NCBI RefSeq assembly: GCF_005116455.1
Contig: NZ_SWBP01000001.1
Span: forward strand, 496,001-560,000
Reading direction: 5' to 3'
DNA: 64,000 nucleotides
DNA from: Pedobacter cryophilus
Lineage (GTDB): Bacteria; Bacteroidota; Bacteroidia; Sphingobacteriales; Sphingobacteriaceae
The notes under the pieces were generated by a model, which ran no database searches, was not told the origin of the DNA, and worked only from the letters and a program-made list of their open reading frames with translations. The translations under genes were made by a program, and so were the position numbers. Every line of letters starts with the position of its first letter. Position 1 is the stretch's first letter. Positions 1 to 64,000 of this stretch are shown piece after piece.

Positions 1-493
1 AAACCTGGTGTGGATAAATCTTTTTATGCCAAAAGCTACCTCCTTTTGTACGTGGATGATCTTTTAATTGCTTCCTAAGCTCGGCAGCAGCGGTATAATA
101 TTTCTTTTTTCCGGTAACCTGATACATCAATAACAGAGATCTGCCGGTGCGTACGTTATCAATATTATAATCTTCTAACTTGTAGGTTTTGATTTTGCCA
201 TCTTCTCCTACAAAATTATCCATACTTCTTTGTACGTAATTATAGTAATCTCCATTTCCGGTACGTTTCCAAACATTGGATACGCCTTCTAAGTAAACTC
301 CTGTTTCATAAGTCCATTTTAAAGGGCGACTTTCATTTTCTATTGGAAAAGGCCATTTCACTAAAACGGTTTTAGCCATTTCTTCTGAAAGGCTTTTCTG
401 ATCTTTTACATTAGCCGTTTTATAAGAAGCACAAGAACTAACTACAGTTAGTAGGATTAATAATGCGACACTATATTTTTGAAAATGATTCAT
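1..493 (-). CDS. GH105 unsaturated rhamnogalacturonyl/galacturonyl hydrolase, N-terminal part (cut by window edge)
   Basis: The first 164 codons of a lipoprotein are visible; the rest lies left of base 1. A hydrophobic N-terminus ends in a lipobox (VVSSC). The mature part matches YteR/YesR-type GH105 enzymes, with IDNVRTGR (carrying the conserved Asp of the IDN motif) and HPRTKGGSFWHKKIYPHQV near the cut. The second catalytic Asp expected shortly after this motif is outside the window. The family removes the unsaturated uronic acid from the non-reducing end of oligosaccharides made by pectate or rhamnogalacturonan lyases. It starts 1 bp after the stop codon of the upstream GH28 gene, so the two are almost certainly co-transcribed. 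Confidence 0.88.
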   Translation of the reverse strand, partial: MNHFQKYSVALLILLTVVSSCASYKTANVKDQKSLSEEMAKTVLVKWPFPIENESRPLKWTYETGVYLEGVSNVWKRTGNGDYYNYVQRSMDNFVGEDGKIKTYKLEDYNIDNVRTGRSLLLMYQVTGKKKYYTAAAELRKQLKDHPRTKGGSFWHKKIYPHQV

Positions 494-494
494 A

Positions 495-2213
495 TTATTT
501 GATGGTTAATGAAGAAGAATTTGCTCCGAGACTGTAGGTTACTTTTTCTTTTGCTGCAGGAATCGTTGAATTTGAAATGCTCACTCCTGATGTTTTTTCG
601 CCTGATAGATTTAAAAGAGTTTTAAAATCAGCTAATGGTTTTAAGGCATTAAAGCTAATTTGCTTACTGTTTCCAACAGCAATTAAATGATCAGTTTTAG
701 TGCTTAGTAAACTCAAATTTTTGAAGGTTACATTACTAGCTTCTGAAATTTCTACTCCTTTATCAGACTGAATAACTATGTTTTCAAAGTGAATATCTTG
801 AATGTTTATCTCAGGCAAACCTCTAATAAATATTGCTTTAGCGGCACCGTTACAAACTACATTTCTGATATGAAAATCTTTAAATTGAGGAGTTTCTTCT
901 GTTACTGGAAGTAAAACTACTTTTGGAGCATCGGCTTTTTCGCCAGCTAAAGGAACCGGATCTTTTGCCATGTAATACATATCAAATAAAATAGCCTCGC
1001 CAGCAATATCACTCATGTTGATATCAGAGATGTAAATTTTTTCTACCACGCCTCCTCGGCCTCTGGTGGTTTTAAAACGTAAACCTATATCGGTACCAAT
1101 AAAAGAATTTTTATAAACGAAAAGATTTTTAGCTCCGCCAGACATCTCGCTACCTATTACAAAGCCGCCATGTGCATGGTAAACCACATTGTTTCTTACA
1201 ATTACATTTTCTGTTGGCATTCCTCTTTTCCTACCATCCTCATCTCTGCCAGATTTGATACAAATTCCATCATCGCCAACATCAAAAGTAGAGCCTTCTA
1301 TCATCACATTTTTACATGATTCTATATCAACGCCATCGCCATTTTGTGCGTACCAAGGGTTTTTAACGGTTAGGTTTTTTAGGGTAAGATCTTCACACAT
1401 TAATGGGTGTAAACCCCAAGCTGGTGAATTTTGAAAGGTTACGTCTTCTAATAAAACCTTTTTACAATTGGTAAGAACCATTAAGTTAGGACGAAAGAAA
1501 TCTTTCATATCCTGATAATCTGCTAAAGATTTACCGGGTTGAATGACGCCGGCATCTTTAGTTTGATCTCCTTTTAAATAGCTGTCAGATGGAAACCAAA
1601 TTCTTTTATCGGCATTTAACAATCCGCCAGATGCTACCAGCTTTTTCCACTGAGATTCTGTTAATTTATCTTTTTTAACCGCTCTCCAAACATCTCCGTT
1701 ACCATCTATAATTCCAGAACCTGTAATGGCAATATTTTCTAAGTTAGTGCCTGAAATTGGTGATTGATTTCTAACTGCTTTTTTACCTTCCCAATTACCT
1801 TCTATTAATTTATATTGAGATTTATCTGGTGTGAAAAGCAAAATTGCGCCCCTCTTTAAATGCAAATTTACATTGCTTTTTAACTCTACCGGACCAGTTA
1901 GCCATAACCCACTAGAAATTAAAACTACGCCGCCACCTTTTTTGTTACAAGCAATAATTGCATCATTAATACTTTTAGTATTGAGTGTAATTCCATCGGC
2001 CTTAGCCCCAAACTTTAAAATATCAAAGGTATCTTTTCTAAAAACCGGAGTTTTTATAATGGGCATTTTAACCTTAAAATAATTGATAAAAGCCAGTGAA
2101 TCTGTAATTTCTGATGAATTACTTATTGCTGATTTAACTGTTTTAGCTGAGCATGATAATAGTAAAACCTCAAAAACAAGGCCCATTAAAATTGCTGATT
2201 TTAGATTTTTCAT
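495..2213 (-). CDS. GH28 polygalacturonase family lipoprotein
   Basis: This 572-aa protein has a signal peptide with a lipobox (LLLSC), so it is probably anchored in the outer membrane or periplasm. The GH28 signature is complete in variant form: NGDGVD (motif I), VGDDGICIKSG with the catalytic DD pair, HGGFVIGSE (motif III) and LRFK (the RxK substrate-binding motif). An N-terminal segment (FGAKADGITLNTKSI) is typical of exo-acting bacterial polygalacturonases and rhamnogalacturonases. The long insert at about residues 195-235 is common in Bacteroidota exo-enzymes. Its place between kduI and GH105 supports galacturonan breakdown. The exact substrate (homogalacturonan or rhamnogalacturonan) cannot be read from sequence. 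Confidence 0.93.
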   Translation of the reverse strand: MKNLKSAILMGLVFEVLLLSCSAKTVKSAISNSSEITDSLAFINYFKVKMPIIKTPVFRKDTFDILKFGAKADGITLNTKSINDAIIACNKKGGGVVLISSGLWLTGPVELKSNVNLHLKRGAILLFTPDKSQYKLIEGNWEGKKAVRNQSPISGTNLENIAITGSGIIDGNGDVWRAVKKDKLTESQWKKLVASGGLLNADKRIWFPSDSYLKGDQTKDAGVIQPGKSLADYQDMKDFFRPNLMVLTNCKKVLLEDVTFQNSPAWGLHPLMCEDLTLKNLTVKNPWYAQNGDGVDIESCKNVMIEGSTFDVGDDGICIKSGRDEDGRKRGMPTENVIVRNNVVYHAHGGFVIGSEMSGGAKNLFVYKNSFIGTDIGLRFKTTRGRGGVVEKIYISDINMSDIAGEAILFDMYYMAKDPVPLAGEKADAPKVVLLPVTEETPQFKDFHIRNVVCNGAAKAIFIRGLPEINIQDIHFENIVIQSDKGVEISEASNVTFKNLSLLSTKTDHLIAVGNSKQISFNALKPLADFKTLLNLSGEKTSGVSISNSTIPAAKEKVTYSLGANSSSLTIK

Positions 2214-2235
2214 TTATTTTTCCCCGTTTTAACAC

Positions 2236-2278
2236 AAATAACTTAGGCTATTTATTTAAAAATTAACCTAAGTTATTT
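2236..2278 (-). promoter_or_regulatory. 12-bp perfect inverted repeat upstream of GH28
   Basis: AAATAACTTAGG at 2236-2247 is repeated as its reverse complement at 2267-2278 with a 19-nt spacer. It lies 23 to 65 bp upstream of the GH28 start and downstream of the putative kdu terminator. It could be an operator or a 5'-UTR hairpin; the sequence alone does not decide. Confidence 0.45.
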
Positions 2279-2298
2279 ATGCGTTTGTTTAATTTAAA

Positions 2299-2355
2299 AA
2301 GCCCCCTTAAAACATTTGAACTAACCAATAGAAAAAAAATGAAAAACGGGGGCTT
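2299..2355 (-). terminator. possible intrinsic terminator after kduI
   Basis: On the minus strand AAGCCCCC (2355-2348) pairs with GGGGGCTT (2306-2299) and runs into a T-rich stretch (TTTTTAAATT). The 41-nt loop is unusually long for a terminator. It sits 16 bp past the kduI stop codon, so it may separate kduDI from GH28-GH105. Confidence 0.45.
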
Positions 2356-2370
2356 AAAGCTTTATTTGGT

Positions 2371-3201
2371 TTATTTTATATCTGTAATTTTTATAATATC
2401 CATATCACCATAATCTTGGTTTTCGCCGCCCATTCCCCATATAAAAGAATAACTAGCGGTACCACAACCAGAGTGTATAGACCATGGTGGACTGATGATT
2501 GCCTGGTGATTATGCACTAAAAGGTGACGAGTTTCTTGTGGTTCGCCCATAAAATGAAATAGCGTTTGGTCTTCAGCTAAATCAAAATAGAAATAGGCTT
2601 CCATTCTTCTATCATGTGTGTGAGATGGCATGGTATTCCAAACACTACCTGTTGTTAAAGTGGTTAAACCCATTACTAACTGGCAACTTTGAATGCCATC
2701 TGCATAAATATATTTATGAATTGTTCTATGATTAGAAGTATCTGCAGAGCCTAAAACTACTGGGGTAGCTGCCGCTTCTTTCATTAATGTGGTAGGATAT
2801 TCTTTATGTGCCGGAGCAGAAAGAATATAAAATTGTGCTGGCTCACTTGCAGATACAGAAGTAAAACTCACTTCTTTGCTTCCTCTGCTTATGTATAAAC
2901 AATCTTTTTTAGCTACATCGTAAGTTGTTCCGTCTACGGTAATACTTCCTTCGCCACCAACATTAATTACGCCTAGCTCTCTTCTTTCTAAAAAGAAATC
3001 GGCTTTAAGCATTGGATAATTTTCTAGTGCCAAGGCTTTAGTTGTGGGCACTGCGCCACCAACAATAATTCTATCATAATGGCTGTAAGTAAAAACTACT
3101 TCTCCATTTTTCATTAACTCTTCTATCAGAAATTGTTCACGCAGTTCTGCGGTGTTCATTCCTTTTACTTCTTTTTGGCTGTTGTGATATCTTTGTTTCA
3201 T
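2371..3201 (-). CDS. kduI: 5-dehydro-4-deoxy-D-glucuronate isomerase
   Basis: This 276-aa cytoplasmic protein has the full length and N-terminal pattern of KduI (YSHYDRIIVGGAVPTTKAL). The zinc ligands of the cupin fold are visible in PSHTHDRRMEAYFYF (two His and a Glu) and in the later VHNHQAIISPPWSIHSGCG stretch. KduI converts 5-keto-4-deoxyuronate, released from unsaturated galacturonate, to 3-deoxy-D-glycero-2,5-hexodiulosonate, the substrate of KduD. It lies 10 bp downstream of kduD in the same orientation. The pairing of the two genes makes the assignment secure. Confidence 0.96.
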   Translation of the reverse strand: MKQRYHNSQKEVKGMNTAELREQFLIEELMKNGEVVFTYSHYDRIIVGGAVPTTKALALENYPMLKADFFLERRELGVINVGGEGSITVDGTTYDVAKKDCLYISRGSKEVSFTSVSASEPAQFYILSAPAHKEYPTTLMKEAAATPVVLGSADTSNHRTIHKYIYADGIQSCQLVMGLTTLTTGSVWNTMPSHTHDRRMEAYFYFDLAEDQTLFHFMGEPQETRHLLVHNHQAIISPPWSIHSGCGTASYSFIWGMGGENQDYGDMDIIKITDIK

Positions 3202-3211
3202 GTTCTAAATT

Positions 3212-3976
3212 TTATCTGCCCATCCAACCACCATCAACGGTGATAATGGTTCCATGTACATAATCTGCTGCTTTTGATGCTAAAAAAACGGTAACTCCAC
3301 CAAAATCTTCTGGGGTGCCCCATCTTCCGGCCGGAATTCTGCCGAGTATAGATTTACTTCTTTCTTCGTCGTTTCTTAATGCTTCGGTATTATCTGTTGC
3401 TATGTAACCTGGCGCTACTGCATTTACATTAACCCCTTTTGATGCCCATTCATTAGCAAAAGCTTTTACTAAACTACCTATTGCTCCTTTACTTGCGGCA
3501 TAACCAGGTACAGTAATTCCACCTTGGAAAGTTAAAAGAGAAGCAGTAAATATGACTTTACCCGAGCCATGTTCTAGCATTCTTGCTCCAATTTCTCTGG
3601 TTAAAATAAATGGTGCATCTAAATTGATGGCTAAAACATTATCCCAATATTCATTTGGATGTTCTGCTATTGGTTTACGCATGATGGTGCCTGCGTTATT
3701 CACCAAAATATCTATGACTGGGTTTTCTGCTAGTACTGTTACTATGAACGACTCTAAAGCTTCTCTATTGCCAAAATCGCATTGATAAGCCTTAAATTTT
3801 TTACCTAGTTTTTGAACCTCCATTTCGGTTTCGCCTCCACTTAATGGCATATTTGCAGATACGCCAATAATATCAGCTCCAGCCGCAGCAAGTGCTAAAG
3901 CCATCCCTTTACCAATGCCTTTATTACAGCCGGTAACCAAAGCAACTTTCCCACTTAAATCAAATAAATTCATCAT
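3212..3976 (-). CDS. kduD: 2-dehydro-3-deoxy-D-gluconate 5-dehydrogenase (SDR family)
   Basis: This 254-aa classical short-chain dehydrogenase has the nucleotide-binding motif TGCNKGIG near the N-terminus, NNAG at about residue 92, a catalytic Ser in FTASLL and YAASK as the catalytic YxxxK. The C-terminus (TIITVDGGWMGR) is typical of KduD. It catalyses NAD-dependent interconversion of 2,5-diketo-3-deoxygluconate and 2-keto-3-deoxygluconate in pectin catabolism. It is the first gene of a kduD-kduI unit and follows an 850-bp non-coding region containing a candidate operator at 4103-4128. KdgK and KdgA, needed for the next steps, are not in the window. Confidence 0.94.
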   Translation of the reverse strand: MMNLFDLSGKVALVTGCNKGIGKGMALALAAAGADIIGVSANMPLSGGETEMEVQKLGKKFKAYQCDFGNREALESFIVTVLAENPVIDILVNNAGTIMRKPIAEHPNEYWDNVLAINLDAPFILTREIGARMLEHGSGKVIFTASLLTFQGGITVPGYAASKGAIGSLVKAFANEWASKGVNVNAVAPGYIATDNTEALRNDEERSKSILGRIPAGRWGTPEDFGGVTVFLASKAADYVHGTIITVDGGWMGR

Positions 3977-4102
3977 TTTTCTTTAATAAAATATTGTTTG
4001 TGTTGGTTTAAAAAATATTTCTGATTGATTAGAAATCTTGGTTTATTAACAATTTTAATCATTATTAACCTGTTTTTGATGCCAATATAGCCTATTTATT
4101 TA

Positions 4103-4128
4103 TGCAATCGATGCCGGTAAGGTTTGCG
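4103..4128. promoter_or_regulatory. candidate LacI-family operator upstream of kduD
   Basis: TGCAATCGATGCCGG here is identical to 15 bases at 23039-23053 in the susC/lacI intergenic region, and 22 of 26 bases match overall in the same orientation relative to the minus-strand genes. The ATCGAT core with a central CG fits LacI-family operator architecture. It lies 127 bp upstream of the kduD start. Function is inferred, not shown. Confidence 0.6.
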
Positions 4129-4269
4129 TAAAGTGTGATTAGGGATGATCGTGTTTTAAATGCGAAGGGTATAGTTGAAAGTGAAATTTTAACCACTAAG
4201 AACACAGAGATCTCAGAGCTAAAATACAAACTTAGGTTTAAATTTTTTATAGCCACGAACACACGAATT

Positions 4270-4814
4270 TCCTCGAAGCTGGGTTGGTGACTACAAATTA
4301 AATAAAGTTTTTTTTGCCACGAATACACGAATTTTCTCGAAGCTGGATGGCTATTCTTCCTAAATCATTTAAACTTTTTATCTGCAATAGCTTATCTCCT
4401 TAATGCATTAGTGTTTTATTCGTGTATTCGTGGCAAAAAATTAAACGCTTTTTTTTAAGACACAAATTTTCTCGAAGCTGGGTGGTTATTCTTCCAAATC
4501 ATTTAAACTTTTTATCTGCAATAGCTTATCTCCTTAATGCATTAGTGTTTCATTCGTGTATTCGTGGCAAAAAATTAAACGCTTTTTTTTTAAGACACAA
4601 ATTTTCTCGAAGCTGGGTTGGTGACACAAATTAAATAAAGTTTTTCTTGCCACGAATACACGAATTTTCTCGAAGCTGGATGGCTATTCTTCCAAATCAT
4701 TTAAACTTTTTTATTTGCGATAGCTTAATCTCCTTAATGCATTAGTGTTTTATTCGTGTATTCGTGGCAAAAAATTAAACGCTTTTTTTAAGACACAAAT
4801 TTTCTCGAAGCTGG
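4270..4814. repeat. mosaic array of 63-bp and 135-bp direct repeats with internal inverted repeats
   Basis: TTCTCGAAGCTGG (first copy with one change) recurs near 4270 and at 4334, 4469, 4604, 4667 and 4802, giving spacings of about 63, 135, 135, 63 and 135 bp. The short spacers end in GCCACGAATACACGAAT (4316-4332 and 4649-4665). The long ones contain its exact reverse complement (4418-4434, 4552-4568, 4752-4768), so 17-bp inverted arms enclose about 85 nt. The array fills the gap between two pectin operon parts and has no coding capacity. Confidence 0.85.
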
Positions 4815-4828
4815 ATGCCCAATTATCG

Positions 4829-5779
4829 CTATTTAAAAACGCGATCTAAAAACTTAATGGTGTAATTTACCGTTGGGCTAAACCAAGGATTAAAAAACCA
4901 AAAAGGATGTGGCGTATTGGGAAACTCATGTATTTCTGAATAAATATTAAAGCTATTTAGTTTTTTAACCATGTCATCTCTTCCGCCATGAAACCTAGGT
5001 GTGGAGCTATTGATAAAAATTATTGGAACCGAGTTTTTATCCACATGGCTTAAAGCCGATGCCTCGTTCCAAATTTCTGGTTTATCTAAATAAGTTCCGC
5101 CTAACCATTGAGCAGCTACAACACTTTCAGAAGATTCGGGATGATGGAAAGCTAAAACGCCATCTACATCTATAACGGCTTGTATGTCGCCAGCTATTTT
5201 TGAATCTGCTGTGGGTCCATCGTATTTTTTATCTCCATTGGTTGTGCCTAATAAAGCCGCCATTTGGCCACCAGAAGAAAAACCCATTGCCGCTATTTTA
5301 TTAGAATTGATTCGGTACTTTTTAGCGTTTTCTCTCATCCAGCGAATAGCTGATCTAACATCTTGTAATCCGGCAGGATATGCTGCTTCTAATGATAATC
5401 TATACTCCACAGCAACAGTTACATAACCACTTTCGGCAATTTTTTTGGCGATGGCTATGGTTTGAGATCTATCACCAGAGCGCCAGCCACCACCATGAAT
5501 TAAAATAACAGCTGGATAACCATTTTTTATCTTCTTTTTAGGATAAATAATATCTAAATGCAGCGCTCTGTCCCCAATCTTTTTATAAACTAAATTCCCT
5601 TTTAATAAGAGATTTTTGCTTAGCAGAGAATCGGCAATGGTAATAAAAGGAAATTTCTTTTTCTCCTTGATAAAAGTGCTTTGCAAAGTAAAACTGGTAT
5701 CTCTAGGAATATTGGTTTTTTGCCGGCCTAAAGCCGAATTTGTAAATAACACGAAAAGAAAAATCCAAAATATCTTCAT
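4829..5779 (-). CDS. secreted alpha/beta-hydrolase fold esterase (likely carbohydrate esterase)
   Basis: This 316-aa protein has a short signal peptide. It carries HGGGWRSGD (oxyanion hole), GFSSGGQ (nucleophile Ser in GxSxG), HGGRDDM (probable acid) and NTPHPFW (probable His), the arrangement of BD-FAE-like and acetyl-xylan/pectin acetylesterase proteins. In this locus it probably removes acetyl or feruloyl groups from pectin, but the substrate cannot be told from sequence. It is the last gene before the repeat array and follows the SMP-30-like gene by 6 bp. A lipase or peptidase role is less likely given the neighbours. Confidence 0.8.
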   Translation of the reverse strand: MKIFWIFLFVLFTNSALGRQKTNIPRDTSFTLQSTFIKEKKKFPFITIADSLLSKNLLLKGNLVYKKIGDRALHLDIIYPKKKIKNGYPAVILIHGGGWRSGDRSQTIAIAKKIAESGYVTVAVEYRLSLEAAYPAGLQDVRSAIRWMRENAKKYRINSNKIAAMGFSSGGQMAALLGTTNGDKKYDGPTADSKIAGDIQAVIDVDGVLAFHHPESSESVVAAQWLGGTYLDKPEIWNEASALSHVDKNSVPIIFINSSTPRFHGGRDDMVKKLNSFNIYSEIHEFPNTPHPFWFFNPWFSPTVNYTIKFLDRVFK

Positions 5780-5785
5780 TAAAAT

Positions 5786-6604
5786 TTATTTCAATTGGTA
5801 CGCTATTACTGAGTTTTTAAAAAAAGTTGGAATGTAAGCTGTCTTTTTTTGAGCGTTATAACCCAAATCAGCTGTATTAATTTTTTGCTTTCGGGTATCC
5901 ATTAATTGGGTTACTGTTCCATCCATTTTAACTTCATACACTAAACCAACCCAACAAGAAACTAAAAAAGTATTTGCAGCAATGGGCTCAATTCCATCTC
6001 CGCCAGATGCTAACCCTTTAGCAATTGTGGTTATTTTCCTTTCCGCATCTACCTTTAATAATGTTGGTCCGCTTAAAATAAAAAGATTATCACCAACTAC
6101 TTTTAAGCCGTTGGCATTGGTCATTTTATCTAAATAAAGTGCGACTTTGTTGTTTTCAATTTTATAAATATGCCCTAATCTGGTATCAGAAACATACACT
6201 CCACCTTTAGCGTCTATGGCAATATCATTTAAAAATACGGTTCCTTCTACAGGAATTTTATTGGTGATTTTTCCTGCTTTTACCTCAATCACCACCACTT
6301 CATTAAGATCAGCAACGTAAAGTTTTCCTTTATAAATACCCATTCCTTTGGGTGCATTTAAACCGGTTACCCAATTTTTATTGATGATTTTTCCGTCTTC
6401 ACTTAAAATTGCAATTCCACCTTTTCCATCTGCTTTAGCGGCATCGCCGTCTATTAAAGACACATACAGGCTTTTTCCATTTTTAGTTGGCAAAACCGAT
6501 TCGGGTGTGGGCAAATCTGTAGTTTCCCAAAGTTTAGTGAGCGTAACTTGCGCATTTGCAGTAACAACAAATAAAAGGAAGCAAAGAATTAGACTATTTT
6601 TCAT
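5786..6604 (-). CDS. secreted SMP-30/gluconolactonase-like beta-propeller protein
   Basis: This 272-aa protein has a signal peptide ending near VTANAQ. Repeated blades are visible (GIAILSEDGKI, GVYVSDTRLGHIYKIENNKV, FLVSCWVGLVYEVKMDGTV), matching the SMP-30/gluconolactonase/LRE-like fold. The family hydrolyses sugar lactones or binds small ligands around a metal. I did not verify all metal ligands, so lactonase activity is only possible. It sits inside the pectin operon, 14 bp after GH95, and may process an aldonolactone or act as a binding protein in the periplasm. Confidence 0.72.
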   Translation of the reverse strand: MKNSLILCFLLFVVTANAQVTLTKLWETTDLPTPESVLPTKNGKSLYVSLIDGDAAKADGKGGIAILSEDGKIINKNWVTGLNAPKGMGIYKGKLYVADLNEVVVIEVKAGKITNKIPVEGTVFLNDIAIDAKGGVYVSDTRLGHIYKIENNKVALYLDKMTNANGLKVVGDNLFILSGPTLLKVDAERKITTIAKGLASGGDGIEPIAANTFLVSCWVGLVYEVKMDGTVTQLMDTRKQKINTADLGYNAQKKTAYIPTFFKNSVIAYQLK

Positions 6605-6618
6605 GATTTTGAATAAGA

Positions 6619-9084
6619 TTATTTTTTAGCTTTAAAATAATAAGTTCCCCCAGCTTCTGTCTCAAAATCTGACAGAGTAGTTCCCTGAATTTCAATTCCT
6701 TTTAATACTGCTTTTGTTGAAATTAAAGGTTGTTTTACAATATTTACCGCATAAAAAGAATTTGTATTTTCTCCTACTGCTGCTTTTAAAATCGCATCTC
6801 CTATTAATTCCACTTCGGCATAAAGCCTTAATCGGCAATTTCCACCTAATTTAGAATAAACGGTGAGTTCTTTGATTTTTTTATTCTCCCATTTCATGTC
6901 AATTTCAAAACCACCTCTGGCTTTTAAACCCTTTACGTATCCATCTCTCCATGCATTTGGTAATGCAGGCAAAAGAAAAATATCTCCATCGTAACTTTGC
7001 ATCAACATCTCAGAAATCCCGGCGGTACAACCAAAATTACCGTCAATTTGAAACGGGGGATGAGCATCCAATAAATTAGGATATGTGCCACCAGATTGCC
7101 CATTGGTTTCTTCTGGCGCTGGATTCAATTGATCTGAAATCAATTTATAGGCTCTTTCTCCATCCAATAATCTAGCCCACCAATTCACTTTCCATCCCAT
7201 AGACCAACCAGTTGATTTATCGCCACGATAGGTAAGCGAATTTTTAGCAGCTTCAAATAATTCGGGATTTCTAAATGGGGAGATTTGACCAGAAGGAAAT
7301 AATCCATAAAGGTGTGAAATATGGCGATGTTTGTCTGCCGGCTTGTCTAAATCTTTTAACCATTCCTGTAACTGATTATACTGCCCAATTTGCATCGGTG
7401 GCAACCTTTTTAAAGAACTTTTTACAGAGTCTACAAATTGCTCATCCGTCTTTAAAATCTCAGCAGCCTTAATGATATTATTAAAAACATCAAATACCAG
7501 TTGGTTATCCATTGTAGTACCCGCCGTAATAGCTACACTTTTCTCATAAGTGTTTTCAGGCGACATAGATGGTGATACCACCAGCCACTTATTGCTTGGC
7601 TCTTCTTGTAAAACATCTAGATAGAATAATGCCGCATTTTTTAAAACCGGATAATATTCTTTTAAAAAAGCTTTATCGCCAGTGAATAAATAGTGTTGCC
7701 ATAAATGTTGGGTAAGCCATGCGCCACCCATGGGCCAAACCCCATAAAAACCACCATCAACTACCCCAGTAATTCTCCATAAATCTGTATTATGATGCAT
7801 ATTCCACCCTCTGGCGTGATACATTTTTTTGGCACTTTCTACACCAGTTTCTGAAAGATCTTTAATCATTGAAAACAATGGCTGATGCATTTCACTTAGA
7901 TTAGTGACTTCAGCAGGCCAGTAATTCATTTCCGTATTAATGTTAACCGTGTATTTACTATCCCAAGGAGGCGAAAGTTTATCATTCCAAATTCCTTGAA
8001 GATTAGCGGGCTGACCTCCCGGTTGAGAGCTTGATATCAAAAGATACCTCCCAAACTGAAAATATAAAGACACCAATTGCGGATCTTGATTGGTTGCAAA
8101 TTCTTTTATCCTTACGTCTGTGGTTTTAAGAGATTGCGGAGAATCACCCAGCATTAAATCAACCCTTTTAAAGTAATTCTGGTATTTCTTAATGTGCTGC
8201 TCTTTAGCTTTATCATAAGAAATAAGAACAGCTTTATCCAATATTTCCGTAGCTTTTAAAGTAGAATTAGCAGAAATATCTTTATAGCTTTTAAAATTTG
8301 AAGCAATAGAAACGTACAAAATAACCTCATCGGCGTTTTTAATTTGCAACTGATTTTCTGTTGATGTTAAAGTCCCACCTTTTAACACCGGCTTCACTTG
8401 CATCTCAAATTTAATCTTACCCGTCTTATTATCATTCGATCCACTAAATCCATTAAGCAGCAATCGATTGTTATTTACTTTAATACTTTGATTTTTTTGA
8501 GGGCTGGTTACATTGATATCAAAAGTGATGCTTTTACGCTTATTGGCTGTTAAGCGCACAATCATGATATCATCTGTAAAGGAAGAAAAAAATTCTCTTT
8601 TATACTTTACGCCATCCACAGTATAGCTTACAGATGAAATTGATTGTTCAATATCTAAATCACGGGTGTAATTTTTAAACTGCTCATGACCAGGAAAATT
8701 AAGCCATAAATTCCCTACCGATTGATAAGGCATTCCATAATTTAGGTCGCTAGGGGCCTTTCTTGGAAATGCAGTATTGGAGAGATCTTGCGCTTCTTGA
8801 TTTTTGCCTTCAAACAGTAATTTTCTAATTTGTTGAATATCCTCAAATTTATTCTCTGGCACATTATTTCCGGGCTCACCCGCCCAAACAGTTTCCTCAT
8901 TGAGTTGCAATTGCTCAATCGCAGGATTACCAAAAACCATCATCCCCAGTCGGCCATTCCCTAAAGGCAGGGCCTCATTCCAATTTTTCGCAGGCTTGTT
9001 ATACCATAATTTATATTTATTCTGACCAAATGCACTACACTGAATAATAGCAAGGAGTAGTAAAATATGTAGCGTTTTTTTCAT
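6619..9084 (-). CDS. GH95 family alpha-L-fucosidase/alpha-L-galactosidase
   Basis: This 821-aa protein has a signal peptide and the full GH95 layout: an N-terminal beta domain (KLWYNKPAKNWNEALPLGNGRLG), an (alpha/alpha)6 barrel and a C-terminal beta domain. Family motifs include NTEMNYWPAEV, WNMHHNTDLWR, VSPSMSPENTY (the region of the catalytic Glu) and DGNFGCTAGISEMLMQS. GH95 enzymes invert alpha-1,2-L-fucosyl or alpha-L-galactosyl linkages. In a pectin locus the target could be side-chain fucose or L-galactose of rhamnogalacturonan II, or fucosylated hemicellulose. It starts 1 bp after the CE8 stop codon. The family is certain, the sugar is not. Confidence 0.93.
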   Translation of the reverse strand: MKKTLHILLLLAIIQCSAFGQNKYKLWYNKPAKNWNEALPLGNGRLGMMVFGNPAIEQLQLNEETVWAGEPGNNVPENKFEDIQQIRKLLFEGKNQEAQDLSNTAFPRKAPSDLNYGMPYQSVGNLWLNFPGHEQFKNYTRDLDIEQSISSVSYTVDGVKYKREFFSSFTDDIMIVRLTANKRKSITFDINVTSPQKNQSIKVNNNRLLLNGFSGSNDNKTGKIKFEMQVKPVLKGGTLTSTENQLQIKNADEVILYVSIASNFKSYKDISANSTLKATEILDKAVLISYDKAKEQHIKKYQNYFKRVDLMLGDSPQSLKTTDVRIKEFATNQDPQLVSLYFQFGRYLLISSSQPGGQPANLQGIWNDKLSPPWDSKYTVNINTEMNYWPAEVTNLSEMHQPLFSMIKDLSETGVESAKKMYHARGWNMHHNTDLWRITGVVDGGFYGVWPMGGAWLTQHLWQHYLFTGDKAFLKEYYPVLKNAALFYLDVLQEEPSNKWLVVSPSMSPENTYEKSVAITAGTTMDNQLVFDVFNNIIKAAEILKTDEQFVDSVKSSLKRLPPMQIGQYNQLQEWLKDLDKPADKHRHISHLYGLFPSGQISPFRNPELFEAAKNSLTYRGDKSTGWSMGWKVNWWARLLDGERAYKLISDQLNPAPEETNGQSGGTYPNLLDAHPPFQIDGNFGCTAGISEMLMQSYDGDIFLLPALPNAWRDGYVKGLKARGGFEIDMKWENKKIKELTVYSKLGGNCRLRLYAEVELIGDAILKAAVGENTNSFYAVNIVKQPLISTKAVLKGIEIQGTTLSDFETEAGGTYYFKAKK

Positions 9085-9085
9085 C

Positions 9086-10033
9086 TTATTTAGGATTCCA
9101 ATTTTTAAACACGTTTTTTATGGTGTATTCTTTGGCTTCTGCCGATGATAATTGCTTAGACCAGCTTACTCTACTTGAGGGTTGCGCCCCAGGACCATAA
9201 TTTTCATATTCAACATATCGCGATAGCGGAAACGTATCTAATTTATTCCACACCGACCAACCTTCTGATTTGATATGCGGTCCCATATAACAATGAATAT
9301 AGGCCACACTAGCGTAAGGACGCCATGGCCTACCGAGCGAAACTTTGTTTAAAGAAGTATCGCCAGTTAAAACGCAATTGTAAAAAACATAGCCATAAGA
9401 ATTATTTTGTGGCGTTGAAGCTGCCGTAACATGCGAATTCTTATTGCTTTGAATATGACAGTTTTGAAACCACGCAGTAGCCGAACCAAAAATAAAATCG
9501 GTGGTGCCCTCTAAGTAACAATTCTCATAATATTGACGGCTACCTTCTGCATTTAAATAGAGAATATCTTGATTCCCGATAATTCTACAATTTTTAAAAA
9601 CCGCCCTGTCGCCACGTACTTCTAAGGCAACAGCCTGTCCGGCTGTAAAACCTGCATCGTTTTGAAAAGTTATATTTTCTGCAGAAAAATCATCGGCTAA
9701 AGCCAAAAAACTATACGATGATTGCGTATTTATTGGCGATCCCGTTTTAACTACTTTGCTAGGGGAATCATCATAAGTTAAAATGGTTTTAAACTGATCT
9801 TCACCAATCAATTTAACGTTGTTTTTGGTAGAATCTAAAAGCAATTTCTCTTTATAAACGCCATTTTTGATGTATATTTCTACCTTCTCTTTATTATGAA
9901 GCGGCACCGCATTTAAAGCTTGCTGAACGGTTTTGAAATTACCATCGCCATCTTGGGAAACTACTATTTTGGTTTGGGAATAAGCAAGAGCGCCAAATCC
10001 AAGGAATAAAAAAGTAAACAATGTTTTCTTCAT
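9086..10033 (-). CDS. pectinesterase (CE8), copy 3 of the operon
   Basis: This 315-aa secreted protein has a signal peptide ending at ALAYSQ. It shows CE8 right-handed beta-helix motifs: GNQDILYL (catalytic Asp), EGTTDFIFGSATA (second Asp) and SLGRPWRPYAS (conserved Arg and Trp). It demethylates homogalacturonan so that pectate lyases and polygalacturonase can act, releasing methanol. It is tightly packed between a second CE8 (18 bp upstream) and GH95. At roughly family length with all motifs intact, it is likely active. The tandem paralogs may differ in preferred methylation pattern. Confidence 0.95.
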   Translation of the reverse strand: MKKTLFTFLFLGFGALAYSQTKIVVSQDGDGNFKTVQQALNAVPLHNKEKVEIYIKNGVYKEKLLLDSTKNNVKLIGEDQFKTILTYDDSPSKVVKTGSPINTQSSYSFLALADDFSAENITFQNDAGFTAGQAVALEVRGDRAVFKNCRIIGNQDILYLNAEGSRQYYENCYLEGTTDFIFGSATAWFQNCHIQSNKNSHVTAASTPQNNSYGYVFYNCVLTGDTSLNKVSLGRPWRPYASVAYIHCYMGPHIKSEGWSVWNKLDTFPLSRYVEYENYGPGAQPSSRVSWSKQLSSAEAKEYTIKNVFKNWNPK

Positions 10034-10051
10034 CAGGTTTATTTTATGGAT

Positions 10052-11032
10052 TTATGGATTCCAATCTCTAAAAATATTTTTAAGCGTATATTTTTTGGCT
10101 TCCGCCGATTTAAGTTGCCTAGCCCATTTCACTCGGTTAGAAATTGCTGCTCCAGCACCCAAATTTTTATATTCGGCATAGAAAACCGTTTTTTCTTTAT
10201 CAGGAAACATGGCATCTCCTTTCCAAGGGTCCCAACCTTCGGGCTTAATATGCGCCCCTATTTCTGTGTTTATAAAAACGGTTTTTGCATACGGCCGCCA
10301 AGGTCTTCCTAAATAAACTCTATCTATTCCATCAGCAGCAATTAATTTACAGCTCAAAAAAACGAAACCAAAAGCTTGCTCTTTGGTGGTTGATGCAGCG
10401 GTGATAAAAGAATTATGTAAACTCTTGATGGTGCAGTTTTCAAAAACCGCAGTGGCTTCTCCAAAAATAAAATCGGTAGTGCCTTCTATGTAGCAATTTT
10501 CAAAATAGTTTCTACCATCTTTTGCCAAATAAAGCGTATCCTGATTTCCAAGAATTTCACAACTTTTAACCACACATCTATCGGCTTCAATCATCAAAGC
10601 TACGGCTTGCCCAACTTTACCCGCTGTGTTTTTAATGGTTAAATTTTCTAAACTACAATCATTGGCTTGCATTAAAACGGTGTAAGAAGTGTAAGTGCTG
10701 TATTTTGCACTTCCAGTTTGGTCTTTTCCCAAAAAATCTTTCCCCGAATAATCATCATTGGTAATAATGGTTTGCGCTTGGCTTTCGCCAATTAAAGCGA
10801 TGTTTTTTTTCCAAGATGGAATCACTAATTTCTCTTTATAAATTCCGTTTTTGATAAAGATGGTGACCTTTTTTTGTGAATGATCTCTTACCTTGTTTAC
10901 CGCTTCTTGAATAGTTTTAAAATCGCCACTACCATCTTGAGCAACGGTGAATTTTAAAGGCTGCTGTTGAGCTTGTAAACCCAGCATCAGCGTAAGCAAA
11001 AAAGTAAACAGACTAATTTTTTTCATACCCAA
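10052..11032 (-). CDS. pectinesterase (CE8), copy 2 of the operon
   Basis: This 326-aa protein has a signal peptide (LMLGLQAQQQ). CE8 motifs are GNQDTLYLAKDGRNYFENC, EGTTDFIFGEATAVFENC and YLGRPWRPYAK, so both catalytic Asp residues and the conserved Arg are present. It contains an insertion (FLGKDQTGSAKYST) near residue 100 relative to the 315-aa neighbour. It de-esterifies methylated galacturonan in the periplasm or at the surface. It follows the PL9 gene by 37 bp and precedes another CE8, suggesting an old tandem duplication followed by divergence. Confidence 0.95.
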   Translation of the reverse strand: MGMKKISLFTFLLTLMLGLQAQQQPLKFTVAQDGSGDFKTIQEAVNKVRDHSQKKVTIFIKNGIYKEKLVIPSWKKNIALIGESQAQTIITNDDYSGKDFLGKDQTGSAKYSTYTSYTVLMQANDCSLENLTIKNTAGKVGQAVALMIEADRCVVKSCEILGNQDTLYLAKDGRNYFENCYIEGTTDFIFGEATAVFENCTIKSLHNSFITAASTTKEQAFGFVFLSCKLIAADGIDRVYLGRPWRPYAKTVFINTEIGAHIKPEGWDPWKGDAMFPDKEKTVFYAEYKNLGAGAAISNRVKWARQLKSAEAKKYTLKNIFRDWNP

Positions 11033-11069
11033 TTATTTTACGAACTCGCTCCTAATCATTTAAAAGAGA

Positions 11070-12209
11070 TTATTTCAGTTTTAAAAAGTCTATTTCAGGC
11101 AAACTTCCATCTGCTTTGCGGGGCTTATAAAGTTCTTCAGTATCTAAGCTTTTAAAATCACTAGCTTTTAATGCCGAAGAATTTTGCCAGCTATTATTCT
11201 CGATATCCTTCACATCGGCATTTAAACCTCCTACTTCACCATAAACCAGCGAATTTTTAATGGTTAGTTTTGATAGTGGATTCTTGCTGCCGAAACCCAT
11301 ATTAGCTTGCTGATTGTTGTATGCTTTGCAATTTATTAAAGTAACTTCACCACGGTTGCTGTTATGATCAAAGCCTTTTTTAAGGTTTGAAACCGAAATG
11401 CAATTTTCATAAACTGCATTGTGTTTTAACAATTTATCATCGCTTCCGCCAGATTTAAAACCGTTGCCATCGCCACCGCTAGGTTTTCCATCCTTCAACT
11501 CTCCGTTATTAAAAGCCCAGCAGTTAATGTAGGTGGTTGTAATATTATCAGTGTTTTTTAAGTAGCCATCCCAACCATCATCCAAATTTTGCCAAGCTCG
11601 GCATCCTTCAAACTTATTGCCAGTACCAGCATCAATTTTACAAGCAAAACCATCGGCATTTTCAATTTTAGAATCGGCGTTATGGTAAGAATCGCAGTTT
11701 AATATCAGGTTGTTTGCCGCACCAGCAACCAATTGCAAACCTGTATCAGAACATTCAGAAAATGTACAAAATTCAATGATATTATTGCTTCCGCCGGCAA
11801 TCAATAAACCGTTGTCGCCGGCATTAAAAATATCTAATCCTTTGATGTGCCAATTACTGGCTCTCAAAATTATTCCTTGGTTAGAATCATCTTCTGGCAA
11901 AGCAGTGAAATTAAATTTTGGTCGGCTAGCGCTTTTTTCATCCGCCTTAAAAACAATTTTATCTGTTAAGGTACCGCTTGTTTTAATATCAATTCTTTTA
12001 TCAAATAAATACGCTCCGCCCTGCACCAAAATTACATCTCCGGGTTTGGCAATTTTTACTGCATCAAAAACTTCTTGAACGGTACTTACTTTCAACTCGG
12101 TTTTTCCTGTTAAACTATTTTTAGCTACAGAACAAGATTGCGTTATTAAAAAAATAAGCACAAAAGATAAAAAACTGAGTATTAGATTTTGCTTTTTTAA
12201 ATATGTCAT
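11070..12209 (-). CDS. pectate lyase PL9 family lipoprotein
   Basis: This 379-aa protein has a lipobox (ITQSC). The parallel beta-helix of PL9 is clear: GIILRASNWHIKGLDIFNAGDNGL, TGLQLVAGAANN, ADGFACKIDAGTGN (calcium-binding and catalytic region), DDGWDGYLK and GNGFKSGGSDD. PL9 enzymes cleave polygalacturonate by beta-elimination with calcium and a catalytic Lys, giving unsaturated oligogalacturonides that GH105 and Kdu enzymes then process. It lies between GH43 and CE8 with 13 and 37 bp gaps. A rhamnogalacturonan specificity (known for some PL9 members) cannot be excluded. Confidence 0.92.
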   Translation of the reverse strand: MTYLKKQNLILSFLSFVLIFLITQSCSVAKNSLTGKTELKVSTVQEVFDAVKIAKPGDVILVQGGAYLFDKRIDIKTSGTLTDKIVFKADEKSASRPKFNFTALPEDDSNQGIILRASNWHIKGLDIFNAGDNGLLIAGGSNNIIEFCTFSECSDTGLQLVAGAANNLILNCDSYHNADSKIENADGFACKIDAGTGNKFEGCRAWQNLDDGWDGYLKNTDNITTTYINCWAFNNGELKDGKPSGGDGNGFKSGGSDDKLLKHNAVYENCISVSNLKKGFDHNSNRGEVTLINCKAYNNQQANMGFGSKNPLSKLTIKNSLVYGEVGGLNADVKDIENNSWQNSSALKASDFKSLDTEELYKPRKADGSLPEIDFLKLK

Positions 12210-12222
12210 GAACTAATTTTTT

Positions 12223-13857
12223 TTATTTATCTATCCTAAACCAGTCAAAATCGGCATAGCCTGTATCGTTAATTTTTGTGTTTCCGGTACTAAACAAACC
12301 TATTTTAGCACCTACCCATTTACCCGGTAAAGCCTGAAAATTTTGAATGGCTTCTGTATAGGTGATTCCGTCTAAACTGTAAGAAAAAGTACATTTTGCC
12401 CCTTTATCAACTTTAACTTTTAACCAAACTTCTGCAGTGTTTAATTTGGTGATGATGGTTTCAATTTCTGGATTTCCTTTATCCGCTTTTTCACAAATTC
12501 CTTTTACCAGATACAATCCATCTGTTTTACTTTTAATAGAAAGATTGGCGTAACTTAAACCCAATATTACTAGGCCGGCTTCTTCATTCTTAGTTTTTAA
12601 ATTGGGATTTGGAGTAAACTTTAATTTGGTAGTGGCAGTAAATTCATCGGCCGGAAACTTTTGCCCAATAATATTAGGCACATCCCAAAGATTACGGGCA
12701 CTATCTGTAGCATGAGCATATAATCTTAGTTTTCCATTATTGGCTGTCATTAACCAATTACCCACCCAATTAGCTTCCCATTGCCATTGTTTACCCAATT
12801 CTTTATCATTAAACTCATCAGATTCTGCCGGAGTTTGAATAGGATAAGTTTTGCCAATAGCTGGCTTTTTATAAGTTAAAACAGGTTCTCCAATTCCGTC
12901 ACCATCTTTATCCAACCCAATTACTGGCCAATCATTTATCCATTTCATGGGTTGTAAATGCACCACTCGTCCATAAGCATCTTTATCTTGAAAATGAAAA
13001 AACCAATCTTCGCCTTTTGGGGTGCTTACCCAAGCGCCTTGGTGTGGACCATTAATTTCGCTTTTTCCTTCATCCATCACTACTTTTCTTTCATAAGGAC
13101 CTAAGATATTTTTTGACCGCAAAACCAATTGCCAGCCTGTTGATACTCCCCCAGCAGGCGCAAAAAGATAATAGTAATTATTTCTCTTATAAACTTTAGG
13201 CCCTTCAATGGTTGGGTCGGTTTCGTGACCATCATATACCACCATACTTTCCCCAGTAACTTCTGTTCCATCAGTATTCATGGGTGCTATGGAAATAATG
13301 CTTTTAATACCTGCTCTACTCCCAGCATAAGCATGTGTTAACCAAGCTTTACCATCTTCATCCCAAAACGGACAAGGATCTATAATTCCCTTGCCGGGAT
13401 ATACCAATAATGGTGTTGACCAATCTTTGGCAGGATCTTTAGTTTTTACCATGTAAATGCCATAATCAGGATCGGGATAGTAAATATAAAACTCATTATT
13501 ATGGTAACGAATAGCAGGCGCCCAAACTCCGTTTCCATGTTGAGGCTTGTTAAAAACATTAAATGGCGGCTGTTTTTTTAATGCATGGTTAATGAGCGTC
13601 CAGTTTACCATATCCTTAGAATGTAAAATGGGTAGCCCTGGGATATGCTCAAAACTAGAGGAAGTTAAATAATAATCCTCGCCAACTCTTATCGCATCCG
13701 GATCTGAATAATCTGCATTTAAAACAGGATTTTTATAAGTTCCATTGCCTTGATCAGAGACCCAAACTTTGGAAACCTCGTTCTTAGTTGCTTGTTGTGC
13801 GAAAGAAGTGCTTACTAAACTTACTAGAATGGTTAAATATTGAAAAGCTTTGATCAT
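12223..13857 (-). CDS. GH43 glycosidase (subfamily 12-like) with C-terminal beta-sandwich
   Basis: This 544-aa protein has a signal peptide ending near TSFAQQ. The five-bladed propeller begins at NPVLNADYSDPDAIRVG (catalytic base Asp), followed by DPCPFWDEDGKAWL (pKa-modulating Asp) and PTIEGPKVYKR (acid Glu). Residues from about 345 on form a concanavalin-like domain usual in GH43 beta-xylosidase/arabinofuranosidase proteins. Likely targets are arabinose or xylose side chains of pectin. A 71-bp gap upstream is the largest break in the enzyme operon apart from the repeat region, so a secondary promoter could lie there. Confidence 0.92.
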   Translation of the reverse strand: MIKAFQYLTILVSLVSTSFAQQATKNEVSKVWVSDQGNGTYKNPVLNADYSDPDAIRVGEDYYLTSSSFEHIPGLPILHSKDMVNWTLINHALKKQPPFNVFNKPQHGNGVWAPAIRYHNNEFYIYYPDPDYGIYMVKTKDPAKDWSTPLLVYPGKGIIDPCPFWDEDGKAWLTHAYAGSRAGIKSIISIAPMNTDGTEVTGESMVVYDGHETDPTIEGPKVYKRNNYYYLFAPAGGVSTGWQLVLRSKNILGPYERKVVMDEGKSEINGPHQGAWVSTPKGEDWFFHFQDKDAYGRVVHLQPMKWINDWPVIGLDKDGDGIGEPVLTYKKPAIGKTYPIQTPAESDEFNDKELGKQWQWEANWVGNWLMTANNGKLRLYAHATDSARNLWDVPNIIGQKFPADEFTATTKLKFTPNPNLKTKNEEAGLVILGLSYANLSIKSKTDGLYLVKGICEKADKGNPEIETIITKLNTAEVWLKVKVDKGAKCTFSYSLDGITYTEAIQNFQALPGKWVGAKIGLFSTGNTKINDTGYADFDWFRIDK

Positions 13858-13928
13858 GAAAATAATTTTGAAAATGGATAATCATTGATACCGAATTAAA
13901 AAAACGATATATTATAATTGGTAAAAAT

Positions 13929-14879
13929 TTAATTGGGTTGCCAGCCTCTTAATATATTATTCAGACTGTAATTTTTCACTTCATCATCACTAAGTTGATG
14001 AGACCATTTTACTCTTTTATCAGGCTTAAAGCCGATACCTTTATTTTGATATTCGGCGTAAAAAGCGGTTTCTTTATTAGATTCTTTACCCCAATGGTCC
14101 CAACCTTCTGGTTTAATAAAAGCGCCTAAATCACAATTGATAAACACGGTTTTGGCAAAAGGACGCCACGGCCGACCTAAAAAATAAGACGCTCCTTCTT
14201 CTCCTTTAATATTGCAATTGATAAAAACGTAACCAAACTTTGTAGAATCTGGCGTAGAAGCTGCGGTAATATACTGTCCTCCTTTTTTACAAAAAATCTC
14301 GCAATTTTTAAAAACTGCGGTTGCTGATCCAAAAATAAAATCGGTAGTTCCTTCTATGTAGCAGTCTTCAAAAAATTGTCTGCTGCCATAACCATAAGTG
14401 TACAAAGTATCTTGAAAGCCTAAAAATTTACAGTTTTTAAAATGCGATTTATCTCCGGCAACCCAAATTGCAACTGCTTGCCCCACCGGCCCAGATGAAT
14501 TTGCAAAAGTGATATTCTCGGCAGAAAAATCGTCGCCATAAACATAAAAAGAAGCAGAACCTGATGTGCCTTTCTCCTCACCAAAAACATTCTTCTTTTG
14601 GGCATAATCATCATAAGTTAAAATGGTATTGGCTTGGCTTTCGCCGATGATTTTTACCATCTTTTTAGATGCAGCTAATACCAATTTCTCTTTATAAATG
14701 CCGTTTTTAATAAAGATAGTACTGGTTACTTTTCTAAAATCGGGTACGGCATCAAAAGCTTCTTTAATAGTTTTAAAATCTGCACTTCCATTAGCATCTA
14801 CCACAAAATCATAATCTTTGGCTTTCGCCGATAAAAGACTAAAACTTAAAATCAAGAAAAATAAAAGATACTTTTTCAT
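13929..14879 (-). CDS. pectinesterase (CE8), copy 1 of the operon
   Basis: This 316-aa secreted protein has a signal peptide ending at LLSAKAKD. CE8 motifs are all present: LGFQDTLYTYGYGSRQFFEDC, EGTTDFIFGSATAVFKNC and FLGRPWRPFAK. It removes methyl esters from homogalacturonan. It is the first of three CE8 genes in the operon, 2 bp after a CE12 gene. Methyl- and acetyl-esterases are thus encoded side by side, suiting work on heavily esterified plant pectin. Confidence 0.95.
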   Translation of the reverse strand: MKKYLLFFLILSFSLLSAKAKDYDFVVDANGSADFKTIKEAFDAVPDFRKVTSTIFIKNGIYKEKLVLAASKKMVKIIGESQANTILTYDDYAQKKNVFGEEKGTSGSASFYVYGDDFSAENITFANSSGPVGQAVAIWVAGDKSHFKNCKFLGFQDTLYTYGYGSRQFFEDCYIEGTTDFIFGSATAVFKNCEIFCKKGGQYITAASTPDSTKFGYVFINCNIKGEEGASYFLGRPWRPFAKTVFINCDLGAFIKPEGWDHWGKESNKETAFYAEYQNKGIGFKPDKRVKWSHQLSDDEVKNYSLNNILRGWQPN

Positions 14880-14881
14880 TA

Positions 14882-15637
14882 TTATTTTGAGTTTACGATG
14901 AACTTAGAAAGTGGGAGTTTTTGAGCTTTGATATCGTTTAAAACTAATTCTGCTATTAATCTAGCTCCATATTCATTAAAATGAGTGCCATCTGTTACGC
15001 CAGCCGGGTAATTTGGATGTACGTTTGCCGCCATATCTAAAAACAGCAGTTTAGAGTTTTCTGCTCCATATTGCTGATACAATTTTCGGCTCATTTCATC
15101 TAAATCAATTAAAATAACTTGCTCTGATTTGGCTAATTCCCTTACCACATCTGAATAAGGAGCATGAGTTTGTCTGATATTACCTTCTTTATCAAAATAG
15201 CGACGAGAAACCGGGGTAATTAAAATTGGAATGGCTTTTTTAGCTTTAGTTTCTTCTAAATATTTAATGAGGTTAACTTTAAATTCATCGGGCGTGGTGC
15301 TTCTATCTTTATAACGTTCTCCTTTTCCTTCGTCATTATGCCCAAATTGGATAAAAACATAATCACCTGCTTTTAAATTTTGTTGAATAGGCAACCACGA
15401 GCCCTCAGCCAAAAAAGTGCGGGTACTTCTTCCATTTTTTGCTCGGTTTTCTATAGTCACTTTTTGAGTGTCAAAGTAATTTTGGAAAGGCATTCCCCAA
15501 CCTGTTTCTGGATATTTAGTCGTTAATTTCTCGGCAATGGTAGAATCACCCACTAACCAAATGGTTACTTTTTCATCAGCTGATTTAAAAGCTAAAAGGC
15601 AAAAAACTAAACCGAATAATAAGATTTTATTTTTCAT
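14882..15637 (-). CDS. rhamnogalacturonan acetylesterase (CE12, SGNH fold), copy 2
   Basis: This 251-aa secreted SGNH hydrolase shows block I WLVGDSTIAEK (nucleophile Ser), block III QFGHNDEG (Asn) and block V DGTHFNEYGA (Asp and His). These match CE12 enzymes such as RhgT/YesT, which remove O-acetyl groups from rhamnogalacturonan I. The start overlaps the stop of the upstream CE12 gene (TAATG), implying translational coupling. The two neighbours are clearly homologous over their whole length, a tandem duplication. Substrate preference between the copies is unknown. Confidence 0.92.
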   Translation of the reverse strand: MKNKILLFGLVFCLLAFKSADEKVTIWLVGDSTIAEKLTTKYPETGWGMPFQNYFDTQKVTIENRAKNGRSTRTFLAEGSWLPIQQNLKAGDYVFIQFGHNDEGKGERYKDRSTTPDEFKVNLIKYLEETKAKKAIPILITPVSRRYFDKEGNIRQTHAPYSDVVRELAKSEQVILIDLDEMSRKLYQQYGAENSKLLFLDMAANVHPNYPAGVTDGTHFNEYGARLIAELVLNDIKAQKLPLSKFIVNSK

Positions 15638-16401
15638 TATTTTTTTGGTTCTACTGGTTTTACAATTTGGTTAACCAAGGATAAATTCAAGTTTTTGATC
15701 TCGGCTAATACCAATTGAGCCATTAATCTGGCCCCCAATTCATTAAAATGGGTATCGTCTGTTTTCCCATTAGGGTAATTTGGATTTTGCCCCGCTTCTA
15801 AATGATTGAACAAATATTTAGATTTTTCTATCCCATAATTTTGGAGTAGCTCCATGCTTTTTACAGATAAATCTATTAATGGAACTTGGTTTTTTGAGGC
15901 TACCTCCCTTACCAATTGCGCATATTCTTGGTGTGTATCTACCACTTTACCTTCTGCATCAAATTTTCTGCGGGCTACTGGTGTAATTAAAACCGGAATA
16001 CCTTTTTTTGCTCTTGTTTCTGAAACATAAAGCAACAAATTAGCCTTAAATTCTTCGGGTGTGGTATATGTTTTTTTGGTAGAAACTTCATCGTTATGCC
16101 CAAATTGGATAAAAACATAATCACCTTCTTTTAAGGTTTCTAGTACTGGTTGCCACCTATTTTCTTTAATAAAAGAACTGGTGCTTCTGCCATTCATGGC
16201 TCGGTTATTAATCTTTATATTTTTATCAAAAAATTGAGTAAAAGGCATTCCCCATCCTGTTTCTGGGTATGTTCTTTTATCTTTTATGGATAGGGTAGAA
16301 TCACCAATTAAATACACTGTAATTTGCTTTTCTTCTAATGATTTAAAGCTCAATAAAAAAAAACAGATGGTTAGAAAGTATGAAATATGTTTTTTGCTCA
16401 T
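15637..16401 (-). CDS. rhamnogalacturonan acetylesterase (CE12, SGNH fold), copy 1
   Basis: This 254-aa protein has an N-terminal hydrophobic signal. The SGNH blocks are YLIGDSTLSIK (Ser), QFGHNDEV (Asn) and DDTHFNELGA (Asp, His), as in CE12 esterases. It should remove acetyl groups from the rhamnogalacturonan backbone. Compared with the downstream copy, block V reads DDTHFN instead of DGTHFN, a small change beside the catalytic dyad. It starts 3 bp after the PL1 stop and overlaps the next gene by one base. Confidence 0.92.
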   Translation of the reverse strand: MSKKHISYFLTICFFLLSFKSLEEKQITVYLIGDSTLSIKDKRTYPETGWGMPFTQFFDKNIKINNRAMNGRSTSSFIKENRWQPVLETLKEGDYVFIQFGHNDEVSTKKTYTTPEEFKANLLLYVSETRAKKGIPVLITPVARRKFDAEGKVVDTHQEYAQLVREVASKNQVPLIDLSVKSMELLQNYGIEKSKYLFNHLEAGQNPNYPNGKTDDTHFNELGARLMAQLVLAEIKNLNLSLVNQIVKPVEPKK

Positions 16402-16404
16402 CGC

Positions 16405-17790
16405 TTATTTTACTAAAGAGTTGATATAGATTTCTATGTTGGTGTAATTATTAGCTAAGCTTTTTAAAGACGCATCATTTAGTGCCGGATTTAAGCCTTT
16501 TTCCTTTTCCCAAGCATCGGGCATTCCGTCTCTGTCGCTATCTTTTTTAGGTTTTTTTGATTTCAGAGTTGGCCAAGCATTTACGGTTTCCTCATAAGTT
16601 GTGCCGTGTTTAAACCCGCCTTGCACATCAATTAATCCTCCAGTTCTGTTCCTCACATTTTTGATGATTCTTTTGTCCAAAGTATCTCTGCAAAAGCTTG
16701 CTCCTGCTGATTTTAAAACATCGGCGTAAGCCAAAACAGCTGATTTTTCTATTAAATTGATAGCCTGAAATGGTGTTTTAACCAAAGCTTTTTGTTTCTC
16801 AAAATCAGTGGTGTTTTTATCTAAATGAACTCCTAGTTCGTTATTTACAGTTACATCTTCAGCACCATCTACAAAATTACCAGCCACATAAAATTCACCA
16901 ATTCCTGATTCTCCTTTGCTCGGGTTCACAATCCTAGATTTTACGTTTTTACTAGTTATTGGGCCGTATTTGTAGTAATTGTTTACCATGTTATAATTGC
17001 CGCCCTCGCCACCGTAAACATTATTATGCCCCCAATTATAAATTACGTTATTTCTAAAATCAACTAATTCTTCTGTAGCACCCAATCTTGCTCCATTAAA
17101 ACGAGGGTTTCTGCTGTTGCAGTGTGCAAATAAATTATGATGAGCACTTAAATGTGTACCACCCCAAATTCCGCCGTATCCATGTTTTTCAAAATCTTTA
17201 TCGCCGGTTTCAAAATGATAAGAATAGTTGAGTGGTTCTGATAAAATATTCCATTGCAAGGTGGTGCTGTCTCCTCGGTAAACCGACATGACTTCATCGG
17301 TACTCCAGCTGATGCTGCAATGATCTATAATGATATTTGTTTTGCCGTTGCCACCAAAAGCATCGTCGCTACCAGCGCCATCAACCATTCCGTTGTTTTG
17401 ATACCTATCGCCCATTCTAAAACGTAAATACCTTACAATAATGTTATCGCCACCTAAACTTACCGGATAATCGGCTAAGCAAATACCATCTCCCGGTGCA
17501 GTTTGCCCGGCAATGGTTGCGTTTTTAGAAATATCTAATCTTGATTTTAAATGGATAGTTCCCGAAACTTCAAAAACAATAATTCTAGGGTGTTTTGCAG
17601 TTGCAGCAACTCTAAAACTTCCTTCGCCATCATCATTTAAATTGGTAACAATATAAACCTTGCCTCCTCTGCCTCCGGAGGTGTATTTCCCAAACCCTTC
17701 GGCCCCGGGAAAAGCAATTGATTGAGCATAGGTATTTTTTTGGCTGATAAAAATTAAGATCAAAAGAACTTTGATTGTTTTACTTATCAT
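16405..17790 (-). CDS. pectate lyase PL1 family
   Basis: This 461-aa secreted protein has a signal peptide ending near NTYAQS. The mature start (FPGAEGFGKYTSGGRGGKVYIVTNLND) is the hallmark of Bacteroidota PL1 enzymes. The beta-helix core carries IIIDHCSISWSTDE (calcium-site region) and NSRNPRFNG (containing the conserved Arg region). The C-terminal DSDRDGMPDAWEKEKG resembles a calcium-binding TSP3 motif. It cleaves de-esterified polygalacturonan by beta-elimination. As the first enzyme after susD it is probably the best expressed one. Confidence 0.94.
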   Translation of the reverse strand: MISKTIKVLLILIFISQKNTYAQSIAFPGAEGFGKYTSGGRGGKVYIVTNLNDDGEGSFRVAATAKHPRIIVFEVSGTIHLKSRLDISKNATIAGQTAPGDGICLADYPVSLGGDNIIVRYLRFRMGDRYQNNGMVDGAGSDDAFGGNGKTNIIIDHCSISWSTDEVMSVYRGDSTTLQWNILSEPLNYSYHFETGDKDFEKHGYGGIWGGTHLSAHHNLFAHCNSRNPRFNGARLGATEELVDFRNNVIYNWGHNNVYGGEGGNYNMVNNYYKYGPITSKNVKSRIVNPSKGESGIGEFYVAGNFVDGAEDVTVNNELGVHLDKNTTDFEKQKALVKTPFQAINLIEKSAVLAYADVLKSAGASFCRDTLDKRIIKNVRNRTGGLIDVQGGFKHGTTYEETVNAWPTLKSKKPKKDSDRDGMPDAWEKEKGLNPALNDASLKSLANNYTNIEIYINSLVK

Positions 17791-17857
17791 CTTAAGTGAA
17801 TTTATATCAGTAAAAAACCAAAAGCAAAGTAATAAACCCTGCTTTTGGTTAATATGA

Positions 17858-19654
17858 TTAATAATTTGGATTTTGCTTCAATATACCACGATAAGCATCT
17901 AAAGTAGCTTGATCAAAAGGAAATAATTCGCTTTTATTTGGAACAAAGAATCTAGCAATTCCTTGGTCTAAAGGTAAATTATCTATCAAAGTATTTGATG
18001 TTAAATGCTGTCTCCAGTCTGTTCTAGTCCAGCCAGTAGTTGGGCTAGGCACCGCAGTTGTTGTAAAAGGAGTTGGAGAAAAGAATTGAATTTCTTCACC
18101 GTTTAATTTCCAATAAACATACTGAGGAACGTTGGCATAAGCACCTTGAAAGTTTCTAATTTGTTGAAGCTTAGTTCTAGTCTCAGCAATTTTAGAGGCT
18201 AATAAATTCCAGCGGATTAAGTCATATTTGCGGATAGCTTCACCACCAAATTCTAAATAACGCTCATTCACAATAGCATTAAAAAAAGCATCTTTAGTTG
18301 TTGGTGTAACTCCAATACTGTTCACATTTCCTCTGTAAGCTCTTTTTCTAACCTCTTCAAATGCTGCAATAGCCGCTGCTGTTGGAGAGCCATTAATCTT
18401 ATTCTCTGCCTCGGCAAACATTAACAATACATCGGCAAAACGAATAATTGGCCAGTTATAACCTAAATTTAGTACTGTACCTGGTAAAAATGGGTTACGC
18501 CAATCTCTTCTAAATTTACCATCAGTAAGTTCTGCTAAACGTCTTAAGCTTTTGTTATTGTTGGCTGCAATTGCATAATAGGTGATAGATACATCTCTTC
18601 TCGTATCTATTGGTTCAAAAGAATAAAAGTAATTTGGTAATGTTAGAATACCCCCGCCACCAGTACCATATCTTGATGCTGCATTCACACTTGGACCATT
18701 GTAATTTCCCATTCTGCTATCAGAATTGCTATTGCCGCCACCTGCACCTACTTCAAAAATAATTTCTCCGAAAGGGTCAGGTTGAAAAGAACTTAAATAA
18801 CGCTTCCAAATGTCTTCATAATTAGGATTTAAAGTATGTTGGTCTCTTCTAGCCATTAAATCAGCACATTCATCTCTTGCGATGGTGTAATATTTAAGAG
18901 AATCGCTTCGGCGCTCCATAGTTTTGGTTTCGTTTCTTAGCGAAAAACCGCCTCTAAACATTGCTAATTTAGCTCTTATGGCTTTCACCGCTCCTTTTGT
19001 AATTCTTTCATTTCTAACTACTTCTGTTCTCCAAGGCACTAAATCTTTGGCAATTGCTAAATCGGCAATTAAACGATCGTAAGTAGAATCACGATTAGCT
19101 TGAGGAATATATAGATTCGGATTTTTATAAGAAGGTGTAAATGGAGCAGGAACATCGCCCCAGTTTCTTACCAATTCAAATAAAAATTGTGCTCTCAAGG
19201 TAAGTGCTTCTCCGTGTAATCTTCTGAGTTCTTTCTTTTCTGCTTCAGTACCGTTATTATACTGGGTCATTTGAGGTATCTGATCGATACATAAATTGGC
19301 TTTTTCTATCCCACGGTATAACTGTACAAAAGGATTACGTAATTCTGAATTGGAAAGTAATAACTGGTATCTTCCAATTCCCCTTCTTCCATTGTCTAAA
19401 CCTCCACTTACTATGGCTTCATCAGAATCATAAGGATAGTATAAATTAATACGTATTCCATAACCATTATCACCCTGCAACTCATCATATACACCTAAAA
19501 GTGCTGTAGTTGCATTTGATACGTCGGAGAAAGCTTGTTCTACATTGTATTGAGAAACTGGTTCAACTTCTAAATACTTTTTACACCCTACAAATCCTAA
19601 TGTAGAGATTATGGTGATTGCTATTATTATTGATTTTGAAAATCTCATTTTCAT
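17858..19654 (-). CDS. SusD-like outer-membrane glycan-binding lipoprotein
   Basis: This is a RagB/SusD protein of about 598 aa with signal peptide and lipobox (LGFVGCKKYLEVEP). An earlier in-frame ATG at 19696 would run into the susC end and put extra residues before the signal peptide, so the start at 19654 or 19648 is preferred. Typical segments are FSDVSNATTALLGVYDEL, the TPR-like helices (ALTLRAQFLFELVRNWGD) and the C-terminal WPIIRFADVLLMFAEAENK. SusD captures oligosaccharides at the surface and covers the SusC transporter. It starts 11 bp after the susC stop codon. Pectic oligosaccharide is the inferred ligand. Confidence 0.95.
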   Translation of the reverse strand: MKMRFSKSIIIAITIISTLGFVGCKKYLEVEPVSQYNVEQAFSDVSNATTALLGVYDELQGDNGYGIRINLYYPYDSDEAIVSGGLDNGRRGIGRYQLLLSNSELRNPFVQLYRGIEKANLCIDQIPQMTQYNNGTEAEKKELRRLHGEALTLRAQFLFELVRNWGDVPAPFTPSYKNPNLYIPQANRDSTYDRLIADLAIAKDLVPWRTEVVRNERITKGAVKAIRAKLAMFRGGFSLRNETKTMERRSDSLKYYTIARDECADLMARRDQHTLNPNYEDIWKRYLSSFQPDPFGEIIFEVGAGGGNSNSDSRMGNYNGPSVNAASRYGTGGGGILTLPNYFYSFEPIDTRRDVSITYYAIAANNNKSLRRLAELTDGKFRRDWRNPFLPGTVLNLGYNWPIIRFADVLLMFAEAENKINGSPTAAAIAAFEEVRKRAYRGNVNSIGVTPTTKDAFFNAIVNERYLEFGGEAIRKYDLIRWNLLASKIAETRTKLQQIRNFQGAYANVPQYVYWKLNGEEIQFFSPTPFTTTAVPSPTTGWTRTDWRQHLTSNTLIDNLPLDQGIARFFVPNKSELFPFDQATLDAYRGILKQNPNY

Positions 19655-19665
19655 ATTCTTAAAAT

Positions 19666-22600
19666 TTAAAAAGAAATATTTGTTCCAAAAACCCATGTTT
19701 TTGCCCTTGGGTAACCTGCAAAATCTACTCCCTGTGTCAATGGATCTGATCTTCTTGTGCTAATTTCCGGATCAAAACCTGTGTATTTAGTAATAGTTGC
19801 CAAATTATTAACCGTTGCATATAATCGCAGATTAGCAATTTTTACTTTTTGAAGTACTGTTTTTGGAATGGTGTACCCAAAAGTTAAGTTATTGATACGA
19901 AGGAAAGAACCATCTTCTATTGCATAAGAATGTAAATAATACCTTTGGTTACGTACTGGCGACCAAATTTTTGCATTTGCATTTAAAGTAGTTAACTCAA
20001 CAGGGTCTGTTACTACTTGACCAGTACTGTTGATATTGGTAAACCTGTCTTTCATTTCACTTAATAAATTGAGGTTCAAGAAACTTCCGTTGGTCCACTC
20101 AATTCTGTTTGCATTATAAACATCATTACCCACTACAAAATTCACAAAAACGCTCATGTCAAAGTTTTTATAAGAAACTTGATTGTTCCAGCCTCCTGTA
20201 AATTTTGCATTTGCATTTCCTAAAACAGTTCTGTCTTTATCTAAAGTTACTAAACCGTCTCCGTCAATATCTTTAAACTTAAGAGAGCCAGGCTGTGGAT
20301 TTCCAAACAAGGAAGTATTGTTGGCCATGCCGGTTTTTAATGTGTAAACCCCAGCTGCGTAATTAAAATCGTCTACTTTATAAAAACCATCAGTTACAAA
20401 ACCATACATTAAACCAATTGGCTGTCCAACTTTAACTAAATAATCATCAGCACCATCAGACCCTTGCCAACCTGCACTTCTAGTTTGCTCTCTAATAGCG
20501 CCTAAGTTTTCTACCCGGTTTCTATTAAAAGCGATGTTGAAACTAGAAGTCCAATTCACATTTTTAGTATTAATGGCTGTGGCATTTAATTGAAATTCTA
20601 AGCCTCTATTAGTAGTAGAACCCACGTTTTGTAATTGTGAAGTATAGCCTGTAGTTGGTGGTATTGCTGCAGAAAGCAATAAATCGTTTCCTCTGTTTAA
20701 GTAAGCATCTGCAGTAAATTGAATTCTATTATTTAGAAAAGAAAGATCAAGACCTATATTTTGAGAAACAGACCTTTCCCATTGTAAATCTTCATTAGCT
20801 AAGGCCGATGGTGCGAAGCCAGGTAAAACAGTATGACTTAAAGCATATTCACCTGTTACTCCATATAATTGTTGATATAATAAATCGCCGATTCTATTGT
20901 TTCCTGCTACACCATAACCAACTCTAACTTTTGCGTCATTAATAAACTTAATATTCTCCATAAATTTTTCGTTAGAGAAGCGGTAAGCTACTGTACCAGA
21001 AGGAAAAACTAACAATCCTTTTTCATACTTAAATTTTGTAGAACGATCTGCCCTTACAGCAACTGATGCTAATATCTTTTTATTGAATGAATAATTAGCT
21101 CTTCCAAAGAATGATAAAATTCTGTTTGGTGGATTCTCAAAAGAAGTGGGCCTAGGTTGAGTTGAACCTGTTGGAGGAGAACCCAAACCTAAATTTGATA
21201 AAGCTTTTTCGGCAGAAATATCAGCAGGGAAATAACGTGTTTCTACTGTGCTACCTTTAGAAAGTGTTTCATAGGTTTCTTGCCCAATCAACAAATCAAT
21301 ATCATGTAGCTTTTTTATTCCATTTTTTACAAATTGTAGCGTGTTAGAATTATTAAAAGTTCCGTTGGTTTGTATAGCAAGAGAAGCTACAGGTAATGTT
21401 CCAAAATTTCTGGCTGTTGGCGTAATTTTACTAAAAAATAATTCCTGCCTAACATTTGTGTTGTCAAAACCAGCAGTAGTTTTAAAGGTTAAGCCTTTTA
21501 CAATTTGGTAACTTAAATAACCACTAATGTTGGTCCCTGTTGTTGGAGCATTACGATATTCTGCCCTTGTTAAATTAACAGGATTTTGAATTTGATTTGA
21601 ATTTAAATAATAATCTTCATCAGATTGATCAATCTGAGGAGCATTAGCTAACTCAAATGGGCGATAAATAATGCTATGGCGTAATCTATTGGTAGTTCTT
21701 GTACCGCTTGATGTAGTGCCAGCGCCTTGCACTTCTTGAGACAAATATCTTGCTGTTAAACCAACTCTTAATTTACTAGATGCTTTATGGTCTAACTTAA
21801 AGTTGGCTAAATATCTTTTAAAGCCCGACTCAAGCAATAATCCTTGCTCATCATTTGCTGTTAAACTTAAGTTAAAAGTAGTTGATTCACTACCCCCACT
21901 TATGGCAACATTATGATTTTGATAAAAAGCGCTTCTACCAAATACCTCTTCTTGCCAGTTAACAGCTGGTATATTTTTGTAAACACTTAAAGTATCAAAA
22001 GTACTCCCATAATTTCTGGCAAAAGCATCAATATCTGTTTGGCTACTTCTACTTCTCTCATATTGCCATAAAACAAAATCGTAAGGGTTTAAAACATCAA
22101 TTTTTTTAGATAATTCTCTAAAACCAACCGAGCCATTATAAGAAACTATCGTTTTACCTGGTTTACCTGATTTTGTAGTAATAATAACCACTCCGTTTGC
22201 ACCTCTTGCGCCGTAAATAGCGGTTGTAGAGGCATCTTTCAAAACATCAACTGATTGTATATCTTGAGGTGATAATACTGACAAAGCATTTTCTACTTGC
22301 ACACCATCAACAATAAAAATAGGAGAATTATCTTGTGTAATAGACCCTCCGCCTCTTACTCTTATTTGCACTTCGGCTCCTGGTGCTCCTTCTGATGTAG
22401 TCACCTGCACACCCGCTAATTTTCCTGTTAAGGCCTCTGCAGCATTAGTTAGTGGAATATCTCTCAGTTGTTTTGCTCCAACTGAAGAAACTGGACCAGT
22501 TAAATCGCTCCTATTTACTGTTGCGTAACCTATAGCTACAACTTCTTGCAACTCTTGTGCATCAGACAATAAAGTAACATTTATTGTGGTTTGATCAGTA

Positions 22601-22854
22601 ATAACGACCTCTTGAGTTTTGTAGCCAATATATCTGAAAACCAACACTGCATTTCCGTTGGATACGCTGATGCTATAATCTCCATTAACATTAGTTTGGG
22701 TGCCTTGTGAGCTATTTTTAACTGATACGGCAACTCCAATTAAAGACTCGCCCTTGTCGTCTCTAACTTTACCCTTAATTTGTTTAGTTTGTGCTTGCAC
22801 AAAATCTTGCAGAACAAAACATAACGTAAATAATAGTAGAATTTTTTTGATCAT
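19666..22854 (-). CDS. SusC-like TonB-dependent outer-membrane transporter
   Basis: This is a SusC/RagA protein of about 1062 aa. The start at 22854 (MIKKILLLF) gives a clean signal peptide ending at VQAQ; a longer frame to 22914 adds an unlikely leader. It has a carboxypeptidase-D-like domain (KGKVRDDKGESLIGV), a plug (IPLTNAAEALTGKLAGVQV, VDGVQVEN, SVDVLKDASTTAIYGARGANGV) and a 22-stranded barrel ending in FGTNISF. It imports pectin oligomers using TonB energy and is the first gene of the enzyme operon. The intergenic region to lacI carries the candidate operator. Confidence 0.96.
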   Translation of the reverse strand: MIKKILLLFTLCFVLQDFVQAQTKQIKGKVRDDKGESLIGVAVSVKNSSQGTQTNVNGDYSISVSNGNAVLVFRYIGYKTQEVVITDQTTINVTLLSDAQELQEVVAIGYATVNRSDLTGPVSSVGAKQLRDIPLTNAAEALTGKLAGVQVTTSEGAPGAEVQIRVRGGGSITQDNSPIFIVDGVQVENALSVLSPQDIQSVDVLKDASTTAIYGARGANGVVIITTKSGKPGKTIVSYNGSVGFRELSKKIDVLNPYDFVLWQYERSRSSQTDIDAFARNYGSTFDTLSVYKNIPAVNWQEEVFGRSAFYQNHNVAISGGSESTTFNLSLTANDEQGLLLESGFKRYLANFKLDHKASSKLRVGLTARYLSQEVQGAGTTSSGTRTTNRLRHSIIYRPFELANAPQIDQSDEDYYLNSNQIQNPVNLTRAEYRNAPTTGTNISGYLSYQIVKGLTFKTTAGFDNTNVRQELFFSKITPTARNFGTLPVASLAIQTNGTFNNSNTLQFVKNGIKKLHDIDLLIGQETYETLSKGSTVETRYFPADISAEKALSNLGLGSPPTGSTQPRPTSFENPPNRILSFFGRANYSFNKKILASVAVRADRSTKFKYEKGLLVFPSGTVAYRFSNEKFMENIKFINDAKVRVGYGVAGNNRIGDLLYQQLYGVTGEYALSHTVLPGFAPSALANEDLQWERSVSQNIGLDLSFLNNRIQFTADAYLNRGNDLLLSAAIPPTTGYTSQLQNVGSTTNRGLEFQLNATAINTKNVNWTSSFNIAFNRNRVENLGAIREQTRSAGWQGSDGADDYLVKVGQPIGLMYGFVTDGFYKVDDFNYAAGVYTLKTGMANNTSLFGNPQPGSLKFKDIDGDGLVTLDKDRTVLGNANAKFTGGWNNQVSYKNFDMSVFVNFVVGNDVYNANRIEWTNGSFLNLNLLSEMKDRFTNINSTGQVVTDPVELTTLNANAKIWSPVRNQRYYLHSYAIEDGSFLRINNLTFGYTIPKTVLQKVKIANLRLYATVNNLATITKYTGFDPEISTRRSDPLTQGVDFAGYPRAKTWVFGTNISF

Positions 22855-23038
22855 AAATTTAGATTTTAATTGATGGTTATCAATAGCGCTTATCCAGAAT
22901 AATTTTGCTCGCAAACAAGTCTTATAAGTAAGGCTAAATGGCTCGAAAAAAATTAAATAGAAAGTCTATTTTATAATTGGTTCTAACAATATTACTGAGT
23001 AAAATGCCAATAAAGAAGAATAACTAAGTAAATAAATG

Positions 23039-23064
23039 TGCAATCGATGCCGGCAACGTTGCCG
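23039..23064. promoter_or_regulatory. candidate tandem LacI-family operator between susC and lacI
   Basis: CGGCAACGTTGCCG at 23051-23064 is a perfect 14-bp palindrome centred on CG, as expected of a LacI-family operator. Just before it, TGCAATCGATGCCGG (23039-23053) overlaps and has its own ATCGAT core, giving centres 12 bp apart. It lies 185 bp upstream of susC and about 100 bp upstream of lacI, so one site could control both. The sequence recurs at 4103-4128. Confidence 0.7.
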
Positions 23065-23162
23065 TATAAAAACTAAAGGTCTTATCCATGCAAAAGTGTT
23101 TTCACATTTAAGTTTTAATATCTATTTTAGCCATAAGCAGTTCAAGAAATTTAAACCAGAAA

Positions 23163-24170
23163 ATGTTCAAACCTACTACCATAAAAGACATTGCAAAAGC
23201 GTTAAACCTTTCTACATCAACGGTATCCAGAGCATTAAGAGGTGGCTATGAAATTAGTGAAGAAACAAAAAAAATTGTTTTGGAATATGCAGAGAAAATT
23301 AATTTTACCAGAAACCCAATTGCATTAAGTTTAAAAGAAAGAAGGAGCTATTCTATAGGAATTATTGTGTGCGAGGTAGCTAATGTTTTTTTCTCTCAAG
23401 CCATTGCCGGGATTGAATCAATTGCCTACAATAAAGGATACCATGTGGTTATTTCCCAAAGCCATGATCAATATGAAAGAGAAGTAACCAATATACAGCA
23501 TTTAGCCAATCGGTCTGTTGATGGAATTATTATTTCATTAGCAGCAGAAACTAAAGATTATACCCACATTGAAAAATTACATGAACAAGGTTTACCCATA
23601 GTTTTCTTCGACAGGATTTTAGAAAGCATGCAAACGCATAAAGTAACTAGTAACAATACACAAGGGGCCTTTGAAGCTACCGAGTTTTTGATTAGTAAAG
23701 GATGCAAAAAAATAGCTCATTTAGCAAACGCACCTCAATTATCTATCACCAAACAAAGGCAAATTGGCTATGAAGATGCTTTAAAAAAGCATGGAATACC
23801 TGTAAAAAACGAGTATATTAAATATTGCGAACATGGTGGCAGTGAAAAAGGTGAAGTAGAACTGGCCGTAAAATCTTTATTAAATTTACCCCAAAAACCC
23901 GACGCTATATTTGTAGCCAGCGATAGGTTAAGCATGGGCTGTTTAGCCGCTCTTAAAAAGTATAATACCGGAGCCGATTTAGTAATTGCTGGTTTTAGCA
24001 ATTCTGATGTGGTTGATTTATTAAAACCTTCCCTTTCTTGTGTAAGACAACCTGCATTTGAAATGGGCCGAATTGCTACTGAAATGTTGATTAATTTAAT
24101 AGAAAGCAAGTATCCGGTAGAAGAGTTTGAAACCAAAATGTTAAACACTACTTTTCAAATTAACGAATAG
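23163..24170 (+). CDS. LacI-family transcriptional regulator
   Basis: This 335-aa protein has an N-terminal LacI helix-turn-helix and hinge (TIKDIAKALNLSTSTVSRAL, then NFTRNPIALSLKERRS). A periplasmic-binding-protein-like sensor domain follows (IGIIVCEVANVFFSQAIAGIES, FDRILESMQTHKV, PDAIFVASDRLSMGCLAALKK, AGFSNSDVVDLLKPSLSCVRQP). It is divergent from susC and is the only regulator in the locus. No hybrid two-component or SusR-type gene is seen in the window. It likely represses or activates the pectin genes in response to a breakdown product, possibly a uronate intermediate. Ligand and sign of control are inference. Confidence 0.94.
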   Translation: MFKPTTIKDIAKALNLSTSTVSRALRGGYEISEETKKIVLEYAEKINFTRNPIALSLKERRSYSIGIIVCEVANVFFSQAIAGIESIAYNKGYHVVISQSHDQYEREVTNIQHLANRSVDGIIISLAAETKDYTHIEKLHEQGLPIVFFDRILESMQTHKVTSNNTQGAFEATEFLISKGCKKIAHLANAPQLSITKQRQIGYEDALKKHGIPVKNEYIKYCEHGGSEKGEVELAVKSLLNLPQKPDAIFVASDRLSMGCLAALKKYNTGADLVIAGFSNSDVVDLLKPSLSCVRQPAFEMGRIATEMLINLIESKYPVEEFETKMLNTTFQINE

Positions 24171-24230
24171 AGATTGTAGCTTTTTAATTCCTTATAAACT
24201 AGATTTCAAATTACCATCAATTAACAAATC

Positions 24231-25025
24231 ATGAATAAACAACGTTTAAACAGATTAAAAATTTGTTTAGTTGCCCTTGCCTTTATATTTGGTTTTTTAA
24301 ACCCTCTAAAAGCGCAACTCAATAAAGCTGAACTCATTCAAATCATTATCTATCATTGTAGTACAGATTCTCAGGTATTAAAAACAGAAAGGTATTTAGA
24401 ACAGGCTTTTTTACTAGCCCTTCATCAATCTAAAATAAACAGAGTTGGTGTTTTTAAGCCCCTTGACTTTGAAAAAGATAAACGAATTATGGTGATTATT
24501 CCTTACCAATCTTTTAAGCATTTCACAAAAATAAGCGCCCTAATAAAACAAGATAAACAACACCTTCAAAATGGTAAAGCTTACCTTAATGCCGCTTATA
24601 ACGCATCTCCTTATGATAGAATGGAAACTATTTTTTTAAACAGCTTTTTTAAAGAACCGGTATTAAAGAAACCCAATTTAAGTGGCTCTATTAAAGATAA
24701 AATTTATGAATTGAGAAGTTACGAAAGCGCTACTGAACTATTGCACCAGAAAAAAGTAAAGATGTTTAATGAAGGTGGGGAAACAGAAATATTTAGTCGT
24801 TTAAACTTTAACCCTGTTTTTTACGGGAGTGTTATTTCAGGTTCAAAAATGCCAAATTTAATGTACCTCACTAGCTTTGAAAACATGGACGACCGCAAAG
24901 CACATTGGGCAGCTTTTAGTGCTGATAATGCTTGGAAAAAGTTATCGGCTTTGCCAGAATATAAAAACACTGTTTCTAAAAACGAGACTACCTTTTTAAG
25001 AAGCACTTCTTATTCTGATTTATAA
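24231..25025 (+). CDS. secreted NIPSNAP family protein
   Basis: This 264-aa protein has a signal peptide ending near PLKAQL. Its C-terminal half matches NIPSNAP domains of Bacteroidota (IYELRSYES, NEGGETEIFSRLNFNPVFYG, MPNLMYLTSFENMDDRKAHWAAF). The first half is weakly related and may be a second, degenerate copy of the ferredoxin-like fold. The biochemical role of bacterial NIPSNAP proteins is unknown. It lies 60 bp after lacI on the same strand and ends at a shared terminator, so it may belong to the pectin regulon, but this is only positional evidence. Confidence 0.8.
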   Translation: MNKQRLNRLKICLVALAFIFGFLNPLKAQLNKAELIQIIIYHCSTDSQVLKTERYLEQAFLLALHQSKINRVGVFKPLDFEKDKRIMVIIPYQSFKHFTKISALIKQDKQHLQNGKAYLNAAYNASPYDRMETIFLNSFFKEPVLKKPNLSGSIKDKIYELRSYESATELLHQKKVKMFNEGGETEIFSRLNFNPVFYGSVISGSKMPNLMYLTSFENMDDRKAHWAAFSADNAWKKLSALPEYKNTVSKNETTFLRSTSYSDL

Positions 25026-25066
25026 AAAAAGCAGCCCACAATTTAAATCGTGGGCTGCTTTTTTTT
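25024..25066. terminator. bidirectional intrinsic terminator
   Basis: AAAAAAAGCAGCCCAC (25024-25039) pairs perfectly over 16 bp with 25050-25065 across a 10-nt loop, with A and T tracts on both sides. It serves the convergent NIPSNAP gene and the DUF6600 gene, whose stop codon overlaps its right edge. Confidence 0.92.
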
Positions 25067-26519
25067 AATTGCCTCTATTACTTGGCCTGCTTGGTCTACT
25101 TTCACTAGTACTTCCTGATGATCTGGAATTCCCACTTTCACTTTTTGCAGGTGCTGATCGCTGACTTTCTACACTTCTGCTTGGTGCAGGCTGACTTCTT
25201 TCTGGCCTGCTGCTGGTTTCAGGTCTTGTTTCTTGCCTTTGTGGTGCTGAACTCCTGCTTTGATCTGCACTACCTTGCGAGGTTGGTCGTTCTGTTCTGG
25301 CTGGAACATCTGAGCGATTAGACCTGCCGGATGGTTGACCATTTGAAACATCAGGCCTTTGACTTCTACTTTCTGAAGTTCTAGAAGGTTGATTATTTCC
25401 ATCAGGTTGAGTTCTTACATCAGGCCTTTGAGATCTGCTATCTGTAGCACTACCGCTCGGTCTTGAACTCCCGGTGTTTCCACTTGCATCTGGTCTTTGA
25501 GAACGATTATCAATTCCTCTATCTGTAGCGCTACCGCTTGGTCTTGAGCTTCCTGTATTTCCACTTGCATCAGGTCTTTGAGAACGATTATCAATTCCTC
25601 TATCTGTAGCACTACCGCTTGGTCTTGAGCTTCCTGTATTTCCACTTGCATCTGGTCTTTGAGTTCTTTGAGCAACAGATCCATTACCATTTCCATTTCT
25701 GTCAATAGAATTATCACTACTTCTACTCGGTCTTGCAGAACTGCTTGCAATAGATTTTGGAGCAGAGCTTCTATCGTCTTTTCTTACATCGGGCCTGTAA
25801 ATGCTAATGGCATCTTTTTCCACTCTAGTAGAACCTGGTCTGATATTATCTGCTATGCGATAAACTGGTACATTTTGTCGGGTTGCTCTTCTAATATCAT
25901 CAGCCCTTGGGCCACTATTATACCTTACGTTTCTGTTTACATATACATTATTAATAATAGTGGTATTGTTAAAGATGTAAACGTTACGCCTTGGTTCCCA
26001 ATACCTGCTGTACGATGGATAATAAATGCACCTTTGTGGTATAAACACCCAATGATTATGAGGCGTATTATATCTTCTGCCAATATTAATGTTGATGTTA
26101 ATTCTTGGTCCTAAAGGTGCCCATCCATAGTAACCACCACCGGTTCTCCAATCTACCCAAGCTGGGCCCCATTCTGTATCTGGTGTCCAAATCCAACCAT
26201 CGTAATCATCATAAAACCATCTTCCGTAATGGAAAGGCGCCCATCCCCATTCATAATCAGAAACCCAAGTATTTCCATACTCTGTCATTGCCCATCTTCC
26301 GTTGGTATAATATGGCCTAAAATCGCTTCCAACATCTGGTCGCCAAACGTAACCATAATCAGGATTGTTAATCCAATCACCATAATAAGATAATTCATCA
26401 TAAAAAACCTGTAAAGAAACGCTCCTGTTAGGGTACGCTTGTACCTTGTTAGAGCCTAAGCTTAGTAATAAGATAAATATTCCAAAAGCCGCTACTGTTT
26501 GATTGATTCTCCTGCTCAT
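25065..26519 (-). CDS. DUF6600-type secreted protein with low-complexity repeat tail
   Basis: This 484-aa protein has a signal peptide (LLSLGSNKVQAYP). Residues 35-150 are rich in Trp, Tyr and Gly with repeated DYGYVWRPDVG, YEWGWAPFHYGRW, YDGWIWTPDTEWGPAW and GYYGWAPLG motifs, as in DUF6600 proteins. The rest is a disordered Ser/Arg/Pro/Gln tail containing three near-identical 27-residue units (QRPDASGNTGSSRPSGSATD core). Such proteins are exported and common in Bacteroidota, with unknown function. The neighbours give no clue. The tail encodes long open frames in other phases, which are shadows. Confidence 0.78.
   Translation of the reverse strand: MSRRINQTVAAFGIFILLLSLGSNKVQAYPNRSVSLQVFYDELSYYGDWINNPDYGYVWRPDVGSDFRPYYTNGRWAMTEYGNTWVSDYEWGWAPFHYGRWFYDDYDGWIWTPDTEWGPAWVDWRTGGGYYGWAPLGPRINININIGRRYNTPHNHWVFIPQRCIYYPSYSRYWEPRRNVYIFNNTTIINNVYVNRNVRYNSGPRADDIRRATRQNVPVYRIADNIRPGSTRVEKDAISIYRPDVRKDDRSSAPKSIASSSARPSRSSDNSIDRNGNGNGSVAQRTQRPDASGNTGSSRPSGSATDRGIDNRSQRPDASGNTGSSRPSGSATDRGIDNRSQRPDASGNTGSSRPSGSATDSRSQRPDVRTQPDGNNQPSRTSESRSQRPDVSNGQPSGRSNRSDVPARTERPTSQGSADQSRSSAPQRQETRPETSSRPERSQPAPSRSVESQRSAPAKSESGNSRSSGSTSESRPSRPSNRGN
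25437..25668 (-). repeat. three tandem 81-bp units inside the DUF6600 gene
   Basis: GAACGATTAT at 25501 and 25582 marks an exact 81-bp period. The three units encode the 27-residue QRPDASGNTGSSRPSGSATDRGIDN-type repeat and differ at only a few bases, indicating recent expansion. The period is a multiple of three, so copy-number changes keep the frame. Confidence 0.85.
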
Positions 26520-26785
26520 GTTTTTCTTCTTTTAAAAACTAAATATTCTGTTAAATAACGCTCTCAATATTATTTTTAATACTCTGCTATTCTTAAATTA
26601 TGTAACATAATCGAAACACAATTTTGCATTTAAGCATATTTATAAATTATAATATTGATATAAGAACAAGTCTCAAATTAAATGAGTTCTATAAGTATAG
26701 ACGATATCCATTTTAAAAAGGTGTCAACAAATTTTTAGATTTTACAATTTGAATTATTTTAAAACCAAATGGTTTACTTTGTAAC

Positions 26786-27499
26786 ATGATAAAAGGTACT
26801 TTATATCTGATTCCGGTGGTAATGGCCGAAGGAGCCGAGAGCAAATCTTTAACTCCTTACCTTCAGGCAACCATTAATCAAATCAAAGAATACATTGTTG
26901 AGAACGAAAAAACCGCTAGACGTTGTTTAAAAGAAGCCGGTTTACAAACCAAACAAAGCGAGCTTATTATTCATGATTATGGAAAACATCAGCGTGGCGG
27001 CAGTATAGCCGAGTATTTTGAAGGCTTAGAAGCCGGAAATGATGTTGGATTAATGAGTGAAGCTGGTTGCCCTGGAGTTGCTGACCCCGGTGCCGAAATT
27101 GTTGCAGAAGCGCACAAAAGGAATATAAAAGTTGTGCCTTTGGTGGGCCCGAGTTCTATTTTATTGGCTTTAATGGCTTCGGGTTTTAACGGACAAAGTT
27201 TTGCTTTTCATGGCTATTTACCCATTGATAAAATGGATAGATCTAAAAAAATTAAAGATTTGGAAGGTTTTGCCGAAAGATTTAAGCAAACCCAAATATT
27301 TATGGAAACGCCTTTTAGAAATAACCCTATGTTGGATGAAATTCTAAGAAGTTGTAGAAATGACACTAAATTATGTATTGCCAGCAATCTTACTGCTGCT
27401 GATGAGTTTGTACAAACTAAAACTATTGGCGATTGGAAAAAAGCACAACCAGATTTACATAAACAGCCTACTATTTTTGTTTTGTATAGAACACGATGA
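26786..27499 (+). CDS. RsmI-like SAM-dependent methyltransferase (tetrapyrrole methylase fold)
   Basis: This 237-aa protein starts with GTLYLIPVV, like RsmI (16S rRNA C1402 ribose methyltransferase), and has GNDVGLMSEAGCPGVADPG and VVPLVGPSSILLALMASG, the cofactor-binding segments of the tetrapyrrole methylase fold, plus FMETPFRNNPMLDEIL. It lacks the usual PIGNLxDI segment after the first strand, having AEGAESKSL instead. It therefore belongs to the second, shorter Bacteroidota RsmI-like group whose substrate is uncertain. Its stop overlaps the start of the next gene (ATGA), so the two are translationally coupled. Confidence 0.82.
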   Translation: MIKGTLYLIPVVMAEGAESKSLTPYLQATINQIKEYIVENEKTARRCLKEAGLQTKQSELIIHDYGKHQRGGSIAEYFEGLEAGNDVGLMSEAGCPGVADPGAEIVAEAHKRNIKVVPLVGPSSILLALMASGFNGQSFAFHGYLPIDKMDRSKKIKDLEGFAERFKQTQIFMETPFRNNPMLDEILRSCRNDTKLCIASNLTAADEFVQTKTIGDWKKAQPDLHKQPTIFVLYRTR

Positions 27500-28557
27500 G
27501 AATTCCTTCTAGTTCATCAATTCTAATATCGGGGATAAACCCAGTTTCTTTAGCTTTTGCAAGTATTTTAAGTACTTGTGGGGTTAAAGTTTTAGTGGTT
27601 GATGAATGGAAACCAGTAGCATTTGGTATTGCAGAAATTACCCTAGATAATTATAGTTTTGAATTGCTACAGCACATTGGTTTTGAATTAGAAACCAATA
27701 TGAAACCTAAAATTAATGCGGCTGATTTTGTTAAGCAAAGCCTAAAGGTTTTGGCAACTAATCTTTGTAGTGTGATTTGGGATACCCAGGTATCATCAAA
27801 ACCAAAAGCATCTTCTCAAATTTATAGGTTAAAACACGAGAACGAAATTTTTGAACACCAAAGCCAATACTTTTATACTACACATGATTTGTTATCAAAT
27901 CAAACTCAATCCATTTTAAATTTTAGAAATATTTTTGCTTTGGCCTGGCGCTTAATTGGTGTTTTAAACAACAATTTGGATCAAAAAATATTAGAATCTT
28001 ACCCTAAAGAAGTAGACCTTTTAAAAGAACAATTTGATATTTTTAATAGTTCGAAAAAGCAATTTCATAAAGTAATTCAGCAATTATTTAGCTCAAAAAA
28101 GCGAGAACTTAATTTGGTTGACAGTAAAATTAGTTTGCATTTAAGTCAGCATAGAAATATTGAAGCTGGTGATTTACTCCCCGATTTAAATTTTTATGAC
28201 GAGCAGCTTCAAACAGAATCCTCTCTTTATAAATGGTGTAACTATCGCCATTTTTCTGTTTTTATGTTTGGCTATTTAACACCCAGCCATCTGTTTACCA
28301 TTGCTAAATGGCTACAGTTAAACTATGCTGTACAATTATTTTATTTGCCACCAAGCGAGAGAAATCAACCCGTTTTTGATACTTTTCAAATATTAACAGG
28401 AGAAAGAAAAACCTTGATTATTAGGCCTGATAGATACATTGGACTAATTAGCGATTCTATTGATATAGACATTATAGATAATTACCTCAAAAGCATTATC
28501 ATGATGAAAGCAAAAGACCCTTTACAACCAAAAGAATCAAAAGGCCTAGATAATTAA
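27496..28557 (+). CDS. degenerate FAD-dependent aromatic monooxygenase-like protein
   Basis: This 353-aa protein looks like a shortened flavin monooxygenase of the PheA/TfdB type. The N-terminal Rossmann strand-helix (SILISGINPVSLAFASIL) keeps the pattern but loses two glycines of GxGxxG (it reads G-I-N-P-V-S). The second FAD region is reduced to HDLLSNQTQSILNF followed by the well-kept NIFALAWRLIGVLNN and SYPKEVDLLKEQF. The C-terminus resembles the thioredoxin-like tail (KTLIIRPDRYIGLISD). Much of the substrate domain is missing (about 540 aa in family members). FAD binding is doubtful. It may be a structural or repurposed homolog, coupled to the upstream methyltransferase gene. Confidence 0.6.
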   Translation: MRIPSSSSILISGINPVSLAFASILSTCGVKVLVVDEWKPVAFGIAEITLDNYSFELLQHIGFELETNMKPKINAADFVKQSLKVLATNLCSVIWDTQVSSKPKASSQIYRLKHENEIFEHQSQYFYTTHDLLSNQTQSILNFRNIFALAWRLIGVLNNNLDQKILESYPKEVDLLKEQFDIFNSSKKQFHKVIQQLFSSKKRELNLVDSKISLHLSQHRNIEAGDLLPDLNFYDEQLQTESSLYKWCNYRHFSVFMFGYLTPSHLFTIAKWLQLNYAVQLFYLPPSERNQPVFDTFQILTGERKTLIIRPDRYIGLISDSIDIDIIDNYLKSIIMMKAKDPLQPKESKGLDN

Positions 28558-28745
28558 TGCAAAAGTCTTTTAATTAACATGATAATTAATAATAAAATTA
28601 ACATGAAAATATACGCTAATGGCTTAGCAAAATTGAGTGTCCAGCCAAATAAAGAATTAGCTTTTGGAGCAATTAAATTCTCATCATCAGGGTTAAAATA
28701 AAATATTCCCCACTTATATTTAGATTGATCTGGTTTATTATCCAT
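28554..28745 (-). CDS. DUF5808 family small membrane protein
   Basis: This 63-aa protein has an N-terminal cytosolic part (YKWGIFYFNPDDENLIAPKA) and a C-terminal transmembrane helix (PLAYIFMLILLLIIMLIKRLL). The WGIFYFNPDDxxxxxPK and GWTLNFAxP motifs are those of DUF5808. Function is unknown. It lies 5 bp downstream of miaE and is convergent with the FAD-like gene, overlapping its stop codon by 4 bp. Confidence 0.75.
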   Translation of the reverse strand: MDNKPDQSKYKWGIFYFNPDDENLIAPKANSLFGWTLNFAKPLAYIFMLILLLIIMLIKRLLH

Positions 28746-28750
28746 TTTAA

Positions 28751-29359
28751 TTAGCCATGTATAGTTTCGGCTTTGCCGTAATTTTGTATCACTTTGCCTT
28801 CATAATCTAACCATTCTTGCCAGCGCTTTTCTACATCAATGCCTTCGCCGTATTTGCGGGCCAAACCAATAAAAAGGGTATAATGTGTGGCTTCAGAAAT
28901 CATAAGCTCATGATAGAATTCTGATAGCTCTTTATCATCTACATACTCAGAAAGCACTTTAAATCTTTCGCAACTGCGGGCTTCAATCATGGCGGCTAAT
29001 AAAAGCCTGTCAACCATGCTTTCTGTTCTTTTAGATTCGCCACCGCCACGTTTTAAAAATTTAATGAGTTCGTTTACGTAATTGTCTTTACGTTCTAAAC
29101 CTAAAGTATAACCGCGTTTAATAATAATTGCATGCACTCGCTTAAAATGATCCATTTCCTCTTTTACCAATTCGGCCATTTCTTGAACCAGCTCAGCAAT
29201 ATTTGGGTTTTGAATAATTAGCGTAATGGCATTAGTCGCCGCTTTTTGCTCGCAATAAGCATGATCTGTTAATATTTCTTCGATGTTACTTTCTACTACG
29301 TTTTTTACCCAAAAAGGATCGGTAGGCAGTTGAAGTTTAAACATGGTTTTCTCGCTCAT
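28751..29359 (-). CDS. miaE: tRNA-(ms2io6A37)-hydroxylase
   Basis: This 202-aa ferritin-like diiron protein carries metal-ligand patterns (DHAYCEQKAATNAI, EEMDHFKRVHAI, EARSCERFKVLSEY, SEATHYTLF) typical of MiaE. The enzyme hydroxylates the isopentenyl side chain of 2-methylthio-N6-isopentenyl-adenosine at position 37 of tRNAs using oxygen. All expected Glu and His ligands appear present. A TAATTTTG sequence upstream (29371-29364 on the minus strand) resembles the Bacteroidota -7 element. It is followed by the DUF5808 gene. Confidence 0.9.
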   Translation of the reverse strand: MSEKTMFKLQLPTDPFWVKNVVESNIEEILTDHAYCEQKAATNAITLIIQNPNIAELVQEMAELVKEEMDHFKRVHAIIIKRGYTLGLERKDNYVNELIKFLKRGGGESKRTESMVDRLLLAAMIEARSCERFKVLSEYVDDKELSEFYHELMISEATHYTLFIGLARKYGEGIDVEKRWQEWLDYEGKVIQNYGKAETIHG

Positions 29360-29448
29360 AGTGCAAAATTAACTTATTTGGACAAAATTTGTTTTCAAAA
29401 AGTATAATAGCTATTGATTTATAATTTTTTAGAAGAACACCCTCAATG

Positions 29449-30021
29449 CTACTTATACAAGCTTTTACTATCAATAAAATCAATCACTTTATCAGGAAGG
29501 AAGAATTGTACGTTTTTATCATCGGCAATGGCTTTTCTAATAAATGTAGAGGAAAGCTCCATTAAAGGTGTTTTGGTGATGGTAACAGACGAGTGGTTTT
29601 GTAATTCTTCATTCTCAAATCCTGGCCTTGGGTAAATATAAATGTGGTAATCTCTTAAAATCAATTCGTAATTTTTCCACTTCTTTAATGATTTTAAATT
29701 ATCGGCACCCATAATTAAGATGAACTCATGTTCTGGATAAAGTTCTCTTAAATAAGTGAGCGTATCTATGGTGTAAGATGGCTGTGGAAGTTTTAATTCT
29801 ACATCACTCACCACAATGTTTTCAGCTTCTTCAATGGCTAGTTTTGCCATCTCTAATCGGTCATAAACCTGTATTAAATCTTTTTTTTCTTTTAATGGAT
29901 TATGAGGCGAAACTACTAACCAAACTTTATCTAAACTGGTGTGGTTTGCCATGTAGTTGGCAATAATTAAATGCCCAATATGGATGGGATTAAATGAACC
30001 GAAAAATAAACCAATTTTCAT
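29449..30021 (-). CDS. nadD: nicotinate-nucleotide adenylyltransferase
   Basis: This 190-aa protein has the nucleotidyltransferase motif GLFFGSFNPIHIGHL (GxFxPxHxGH) at the N-terminus and the C-terminal STFIRKA (ISSTxIR type), with MGADNLKSLKKWKNYE between them. It makes deamido-NAD from nicotinate mononucleotide in NAD synthesis. It lies 10 bp downstream of the MscS gene in a string of minus-strand housekeeping genes. Its length and motifs are those of a full enzyme. Confidence 0.95.
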   Translation of the reverse strand: MKIGLFFGSFNPIHIGHLIIANYMANHTSLDKVWLVVSPHNPLKEKKDLIQVYDRLEMAKLAIEEAENIVVSDVELKLPQPSYTIDTLTYLRELYPEHEFILIMGADNLKSLKKWKNYELILRDYHIYIYPRPGFENEELQNHSSVTITKTPLMELSSTFIRKAIADDKNVQFFLPDKVIDFIDSKSLYK

Positions 30022-30031
30022 GTTTAGATCA

Positions 30032-32524
30032 TTAAATTATTGGTTTAATCAACTCTGATTTGTCATCAACTTCTTTAGGTTGTTCCGACTTTTCATCTTT
30101 GAGAAAATTTTCTTTCAAATACACATTTACATCTCTTTGTGGGAACGGAATTTTAATTTCTTGCTTATAAAATTCCTCATAAATGGAACTCATTAAAATA
30201 CTTCGCACTCGCAACCAATCATCAATATCACTTACCCAGCAAAGAACTTTAAAGTTTAGGGAACTATCGGCAAAATCATTCAATAGAATAAGTGGCGCAG
30301 GTATTTTCATTACCTCGGCATTAGCCTCTACAATATCTTTAAAAATGCTTTTCACTTTTTCTATATCTGTACCGTAAGCTACCCCAACCTCTAAAGATAT
30401 TCTTTTGTGGTTATTACTTAATGTCCAGTTGATGAGGTTTTGCGAGAGTAAATCGCCGTTAGGCACAATTACTTCTGAGCCATCTAAAGTTAAAATTTTA
30501 CTTGCCCTTAAACCCATAGAGCGAACCGTACCGGTTTTATCACCCACTTCAATTAAATCTCCAACCTGAATAGGTTTTTCAAACACCATCACCAAGCCAG
30601 ATACCACATTGTTTACAATATTTTGCAACCCAAAACCAATACCTACTCCTAAAGCTCCTAAAATAATGGTTATTTTATCTGTCGGCACACCCGATGCGGC
30701 AATAGCGATTAAAAACCCTATAATCCAAATAGATAACCTTACCAATAAAAGAGAAGATCCGTATTTTACTTTTCGAGTTTTTTTAGACGATTGTTCATCG
30801 GCAAATTCAAAGAAATAACTGACTACCCTAGCTATTATAGTAGCAATATAAATAATGAATAGGAATAGGATAAACCCTCCAAAAGTAAATGAGGTGCTGC
30901 CAATTTTTCTAACCTCTAATAAAAATTCTTTGGTGGCATCATAAATATTATCAAAGATGCCTAGGTTTTGGGTGAAGAAGATAAAAAGCAACCCAAAAGA
31001 CAAAAACCTTAAGAAATTACCAATTCTGTTTTTTAGGTTCTTAAAATCTAAATAAGATGAAATGGTATTGATTTGAATTTTACCCACTTCCATTTGTAAG
31101 TAAATAGCTTCGGTAATAATTTTCACAAAAATGAATAAGCTATAACCTTCTATTAAGGTGAAAATAGCTGTAGTAGTGGCAATTTTAGATAAGCTGTATC
31201 GCCCAAAAACATTAGTAACAAGTGATGATGCTAATAAAATAAAATAGATCACTAAAAGGTATTTTCCCCGGGTTTGATTCTCTTTTGGAATGCTTTGCCA
31301 ATGCCTTTTATAATACCAAATAGAAAAAGTTAAGAGCATGGCAGTAAGTAAAAAGAAAACTAATCTTTCTGATACAAAAACTCCAAAATATAAATTTACA
31401 ATGCTAAAGAAAAGCAGGAATGGAAATAGAAACAGCCAGCATTTGATGAATACTTTAGAGTAGATTTTTCTAATTAAAATACCTACGCAAACCATCAATA
31501 CAATTAAATAAATCTGATTTAAAATAATAGGTGGGTGGTAGTAAAAAAACGGACCAATGGTACAGGTTACAGCTAAAGCCGCTACTTTGGGGTACCTTGA
31601 AGTAAGCATAGCCTGCTTAAAAATACTAATGGCTGACGGGTTATCCTTTAAAATGGTATTTCTATTTTTGGTTAACCACAACGCTATAAGAAGAAACAGA
31701 AAGAAATTGATGAGATGTACTTTGTAACTGTATTTTAAATAATAAGCTAATATTCTAAAATTAACAACTACTGTTCGTAGTAAAGTATCTTTAAGCTCAC
31801 TAAAAAAATTTTCAGTTTTAAGCTCCCACAAATAATCATATTCCTTTGTAAAAGTCCTTACACTAAGTAGTTTTAAGCCTGTTTTTATTTGCTCATTAAA
31901 CTCTATAGATTGCACTTGCGCTGCCGAAACCCTGCTTTGTAAAAATCCAATATTTAAAATGGCCTTGGTACTTAGGGAATCTAAACGAAACCATTTACTC
32001 CCTAAAGAATTTACCCTACTAAAAAACCGTTCTCGTAGAGCAGAATCGGCAGGTAAATTTTTAAAAGTAGAATCAGTAGTTAAGCCGCAAAGGGTTTCTT
32101 GCATGGCTATTAAAGAAGTATTGTAAATGGTCAATTCATTTTCCCATTTATCAAGCTGCTTTTGAGAAGTAGCAAAATAATCTTTAAACGTTGATAGGTA
32201 CCTCAAAGTGATGGCGTTACCATCAAAAGAGTTGTTTTTTAACCTCAATTGCATGGCTTCAATCTCTGGCAAACCCGCACTAATTTCTAAGGTATCAAAG
32301 CCGTTATTAAGCTGCGTATTTATTTTGTTAAACTGATCTGCATAATAATCAACCCTTTGAATGAGGGCATTAAAAGAAGTATCGGCAGAGCCGACTGTGG
32401 TAGCAGAAGAGGTAGTGTTTTTGTTTTCTTTGCTGGTCTTAAAAATAGAATCTTTAAGATTTTGCCCATAGATTGGAGAACCTAAAATGTATAAAAACAA
32501 TAACAGACAAAAACGTTTATACAT
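30032..32524 (-). CDS. MscS-family mechanosensitive channel with large N-terminal region
   Basis: This 830-aa protein has a signal peptide and a periplasmic alpha-helical region of about 240 residues. Several transmembrane helices follow (about residues 265-600), then the conserved MscS pore and beta domain (GALGVGIGFGLQNIVNNVVSGLVMVFEKPIQVGDLIEVG, GTVRSMGLRASKI, VPNGDLLSQNLINWT). It is larger than E. coli MscS and resembles MscK/MscM-type channels that release solutes on hypo-osmotic shock. It sits between gmk and nadD. The gating range cannot be read from sequence. Confidence 0.93.
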   Translation of the reverse strand: MYKRFCLLLFLYILGSPIYGQNLKDSIFKTSKENKNTTSSATTVGSADTSFNALIQRVDYYADQFNKINTQLNNGFDTLEISAGLPEIEAMQLRLKNNSFDGNAITLRYLSTFKDYFATSQKQLDKWENELTIYNTSLIAMQETLCGLTTDSTFKNLPADSALRERFFSRVNSLGSKWFRLDSLSTKAILNIGFLQSRVSAAQVQSIEFNEQIKTGLKLLSVRTFTKEYDYLWELKTENFFSELKDTLLRTVVVNFRILAYYLKYSYKVHLINFFLFLLIALWLTKNRNTILKDNPSAISIFKQAMLTSRYPKVAALAVTCTIGPFFYYHPPIILNQIYLIVLMVCVGILIRKIYSKVFIKCWLFLFPFLLFFSIVNLYFGVFVSERLVFFLLTAMLLTFSIWYYKRHWQSIPKENQTRGKYLLVIYFILLASSLVTNVFGRYSLSKIATTTAIFTLIEGYSLFIFVKIITEAIYLQMEVGKIQINTISSYLDFKNLKNRIGNFLRFLSFGLLFIFFTQNLGIFDNIYDATKEFLLEVRKIGSTSFTFGGFILFLFIIYIATIIARVVSYFFEFADEQSSKKTRKVKYGSSLLLVRLSIWIIGFLIAIAASGVPTDKITIILGALGVGIGFGLQNIVNNVVSGLVMVFEKPIQVGDLIEVGDKTGTVRSMGLRASKILTLDGSEVIVPNGDLLSQNLINWTLSNNHKRISLEVGVAYGTDIEKVKSIFKDIVEANAEVMKIPAPLILLNDFADSSLNFKVLCWVSDIDDWLRVRSILMSSIYEEFYKQEIKIPFPQRDVNVYLKENFLKDEKSEQPKEVDDKSELIKPII

Positions 32525-32565
32525 TTTAAATGAACTTATTAGAAATTTAAATTAAAGAAAAATAA

Positions 32566-33144
32566 TTAGTCTTTCTTATTCATAAAGTTTAAAACCAAAT
32601 CTTCTGCTTGTGAGCAAGCGGTATGAAGATCATCATTTTTTAAAATCACATCAAATTTTGGGGCATAAGCCAATTCTTTGGCTGCCTTATTAATTCTTTC
32701 AATAATTTTTTCGTCAGAATCTGTACCTCTACCTTTCAACCGCTCTATTAAAACCTCTAAAGAAGGTGGTTGTACAAATATGGCCAAGGCATTTTCTTCA
32801 TATTTCTTTTTAAGTCTTAAGCCACCTTCCACATCTAAATCAAAAATTACCGATTTCCCTTCGTTCCAAATTCTTTCTATTTCACTGTGTAAAGTGCCAT
32901 AAAAAGTACCAGAATAAACTTCTTCAAACTCCACAAACTCATGCTTTGCCACTTTATGCAAAAACTCGTCTTTAGAGATAAAATAATAATCTTTATTGTG
33001 TTGCTCATCTCCCCGGGCCTGCCTGGTGGTTGCAGAAATAGAAAATGCAATTTTATCAGGAAATGTTTTTAACAGATGTTGTACTATGGTGGTTTTACCG
33101 GCACCCGATGGTGCAGAAAATATAATGAGTTTCCCTTTTTTCAT
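32566..33144 (-). CDS. gmk: guanylate kinase
   Basis: This 192-aa protein starts with KGKLIIFSAPSGAGKTTI (P-loop). It has SATTRQARGDEQHNKDYYFI (GMP-binding), FVEFEEVYSGTFYGT and FDLDVEGGLRLKK. It phosphorylates GMP to GDP. It follows yicC by 66 bp; this yicC-gmk order is common in bacteria. The short gap contains repeated CTTAAAGC/CTTAAGCC phrases but no clear gene. Confidence 0.97.
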   Translation of the reverse strand: MKKGKLIIFSAPSGAGKTTIVQHLLKTFPDKIAFSISATTRQARGDEQHNKDYYFISKDEFLHKVAKHEFVEFEEVYSGTFYGTLHSEIERIWNEGKSVIFDLDVEGGLRLKKKYEENALAIFVQPPSLEVLIERLKGRGTDSDEKIIERINKAAKELAYAPKFDVILKNDDLHTACSQAEDLVLNFMNKKD

Positions 33145-33210
33145 TCTTAAAAGCTAATGCTTAAAGCTGAATCTTAAAGCCTTTTGCCTTAAGCCTTCTT
33201 ACCTTAAGCC

Positions 33211-34086
33211 TTATAGTACGTTTAACAGTTGTTCTTTAATTTTTTCTAATTCTTCTTTCATCCCAACTACATAACGCTGAATGTTGGCATCGTTAGCTTT
33301 AGAACCCATGGTATTAATTTCTCTTCCAATTTCTTGGGATATGAAACCTAGTTTTTTGCCGTTGGCATCTTTATCCATTAGGGTTTCTACAAAGTAATTG
33401 CAATGGCTTTTTAGCCTTACTTTTTCTTCGGTAATATCTAATTTATCGATATAATAAATCAACTCTTGCTCTAACCTGTTTTGATCTACGTTTTCTGCCC
33501 CTACAGCAGTAGCAAGCATATTATTTAATTTTTCTTTTATAGCAGGCACACGGTTTGGCTCGTCTCTTTCTACTAAGCTCATTAAATGTAAAATGCCCTC
33601 TATTCTAGAAATTAAATCAATTTCTAAAACCCGACCTTCATCTGCTCTAAATTGTTGGAAATTTTTAATAGCTTGATAAAAAGTTTCTAGCATTTGTTTC
33701 CACTCGTCTTCAGAAACAGCGTTTTCATCATATTTTACCACTTCGGGTAAACTTACCGCTATTGACATTAAATCCCCACTGTTTTCTCCTAATTCTTGAG
33801 CAGCAGTTTTTAATTCGGTAAAATAATGCTTTAATAAATCTTTATTGATTGAGGCGGCTTTTGTACCTGCATCATTAGTTTCTGAAGTAACAGAAAGCAT
33901 TACTTTTCCTCTTTCTATCAGTTTGCTACATTCGGTTCTTAAGAAAAACTCTTTGTCTGAAAACGCTTTGGGCAGTTTAATATTGAGTTCTAAAAATTTG
34001 CTGTTTAGCGATTTTATTTCTACGGTGTATTTTCCGTTATCGAGATCTTTGATACTGGACCCGTATCCCGTCATGGATTTAATCAT
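33211..34086 (-). CDS. yicC: YicC family endoribonuclease-like protein
   Basis: This 291-aa protein begins MIKSMTGYGSS, the family signature, at the ATG at 34086; an upstream TTG at 34092 is less likely. It ends in the conserved EIGREINTMGSKANDANIQRYVVGMKEELEKIKEQLLNV. YicC proteins are stress-linked RNA-binding or RNase proteins. It is followed by gmk and preceded by a plsC-like gene 18 bp upstream, so the three may be one transcript. The symbol rests on family membership. Confidence 0.93.
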   Translation of the reverse strand: MIKSMTGYGSSIKDLDNGKYTVEIKSLNSKFLELNIKLPKAFSDKEFFLRTECSKLIERGKVMLSVTSETNDAGTKAASINKDLLKHYFTELKTAAQELGENSGDLMSIAVSLPEVVKYDENAVSEDEWKQMLETFYQAIKNFQQFRADEGRVLEIDLISRIEGILHLMSLVERDEPNRVPAIKEKLNNMLATAVGAENVDQNRLEQELIYYIDKLDITEEKVRLKSHCNYFVETLMDKDANGKKLGFISQEIGREINTMGSKANDANIQRYVVGMKEELEKIKEQLLNVL

Positions 34087-34104
34087 TTGCAAAGATAAAA
34101 TTTA

Positions 34105-34881
34105 TCAAGCAATTAAAGGAGTGCTTTGGTTGATGCTTTTGTATTTGAGTAATTCAGCTTCCATTTGGTTATAAACCTGCTTTTTTAATTTTCCCATATC
34201 TTCTGTTTTTAAGCCTTTTACAGGGATAGCGTCAGAAAAAACGCAATGAATCAATCCTGGTTTTATTGCCGTAGCATCGCTTCTGGGCATTAATTCTTTG
34301 GTATTGATAATGGTTAATGGCATAATGGGTGTTTGTGTTTCAATAGCAATTCTAAAAGCGCCGTCATAAAAAGCCCCCAATAATTGGTCGCTTTTGTTCA
34401 TGGTTCCTTCAGGGAAAATTAAAATAGATTGCCCTCTGGCTATTTCGGCTTTTAAATCTTTCACACATTTCTCTCGGCTTTCTCTAGAACTTCTATCTAT
34501 TAAAACCACCAATTTTTTATAAATCATTCCGAAAATTGGAATTTTAACCATCTCTACTTTTCCTAATGGTTTAAAAGATTGTGGAATTACCCTTACTACT
34601 GCTAAGGAATCTAAATAAGAACTATGGTTTACTACAAAAATGTAAGGTTGATTTTTTTTAACCCATTGCTTTCCTACAACATGATACCTGTAGCCCATTA
34701 ATAGGTTTACGCCTCCAGCCCAAATATTAAGAAAAATAGAAACAACATCTGTTGCTTTTTTACCGTTCAATAAAGCATAAGAAAGCAATATGAAGGGCAT
34801 CATTAATAGCATAAATACAAAAAATGTAATTAAGCCCCAAAACAAGTAAAGAATGTTAAATAATCTTAAAATTGATTTCAT
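34105..34881 (-). CDS. 1-acyl-sn-glycerol-3-phosphate acyltransferase
   Basis: This 258-aa membrane protein has an N-terminal hydrophobic helix and the PlsC motifs: VNHSSYLD (NHxxxxD block I), IDRSSRESREK (block II) and IFPEGTMNKSD (block III). It acylates lysophosphatidate to phosphatidate in the inner membrane. Block I reads HSSYLD, an intact variant. It is divergent from the regulatory-domain gene at 34939, with a 57-bp shared upstream region. Confidence 0.92.
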   Translation of the reverse strand: MKSILRLFNILYLFWGLITFFVFMLLMMPFILLSYALLNGKKATDVVSIFLNIWAGGVNLLMGYRYHVVGKQWVKKNQPYIFVVNHSSYLDSLAVVRVIPQSFKPLGKVEMVKIPIFGMIYKKLVVLIDRSSRESREKCVKDLKAEIARGQSILIFPEGTMNKSDQLLGAFYDGAFRIAIETQTPIMPLTIINTKELMPRSDATAIKPGLIHCVFSDAIPVKGLKTEDMGKLKKQVYNQMEAELLKYKSINQSTPLIA

Positions 34882-34938
34882 TTTTGTTTGTTAAGCATTT
34901 CAACTGCTAATTTTAAGCATCTTTGTTAAAGCATCAAA

Positions 34939-35634
34939 ATGTTAAAGCAGCTATTTTTAATAATTCTTCTTCTTTTTTTAAGCTCCCTCACTTTTGCTCA
35001 AGAAAAAATTACCCTAAAAGGTTTAATTTTTAAACGTGGAAGCAGCCAAAGGCTAAGTAATGTAAGCATTAAAAGCAAAGCTTCAAATACTTTAACTTAT
35101 AGTGACGAATGGGGAAATTTCTCTATCCTAACTACTTTAGGAGATACTTTAGTTTTTCAAAAAGACGGTTTACAGGATTTTGAAAAAGTAATTATACAGC
35201 CTCAAAACTTAATTATTTATATGGCCGTTCCTTTATTATTAGAAGAAGTGGTGGTAAAAGAGAAAAGTAAAAAACTAGAGCAAAAAGAAATTTTAGATGG
35301 CTTTAGAAGTAAAGGTGTTTTTTATAACGGAAACCCGCCTTTATTGGTTTATATTTTTAGCCCGCTAACGGCTTTAAATGAATTGCTTGGTAAAGATGCC
35401 AACAACGCTAAACGTTTTGGAAATTACATAGAAAGAGAAAATGCCGAAAGTAATGTAGATGCACATTTTAATATCCAAATTATAAAAACAAGCGTAGCCA
35501 TAAAAGATACCGAATTGGTAGAGTTTATGTATCTGTATAGACCCAAGCCAGAAGAGGTAATTTACAGAAACACTTATGACGATATGAACTATATCAAAAA
35601 AAGTTATCAGGCTTATCTTGCCAAAAAAAATTAA
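34939..35634 (+). CDS. secreted protein with carboxypeptidase-regulatory-like domain
   Basis: This 231-aa protein has a signal peptide ending at SLTFAQ and a beta-sandwich of the CarboxypepD_reg-like type (ITLKGLIFKRGSSQRLSNVSI, SDEWGNFSI, GDTLVFQKDGLQDFEKVII, EEVVVKEK). The remaining 120 residues match nothing I recognise. Unlike SusC-type proteins it has no barrel after the domain. It ends at a bidirectional terminator shared with gltX. Function is unknown. Confidence 0.75.
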   Translation: MLKQLFLIILLLFLSSLTFAQEKITLKGLIFKRGSSQRLSNVSIKSKASNTLTYSDEWGNFSILTTLGDTLVFQKDGLQDFEKVIIQPQNLIIYMAVPLLLEEVVVKEKSKKLEQKEILDGFRSKGVFYNGNPPLLVYIFSPLTALNELLGKDANNAKRFGNYIERENAESNVDAHFNIQIIKTSVAIKDTELVEFMYLYRPKPEEVIYRNTYDDMNYIKKSYQAYLAKKN

Positions 35635-35648
35635 CCCGTTTTAGCCAA

Positions 35649-35687
35649 AAAAAAGCCTCCTAACAACAATAGCTATGAGGCTTTTTT
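35649..35687. terminator. bidirectional intrinsic terminator
   Basis: AAAAAAGCCTC (35649-35659) pairs with GAGGCTTTTTT (35677-35687) across a 17-nt loop. It lies between the convergent 231-aa secreted protein gene and gltX. Confidence 0.9.
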
Positions 35688-35700
35688 AATGATCAATTAT

Positions 35701-37215
35701 TTATTTAAAAGCTTCAATTGCTTTTTCTATTCTATTAATAGTTTCTTCCTTGCCAATTTTTGTGGCTATATCAAAAACTTGGGGTCCAAATTTACCGCCT
35801 ACCAACATAATTCTAAAAGGCAACATCAATTCTCCTACTTTAATATTTTTTTCGGTAGCTAAGGTTTTAAAGTTTTGTTCTAAAACGGCGCTGTTTTCAA
35901 AATTTCCCAACTTTAAATTTTGTATAAAAGCTTCAAAAAATTCTACTTTTTCTGTATTCCATTTAGGTTTCACTGCATTTATATCATAAGCTTGTGGTGC
36001 TTTAAAAAAGAATGCTGCTTGCTCGTAAAAATCGGGCAGTAAAATGCATCGTTCTTTTACCATATCAATAATACTTAATAGGTAATCCTCAGGAATATCA
36101 ACAATTTCATGCTTCTCAAACACTTCTTTTACGTAAGGTAAAAGATAAGAAGCATCACTTCTTTTTATCCATTCGGCATTGTACCATTTGGCTTTTTCAT
36201 AGTCAAATTTTGCTCCGCCTTTATGTATCCTGTCTAAAGAAAATTTAGATATCATTTCTTCTAAGCTGAATATTTCTTGGTCGGTTCCATCATTCCAACC
36301 TAACATGGCCAGCATATTTAAAAATGCTTCGGGTAAAAAACCTACATCTTTAAAACCATCGGCTTTTTCTTTAGTGATGGGATCAATCCAGTTAATGGCA
36401 TAAACAGGAAAACCCAATCGTTGTCCATCACGTTTACTCAATTTACCATGCCCATCAGGCTTCAAAATTAATGGCAGATGCGCCCATTTTGGCATATCGT
36501 CTTCCCATCCTAAATACTTCCATAGTAAAATATGAACCGGAGAAGACGGCAGCCATTCCTCGCCTCTAAAGGCATGAGAAATTTTCATTAAATAATCATC
36601 TACCACAACCGCTAAATGATAAGTTGGCATTCCATCGGCTTTTAAAAGCACTTTATCATCTACTTCATTGCTGTTAAAACTCACATGCCCACGAATTAAA
36701 TCAATAAAGGATATATTTTCATCAGATGGCATTTTTATTCTAATTACATGGGGAGCACCTTCTTTAATAAGGTTTTCTACCGCTTCATGCGGAATAGTTA
36801 AAGAATTTCTAAGCAGCTTTCTGGTTTGATGATCATACCTAAAGTTTTCTATCACCTGCCTTTTGCTTTCTAATTCTTCGGTAGTATCAAAAGCATAATA
36901 AGCATATCCGGCTTTTACCAGTTCTTCGGCGTATTTTCTATAATCGGCTTTTCTTTCGCTTTGGCGATAAGGACCAAAATTTCCTCCAACTTGCGGACTT
37001 TCGTCAGGGGTAATTCCGCACCATTTTAAGCAATTTACAATGTACTCTTCTGCACCTTCTACAAAACGGGCTTGGTCTGTATCTTCTATCCTTAATATAA
37101 ATTCTCCCTTATTTTGTTTGGCAAAAAGGTAGTTGAACAAGATGGTTCTCACACCACCAATATGTAATCCTCCAGTTGGGCTGGGGGCAAATCTTACTCT
37201 TATTTTATTTTCCAT
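35701..37215 (-). CDS. gltX: glutamyl-tRNA synthetase
   Basis: This 504-aa class I synthetase starts RVRFAPSPTGGLHIGGVRTILFN (HIGH variant HIGG). It has KLSKRDGQ as the KMSKS loop and GEEWLPSSPVHILLW between them. The C-terminal anticodon-binding part is complete. It charges tRNA-Glu. No cysteine cluster of a zinc-binding type is obvious. The gene stands alone between a terminator and the epimerase gene upstream. Confidence 0.97.
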   Translation of the reverse strand: MENKIRVRFAPSPTGGLHIGGVRTILFNYLFAKQNKGEFILRIEDTDQARFVEGAEEYIVNCLKWCGITPDESPQVGGNFGPYRQSERKADYRKYAEELVKAGYAYYAFDTTEELESKRQVIENFRYDHQTRKLLRNSLTIPHEAVENLIKEGAPHVIRIKMPSDENISFIDLIRGHVSFNSNEVDDKVLLKADGMPTYHLAVVVDDYLMKISHAFRGEEWLPSSPVHILLWKYLGWEDDMPKWAHLPLILKPDGHGKLSKRDGQRLGFPVYAINWIDPITKEKADGFKDVGFLPEAFLNMLAMLGWNDGTDQEIFSLEEMISKFSLDRIHKGGAKFDYEKAKWYNAEWIKRSDASYLLPYVKEVFEKHEIVDIPEDYLLSIIDMVKERCILLPDFYEQAAFFFKAPQAYDINAVKPKWNTEKVEFFEAFIQNLKLGNFENSAVLEQNFKTLATEKNIKVGELMLPFRIMLVGGKFGPQVFDIATKIGKEETINRIEKAIEAFK

Positions 37216-37321
37216 ATCACGTTAAATAAACTTGTCGCAAACAAAAACTATGCGAAATTTTGATTCACACAAAGTTAAGATTAAAGCTGAAAACACAGGA
37301 TTGTGTTTTCTGAAATAAAAA

Positions 37322-38335
37322 TTAAGTGATTCCTAAACCCGCTTTGGCTTCTAAAATATATTTACCACCAATAAATTTGGGTGTTTGATAAGGATTGTTG
37401 CTGGTTAAAAAAGGTCCGTCTAAATCGGCCCAATCACATAAAGGTGCTAATGCAGCACCGGCTAAAGTGGCTATACTGGTTTCACTCATGCAGCCAATTA
37501 AAACCTTTAAATGATGTTTTCTAGCTGCTTTTATCATTTTAAAAGCTTCATGCATTCCGGCAGATTTCATCAATTTAATATTAATACCGTGGTAAATACC
37601 TTCGGCTTTTTCTACATCGGCTAATCGTTGTACGGCTTCGTCTCCAACAGTGGGAATAGGACTATGCGCTGTCAGCCAAGCATTGCCTTCTATATCTTCT
37701 TTAGGCATAGGTTGTTCAATTAATAAAACGCCTTGTTCTTTAAGCCAATACGCCATTTCTAAGCCTTCATGTTTATCTGTCCAACCTTGGTTTGCATCTA
37801 CATATAAAGGCAAATTGGTGACAGATCTAATGGTTTTTATCAATACTTTATCGGTGTTTCTACCCAATTTTATTTTCAACAATTTAAAATCATCAGCCAA
37901 AGCATCATTTATTTTTTTAATAATGATATCAGGCTCATCAATACCAATGGTGAAAGTGGTGAAAGGCATTTTATCGGGCGAAGACCCAAAAAATTCATAA
38001 CAAGGTTGTTGAGCTATTTTTCCAGACAAATCATGTAAAGCAATATCAATTGCAGCTTTAATAGCGGGTTGCCCGGGTGCTAATTCATCTAAATAAGCCA
38101 TAATTTCATCCATGTTAAATGGATAAGAAAAGGGAGATAAATTTACTTTTTTAAGAAACGCTGTTGCTGTTGCCAAGCTTTCGCCCATATAAGGCACCAT
38201 AGAAGCCTCGCCTAAACCAATAAAACCTTCGTAATTAATCTCAATAAGCATTAAAGGGGTAGATGTGCGAGAGAATTTTGCAATAGTAAAAGGGTATTTT
38301 AATTCTAATTCGAAGGCTTTGTGGGTGATTTTCAT
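37322..38335 (-). CDS. L-Ala-D/L-Glu (dipeptide) epimerase, enolase superfamily
   Basis: This 337-aa protein has the muconate-lactonizing subgroup features: KIKLGRN (catalytic KxK), LYVDANQGW, LLIEQPMPKED and VGDEAVQ (metal ligands Asp, Glu, Asp), INIKLMKSAG (second catalytic Lys) and WADLDGPFL near the end, as in dipeptide epimerases. These interconvert L-Ala-D-Glu and L-Ala-L-Glu in peptidoglycan recycling. Muconate or o-succinylbenzoate activities are alternatives, but the DLDGP motif favours the epimerase. Confidence 0.86.
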   Translation of the reverse strand: MKITHKAFELELKYPFTIAKFSRTSTPLMLIEINYEGFIGLGEASMVPYMGESLATATAFLKKVNLSPFSYPFNMDEIMAYLDELAPGQPAIKAAIDIALHDLSGKIAQQPCYEFFGSSPDKMPFTTFTIGIDEPDIIIKKINDALADDFKLLKIKLGRNTDKVLIKTIRSVTNLPLYVDANQGWTDKHEGLEMAYWLKEQGVLLIEQPMPKEDIEGNAWLTAHSPIPTVGDEAVQRLADVEKAEGIYHGINIKLMKSAGMHEAFKMIKAARKHHLKVLIGCMSETSIATLAGAALAPLCDWADLDGPFLTSNNPYQTPKFIGGKYILEAKAGLGIT

Positions 38336-38401
38336 TTTATGCTACGCTATTTGGTAAAGATGATCATTATCAGCGTTTAAATAAAGATCAAAAATATTTT
38401 G

Positions 38402-38500
38402 GGCGTGTCCTTACAGGTCGGGCTTTTTATTCATACGCCTTCAAGGCCTTACACATTGGCCTGTATCCATTTCAATCCCTCACGCAAACAAATTTTGTAG
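38402..38500. repeat. possible dispersed repeat remnant
   Basis: The 290-bp gap before the surface-protein cluster holds a more GC-rich patch with GGGCGTGTCC, GGTCGGGCTTT and CATTTCAATCCCTCACGC phrases. These resemble an intergenic repeat I recall from other Bacteroidota genomes. There is only one copy here, so the call rests on recollection and on the composition shift. Confidence 0.35.
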
Positions 38501-38626
38501 CCAGAAATTTTAAAATTTATTAAATACGAGAATTTAAAACTGACAGATTTATTTTAACAACATTTATTTTAATAAATAGCAACCTTTTAATTAATTGAGC
38601 GTAGAAATTGTGAAATCGGCACTCTC

Positions 38627-39112
38627 ATGAAGATATTTTTACTTTCCATTTTACTTTTTTTCGTAAAAAGTATTTCTGCTCAAGTTGTTCAACGGCAAAT
38701 GATTTCATCACTTGGCGTGAGTAAATCATTGTCTAATGGCTTAATGGTTAGTCAAACTATAGGGCAGCAAAGTATTACAGGCACTTCTTCAGGAGATAAA
38801 TTTTTAATACAACAAGGTTTTCAGCAAGCTTTAATTTCTAAAATAGTTCCTGTTACTAGTTTTATGACTATACAAACTGCTGCTTTTCCTAATCCATTTG
38901 TAGACATTATCTGTTTTAAATTTTCTCAGCATCTTAAAGGAGATTTAACTGTTGCGGTTTATGATTATGTAGGAAGAGTTGCTTACAAAAAAGTATTTAA
39001 CTCGCCAGGAGATGTCGTTAATGTGAACTTAGGTGTATTAACTCCGCAAAAATATGTTGTTAATTTAACTGCAACCAATTATTCTTACTCCACCATTATA
39101 GCCAAAGAATAA
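38627..39112 (+). CDS. small secreted protein with T9SS type A sorting domain
   Basis: This 161-aa protein has a signal peptide (FVKSISAQ), a central segment (VVQRQMISSLGVSKSLSNGL, SQTIGQQSITGTSSGD, QQGFQQAL) common before T9SS domains, and a C-terminal sorting domain (AAFPNPFVDIICFKF, VAVYDYVGRVAYKK, LTPQKYVVNLTATN). The type IX system should export it and anchor or release it at the surface. Almost nothing remains besides the sorting domain, so it may be a carrier or partner for the large proteins encoded next. It starts a three-gene plus-strand cluster. Confidence 0.85.
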   Translation: MKIFLLSILLFFVKSISAQVVQRQMISSLGVSKSLSNGLMVSQTIGQQSITGTSSGDKFLIQQGFQQALISKIVPVTSFMTIQTAAFPNPFVDIICFKFSQHLKGDLTVAVYDYVGRVAYKKVFNSPGDVVNVNLGVLTPQKYVVNLTATNYSYSTIIAKE

Positions 39113-39172
39113 CCTCCACCAAATTAACACTCATTCAAATCATAAAATTAAACTCCCATCATATTCCTTATT

Positions 39173-42100
39173 ATGAAAAAAGCTTTACTATTTTTCTTAT
39201 TCTTTATTAGCATCCAAGTTTATGGGCAAAATAAGGGTATCAATTATCAAGCTGTTATTTTAAATCCGGCAAGTCCTAATACCACAAACACACCTTTAGC
39301 AAATAAGCAAGTGTGTATGTCTTTTAAGATTATGGATGTCAACTCTCAAATAGAGTATCAAGAAACTATACAAACCACCACCGATCAATTTGGGATGGTG
39401 AATTTAGTGATTGGAACAGGTAGTCAAATAAGTGGATATGCTTCTTCTTTTGGTACAATTACATGGAATTTGTTATCAAAAAGTTTAATCACTAGTATCA
39501 ATACAGATGGAAGTTGTTCTACTTTTACAGAGATTAGTAACCAACCTTTTACAGCTGTTCCTTTTGCTTTATTTGCTGCAAATGCGCCATTAATAAACGC
39601 GACCAATACCATAAAAGGATCTATCCAGTTGGCTGGAGATTTGGCAGGTTCTGGCTCAACATCAAGCAATCCAATTATTTCTAATAATGCCATTACTACT
39701 ATAAAAGTAGCCGATGCTGCTATTACTGATGCGAAAATTGCAACAGGAATTAGTGCTACAAAAGTAGGTTTAGGAAACGTAAATAATACGAGTGATGCAA
39801 ATAAGCCAGTAAGTACAGCTGCGCAAATTGTACTGAATACGAAAGAAGACGTTATAAATAAAAGCACCAATGTAAGTACCGATGGAACATCCGATATAAA
39901 GTATCCGAGCGTAAAAGCAATAAAAAGTTATGTAGATGAAAATATCACTATAAATAATAGCGGACTAACCAATGAAGTTTCTAGAGCGACAACGGCAGAG
40001 GGAATAATTGCTTCCAATTTAACTATAGAAATAGAGAGAGCCAAAATAGCTGAATCAACAAATGCAATTGCAATAGCAGCCAATACAGCTAAAGTTGGAT
40101 ATACAGACGCTCTAGTTGAGGCTAATCCAGCAGTAGCTGCAAATACGGCGAAGGTTGGAATTACAAATCGACAAGCAAGTGACATTACGGCTAATAATGC
40201 GAAAGTTGGTTATACAGACGCATTGGTTTCTGCGAACACGGATGTAGCAGCAAACACGGCTAAGGTTGGGATTACAACTCAACAGGCAATTGATATCACC
40301 GCAAATAATGCGAAAGTTGGGATTACATCAGCACAAGCAAGTGCAATTACAGCTAATACGGCAAAAGTTGGTTATACAAACGCTTTAGTTGCAGCAAATT
40401 CAGCAGTAGCTGCAAACACAGCTAAGGTTGGAATCACCACACAACAAGCGAGTGACATCACTACAAATAATGCGAAAGTTGGGATTACATCAGCACAAGC
40501 AAGTGCAATTATAGCTAATACGGCAAAAGTAGGTTATACAGACGCCCTAGTTGCAGCAAATTCAGCCGTAGCAGCTAATACAGCGAAGGTTGGAATTACA
40601 ACTCAACAAGCAAGTGACATTACGGCTAATAATGCGAAAGTTGGTTATACAGACGCATTGGTTTCTGCGAACACGGATGTAGCAGCAAACACGGCGAAGG
40701 TTGGAATTACAACTCAACAAGCAAGTGACATCACTACAAATAATGCTAAAGTTGGTTATACAGACGCTTTAGTTGCTGCAAATTCAGCCGTAGCTGCAAA
40801 CACAGCTAAGGTTGGAATCACCACACAACAAGCTAGTGATATCACTGCAAATAATGCTAAGGTTGGAATCACCACACAACAAGCTAGTGACATTACCGCT
40901 AATAATGCAAAAGTTGGTTATACAGATGCTCTAGTTGCTGCAAATTCAGCCGTAGCAGCTAACACGGCGAAGGTTGGAATTACAACTCAACAAGCAAGTG
41001 ACATCACTACAAATAATGCTAAAGTTGGTTATACAGACGCTTTAGTTGCTGCAAATTCAGCCGTAGCTGCAAACACAGCTAAGGTTGGAATCACCACACA
41101 ACAAGCGAGTGATATCACTGCAAATAATGCTAAGGTTGGAATCACCACACAACAAGCTAGTGACATTACCGCTAATAATGCGAAAGTTGGTTATACAGAC
41201 GCATTGGTTTCTGCGAACACGGATGTAGCAGCAAACACGGCTAAGGTTGGGATTACAACTCAACAGGCAAGTGATATCACCGCAAATAATGCGAAAGTTG
41301 GGATTACATCAGCACAAGCAAGTGCAATTACTGTCAATACCGCTAAAGTAGGTTACACAGACGCTTTGGTTTCTGCTAATACCGATGTAGCAGCAAACAC
41401 AGCTAAAGTTGGTTATACAGATGCTCTAGTTGCTGCAAATTCAGCTGTAGCAGCTAACACGGCGAAAGTTGGGATTACATTAGCACAAGCAAGTGAAATT
41501 ACAGCTAATACGGCAAAAGTAGGTTATACAGATGCTTTGGTTTCTGCGAACACCGATGTAGCAGCTAATACAGCAAAAGTTGGTTATACGGATGCATTAG
41601 TTGCAGCCAATTCAGCAGTAGCAGCTAACACGGCGAAAGTTGGGATTACATTAGCACAAGCAAGTGAAATTACAGCTAATACGGCAAAAGTAGGTTATAC
41701 AGATGCTTTGGTTTCTGCGAACACCGATGTAGCAGCTAATACAGCAAAAGTTGGTTATACGGATGCATTAGTTGCAGCCAATTCAGCAGTAGCAGCTAAC
41801 ACGGCGAAAGTTGGGATTACATCAGCACAAGCAAGTGAAATTACAGCTAATACGGCAAAAGTTGGTTATACAGACGCTCTAGTTGCTGCAAATTCAGCCG
41901 TAGCAGCTAATACAGCGAAGGTTGGAATCACGACTCAACAAGCAAGTGATATCACCGCAAATAATGCGAAAGTTGGGATTACATCAGCACAAGCAAGTGA
42001 AATTACAGCGAATACGGCAAAAGTAGGTTATACAGACGCTTTGGTTTCTGCTAATACCGATGTAGCAGCAAACACAGCTAAAGTTGGTTATACAGATGCT

Positions 42101-44419
42101 CTAGTTGCTGCAAATTCAGCCGTAGCAGCTAACACGGCGAAAGTTGGAATTACATCAGCACAAGCAAGTGAAATTACAGCTAATACGGCAAAAGTAGGTT
42201 ATACAGACGCTCTAGTTGCTGCAAATTCAGCAGTAGCAGCTAACACGGCGAAAGTTGGGATTACATCAGCACAAGCAAGTGCAATTACAGCTAATACGGC
42301 AAAAGTTGGTTATACAGACGCACTAGTTGCTGCAAATTCAGCAGTAGCAGCAAACACGGCTAAAGTTGGAATTACATCAGCTCAAGCAAGTGAAATCACT
42401 GCAAATACAGCTAAGGTTGGTTATACAGACGCTTTGGTTTCTGCAAATTCAGCAGTAGCAGCTAATACAGCGAAGGTTGGAATCACGACTCAACAAGCAA
42501 GTGATATCACCGCAAATAATGCGAAAGTTGGGATTACATCAGCTCAAGCAAGTGCAATTACAGCTAATACGGCAAAAGTTGGTTATACAGACGCACTAGT
42601 TGCTGCAAATTCAGCAGTAGTAGCAAACACGGCTAAAGTTGGAATTACATCAGCTCAAGCAAGTGAAATCACTGCAAATACAGCTAAGGTTGGTTATACA
42701 GACGCTTTAGTTGCAGCCAATTCAGCAGTAGCTGCAAACACAGCTAAGATTGGAATTACATCAGCTCAAGCAAGTGAAATCACTGCAAATACAGCTAAGG
42801 TTGGTTATACAGACGCTTTAGTTGCAGCCAATTCAGCAGTAGCTGCAAACACAGCTAAGATTGGAATTACACCTCAACAAGCAAGCGATATCACAGCAAA
42901 TAATGCAAAAGTAGGAATCACAACAGGACAAGCTAATGCAATTACAGCAAACACAGCTAAGGTTGGAATCACTACTCAACAAGCAAGTGACATTACCGCT
43001 AATAATGCGAAAATTGGTTATACAGACGCACTAGTTGCTGCAAATTCAGCAGTAGCAGCAAACACGGCTAAAGTTGGAATTACATCAGCACAAGCAAGTG
43101 CAATTACAGCGAATACAGCTAAAGTAGGTTACACAGACGCTTTGGTTTCTGCTAATACCGATGTAGCAGCTAATACGGCTAAGGTTGGAATTACATCAGC
43201 ACAAGCAAGTGCAATTACAGCTAATACGGCAAAAGTAGGTTATACAGATGCTCTAGTTGCAGCAAATTCAGCAGTAGTAGCAAAAGCACCATTAGCTTCA
43301 CCAACGTTTACAGGCACAGTTTCAGGAATTGATAAAACGATGGTAGGTTTAGGTAACGTGGATAACACAACAGATGCTTTGAAACCAATTTCAACAGCTA
43401 CTCAAACTGCTTTAGATCTAAAAGCAAATTTGGCTTCGCCTACATTAACAGGAACTCCATTAGCACCAACAGCTATTGCTGGGACATCTACTACACAAAT
43501 TGCAACTACTGCTTTTGTTAATTCTGCTATCAGTGCGTCTACTGTCACAGGTCTTGACGGGCTATCCGATGCCAAAGTGGGTGGCACTAATTTCACAAAC
43601 AGTATATTGATAGGACATCAAACTACTGGAACACTGACTTCTGCTGATAGAAATATAGGTATAAGTGGACTTGTCTCAATAACCGAAGGTGATGATAATA
43701 TTGCAATTGGAACCCAAACTTTAAATAATACTACAACAGGCAGTAATAATACAGTAATAGGTACTGGAGCTGTTTATTATAATACTTCAAATAGTTATAT
43801 AACAGCAGTGGGTAAAAGTGCGTTGCATGCAGAGCAAGGCGGAGGAAACACTGCTTTAGGATATAATGCAGGGTCAAGAGGACCAGTTGCAAGTACCCTC
43901 ACCAATAGTACATTTTTAGGTAATAGTGCATCTGCCGGAAATGGAACTATTGACAATGCAACAGCCATTGGTAGCGGAGCTTCTGTTTCTGCAAGTAATA
44001 CTATACAACTGGGTAACAGTAGCGTAACATTAGTCAATACCAGCGGTGCTATTACAGCATCAGGTGCCATAACTTCCAGTGCCGGATTAACCGGTACTAC
44101 AATTACCGGTACTTCCATTGTCAAATCAGGTGGCACCTCTGCACAGTTTTTAAAAGCAGACGGTAGTGTAGATGCAACCTCATATTTAGTTAGAGAGGTA
44201 GCTGTTGAAGTTTCAGCAGCAGCAGCTCAAACAAATTTCACTTTATCTCAAGCTCCATCAATAAATAGTAAAGTAAAAATGTATATAAACGGAATTAGAA
44301 TTAGTAATACTGCTTATAGTCTTGATGGTGCTAGGACTACCCTAACTTATATTCCTGCAAATAATGGGGCTTATGCTTTAACCTTAAATGATAGAATTCA
44401 GTTTGATTATTATTATTAG
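39173..44419 (+). CDS. giant repeat protein with 58 AKVG modules, tail-fibre-like and YadA-head-like segments
   Basis: This 1748-aa protein has a signal peptide (FFISIQVYGQ). Residues 20-130 form a domain starting NKGINYQAVI, frequent in Bacteroidota surface proteins. Residues 150-260 have tail-fibre-like phrases (VGLGNVNNTSDANKPVST). Residues 306-1370 are 58 modules of 17 (AKVGITTQQASDITANN type) or 20 residues (AKVGYTDALVAANSAVAANT type). A second tail-fibre segment follows (ASPTFTGTVSGIDKTMVGLG), then YadA-head-like repeats (ALGYNAGSRG, AIGSGASVSASNTIQLGNS) and a beta-rich end (KMYINGIRISNTAY, DRIQFDYYY). It is probably a long fibrous, perhaps trimeric, surface stalk. It lacks its own T9SS domain. 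Function is unknown; adhesion is inferred. Confidence 0.85.
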   Translation: MKKALLFFLFFISIQVYGQNKGINYQAVILNPASPNTTNTPLANKQVCMSFKIMDVNSQIEYQETIQTTTDQFGMVNLVIGTGSQISGYASSFGTITWNLLSKSLITSINTDGSCSTFTEISNQPFTAVPFALFAANAPLINATNTIKGSIQLAGDLAGSGSTSSNPIISNNAITTIKVADAAITDAKIATGISATKVGLGNVNNTSDANKPVSTAAQIVLNTKEDVINKSTNVSTDGTSDIKYPSVKAIKSYVDENITINNSGLTNEVSRATTAEGIIASNLTIEIERAKIAESTNAIAIAANTAKVGYTDALVEANPAVAANTAKVGITNRQASDITANNAKVGYTDALVSANTDVAANTAKVGITTQQAIDITANNAKVGITSAQASAITANTAKVGYTNALVAANSAVAANTAKVGITTQQASDITTNNAKVGITSAQASAIIANTAKVGYTDALVAANSAVAANTAKVGITTQQASDITANNAKVGYTDALVSANTDVAANTAKVGITTQQASDITTNNAKVGYTDALVAANSAVAANTAKVGITTQQASDITANNAKVGITTQQASDITANNAKVGYTDALVAANSAVAANTAKVGITTQQASDITTNNAKVGYTDALVAANSAVAANTAKVGITTQQASDITANNAKVGITTQQASDITANNAKVGYTDALVSANTDVAANTAKVGITTQQASDITANNAKVGITSAQASAITVNTAKVGYTDALVSANTDVAANTAKVGYTDALVAANSAVAANTAKVGITLAQASEITANTAKVGYTDALVSANTDVAANTAKVGYTDALVAANSAVAANTAKVGITLAQASEITANTAKVGYTDALVSANTDVAANTAKVGYTDALVAANSAVAANTAKVGITSAQASEITANTAKVGYTDALVAANSAVAANTAKVGITTQQASDITANNAKVGITSAQASEITANTAKVGYTDALVSANTDVAANTAKVGYTDALVAANSAVAANTAKVGITSAQASEITANTAKVGYTDALVAANSAVAANTAKVGITSAQASAITANTAKVGYTDALVAANSAVAANTAKVGITSAQASEITANTAKVGYTDALVSANSAVAANTAKVGITTQQASDITANNAKVGITSAQASAITANTAKVGYTDALVAANSAVVANTAKVGITSAQASEITANTAKVGYTDALVAANSAVAANTAKIGITSAQASEITANTAKVGYTDALVAANSAVAANTAKIGITPQQASDITANNAKVGITTGQANAITANTAKVGITTQQASDITANNAKIGYTDALVAANSAVAANTAKVGITSAQASAITANTAKVGYTDALVSANTDVAANTAKVGITSAQASAITANTAKVGYTDALVAANSAVVAKAPLASPTFTGTVSGIDKTMVGLGNVDNTTDALKPISTATQTALDLKANLASPTLTGTPLAPTAIAGTSTTQIATTAFVNSAISASTVTGLDGLSDAKVGGTNFTNSILIGHQTTGTLTSADRNIGISGLVSITEGDDNIAIGTQTLNNTTTGSNNTVIGTGAVYYNTSNSYITAVGKSALHAEQGGGNTALGYNAGSRGPVASTLTNSTFLGNSASAGNGTIDNATAIGSGASVSASNTIQLGNSSVTLVNTSGAITASGAITSSAGLTGTTITGTSIVKSGGTSAQFLKADGSVDATSYLVREVAVEVSAAAAQTNFTLSQAPSINSKVKMYINGIRISNTAYSLDGARTTLTYIPANNGAYALTLNDRIQFDYYY
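40088..43283 (+). repeat. 58 tandem 51-bp and 60-bp coding repeats
   Basis: Reading the protein gives 31 modules of 17 residues and 27 of 20, each starting AK(V/I)G. The arithmetic checks: the first module starts at base 40088 and the sum predicts module 58 at 43229, where GCA AAA GTA GGT is found. Copies are nearly identical at the DNA level, and blocks recur in the same order (for example 41461-41640 and 41641-41820), indicating recombination-driven growth. Confidence 0.95.
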
Positions 44420-44497
44420 TTAATCAAACAAATGCTAAGGATAGTAACTAGTTTATTGATAATTTAAAGTTTTATATCAAACCAAAAAATATTTGAA

Positions 44498-47485
44498 ATG
44501 AAGATAAATTCATTGATCAACATAAATATTTATAAATTTATAAATCATAGTTTTTTAGTAAAAAAAAGCCTCTCCATAATATTTCTTTCCTTGTTAATTT
44601 TATTGGGAAACTTACGCCTGTTTGCGCAAAATATTAGCGCTACAGGTACATTAACATCTTTTACAAGTTGTGCTGGAAATCCATCAACTTCACAAGATTT
44701 CACGGTAGAGGGTACAAGTTTAACCAATGACATTATTATAACAGCTCCAACAGGGTATGAAATTAAGTTAAATTCAGATCTTACTTATGGTGCCTCTGTC
44801 ACTTTAACACAAATTAGTGGTAATGTAAGTACTACTACAATTAACGCTCGTTTAATGAGCAATGCTGTTAACGGGGCATCGGGTAATATAGTAAGTTCTT
44901 CCTCTGGTGCATCCGCTGTAAATATAGCCACTGGCACTGCCGTAGTAACAACATTAGTTGTAAACCCTATTACTGGTCCAAGTACAGTATGTGTAGGATC
45001 AACAATTAATTTATTTAGCTCAAATTTAATTACTACTACGCCAATTATGGTAGGCTATAGCTTACGTAAATTAATAGGTAGCCATTCAGGCCCGGCTGTA
45101 AAAGTGAGAAGAAGTATAGATAATGTTGAAACAGATATAGGTTTTACTTCATCAGGTGATTTAGATGAAGCTGCATTAAAAACATTTGCAGGCACTGGTA
45201 ATGATGCTTTTGTGACAATTTGGTATGATCAAAGTGGAAATGGTAAAAATATGACCCAAACAAATACAAGTCTTCAGCCTAAAATTTTATTTGCAGGTAA
45301 CTTAAAATATATCAACAGCAGACCCACTATAGATTTTTATTTGAATAAGGGATTATTTTTTAACACCACTACAAACTTAGCTAGTGTCTCAGCGGTTATT
45401 AAATCAGAATATAATGCTTTTCCACAATATCATACTATTTTAGGCTCTGGAAACAATAGACTTGGTGGCTTATTAGAAAATAACGGCACAAATTTTCATG
45501 GCAACGTATATCCTTCAGCTTTATGGAAAAATGGGACTTCTTTAGCTTCTAATGCTTCATTAAATCCTATTCTAAATACACCAATGGTAATTTCATATAC
45601 CACAACTATTGCTCCAAGTGGTACTACAGTTGGGTTATGTATTGGAAACTATAATAACGGTACTAACGGTGGCGCTATACTTCAAAGTGAAGTTATTGGT
45701 TATGCAACTACTGTTTCTTCAACAGACAGACAAATAATAGAGGTTAATCAAGGGACTTATTACGGTGTTTCAGGTGTGGTTGGGGCAAGCTCATCTGGTA
45801 CTGGTGCTTGGTCTAGCGATGATACTAATATAGCAGATGTTGACGCAACAACAGGTGTGGTTACAGGTAAAGTTGCAGGAAATGTAAACATCAATTATAC
45901 TTTAACCTCAGGAAGCTGTAGTATCATTGCTACAAAAAACATTACTGTAAACAGCGTACCAACAATCACCTCCTTTACGCCAGCATCAGCAACAACAGGT
46001 GCTACTGTTACGATAACAGGTACAAATTTCACAGGTGCTTCTGTAGTAAACTTTGGAGGCACAGCCGCCACATCATTTACAGTAGTTTCATCAACAAGTA
46101 TTACGGCAGTTTTAGGTAATGGAACAACGGGAAGTGTAGGCGTAACTACCAATAACTGTACAGCAACAAGAACTGGTTTCACCTTTATATCCTCAGATGC
46201 AAATTTATCAGCATTAAGCACCTCAGCTGGAACTTTAAGCCCTATGTTTGTATCGGGAACAATAGCCTATATCGCTAATGTGAGTAATGCAACAACTAGT
46301 ATTACGGTAACTCCAACAAAATCAGATGCGAATGCAACAATCACTGTAAACGGAACAACGATAACCTCTGGCTCTGCATCTGGTTCAATAGCTTTGGTTT
46401 CTGGAACTAACACCATTACAACTATAGTAACTGCACAAGATGGTTCAACCACAAAAATCTATACTATAACGGTTAACAGAGGTTTAGCGCCAACTATTAT
46501 TAATTTTAATAACGTAGCAAAAAATTATTTTGATGCTTCTTTTACTATAACAGCACCAACAAGTAATAGTACCGGTGCATTTACTTATAGCAGTAGTAAC
46601 TCAGCGGTAGCTACAATTAGCGGTACAACGGTCACCATTAATGGTGCTGGTAGCGCTACCATTACGGCTACACAAGCTGGAGATGCTACCTATTATAGCA
46701 GTAGCGTTACGTCTACTTTAACAGTAAGTAATGTTTCCGTAGTTACTAAAAATGGTCAAGTTTCTACTAGTAATGCAAATTTTGTAAGTAAAAATGGGGT
46801 AGTAGGAGGTGATTATGGTGTTAATCAAAATGGGATGTCTCAACAAACAAAATCATACGACTTAACTACTGGTTTAGTGATGCATTTAGATGCTGGTAAT
46901 GCAGCCAGTTACTCAGGTACAGGTACAACATGGACAGACTTAAGTGGTAATGGAAATAATGGTACGTTAATAAATAATCCTACTTATAACTCTTCAAATA
47001 ACGGAAATCTTGTTTTTAATGGTTCCAATACTTACGTAGATGTCCCGCTTACCAAAACTGCCTCATGTACATTCTCTGTCTGGACAAAATCATCTTCTGC
47101 AAACAATATGTTGTTTAATGCGGGTAATGATGGCTCTGGTCCTGATTTATTTTTCAATGGTGGGATAGTGAGTTGGAATACCTGGGATAGCTCAAACAAT
47201 CCTTTTGGAAGCATTCCAGCTACTGCATCAAACGGTAATTGGCATAATTACATACTCGTAAACGATGCCGTATCTAATACAGCTAAATTATATTATGATG
47301 GGGTGCTGTATGGAACTGCAGGTTACAGAAATGCCTCTACAAATACTAAATTATATATTGGAGGTTCTAATGGTAGCTGGGTATGGAATGGTGCTATTGG
47401 AAATTTCCAAGTTCATAATAGAATTTTAACCTCTGCCGAAGTTTTACAGAATTTTAATGCTCTAAAAACAAGGTATGGCTTATAG
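44498..47485 (+). CDS. multidomain surface protein: Ig-like, arabinofuranosidase-B-like, IPT/TIG, cadherin-like and LamG domains
   Basis: This 995-aa protein has a signal peptide (LRLFAQ). In order it shows a beta-sandwich (about 45-150), an Ig-like domain starting GPSTVCVGSTINLFS (about 160), and an arabinofuranosidase-B catalytic-like domain (GYSLRKLIGSHSGPAVKVRRS, TIWYDQSGNGKNMTQ; about 182-425). The Ig domain then resumes (GTGAWSSDDTNIADVDATTGVVTG), followed by IPT/TIG (FTPASATTGATVTITGTNF), cadherin-like (NATITVNGTTITSGSASG), another Ig-like segment and a LamG domain (VMHLDAGNAAS, WTDLSGNGNNGTL, YIGGSNGSWVWNG). It lies 78 bp after the giant repeat gene and is probably co-transcribed. Glycan binding or adhesion is likely; catalysis is not established. 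No T9SS sorting domain is seen. Confidence 0.82.
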   Translation: MKINSLININIYKFINHSFLVKKSLSIIFLSLLILLGNLRLFAQNISATGTLTSFTSCAGNPSTSQDFTVEGTSLTNDIIITAPTGYEIKLNSDLTYGASVTLTQISGNVSTTTINARLMSNAVNGASGNIVSSSSGASAVNIATGTAVVTTLVVNPITGPSTVCVGSTINLFSSNLITTTPIMVGYSLRKLIGSHSGPAVKVRRSIDNVETDIGFTSSGDLDEAALKTFAGTGNDAFVTIWYDQSGNGKNMTQTNTSLQPKILFAGNLKYINSRPTIDFYLNKGLFFNTTTNLASVSAVIKSEYNAFPQYHTILGSGNNRLGGLLENNGTNFHGNVYPSALWKNGTSLASNASLNPILNTPMVISYTTTIAPSGTTVGLCIGNYNNGTNGGAILQSEVIGYATTVSSTDRQIIEVNQGTYYGVSGVVGASSSGTGAWSSDDTNIADVDATTGVVTGKVAGNVNINYTLTSGSCSIIATKNITVNSVPTITSFTPASATTGATVTITGTNFTGASVVNFGGTAATSFTVVSSTSITAVLGNGTTGSVGVTTNNCTATRTGFTFISSDANLSALSTSAGTLSPMFVSGTIAYIANVSNATTSITVTPTKSDANATITVNGTTITSGSASGSIALVSGTNTITTIVTAQDGSTTKIYTITVNRGLAPTIINFNNVAKNYFDASFTITAPTSNSTGAFTYSSSNSAVATISGTTVTINGAGSATITATQAGDATYYSSSVTSTLTVSNVSVVTKNGQVSTSNANFVSKNGVVGGDYGVNQNGMSQQTKSYDLTTGLVMHLDAGNAASYSGTGTTWTDLSGNGNNGTLINNPTYNSSNNGNLVFNGSNTYVDVPLTKTASCTFSVWTKSSSANNMLFNAGNDGSGPDLFFNGGIVSWNTWDSSNNPFGSIPATASNGNWHNYILVNDAVSNTAKLYYDGVLYGTAGYRNASTNTKLYIGGSNGSWVWNGAIGNFQVHNRILTSAEVLQNFNALKTRYGL

Positions 47486-47870
47486 CATTAAATAATTTTC
47501 TTTTAATGGAATATCCCTTTTTTTTATGCTTCAATCCGAGCGCCCTTTCACCTAATAGCTTTTGATAAACTCCTAAATTCAGTACAAACTAAACATTTTT
47601 TTATCCCCTGTAAAGGGTAATTTGTTATTTTTCTCTCCTCTCAGTTTCCATCAAAATCACAAAAAAAAGTCATTACAATTGGTTGTTTTGCAAAAGCCGT
47701 TTATACATATTATCTCCATTGAATTTTATTTTTAACGATAAATCCTAAACTATAAGTATTAAATTTTTTTGTGGTACGCAAGTTGCGTAGTGTTCACTAT
47801 ACAATTTAAACCCCTCATTTAGAGTACACAAATTACTTTTAAATCGAATATTCTTTTAACCAAAAAAATT
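47486..47870. other. 385-bp intergenic region upstream of the OmpA-family gene
   Basis: It is AT-rich and I find no gene. The only clear structure is TACGCAA-G-TTGCGTA, a 7-bp-arm palindrome at 47775-47789, 82 bp upstream of the OmpA gene start. This may be an operator. No obvious terminator follows the 995-aa protein gene. Confidence 0.5.
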
Positions 47871-48923
47871 ATGAAACTTAAAAAAATTACAAAATTTCTA
47901 TTAGCAATAGGCTTAGTTACCGCTTTTGCTACATCGTATGCACAAGAAATAGACAGAAATGATAAAGACGGCGATGGTATAAAAGACAGAAAAGATTTAT
48001 GCCCAGCTACACCTGCCGGTGTAAAAGTGGATGCAAACGGTTGTCCGCTGGATACAGATAGAGACGGTGTGGTTGATTATTTAGACAAGTGCCCAGATAC
48101 CCCGGGAAGTGCCGCTATGAATGGTTGCCAAGATAAAGATAACGATGGTGTTGCCGATAATGAAGATAGCTGCCCTGATGTACCCGGACTTGCAAGATTT
48201 AAAGGTTGCCCTGATAGTGATAATGATGGCGTGGAAGATTCAAAAGATAAATGTCCTAATCAAAAAGGTTTAGATCGTTTTAACGGTTGCCCAGATACAG
48301 ATGGTGATGGCATAGAAGATTCAAAAGATAAGTGTAATGACACCCCAAAAGGTGTTAAAGTAGATGCTAACGGATGTTCTGCAGATAGTGATAACGATGG
48401 TGTAATTGATTCTGATGATAAATGCCCTAATACAAAAGCAGGCATTAAAGTAGATGCTAATGGTTGTGCTGCCGATACAGATAAAGATGGCGTAATTGAT
48501 TCTGAAGATGCTTGTCCTGCAGTTGCTGGTACTGCGGCTAATAAAGGATGCCCTGAGAAGAAAGTTGATGTGAAAAAACGTTTGCAATTTGCTGCTCGTG
48601 GGATTAATTTTGAAACCGGAAAAGCAACTTTAACCACGGCTTCTTACCCCATGTTAGATGAAGTGGTGAGCATATTAAATGAATACGTTGATTATAACTT
48701 AAAGATGGGTGGCCATACAGATGCTGTTGGTAAAGACGCTGCTAACTTAGCGCTTTCTCAAGCCCGAGTAGATGCTGTAAAAGCTTATTTACTAAGTAAA
48801 GGAATAGCAGATACCCGTGTGGTGGCTACTGGTTTTGGTGAAATAAGACCCGTTGCATCTAATACAACTGCGGTTGGGAGAGCAAAAAACAGACGTGTTG
48901 AATTAGAACTGTTCTTGAAATAG
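47871..48923 (+). CDS. OmpA-family protein with thrombospondin type 3 repeats
   Basis: This 350-aa protein has a signal peptide (TSYAQE). Seven calcium-binding TSP3-like repeats follow (DKDGDGIKDRKDLCP, DSDNDGVEDSKDKCP and similar; residues about 28-225). Then comes an OmpA C-terminal peptidoglycan-binding domain (INFETGKATLTTASYPMLDEV, GGHTDAVGKDAANLALSQARVDAV, GFGEIRPVASN, NRRVELELF). No beta-barrel precedes the repeats, so it is likely a periplasmic linker between envelope parts and peptidoglycan. It is monocistronic, with a terminator at 48983-49014. Confidence 0.93.
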   Translation: MKLKKITKFLLAIGLVTAFATSYAQEIDRNDKDGDGIKDRKDLCPATPAGVKVDANGCPLDTDRDGVVDYLDKCPDTPGSAAMNGCQDKDNDGVADNEDSCPDVPGLARFKGCPDSDNDGVEDSKDKCPNQKGLDRFNGCPDTDGDGIEDSKDKCNDTPKGVKVDANGCSADSDNDGVIDSDDKCPNTKAGIKVDANGCAADTDKDGVIDSEDACPAVAGTAANKGCPEKKVDVKKRLQFAARGINFETGKATLTTASYPMLDEVVSILNEYVDYNLKMGGHTDAVGKDAANLALSQARVDAVKAYLLSKGIADTRVVATGFGEIRPVASNTTAVGRAKNRRVELELFLK

Positions 48924-48982
48924 AAAATTTTAAAACCTCTGCCAAATTTAAATTGGCAAAGTTTAGTCAAAAAGTAAAATTT

Positions 48983-49014
48983 AAAAGCAAGCTTAATTTA
49001 TTAGGCTTGCTTTT
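48983..49014 (+). terminator. intrinsic terminator after the OmpA-family gene
   Basis: AAAAGCAAGC (48983-48992) pairs with GCTTGCTTTT (49005-49014) across a 12-nt loop, followed by more T residues. It lies 60 bp after the stop codon. Confidence 0.88.
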
Positions 49015-49113
49015 TTTGTGGACTATACTTCTTATTTTCGCTTTGGGGAAAGGATTTTCCTAACCATCTTTTGCTTAGCAAAAAGCAGGTATTTAATTAA
49101 AATTAACAAGATG

Positions 49114-49148
49114 TTAGACGCAACCAAACGGGGCTGATTAGCGTCTAA
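49114..49148. promoter_or_regulatory. inverted repeat in the leader of the 380-aa lipoprotein gene
   Basis: TTAGACGC (49114-49121) pairs with GCGTCTAA (49141-49148) over a 19-nt spacer, 46 bp before the lipoprotein ATG. It has no T tract, so a leader hairpin or operator is more likely than a terminator. Confidence 0.4.
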
Positions 49149-49193
49149 TATTTAGGAATCGTTTAAAAATCATTCATTCTTCAATAAAAAAAT

Positions 49194-50336
49194 ATGAACA
49201 GCAAAGGTTTTGGAGTGCTCTTAATAGGATTAATCACTCTGGTTTCAGTTTCATGCAGCAGCGGAAAAAAATCATTACAAAATGGCAATTATGATCAGGC
49301 TGTTTATACCGCTGTTAATCGTTTAAAAAGTAATCCTAATAAAGGAAAAGCAATAGCCACCTTACAAAAAGGTTATGATTACGCACTGGATAAACACCTT
49401 AGCAACATAAAAGATATTAAACTTACTGATGACCTATTTAAATGGGAACAGGTTATTAATGAGTACCAAAGCATCAATAATTTAGCTCTTGCAATTTCTA
49501 ATTGCCCGGCTTGCATGGATGCCATTCCACAGCCTCAAAAGTTTATTGCCGAAGTAAGTGATGCTAAATATTTTGCTGCTGAAGCAAGGTATGATAAAGG
49601 AAAAAAACTGTTGAGTCAAAACAACAAGGCGGCAGCAAAAGAAGCCTATTTTAATTTTGAAAGAGCCGAGCAACTTTATCCTGATTTTAAAGATGCACAA
49701 GAAATGATTGATAATGCTTATTGGGCTGCATTAACAAGAGTTTTGGTTGAGCCTGCACAAGTAAATTCTAGGTTTTATAAATTGAGTAATGAATACTTCC
49801 AAAATAAGGTAAACGAGTTTATGAAAAATTACGAAGCTAAAAGCTTTGTTCGTTTTTATACTCCAGATGAAGCCAAATTGGTAAAAGTAAAATTTGATCA
49901 AATATTAAGTTTAAATTTTGATGATTTTGTGGTGGGTCAAACTTATTTAAAAGAACGAATTGAAGACATCAAAAGAGATAGTATTAAAATTGGTGAAACC
50001 AAAGATTCTTTAAAAAAACCTATTTACACTACCGCTAAAGGCAAACTCACCACTTTTGAGAAAACAATTACCTCATCGGGTTTATTAGATTTTAAGATTA
50101 TAGACATTGCCACCAACAAAGTAGTAAACCAAGAGAAAATGCCGGGCACCTTTATTTGGAAGGATGTTTGGGGTACTTACCGTGGTGATGAACGAGCATT
50201 AACAAATGATGATAAAGCGCTATTGAAAAGAAGAGAAAGCATTCCGCCTGCGCCCCAAGATTTGTTTATAGAATTTACTAAACCTATTTATGACCAACTG
50301 ACTAATAAGGTAAGAAACTTTTACGCCAGAAATTAA
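49194..50336 (+). CDS. lipoprotein with TPR-like helical N-terminal half
   Basis: This 380-aa protein has a lipobox (LVSVSCSSGKK). Residues 25-190 look like helical TPR-type repeats (NGNYDQAVYTAVNRL, EARYDKGKKLLSQNNKAAAKEAYFNFERAEQLYPDFKDA). The second half is unrecognised, mixed alpha/beta, with a conserved-looking PGTFIWKDVWGTYRGDERAL segment. It is probably anchored to the outer membrane and may serve in envelope assembly or protein-protein contacts. It ends before a strong hairpin at 50360-50392. I cannot name a family. Confidence 0.78.
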   Translation: MNSKGFGVLLIGLITLVSVSCSSGKKSLQNGNYDQAVYTAVNRLKSNPNKGKAIATLQKGYDYALDKHLSNIKDIKLTDDLFKWEQVINEYQSINNLALAISNCPACMDAIPQPQKFIAEVSDAKYFAAEARYDKGKKLLSQNNKAAAKEAYFNFERAEQLYPDFKDAQEMIDNAYWAALTRVLVEPAQVNSRFYKLSNEYFQNKVNEFMKNYEAKSFVRFYTPDEAKLVKVKFDQILSLNFDDFVVGQTYLKERIEDIKRDSIKIGETKDSLKKPIYTTAKGKLTTFEKTITSSGLLDFKIIDIATNKVVNQEKMPGTFIWKDVWGTYRGDERALTNDDKALLKRRESIPPAPQDLFIEFTKPIYDQLTNKVRNFYARN

Positions 50337-50359
50337 TAAACAGCAAATCGTAATAATTG

Positions 50360-50392
50360 CAAATGCCCAAGGTTTTTTACCAAGGGCATTTG
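50360..50392 (+). terminator. intrinsic terminator between lipoprotein and 324-aa gene
   Basis: CAAATGCCC (50360-50368) pairs with GGGCATTTG (50384-50392) over a 15-nt loop and is followed by TATTTTTG. It should end the lipoprotein transcript only 15 bp before the next ATG. Confidence 0.8.
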
Positions 50393-50400
50393 TATTTTTG
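50393..50400 (+). promoter_or_regulatory. candidate Bacteroidota -7 element directly before the 324-aa gene
   Basis: TATTTTTG fits the TAnnTTTG consensus of the Bacteroidota housekeeping sigma factor. It ends 6 bp before the ATG at 50407, so transcription would start at or near the start codon. The overlap with the T tract of the terminator means it could also be chance. Confidence 0.35.
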
Positions 50401-50406
50401 TAGCTT

Positions 50407-51381
50407 ATGCAGTCAAAATTATTCCATCCGTTTAAAAAAATGCAGTTTGATAACCAGCATTGCTTTTTAAGTGGAGAGTTACTTAATAAAGGGCAAAACA
50501 AATTCCCGATTTTTGCCAATTGGCTAACCGAAGCTTATAAATTAAAAGAAATGCCTTTTAAAATGCTTGATGAAAGCATGTTAAGCTATGCTGATATTCA
50601 GGTGCCTTGTTCTGAAACGGTGGCCAAGCAATTAAATGATTTAGAATTAACTATTCAAAAAGCATTTGAAAACGGCTATGAAAGTGTGAAAGAATTAGAT
50701 CAAGATCTTCTTTTTCTTTGGGTAGCAAAAACGGTTTATGGTGTTATTTTTAACGAAATTCAATCGGCCATTAAACAGCAAAACACTTTTACTGATGGCT
50801 TTAACATGTCGCAGGGCTTAATTCATAAATTTGGAATGCTGCATACCATGTTACAAAAGGTAAATCAACCTATAGTTTTTGAAGATTTTAAACCCTACAG
50901 TATTTTCATTTCTAAAGTAAATAATCTAGAAAATGACTTTGCTTATCGCGATGAAATAAATACCCTTACTTTTTCTTTACGGATGAAAGATTTTGGACTG
51001 TTGGTAAACCTTCAAGACAATGGCGTGAATAAAAAATACCACGAAGAAGTTTGGGAAAAAATGAAAGACAAAACCTTGCATCCCATTCAGTTTGAAGAGC
51101 TTTGTGCAAAGGTTTTTTACTCCGCTTATTTGTTTAACCGATTGCCAGAATATCATATTATCCCAACAGATGATACTATTTTTATAGAAGCCATGCCATT
51201 AAGAGGGATGAATGCCAAACCCATTTTTGACGATTGGCAATTTAAAACCTACGGACAAGTGGTAGAAAATTTTTGGAAAGCCTGGGGTTTTCTATTATTA
51301 GAAATTATCAAAAACCCTGAAAAACCCATGAGTTTTATTTTAGATGAAAACGGGGAGTTTATTGCCGAAGTGAGTTTATAG
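50407..51381 (+). CDS. conserved-looking protein of unknown function (324 aa)
   Basis: I do not recognise this protein. It has no signal peptide or transmembrane segment and is probably cytosolic. It is rich in Phe, Lys and Asn. A Cys/His-bearing start (LFHPFKKMQFDNQHCFLSGELL) could be a degenerate treble-clef-like site with a single Cys-His pair. A helical middle follows (residues about 85-160), then an alpha/beta end (FVDENGEF-like close). It reads as an intact gene with codon use like its neighbours. A hairpin lies just upstream, and an SDR gene is convergent downstream. Confidence 0.6.
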   Translation: MQSKLFHPFKKMQFDNQHCFLSGELLNKGQNKFPIFANWLTEAYKLKEMPFKMLDESMLSYADIQVPCSETVAKQLNDLELTIQKAFENGYESVKELDQDLLFLWVAKTVYGVIFNEIQSAIKQQNTFTDGFNMSQGLIHKFGMLHTMLQKVNQPIVFEDFKPYSIFISKVNNLENDFAYRDEINTLTFSLRMKDFGLLVNLQDNGVNKKYHEEVWEKMKDKTLHPIQFEELCAKVFYSAYLFNRLPEYHIIPTDDTIFIEAMPLRGMNAKPIFDDWQFKTYGQVVENFWKAWGFLLLEIIKNPEKPMSFILDENGEFIAEVSL

Positions 51382-51449
51382 TATTCAGTTTGTAGTTGTG
51401 GGTTATCAGTTGTCAGTCAATGGACCGTATAAAATGGACTATCGTCAAA

Positions 51450-52208
51450 TCAACTATTCATCACAGAACCAGCATTAATATCAATAGTTTGCCCAGTAAT
51501 AGAACTTTGTTTAACTAAATAAGAAACCAAATCGGCAATTTCTTGTGGTTGGCTCATTTTCTTTAAAGGCACACTTTGCATCGCAATATCAAAGAATTCG
51601 GGTTTAGAAATACCAATTCCATCGGCTATGCCCTGTAAACCTTGTTGCGCCATATCGGTATCTACCCAGCCGGGTGCTATAGCATTTACTAATATATTTT
51701 TAGGTGCAAACTCCATTGCCCACGAACGCATTAAACCTAATAAACCCGCTTTTGAAGCACAATATGCGGTATAATTCACTACGCCCAATCTGGCTAAAAC
51801 AGAAGAAGTTAAAAGAATATGTTTGGTTTCATTTTGTGATAACTGAAGATTGGGTAAAAACGCATTCACAAAATTATAAGTCCCGGTTAAGTTGGTATTA
51901 ATAATTTCATCCCATCTATCTTTTTCTCCCCAATTATTTTCTCCTCCAACTCCGGCATTCGCAATAATTCCGTCAATGGCTAGGTTTTTTATTTCATCGG
52001 CGCAAGCCAAAATCTCTTGCTTATTGGTAATATCAGCCTGAATAATCAGATGCTTTCTATCACTTAAAGACACAAAAGTTTCTTCTAACTTTTTTAAATC
52101 TCTACCCACTAATATCACTTGATGACCTGAATGATCAAATTTTTGAGCAATTGCTTTTCCAATTCCGCTACCGCCGCCGCTAATGATGTAAGTTTTTGTG
52201 TGGGTCAT
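51450..52208 (-). CDS. short-chain dehydrogenase/reductase
   Basis: This 252-aa classical SDR has SGGGSGIGKAIAQKF (TGxxxGxG type), NAGVGGENNWG, a catalytic Ser in LLTSSVLA and YCASK (YxxxK). The ATG at 52208 is preferred; a longer frame to 52403 would overlap the divergent oxidoreductase gene and add an unlikely leader. The substrate is unknown. It shares a 111-bp upstream region with the Gfo/Idh/MocA gene, which may indicate joint control. Confidence 0.88.
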   Translation of the reverse strand: MTHTKTYIISGGGSGIGKAIAQKFDHSGHQVILVGRDLKKLEETFVSLSDRKHLIIQADITNKQEILACADEIKNLAIDGIIANAGVGGENNWGEKDRWDEIINTNLTGTYNFVNAFLPNLQLSQNETKHILLTSSVLARLGVVNYTAYCASKAGLLGLMRSWAMEFAPKNILVNAIAPGWVDTDMAQQGLQGIADGIGISKPEFFDIAMQSVPLKKMSQPQEIADLVSYLVKQSSITGQTIDINAGSVMNS

Positions 52209-52319
52209 ATTAAAATGATAAAAGTTGAAAGTCCTATTTTTTAACTTATGAGATGCTAATTTGAGCAAATCTTTTAAATTTTTAACCAACATCAATAAAA
52301 ATTTACCGTTATTTAAAAT

Positions 52320-53333
52320 ATGGAAAATAAAATTAAGGTAGGCCTGATGGCTTACGGAATGTCTGGCAAAATTTTTCATGCCCCATTTTTTGCAAATCAC
52401 CAAGGCTTTGATTTGGTTGCTATAACCGAAAGATCAAAAAATGAGGCTGCAAAAGATTATCCGGGAGTTAGAATTTATAGAGACGTGGATTCATTATTAG
52501 CTGATGATACTTTAGAGCTGATTGTAGTGAATACGCCTAATTACACACATTACGAATTTGCTAAAGCAGCTTTAAATGCTGGAAAACATGTATTGATAGA
52601 AAAGCCATTTTCTGTTGTGAAGGCCGAAGCCGAAGAACTTTTTTCTTTAGCTTTTAGAAAAGGTTTAAAAGTGATGGCTTACCATAACAGAAGATTCGAC
52701 AGTGATTTTATGGCGGTTCAAAAGGTGGTAAAAAGCGGAAAATTGGGTAGAATAATAGAAGCACACATTCGATTTGATCGTTACAGAAATGAGATCAGCC
52801 CGAAAGCTTTTAAAGAAAACCCAGTACCTGGAGCAGGAATTTTTTATGATTTAGGTTCTCACATGATAGACCAAGCCATTGCTTTATTTGGCATTCCATC
52901 TGAATTTCATAAAACTTATGGAAAATACAGAGCAGATTCTGAAGTAGATGATTTTGCACAAGCGCATTTAAAATACCCAACCGGCTTAAATGTTTATGTC
53001 ACTACCAATATGTTAGTGGTAAAACAACACGCAGCCTACACTTTTTATGGCACTACAGGTACGCTTACCAAATACCGAACCGATGAACAAGAAAACCAGT
53101 TAAATGCAGGTGTGAAATTAACCGACCAACAATACGGAAAAGAAAAACCCAACCAAGAAGGCCATTTATACACTTTAGATGCTGATGGAAATGTAGTTGA
53201 GGAATTGCTACCAGCCGAAACCGGAAATTATAGATTATTATTTGATGAAGTTTATAATGCCATAAGGGGCGATGGTTCTTATTTTGTGAATCAGAATGAT
53301 GTTTTGGGGCAGCTTTCTATTTTGGAGAAATAG
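52320..53333 (+). CDS. Gfo/Idh/MocA family oxidoreductase
   Basis: This 337-aa protein has an N-terminal Rossmann fold (VGLMAYGMSGKIFHAPFF), the EKPFSV motif with the conserved catalytic Lys, and a C-terminal substrate domain with FYDLGSHMIDQA (conserved His). Such enzymes oxidise or reduce sugars or inositols with NAD(P). The first motif GLMAYGMSG departs from the usual GxGxxG. The neighbouring divergent SDR suggests a shared sugar or polyol pathway, which is inference only. Confidence 0.9.
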   Translation: MENKIKVGLMAYGMSGKIFHAPFFANHQGFDLVAITERSKNEAAKDYPGVRIYRDVDSLLADDTLELIVVNTPNYTHYEFAKAALNAGKHVLIEKPFSVVKAEAEELFSLAFRKGLKVMAYHNRRFDSDFMAVQKVVKSGKLGRIIEAHIRFDRYRNEISPKAFKENPVPGAGIFYDLGSHMIDQAIALFGIPSEFHKTYGKYRADSEVDDFAQAHLKYPTGLNVYVTTNMLVVKQHAAYTFYGTTGTLTKYRTDEQENQLNAGVKLTDQQYGKEKPNQEGHLYTLDADGNVVEELLPAETGNYRLLFDEVYNAIRGDGSYFVNQNDVLGQLSILEK

Positions 53334-53388
53334 AGAATGATTAAATTTTTGAAACTCTAATTTTATCACTAAAAACCGGTTTGTATGG

Positions 53389-53469
53389 TTGTCATTCCGA
53401 ATTCATTTCGGAATCTTATCATAGATTATTTCTTACCTATGAGATGCTGAAATGAATTCAGCATGACAA
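53389..53469. repeat. 81-bp palindromic intergenic element with 28-bp inverted arms
   Basis: The left arm (53389-53416, starting TTGTCATTCCGAATTC) and the right arm (53442-53469) match as inverted repeats at 24 of 28 bases. Each arm is itself a hairpin (TTCCGAA/TTCGGAA and TGCTGAA/TTCAGCA). The differences between arms are mutually compensating, so both hairpins are preserved. Confidence 0.85.
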
Positions 53470-53485
53470 GATTTAAACAAATAAA

Positions 53486-53505
53486 GGATAAGCCGAGGCT
53501 TATCC
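53486..53505. repeat. 20-bp REP-like palindrome, copy 1
   Basis: GGATAAGCCGAGGCTTATCC is an 8-bp-stem hairpin with a CGAG loop. A second copy follows carB at 63150 with a compensatory G-C to C-G change, and the flanks (TAGG and CTT) also match when this copy is read on the minus strand. Confidence 0.8.
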
Positions 53506-53552
53506 CTACCTAAATTTTACTTGATGAGCAGAGGAAATCTTCCCCACTCTTT

Positions 53553-56390
53553 TTACTTTTTCTCTGGCAATAAAATTAATTTGATAAAATCAGATGATTT
53601 TAAATATTGGTTTGCCGTAGCTTTTGTACTGGCGACAGATACCTGATCTAAAGTTTTTTCATACGTTAAAATATCCGCAGGGTTTTTACCTGTAGTGTAA
53701 GCATCTTGTAAATAACCTAACCAAAAACCGTTTTCTCTAACCTGTAGTTCTAACTGTCTTTTTTCTTCGGCTTTAAACTTTTGAATATCTTCTGCCGTAG
53801 CTCCGTTTTGTTGCAATTTGCTTACTTCATCAACTGCAGCGGCAATCAACTTATCTACATTTGCGGTTGCACAGCTAAAATAAATACTCATGCTGTAATT
53901 CCCTTTTGGCTCATCATTATAACTTACACCAACACCCGGGCTGTACACACCACTTTCTTTTTCTCTTAAACGCTCGGTAATTTTAATATCTAAAATGGCT
54001 TTAAGTGCATCTAATTGCAAATTGTTTTGATCAGAGTAATTGTAATTACCATGATAAACCAAAGTAACGGTGGCTTTGTCTTCTAAACCTTTGTAAACTT
54101 TTTTGGTAATAGCGCCTTTTATTGGTTCTAAACCTAAATCTTTAAAGTTTTCTTTATTGGTATTTGCAGGTAAACTTCCTAAATAAGTAGCTAACAAAGG
54201 TTTAATTTCTTCTACCTTAAAATTACCCACAAAAGTGAAGGTGAAATCGCCGGCATTTGCAAAACGTTCTTTGTAAAAAGAAATAGCTTTATCTAAATTA
54301 ATTTGATTAAGCTCTTCTATTTTAACTTGTTGCGCTCTGGCTTTATAGCTATTTAAAACTGCTGTAGCAGTATCCTGATAAACTGCTGTTGGTTGCGTTA
54401 AACGGTTGCTTAATACCGTTCTCATTTCTTCTAGCGCTGTTTTTAATACTTTATCGTCTTTACGAGGCATGGTAAAGTATAAGTTTGCCAGTTGTAAAGC
54501 TGTTTCTAAATCTTTTGGAGAAGCAGAACCACTCATTCCTTCGCGGTAAGTGCTAATGTAAGGATTTACACTCGCTACTTTCCCGGTTAAAAGTTTGCCC
54601 AATTGGATTTCGTCAAATTCAGAAATACCAGAAGAACTTACCAATTGGCTAGCCATCTCTGCCGATCTAAAATCGGCATCAGAAGCTAAAGAAGTTCCAC
54701 CTTTACTGGTTGCTGCAAAAATAATCTGATCGTTTTTAAAATCAGTAGGCTTTAAAACCACTTTAATTCCGTTAGATAAAGTCAGCTCGGTTACACCAAT
54801 AGCATCAACTTTTTTCTCGGCAGTTACGCTTCCCGCTTTTGGTTTAGTTGCCATTAAAGGTTTAGTTACTGCATTATCTACGTAAGGCGTAACATTTGCA
54901 CCAGCATTTTTAACCCAAGATAATAATCCTTCTTCTGAAGGTAAATTTTCTTTTTCTTTCTCAGGAGCTTGAACAATGGCTACTAAATTATTATCGGTTA
55001 CAAAAGTTGCCGCCAATTGGTTAATGGCTTCTAAACTTAATTTACTCAAGTTTTGAGTATAAAACTGATGAACATAATCTAAACTAGGAATAGCTTCTCC
55101 TTTTAAAAAGTTCTCTACATATTGCTGTACAAAAGCAGCAGATTTAGTTTTATCTTTTTCTTTAAACTGCTTATCAATACCGGTTTGTAAATTGGTTTTG
55201 GCTCTGTCTAATTCAGATTGCGTAAAGCCAAATTTTTTCATCCTTACGTTTTCTGCCAATACTGCAGAAAGCGCTGCTTCTAAACCTTTGGCATCTTTAG
55301 AAACGGCTATACTGTTAAAAGCGTCTAAGTCTACTAAACCACCCTGAAAAGCGCCATAATTGCTTTGTGCAAATATGAAAGGTGCATTTCCTTTTTGTAC
55401 AATTTCTGTTAATCTGGCTCCCAACATGGTGTTAATTAAACCAGTCATTATTTTAGTTTTTAGCTGCTCCTCATTAGTTTCTACTTCTTCGGCGTGTTTG
55501 TATGTAATAGCCGCAATGTTGTACGGAAACTCAGGATCGGTAATAATTTTAACCAAAGGTTGTTCATTAGCCGGAATGCTGTATTTTTCTCTCTTTCTTG
55601 GGTTTGCGGGATTTTTAAGATCAGAGAAGTTTTGCTTAATTAAGTTTTCTACCTGTTTTACATCAAAATCTCCCACTGCAATTACAGCTTGTAAATCAGG
55701 GCGATACCAATCTTTATAAAACTGCTTTATGGTTTCGTATTTAAAACTTTGTAATATTTCTACTTTCCCGATAGGAATACGTTCTGCATATTTAGAGTTA
55801 GCTAATAAAACAGGTAGCAATTGCTTGCTCATTCTTTCCTGAGCATTTTTACCTCTTTGTCTGTCTTCTTCTACAATTACACCACGTTCTTGGTCTATTT
55901 CTTTATCATCAAAAGAAACATATCCTGCCCAATTGGCTAAAATATCAAATCCTTTTTCAAAAACGGCAGTACTATCTGTTGGTAAGGGCAATTGATAAAC
56001 TGTTTGGTTAAAACCGGTATAAGCATTTAAATCGGCACCAAAACGTACACCCGCTTTTTGTAAATAACTTACTAATTCGTTTTTAGGAAAATCTTTAGTT
56101 CCGTTAAAAGCCATGTGCTCTGTAAAGTGCGCCAAGCCTTGCTGATCATCATTTTCTACAATAGAACCTACTTTGTTTACTAAATAAAGTTCGGCTCTTT
56201 TCTTAGGCTCCACATTTTTTCTGATGTAATAGGTTAAGCCATTAGGTAGCTTACCAATATTCACACTGCTATCAATTGGGATAGCCGGCGATTGAGCGTT
56301 AGTACCCATTTTTTGATCTGCCATTTTTGGGCTACAGGCAGCAATTGTAAATGCAATACAAGCAGATACTAGGAGATAATTTAGCTTCAT
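53553..56390 (-). CDS. M16 family zinc metalloprotease, lipoprotein
   Basis: This 945-aa protein has a lipobox (TIAACSPK). The N-terminal M16 domain has the inverted zinc motif HFTEH (HxxEH) at about residue 93 and the downstream Glu in DQERGVIVEED. A second M16-like unit follows at about residues 535-935 without the motif, as usual for two-domain pitrilysin-type proteins. It probably degrades peptides in the periplasm. It is monocistronic; intergenic repeat elements lie downstream. Confidence 0.94.
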   Translation of the reverse strand: MKLNYLLVSACIAFTIAACSPKMADQKMGTNAQSPAIPIDSSVNIGKLPNGLTYYIRKNVEPKKRAELYLVNKVGSIVENDDQQGLAHFTEHMAFNGTKDFPKNELVSYLQKAGVRFGADLNAYTGFNQTVYQLPLPTDSTAVFEKGFDILANWAGYVSFDDKEIDQERGVIVEEDRQRGKNAQERMSKQLLPVLLANSKYAERIPIGKVEILQSFKYETIKQFYKDWYRPDLQAVIAVGDFDVKQVENLIKQNFSDLKNPANPRKREKYSIPANEQPLVKIITDPEFPYNIAAITYKHAEEVETNEEQLKTKIMTGLINTMLGARLTEIVQKGNAPFIFAQSNYGAFQGGLVDLDAFNSIAVSKDAKGLEAALSAVLAENVRMKKFGFTQSELDRAKTNLQTGIDKQFKEKDKTKSAAFVQQYVENFLKGEAIPSLDYVHQFYTQNLSKLSLEAINQLAATFVTDNNLVAIVQAPEKEKENLPSEEGLLSWVKNAGANVTPYVDNAVTKPLMATKPKAGSVTAEKKVDAIGVTELTLSNGIKVVLKPTDFKNDQIIFAATSKGGTSLASDADFRSAEMASQLVSSSGISEFDEIQLGKLLTGKVASVNPYISTYREGMSGSASPKDLETALQLANLYFTMPRKDDKVLKTALEEMRTVLSNRLTQPTAVYQDTATAVLNSYKARAQQVKIEELNQINLDKAISFYKERFANAGDFTFTFVGNFKVEEIKPLLATYLGSLPANTNKENFKDLGLEPIKGAITKKVYKGLEDKATVTLVYHGNYNYSDQNNLQLDALKAILDIKITERLREKESGVYSPGVGVSYNDEPKGNYSMSIYFSCATANVDKLIAAAVDEVSKLQQNGATAEDIQKFKAEEKRQLELQVRENGFWLGYLQDAYTTGKNPADILTYEKTLDQVSVASTKATANQYLKSSDFIKLILLPEKK

Positions 56391-56475
56391 GATTTTTGAA
56401 TTGGGTAATAGATGATTTTTAATAATTACTGTTTTTGCTTTTTAAATAGAATTAGATGCTAAAATAACTGAATTA

Positions 56476-57012
56476 TTACAAATTTTGTTTTTTAAGGAAG
56501 TTTTCTACCGCAGAAATAGCTTTTTTTAATCTATCATCAGTACCCCCAACTTCTACAAATGAAGCGTTTATGTTGTTTAACTCTTTACGCCAAACTTCCA
56601 TAAAATGGTCGCCCATATCTTTAAAATCTCTTAATGGGTCATCTTCCCAAGGCAAATCATTTTTCAATAAAAGATAATGATCATAATGATGTGTTTTTAT
56701 AGCTTCTAAAACCGTTGCAGGAGTTTCGCCTAACTGATGATCGCTCCAAATTTTTACCGTCATAAAGGTGGTATCACAAATCAGCAAATTGTTTTTAGCC
56801 ACTACTTCCATAGATTTTTCTAAGGCTAGCTGCCCATAAAACATGTTTAATTCATCTTGTAAAGTGCAAGCAGCGGTTAATCCTTCACAATAGTAACGGG
56901 CATATTCTGGCACCCAAACCGTATTAAAATGTTTAGCTAATGCTGATGAAATGGTGGATTTCCCGGTAGACTCTGGACCAACTATCGCAATTTTAATGAG
57001 TTCTTTTTTCAT
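56476..57012 (-). CDS. NadR-type ATPase, probable nicotinamide riboside kinase
   Basis: This 178-aa protein has a P-loop (IVGPESTGKSTISSAL), WVPEYARYY and LLICDTTFMTVKIWSDH, which match the ribosylnicotinamide kinase domain of NadR without its adenylyltransferase or DNA-binding parts. The kinase phosphorylates nicotinamide riboside to NMN, trapping it in the cell. Its ATG overlaps the stop of the pnuC-like gene by four bases (ATGA), strong support for joint function. Confidence 0.88.
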   Translation of the reverse strand: MKKELIKIAIVGPESTGKSTISSALAKHFNTVWVPEYARYYCEGLTAACTLQDELNMFYGQLALEKSMEVVAKNNLLICDTTFMTVKIWSDHQLGETPATVLEAIKTHHYDHYLLLKNDLPWEDDPLRDFKDMGDHFMEVWRKELNNINASFVEVGGTDDRLKKAISAVENFLKKQNL

Positions 57013-57632
57013 CCCACAGACACAGTTTGACTGTTTAAAGTTTTTTTCCAGTCTAAATATCCTTTCAAAGCTATAAACAAGAAAACAAAATATAAAACGG
57101 CGGTAGCCAATAAATCTTTATGAATGTATAATGGGATATAAATGATATCGACAAAAATCCAGATGAGCCAATTTTCTAATTTCTTTCTGGTCATTAAATA
57201 TTGTGCAATAAAGCTGGTAACGGTACAAAATGCATCAATAAAAGGCACATCAGAATCTGTGTATTTATCTAATGCAAAACCAATTAAAATGCTCAATGCA
57301 ATTAGTAAAACACTTAAAATAATCCATTCTTTAGGCTTTACTTTGCTTACCGGCCTTTCAGATTTTAAATGCGTTGCTTTTCCGTAAGTCCAGTAATACC
57401 AACCATAAACAGAAGTGGCCAAAAAATAAAACTGTAAAATGGTATCGCCATACAACTTAGCCTGATAAAAAATATAGATGTAAGAAATTACACTTAACAT
57501 GGCAATGGGCCAGTTTAAAATGTTTTCTTTTGCCGCCAAATAAACACATAAAGCCCCGGTAATTACACCAAACCACTCTATATAACCAATGGCTTTAAAT
57601 TGCTCCCAAATTTGAAAAAAGGTTTCCTCCAA
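57009..57632 (-). CDS. pnuC: PnuC-type nicotinamide riboside transporter
   Basis: This 207-aa inner-membrane protein has seven or so hydrophobic helices and PnuC motifs (NWPIAMLSVISYIYIFYQAKLYGDTILQFYF, YGWYYWTYG, NWLIWIFVDIIYIPLYIHKDL). The WxxWxxxD pattern (LENWLIWIFVD) is typical. It imports nicotinamide riboside by facilitated diffusion coupled to the kinase encoded next. A thiamine or riboflavin specificity exists among relatives, but the coupled NadR-type kinase favours nicotinamide riboside. No riboswitch was seen upstream. Confidence 0.9.
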   Translation of the reverse strand: MEETFFQIWEQFKAIGYIEWFGVITGALCVYLAAKENILNWPIAMLSVISYIYIFYQAKLYGDTILQFYFLATSVYGWYYWTYGKATHLKSERPVSKVKPKEWIILSVLLIALSILIGFALDKYTDSDVPFIDAFCTVTSFIAQYLMTRKKLENWLIWIFVDIIYIPLYIHKDLLATAVLYFVFLFIALKGYLDWKKTLNSQTVSVG

Positions 57633-57638
57633 AATAAA

Positions 57639-57672
57639 AAAATCTTATCCCGCAAATTGGGGATAAGATTTT
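57639..57672 (-). terminator. intrinsic terminator after the 174-aa lipoprotein gene
   Basis: AAAATCTTATCCC (57639-57651) pairs perfectly over 13 bp with 57660-57672 across an 8-nt loop. On the minus strand it is followed by T residues (TTTTTATTTT). It separates the lipoprotein gene from pnuC. Confidence 0.9.
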
Positions 57673-57695
57673 ATGCTTCAAAATAATGTTTTTTA

Positions 57696-58220
57696 TTAAT
57701 TAGCGGTAGTTGGGCTGCTGTTAAAACCTAAACTCGCTTTTACACTTAAGTCTACATTTAAACCACTTTGTAAAACGTAATCCATTCTTACTCTTAAAGT
57801 GCCAGCTTTAACGTAATCATCTAAAAACTTACTGTTATCAATGTCTAATACCAATGAACTGCCAGAAGTTGCTGATACATCATTTCTTGATGCAACCAAT
57901 ACTTCATTAGAACCATTTAATAAATAAACTTTAACCGACTTAAAAACCCCTAAACTCTGACTGCTTGGACTAACCGCTTCAATTTTTGCTGAAGCCATTC
58001 TCACTTGGCTAATCTGACTGGTATTTGAGCCACTCCCTGTAAAAATTTGATCGATACTACTTGCTGTACTGGTAGCAGAAAAAGTTCTTCCTGTTTGTGA
58101 TGTAGCAGGAATAATCAATGTTGAAGTATAAGGAAAGGTAGATTTTACAATAGATTGCAAAGTTGCGCAACTGGTTACAAAAACGGTAAGGATAATTAAT
58201 CCTGATAATATCTTTTTCAT
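57696..58220 (-). CDS. lipoprotein of unknown function (174 aa)
   Basis: This protein has a lipobox (VFVTSCATLQ). The mature part is Ser/Thr-rich beta structure (SQISQVRMASAKIEAVSP, FKSVKVYLLNGSNEVLVAS, LVLDIDNSKFLDDYVKAGTLRVRMDYVL), probably one beta-sandwich domain. It is likely held at the outer membrane. I do not recognise a named family. It is followed by a strong terminator and is divergent from the MORN/TonB-C gene. Confidence 0.75.
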   Translation of the reverse strand: MKKILSGLIILTVFVTSCATLQSIVKSTFPYTSTLIIPATSQTGRTFSATSTASSIDQIFTGSGSNTSQISQVRMASAKIEAVSPSSQSLGVFKSVKVYLLNGSNEVLVASRNDVSATSGSSLVLDIDNSKFLDDYVKAGTLRVRMDYVLQSGLNVDLSVKASLGFNSSPTTAN

Positions 58221-58300
58221 GTTCTTAATTTTTTCATGGTAATGGCAAATACTATTCCAGATGAAATTTTTTTAATATTTTAGTGGTAAAATATCTAATT

Positions 58301-59245
58301 ATGAAAAAACTATTTCTACTTAATTTTTACATTTTGCTAGCATCTCAAATTTTTGCACAAGAAAAAACTACTTATTATATAAAGGAGCAAAATAGGCCCG
58401 TAAGTAATTTAGATAGTGCAGATTATATCAGAACAATTGCGAATTATAAAAATAATGAGGGATTATATGATGTTTTTGAATATTATAAAGATAACTCCAA
58501 GAAGAGAATTGGTAACTCATTAAAAAACACTTTCTCTCCAGAGTATTCAGGTAATGTTTTATCTTACTATAAAAACGGAAACAAACAATCTGTAGAAAAC
58601 TATACTAAAGGCAAGAAGAACGGAATCAGTAATTATTTTTATCAGAATGGGAATCTCAAAAAAAAAATCGAGTTTTCAGTGAATGAGAAAAAAGAGGAAG
58701 TAGAATTGATGATTCAGATTGCAGATTCTTTGGGCAAAAATTTTTTGGATGAAACATCATCAGGAAGATTTAAAATAATTGATGGTAATAATGAAATTGA
58801 AGGCGAGTATTTAAATGGAAATAAAAATGGCGTTTTTAAAACTCATGATTTTAATCTTAATGAAGATTATTTAGATGAATATAAAAATGGAGAATATATA
58901 AAAGGTAAAACAACCGACTCATCAGGAAAAGAAATCGAATACAACAAGCTATTTGTTCTCCCAACATTTAAAGGTGGGCTACAGGCTTTTGGGAAATTTT
59001 TATCAAAAAATCTTGAATATCCAGACATTTCAAGAAGAAATAAAACCCAAGGACGAGTATACTTATCATTTGTTGTTGAAAAGGATGGGAGCTTAAGTGA
59101 GATAAAAGTTTTAAAAGGTGTTTCATCTGAAATAGATACCGAAGCCCTGCGAGTTCTTAATATTTCCCCAAATTGGACCTCTGGCACTTATAGAAGTAAA
59201 CCCATAAGAGTTTCTTATACTCTTCCTATTAGTTTTCAATTGTAA
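58301..59245 (+). CDS. secreted MORN-repeat protein with TonB C-terminal domain, copy 1
   Basis: This protein of about 314 aa has its start at ATG 58301, giving signal peptide LLASQIFAQ; a GTG at 58283 is less likely. Residues 60-200 contain MORN-like repeats (YYKNGNKQSVENYTKGKKNG, YFYQNGNLKKK). The C-terminal 85 residues form a TonB-C domain (KGGLQAFGKFLSKNLEYPDISRR, QGRVYLSFVVEKDGSLSEIKVLKG, LNISPNWTSGTYR). Unlike true TonB it has no membrane anchor or Pro-rich linker, so it is likely periplasmic and not an ordinary energy transducer. A paralog follows 5 bp downstream. Confidence 0.82.
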   Translation: MKKLFLLNFYILLASQIFAQEKTTYYIKEQNRPVSNLDSADYIRTIANYKNNEGLYDVFEYYKDNSKKRIGNSLKNTFSPEYSGNVLSYYKNGNKQSVENYTKGKKNGISNYFYQNGNLKKKIEFSVNEKKEEVELMIQIADSLGKNFLDETSSGRFKIIDGNNEIEGEYLNGNKNGVFKTHDFNLNEDYLDEYKNGEYIKGKTTDSSGKEIEYNKLFVLPTFKGGLQAFGKFLSKNLEYPDISRRNKTQGRVYLSFVVEKDGSLSEIKVLKGVSSEIDTEALRVLNISPNWTSGTYRSKPIRVSYTLPISFQL

Positions 59246-59250
59246 GAAGC

Positions 59251-60225
59251 ATGATTAAATACCTATTTACAGCAATTTTTACTTTAACTTCTATTTTCTC
59301 TTTTGCTCAAAAAAAGCAAAACGTTTACTACTACAAAAACAATGGTAAACAAGTAACAATACCTGATAGTGCAGATTTTGTTAGGATTATAAAAGAACCA
59401 GACTTTGGGTCTGCAAATTTTGATTTAATAGAGTATTATCCTAACAGTAAAGTAAAAAGAGAAGGACACGTTTCTACTTATACCCCTCGTTTAGTTTTTG
59501 AAGGAAAATTGACTTCTTATTTTGAAACTGGTATCATAAAAAGTATAATGAATTATAAAAGCAATAGGCTTGATGGAGAATATATTTATAATTACGCTAA
59601 TGGAAATTTATATGAAAGTAGGCTTTATTTTCTTTCAGTAGAAGACGGAGCTAAAGAAACCTTAGAATATAAAACTACTCAAGTAGGCGACTCTCTTGGC
59701 CGTAAATTTTTTGATGATAAAGGTACAGGCACTGTAGATATTGTTTGGCCAAAAGGGAATAAAGATTACGGCAATTATGTAAATGGTTTAAAAGAAGGAA
59801 CTTGGACACAATACATTGCCAAAACAAAAACCACTTATGAAGACCAATATAAAAACGGCGTTTTTGTAAAAGGAAAATGTATTATAGAAAATGGCGAATC
59901 TACTAGCTATAACACTTTAGACGCCATACTTCCCTCTTTTAAAGGTGGTGTAACAGCATTTGGTGATTTTTTAAATGATAATTTAATTTATCCAAAAGAG
60001 GCGGTAAAGCTACAGGAAGAAGGAAAAGTTTATTTAAATTTTAAAATAGATATTGATGGTAGCTTAAAAGATATTAGAGTAGCAAGGTCTGTTTCTTTCT
60101 TGTTAGACCAAGAAGCAATGAGGGTAATGAAGTTGTCTCCTAATTGGGAGCCTGGTATGCAAAGAGGGAGAAAAATTCAGGTTACTTATACTGTTCCGAT
60201 TGTTTTCCAACTTAAGAAAAAATGA
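59251..60225 (+). CDS. secreted MORN-repeat protein with TonB C-terminal domain, copy 2
   Basis: This 324-aa paralog of the preceding gene has a signal peptide (SIFSFAQ), MORN-like repeats (SYFETGIIKSIMNYKSNRLDG, YNYANGNLYESRLYF) and a C-terminal TonB-C domain (FKGGVTAFGDFLNDNL, EGKVYLNFKIDIDGSLKDIRVARS, LSPNWEPGMQRGRKIQVTYTVPIVF). Both share the DSADF/YxR-I segment near residue 45. Tandem duplication and tight spacing suggest co-expression. The binding partner is unknown, perhaps outer-membrane receptors or cell-wall proteins. It ends 107 bp before carB. Confidence 0.82.
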   Translation: MIKYLFTAIFTLTSIFSFAQKKQNVYYYKNNGKQVTIPDSADFVRIIKEPDFGSANFDLIEYYPNSKVKREGHVSTYTPRLVFEGKLTSYFETGIIKSIMNYKSNRLDGEYIYNYANGNLYESRLYFLSVEDGAKETLEYKTTQVGDSLGRKFFDDKGTGTVDIVWPKGNKDYGNYVNGLKEGTWTQYIAKTKTTYEDQYKNGVFVKGKCIIENGESTSYNTLDAILPSFKGGVTAFGDFLNDNLIYPKEAVKLQEEGKVYLNFKIDIDGSLKDIRVARSVSFLLDQEAMRVMKLSPNWEPGMQRGRKIQVTYTVPIVFQLKKK

Positions 60226-60262
60226 TTTTTTAAATTAATCCTCTAAAAACCCATACAATTTC

Positions 60263-60270
60263 TATCTTTG
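60263..60270 (+). promoter_or_regulatory. candidate -7 promoter element for carB
   Basis: TATCTTTG matches the Bacteroidota TAnnTTTG consensus, 62 bp upstream of the carB ATG. No convincing TTTG -33 box is seen. A small hairpin (CCCGAA/TTCGGG at 60274-60291) lies in the predicted leader. Confidence 0.45.
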
Positions 60271-60332
60271 CATCCCGAACAAGCATTCGGGATTTTAATA
60301 TAAAAATGCGTAAAATCCCATAAATTTACGCC

Positions 60333-63149
60333 ATGCCAAAAAATAACTCCATAAAATCAGTTTTAATCATCGGTTCAGGTCCTATCATTATTGGTCAGGC
60401 TTGCGAATTTGATTATGCCGGTTCTCAAGCTGCTTTATCTTTAAAAGATGAAGGAATAGAGGTTTCTATCATCAATTCTAATCCGGCCACCATCATGACG
60501 GATAAAGTAATTGCAGATCATGTTTACCTTTTACCTTTAACCGTTGCTTCTATTGAAGAAATTTTAAAAGAGCGTAAAATTGATGCCGTATTGCCAACAA
60601 TGGGTGGTCAAACTGCATTAAATTTAGCTATTGAAGCAGAAGAACGTGGCATTTGGGAAAAATACGGCGTACAAATTATAGGTGTTGATACCGCTGCGAT
60701 AGAAAAAACAGAAAATCGCGAAGCCTTCAGGCAACTGATGGTGGATATTGGCATTGGCGTTGCCAAATCAAAAATTGCAAACTCATTTTTAGAAGGTAAA
60801 GAAGCAGCACAACAAATTGGTTTTCCTTTAGTGATTCGTCCATCTTATACCTTAGGTGGTTACGGAGGTGGTTTTGTACACAAAAAAGAAGATTTTGACG
60901 CCGCTCTTTCTCATGGTTTACAAGCTTCCCCAACTCACGAAGTTTTAATTGAACAGGCCGTTATTGGTTGGAAAGAATACGAATTAGAATTATTAAGAGA
61001 TAATAAAGACAATGTGATCATCATTTGCTCTATAGAGAATTTTGATCCCATGGGCATACACACCGGAGATTCTATTACGGTTGCGCCAGCCATGACATTG
61101 TCTGACCGTTGTTACCAGGATATGCGTAACCAGGCTATCAAAATGATGAGAGCCATTGGTAATTTTGCAGGGGGTTGTAACGTACAGTTTTCGGTAAATC
61201 CGGAGGATGAAAGCATCATTGCGATAGAAATTAATCCAAGAGTTTCTCGGTCATCGGCCTTAGCCTCAAAAGCAACCGGCTATCCTATTGCTAAAATTGC
61301 GGCAAAACTGGCTATTGGTTATAACCTAGACGAGTTAGAAAATCAAATCACCAAAACCACTTCAGCATACTTTGAACCGACTTTAGATTACGTGATTGTT
61401 AAAATTCCTCGTTGGAATTTCGATAAATTTAAAGGCGCCAATACCGAATTAGGTTTACAAATGAAATCGGTTGGCGAAGTAATGGCTATTGGCCGTTCAT
61501 TTATTGAAGCTTTACAAAAAGCTTGTCAGTCTTTAGAAATTGGCAGAGCAGGTTTAGGTTCAGATGGTAAACAAAACCGTAATATAGAAGACATTATGCA
61601 TAAGCTAGAGCACCCAAGTTGGGATAGGCTTTTTGCAATAAAAGATGCTTTTAGAATGGGCGTTCCGTTAGAATCTATAAGAAAAGTAACCAAAATAGAC
61701 CGTTGGTTTTTAAATCAAATACAAGAGTTAGCCACTTTAGAACAAGAGTTAAAACGTTATTCGTTAAACAACATTCCTAAAGATTTCTTCATCAATATGA
61801 AGCAAAAAGGCTTCTCTGATATTCAAATTGCCTGGATTTTAGGGAATGTAACGGAGGATGAAGTTTACGACAGAAGAAAAGAATTAGGTATTAACCGAGT
61901 ATATAAAATGGTGGATACTTGTGCGGCAGAATTCCCTGCAAAAACACCTTATTTTTACTCTACTTATGATGGTGAAAACGAATCTATTCCATCTAACAAG
62001 AAAAAAATTATTGTATTAGGATCTGGTCCAAACCGTATTGGGCAAGGTATAGAGTTTGATTATTCTTGCGTACATGGTTTAATGGCCGCCAACGAAGAAG
62101 GTTACGAAGCCATTATGGTAAACTGTAATCCCGAAACTGTTTCTACCGATTTTAACATGGCCGATAAACTTTACTTCGAGCCTGTGTTTTGGGAGCATGT
62201 AAGAGAGATTATAGAGCTAGAGAAGCCAGAAGGTGTAATTGTACAACTTGGCGGGCAAACTGCTTTAAAAATGGCAGAAAAGCTGCATGAGAAAGGCATA
62301 AAAATTATTGGTACTTCTTACAGCAATATGGACATTGCCGAAGACCGCGGACGTTTCTCAGATTTATTAAAAGATTTAAATATTCCTTATCCTAAATATG
62401 GCGTTGCCGAAACTGCCGAAGAAGCCATTGAAGTAGCACATGAGGTTGGTTATCCGGTATTGGTGCGTCCTTCTTATGTTTTAGGCGGACAAGGAATGAG
62501 CATTGTGATTAACGATGAGGATTTAGAAAAAGCAGTAGTAAAATTATTAGGTGATTTACCCGGTAACCGAGTATTAATTGACCATTTTTTAGACCGAGCA
62601 GAGGAAGCAGAATCAGACGCAATTTTTGATGGTGATGATGTACATATCATAGGTTTAATGGAACATATTGAGCCTGCAGGTATTCACTCCGGAGATTCTT
62701 TTGCAGTATTGCCTCCATTTAATTTATCAGCAAATGTGATTGCTAAAATGGAAGAATATACTGATAAAATTGCCCGAGCTTTAAATATCAGAGGTTTGAT
62801 GAATATGCAATTTGCCGTTAAAAACGAAGATGTTTATGTAATAGAGGCCAATCCACGAGCTTCAAGAACGGTTCCTTTTATCGCCAAAGCGTATGATGTG
62901 CCATATATTAACATTGCAACCAAAATTATGTTGGGCACCAAAAAGTTAAAAGATTTTAAAATCGAAAGAAAGCTAGAAGGTTACGCCATTAAAGAACCTG
63001 TTTTCTCTCACCATAAATTCCCCGAAATTCAGAAAGAATTAGGCCCAGAAATGAAATCAACCGGCGAATCTATCCGTTTCATTAAAGATTTAGAAGATCC
63101 TTATTTTATACAGTTATACAAAGAGAAATCAATGTATTTAAGCAAGTAG
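60333..63149 (+). CDS. carB: carbamoyl-phosphate synthase large subunit
   Basis: This 938-aa protein has two ATP-grasp halves: IIIGQACEFDYAGSQA and PSYTLGGYGGGF in the first, GSGPNRIGQGIEFDYSCVHG and PSYVLGGQGMSIV in the second. It ends shortly after the second ATP-grasp unit (ESIRFIKDLEDPYF), so it is shorter than the usual E. coli form (about 1070 aa). The C-terminal allosteric (MGS-like) domain appears absent, a known Bacteroidota variant. It makes carbamoyl phosphate for arginine and pyrimidines. Its TAG stop overlaps a REP-like palindrome. Confidence 0.96.
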   Translation: MPKNNSIKSVLIIGSGPIIIGQACEFDYAGSQAALSLKDEGIEVSIINSNPATIMTDKVIADHVYLLPLTVASIEEILKERKIDAVLPTMGGQTALNLAIEAEERGIWEKYGVQIIGVDTAAIEKTENREAFRQLMVDIGIGVAKSKIANSFLEGKEAAQQIGFPLVIRPSYTLGGYGGGFVHKKEDFDAALSHGLQASPTHEVLIEQAVIGWKEYELELLRDNKDNVIIICSIENFDPMGIHTGDSITVAPAMTLSDRCYQDMRNQAIKMMRAIGNFAGGCNVQFSVNPEDESIIAIEINPRVSRSSALASKATGYPIAKIAAKLAIGYNLDELENQITKTTSAYFEPTLDYVIVKIPRWNFDKFKGANTELGLQMKSVGEVMAIGRSFIEALQKACQSLEIGRAGLGSDGKQNRNIEDIMHKLEHPSWDRLFAIKDAFRMGVPLESIRKVTKIDRWFLNQIQELATLEQELKRYSLNNIPKDFFINMKQKGFSDIQIAWILGNVTEDEVYDRRKELGINRVYKMVDTCAAEFPAKTPYFYSTYDGENESIPSNKKKIIVLGSGPNRIGQGIEFDYSCVHGLMAANEEGYEAIMVNCNPETVSTDFNMADKLYFEPVFWEHVREIIELEKPEGVIVQLGGQTALKMAEKLHEKGIKIIGTSYSNMDIAEDRGRFSDLLKDLNIPYPKYGVAETAEEAIEVAHEVGYPVLVRPSYVLGGQGMSIVINDEDLEKAVVKLLGDLPGNRVLIDHFLDRAEEAESDAIFDGDDVHIIGLMEHIEPAGIHSGDSFAVLPPFNLSANVIAKMEEYTDKIARALNIRGLMNMQFAVKNEDVYVIEANPRASRTVPFIAKAYDVPYINIATKIMLGTKKLKDFKIERKLEGYAIKEPVFSHHKFPEIQKELGPEMKSTGESIRFIKDLEDPYFIQLYKEKSMYLSK

Positions 63150-63172
63150 GGATAACCCGAGGGTTATCCTTT
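63147..63172 (+). terminator. REP-like palindrome at the carB stop codon, possible terminator
   Basis: GGATAACCC (63150-63158) pairs with GGGTTATCC (63161-63169) and is followed by TTTT. The TAG stop codon of carB is the first part of the TAGGGATAA element edge. The same element occurs at 53486-53505. Confidence 0.75.
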
Positions 63173-63186
63173 TGGAGTTACATTTT

Positions 63187-63219
63187 AAAACCATCTCATT
63201 CATTTGAGGTGGTTTTTTT
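63187..63219 (+). terminator. second intrinsic terminator after carB
   Basis: AAAACCATCTC (63187-63197) pairs with GAGGTGGTTTT (63206-63216) with one G-T wobble and an 8-nt loop, followed by T residues. It is a more classical terminator than the palindrome just before it. Confidence 0.85.
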
Positions 63220-63405
63220 GTTTTATTAACTATCTTATTTTTTTGTAAGTGAGAACTAAATAACTTTAAAGCACATTATTTAGTTTTTATAAATATTTAA
63301 TTATAAAATTAATTCTTAATTATAATTTTTTTCTTATATTTATAATATTTGTAAAAAACTACAGGGTGTATATTTTTTACTTTTTATCACTAAAACTACT
63401 AAACT

Positions 63406-64000
63406 ATGAAATTAATTCACTTCCGATTAGGCATGTTATGTTGCCTAATTGCCACTACAACGTTATTTAACGGCTGCAAAAATGAAAAAGTTGAAACTCC
63501 TCTTGAGAATAACAAATTAAATCTAATCAATAATTAAATTAATAATCTCACAGTATCCTATAAATCGGGATTGTACATTATATCCTATGATGCTAGAACA
63601 CATGAGAAAATAACCGAATCTAATGTAGTTATTAAAAGAGCTGCTGATGGTAATGTTGTTTTTAAATCTACATACACAGTTAACGTTGGTTTGACAGCTT
63701 ATAAATTAGCTTCACATGAAAGTATAATTAATCAAGCTGAAATAGTAAAAGAAACATATCAAAATGAAATAGAAAATATCAAAATTTTATTTGAAGATTT
63801 CGGTAAAACCCTTGTTAATGACCCAAGATTAGATCATACGTTACAGATTATTCAATCTGTTTTCTATCATAATTCAATAATAAATACTGCTTATAGAAGT
63901 ATTATTGAAGAAACTGATTGCGGTTGTACACCACATCCCGCCTATATTCTTGATAAAAAAGGGTTTTGGTGTCAAGAAGACTACATGATAAATCCCGAAC
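63406..64000 (+). pseudogene. lipoprotein reading frame interrupted by an in-frame TAA (cut by window edge)
   Basis: ATG at 63406 opens a lipoprotein (signal LGMLCCLIATTTLFNGC, lipobox FNGC) that reads 43 codons to TAA at 63535-63537. The same frame then stays open for 154 codons to the window end without a further stop, in sequence that looks coding (SGLYIISYDARTHEKITESN, ETDCGCTPHPAYILDKKGFW). No good ATG restarts soon after the stop. It is probably a recently broken gene, a readthrough case or a sequencing error. The Cys-rich end (CGC, later FWCQED) suggests disulphides; I do not recognise the family. Confidence 0.7.

Follow-up and report, generated by a model that had tools for sequence, protein, structure and literature searches.

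A tandem LacI-type operator at a nearly fixed upstream distance probably joins pectin import and depolymerisation to uronate catabolism in Pedobacter cryophilus and its relatives

KdgR of Dickeya, a member of the IclR family, has a pectin regulon that joins depolymerases with genes of the KDG pathway; both its protein family and its operator differ from the LacI-type ones. Within the LacI family repression is the usual mode, and CcpA and PurR bind CG-centred operators which are usually single palindromes. For B. thetaiotaomicron, passages of PMC3878776 describe the LacI-type regulators KdgR (BT0487), UxaR (BT0824) and UxuR (BT1434) as predicted for uronate genes, give the KdgR regulon a limited set of genes whose products are periplasmic or extracellular, and assign the rhamnogalacturonan and pectin loci with SusC/D to HTCS regulators. 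In Segatella copri, a LacI-like gene lies beside an altronate dehydratase gene; according to the relevant part of PMC11784079, neither this gene nor those around it showed upregulation on pectins. A search of the open PMC literature found no account of the LacI regulon or operator described here.

The window, a stretch of 64,000 nucleotides from Pedobacter cryophilus, contains two predicted operators:

23039 to 23064, minus strand: operator A, 26 bp, two CG-centred LacI-type units, sequence TGCAATCGATGCCGGCAACGTTGCCG
Centre 23045/23046: promoter-proximal unit of operator A, facing susC, TGCAATCGATGCC
Centre 23057/23058: distal unit of operator A, GGCAACGTTGCC
4103 to 4128, minus strand: operator B, 26 bp, sequence TGCAATCGATGCCGGTAAGGTTTGCG
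Centre 4109/4110: proximal unit of operator B, TGCAATCGATGCC
GGTAAGGTTTGC: distal unit of operator B, with an imperfect centre (GG in place of CG)

The sequence-only reading had singled out these 26-mers as a shared tandem operator, and its description is accurate: they agree at 22 of 26 bases, the first 15 contiguous, in the same orientation. Operator A contains a 14-bp palindrome, CGGCAACGTTGCCG, at 23051–23064 and an ATCGAT core at 23043–23048, the CG centre of which lies 12 bp from the AACGTT centre. Each site is upstream of a pectin transcription unit, susC (with lacI divergent on the other side) or kduD.

Within the window alone, three matches with at most three mismatches were found against a shuffle mean of 0.78, and 5 of 100 shuffles reach three, which is borderline; the 14-bp palindrome by itself gives two matches at the same tolerance, an unremarkable number reached by 13 of 100 shuffles. 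The weight rests on exact identity and genome-wide uniqueness. Operators A and B are the sole occurrences of the exact 15-mer in the organism's own genome (3.99 Mb, 16 contigs); with up to two mismatches the 15-mer has seven matches against two for the reversed control pattern, and a 24-base palindromic pattern with up to three mismatches finds operators A and B only (reversed control, 0). The common dispersed repeat which the sequence-only reading had itself named as a danger to its proposal is thus absent. A chance match or dispersed repeat could draw on the borderline window count, but has scarcely any probability left given only two exact copies in the genome and conservation of the site across the family. 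Very probably, as judged from sequence comparison, the two sites are control switches for a LacI-type regulator linking pectin digestion and import to sugar-acid breakdown.

The proposed binder and the genes behind the two operators are as follows:

23163 to 24170, plus strand: LacI-family regulator, 335 aa, proposed binder, divergent from susC
19666 to 22914, minus strand: SusC-like TonB-dependent transporter, heading the import/depolymerisation run, its start probably the ATG at 22854
17858 to 19696, minus strand: SusD-like lipoprotein
4829 to 17790, minus strand: eleven closely spaced genes on one strand, taken to complete the susC operon
3212 to 3976, minus strand: KduD-like dehydrogenase (TIGR01832, 325 bits, cut-off 339), first gene behind operator B
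2371 to 3201, minus strand: KduI (5-dehydro-4-deoxy-D-glucuronate isomerase)
495 to 2213, minus strand: GH28

The regulator has an N-terminal LacI HTH (PF00356, 43.1 bits against a cut-off of 27) and a periplasmic-binding-protein-like ligand domain matched by PF00532, PF13407 and PF13377; among solved structures it matches CcpA best (1rzr, E = 1.6e-46) and also PurR, over approximately residues 5–316. The CG-centred pseudo-palindromic element near its gene, present and conserved, has the form of a LacI/GalR family operator and probably serves as one. The eleven genes following susD encode a weakly PelZ-like protein (134 bits, cut-off 840), two GDSL esterases, three pectinesterases, a GH43, a Pel9-like protein, a GH95, one unknown and a BD-FAE-type esterase. 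The sequence-only reading had looked to uronate catabolism on the kduD side, and the run bears this out: it continues on the same strand beyond the window (locus L115) with genes for GH88, UxaB (tagaturonate reductase), UxaA-like (an altronate/galactarate dehydratase-family protein), UxaC (uronate isomerase) and a KdgK-like PfkB kinase, several of these names being given by family and the kinase and dehydratase scoring below the cut-offs of the best NCBIfam models. Gaps of 157 bp between kduI and the GH28 gene and of about 110 bp before the kinase gene could hold further promoters; with this reservation for internal promoters, the route from pectin to KDG appears to lie under the two operators. 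Two similar copies of CACGAA-ACACGAATTT...CTCGAAGCTGG were noted by eye at window 4240–4350, in the interval that separates the kduD operator from the end of the esterase gene; they may be a dispersed intergenic repeat.

In the pertinent part of PMC7366714 the -7 box of Bacteroidetes reads TAnnTTTG. We scored it as TAnnnTTG, with the offset counted from the operator edge towards the target; in the window this gives:

22987 to 22994, minus strand: predicted -7 box of susC, TAATATTG, at an offset of 45 nt
4050 to 4057, minus strand: predicted -7 box of the kduD operon, TAAAATTG, at an offset of 46 nt
23031 to 23038, minus strand: A/T tract beside operator A on the promoter side, CATTTATT, its position conserved in relatives as roughly YARWTTTW

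Across 301 genomes of the family, a strict 20-mer (YGCAATCGWTNCCGGNAWCG) is present in 68, with none for the reversed control among the matches listed, and an orthologue of the LacI protein (E <= 1e-95) in 189. All 68 strict-motif genomes carry the orthologue (hypergeometric probability 7e-17, relatedness being ignored); the strict motif is absent from 121 of the 189 LacI-positive genomes. We examined 80 regions upstream of lacI, comprising 60 mostly better-scoring ones among the matches listed plus 20 others, so that they do not sample the 189 at random; all 80 were scanned for units directed away from lacI, and the 60 fetched in both directions. Of the 80, 68 contain a unit that matches at 12 or all of its 13 positions; 52 of the 68 also have a second AWCGWT core at exactly 12 bp (18 bp in one, 23 bp in three). 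In the other 12 regions (G131, G086, G070, G065, G073, G211, G082, G066, G021, G023, G002 and G020) no unit was found upstream of lacI; seven of these genomes (G131, G086, G070, G065, G023, G002 and G020) have the strict motif elsewhere, and its fetched contexts in G002, G020 and G023 are mostly pectin and uronate genes. Of 20 regions from one genus (g14), 14 have a second unit whose departures from the strict form are confined to the surroundings of CCGG (CGACAACGTTGCC type), and the remainder a weaker second unit.

The nearest named relatives are Pedobacter psychrophilus (88% identity) and P. segetis (87%). Among 61 loci from titled records (L117–L177), the unit is present only in three with at least 73% LacI identity; it was not found, for example, in Pedobacter zeae (61%), Paraflavisolibacter caeni (60%) or Sphingobacterium deserti (53%). 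Presence of the gene is thus not always matched by presence of the motif. Adhaeribacter aquaticus, a named genome of another genus, has a perfect operator (L119:9724–9749) with a -7 box at 45 and a LacI protein 73% identical, possibly through horizontal transfer. G014 has a near-perfect operator (L092:7489–7514) with a -7 box at 45, about 1.2 kb from another LacI gene, and no orthologue at the threshold used.

Leaving lacI out, 48 site–gene pairs with a good unit facing the gene were collected from 40 stretches, each picked because it surrounds a motif hit or a lacI gene (two from the organism's own genome), so that the following target counts are no census: SusC 17, GH28 10, GH43 3, PME 3, Pel9-like 2, GDSL 1 and PelZ-like 1. 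The remaining 11 of the 48 target genes have no homologue in the window; Pfam scans of nine gave a GH88, the tagaturonate epimerase UxaE, a mannitol-dehydrogenase-family protein (UxaB-like), a Gfo/Idh/MocA oxidoreductase, a PH-domain protein and four sorting-domain proteins with no further domain. Since GH88, UxaE and UxaB-like genes are faced directly, uronate genes are independent targets in other genera. Sites placed upstream of depolymerase and import genes and also of uronate catabolic genes suggest a uronate/pectin regulon. The proposal made from the window, that one LacI-type regulon joins import and depolymerisation to uronate catabolism, is therefore upheld as a prediction by the presence of the orthologue in every strict-motif genome and by the pectin and uronate targets elsewhere.

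The distance from operator to predicted promoter is nearly constant. In 76 dereplicated promoters (spacers collapsed at 65% identity, drawn from 61 lacI loci and the 48 target pairs) the box lies at 43–46 nt in 57, as against 1.1% in shuffled spacers, with 41 at 45, 12 at 46, three at 43 and one at 44; the TAnnnTTG box as defined is missing from the other 19. Counted by source, it is at 43–46 in 59 of 68 lacI-upstream loci, and G102, one of the nine exceptions, fits at 45 from its other unit; among target-facing pairs it is at 43–46 in 37 of 48 and at exactly 45 in 34. GH28 promoters of relatives share the operator–box geometry of kduD. Spacer positions 9–44 are mostly poorly conserved and the length is fixed, as counted over the same 61 lacI loci, a set from which some minus-strand loci are absent. 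Autoregulation of lacI with the same geometry was considered and rejected (box at 43–46 in 0 of 12 lacI-facing pairs).

The centre of the proximal dimer site lies 51.5 bp (susC) and 52.5 bp (kduD) from the -7 box. With the first T of the box taken as about -12, the proximal dimer would sit near -63 and the distal dimer near -75. A fixed, conserved site–promoter distance over different targets is the arrangement of a class I-type upstream regulator. A classical LacI repressor that blocks its promoter fits less well, as the operator does not overlap the predicted promoter; the box lies 43–46 nt beyond the operator edge in the 57 dereplicated promoters and at both window sites.

The GCAATC end of the operator points away from lacI, to the divergent side, in the 60 regions scanned in both directions. 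Full inverted repeats have GCAATC at both ends, and G196 has its better end towards lacI. Many sites are perfect inverted repeats centred on CCGG, for example CGCAATCGATACCGGTATCGATTGCG, which would suit a single dimer reading the whole 26-bp dyad rather than two dimers on two 12-bp units. We regard this as improbable: in G202 the proximal unit stands alone, and the -7 box is at 45, and upstream of lacI in G102 (L262) and G111 (L265) the second unit is a direct repeat, not an inverted one, with the 12-bp pitch kept and the -7 box at 45 and 46, respectively, from the first unit. The second unit being dispensable and orientation-free, we read the operator as two dimer sites and not as one long dyad.

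Elsewhere in the organism's own genome, the exact 14-mer YGCAATCGWTNCCG has four occurrences, the two window sites, C1:486875 and C9:394435; with one mismatch allowed there are 13 matches against seven for the reversed control, and single units alone are thus weak evidence. The C9 occurrence (L116:6424–6449, TGCAATCGTTGCCG) lies 75 bp before a Gfo/Idh/MocA oxidoreductase gene, and in G034 (L098) a full operator adjoining lacI also faces a Gfo/Idh/MocA gene. The C1 occurrence is a single-unit site, CGCAATCGATACCG, at L115:876–901 (C1:486875–486900, outside the window), with a kdgA-like (KDPG aldolase) gene on one side and the gene of a second KdgK-like kinase, kdgK2, on the other. Full units occur at this place in six relatives, two of which (G003 and G009) have no orthologue at the threshold.

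A pattern scan of the genome had been suggested with kdgK and kdgA among the expected hits; it does give the match between kdgA and the second kdgK, but not its ownership, since another LacI paralogue may hold that site. In the 12 genomes with kdgK2, the upstream unit matches at 13 of 13 positions in G000, G001, G003, G007, G009, G011 and G017 and at 12 of 13 in G023 and G050; no unit was found nearby in G005 (where the gene is partial), G024 or G037. By a looser pattern, a -7-like box faces kdgA at 45 in G001, G003, G011 and G017, at 44 in G007 and G009, and at 51 in G023; G000 has such boxes at 45 and at 54, of which the latter aligns with the relatives. The LacI orthologue was not found at E <= 1e-95 in G003 or in G009 (the latter 77% complete), and a paralogue from the organism's own genome (L041) is 66% identical to the LacI protein of G003 (locus L036); on these grounds the kdgA/kdgK2 site may belong to another regulator.

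The same observations, with the seven LacI-type genes of the genome and the orthologue-free site in G014, bear on whether a paralogue rather than the neighbouring protein is the real binder of the tandem operators. This we consider quite unlikely, as the orthologue accompanies every strict double site and a unit stands beside lacI in most of the regions examined.

Our main reading, to which we assign a probability of about 0.7 with the sign of control left aside, is that the adjacent LacI-family regulator controls one pectin regulon from a fixed upstream position. Each 26-bp operator would comprise two pseudo-palindromic sites for one dimer each, the first GCAATC|GWTNCC and the other as a rule inverted, with CG centres 12 bp apart, and the neighbouring regulator would bind both operators. 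Under its control would stand the susC operon, for import, esterases, lyases and hydrolases, and the kduD-kduI-GH28-GH88-uxaB-uxaA-uxaC-kdgK run, for uronate catabolism. At about -63 the regulator probably touches RNA polymerase instead of blocking the promoter; a fixed upstream distance over different targets is what polymerase contact requires, and contact is favoured for this reason. The ligand would be a pectin breakdown product or KDG.

The sign is less clear. Wherever the box is recognised, the operators lie upstream of the core promoter and do not reach into it, and their position goes with the target promoter and not with lacI; this favours activation, presumably with ligand, as somewhat likelier than repression. 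A weak -33 element was considered as evidence of activation and rejected: TTG at -25 to -20 is present in 31% of 36 operator promoters and in 20% of 83 controls. The -33 region is thus not weaker in operator promoters than in these controls; activator dependence gains no support from the comparison. From an operator centred at -60.5, GalR of the LacI family represses galP1 and activates galP2 by contact, as set out in a section of PMC4693257. Geometry alone therefore cannot fix the sign, given that GalR represses one promoter by contact from that position.

An ordinary LacI-type repressor, released by a pectin-derived ligand and acting upstream either by polymerase contact, as GalR does at galP1, or by looping, would agree with the usual mode of the family, with the GalR precedent and with the -33 comparison. 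We hold it to be unlikely, whilst giving it real weight, because the operator is upstream and clear of the recognised -7 box at nearly one distance in 57 dereplicated promoters; as for looping, the own genome has only two strong sites, 19 kb apart, and looping between close operators is not favoured. The fuller claim, that the LacI-family protein is the activator of the whole pectin-to-uronate regulon in this family, working through a tandem operator of 12-bp pitch at nearly one distance (about -63), is put forward tentatively, its chances lying a little below even.

A different LacI group was noted in passing (loci among L123–L177, mostly Flavobacterium). Tandem palindromes of the form TCGAAAACGTTTTCGA with a 20–21 bp pitch occur in 39 of 55 of these loci, just upstream of the LacI gene (at about 9917–9948 in many). 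Of 21 dereplicated loci, 19 have a -7-like box at 34–35 nt on the flank that does not face lacI (1.6% in shuffles), a pattern fitted after looking at the data; a looser palindrome pattern gave mixed peaks in the Flavobacterium loci. Such tandem operators with a box at 34–35 suggest that upstream LacI-type control may be a general mode in Bacteroidetes.

If the main reading holds, the whole path, from import across the outer membrane to phosphorylation of KDG, seems to answer to a single cytoplasmic regulator of the LacI type. With the upstream geometry fixed, the sign of control by LacI-type proteins in Bacteroidetes becomes directly testable, and the motif with its promoter template can be used for predicting such regulons in the family.

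The regulon joins depolymerases with the KDG pathway as that of Dickeya KdgR does, and differs from it in protein family and operator. CcpA and PurR are sequence relatives of the regulator with solved structures, and the pathways that they regulate differ. Among the closest known systems are also KdgR, UxaR and UxuR of B. thetaiotaomicron as they appear in passages of PMC3878776: LacI-family proteins of Bacteroidetes directed at glucuronate and galacturonate genes. There, pectin loci fall to HTCS regulators in the same passages, whereas here one LacI-type regulon appears to cover both ends. Segatella copri likewise has a LacI-type gene adjoining uronate genes in a pectin-using member of the Bacteroidota; the part of PMC11784079 concerned with it describes no operator. 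In geometry the arrangement resembles E. coli GalR at the external gal operator, where, in the section of PMC4693257 that treats it, a LacI-family dimer near -60 contacts RNA polymerase; GalR has one upstream operator and a second inside galE, whereas here two units stand 12 bp apart, at nearly one distance from many promoters. The regulon is thus a relative in kind of known ones, and differs from them in spanning import to catabolism and in its tandem operator at a fixed upstream distance.
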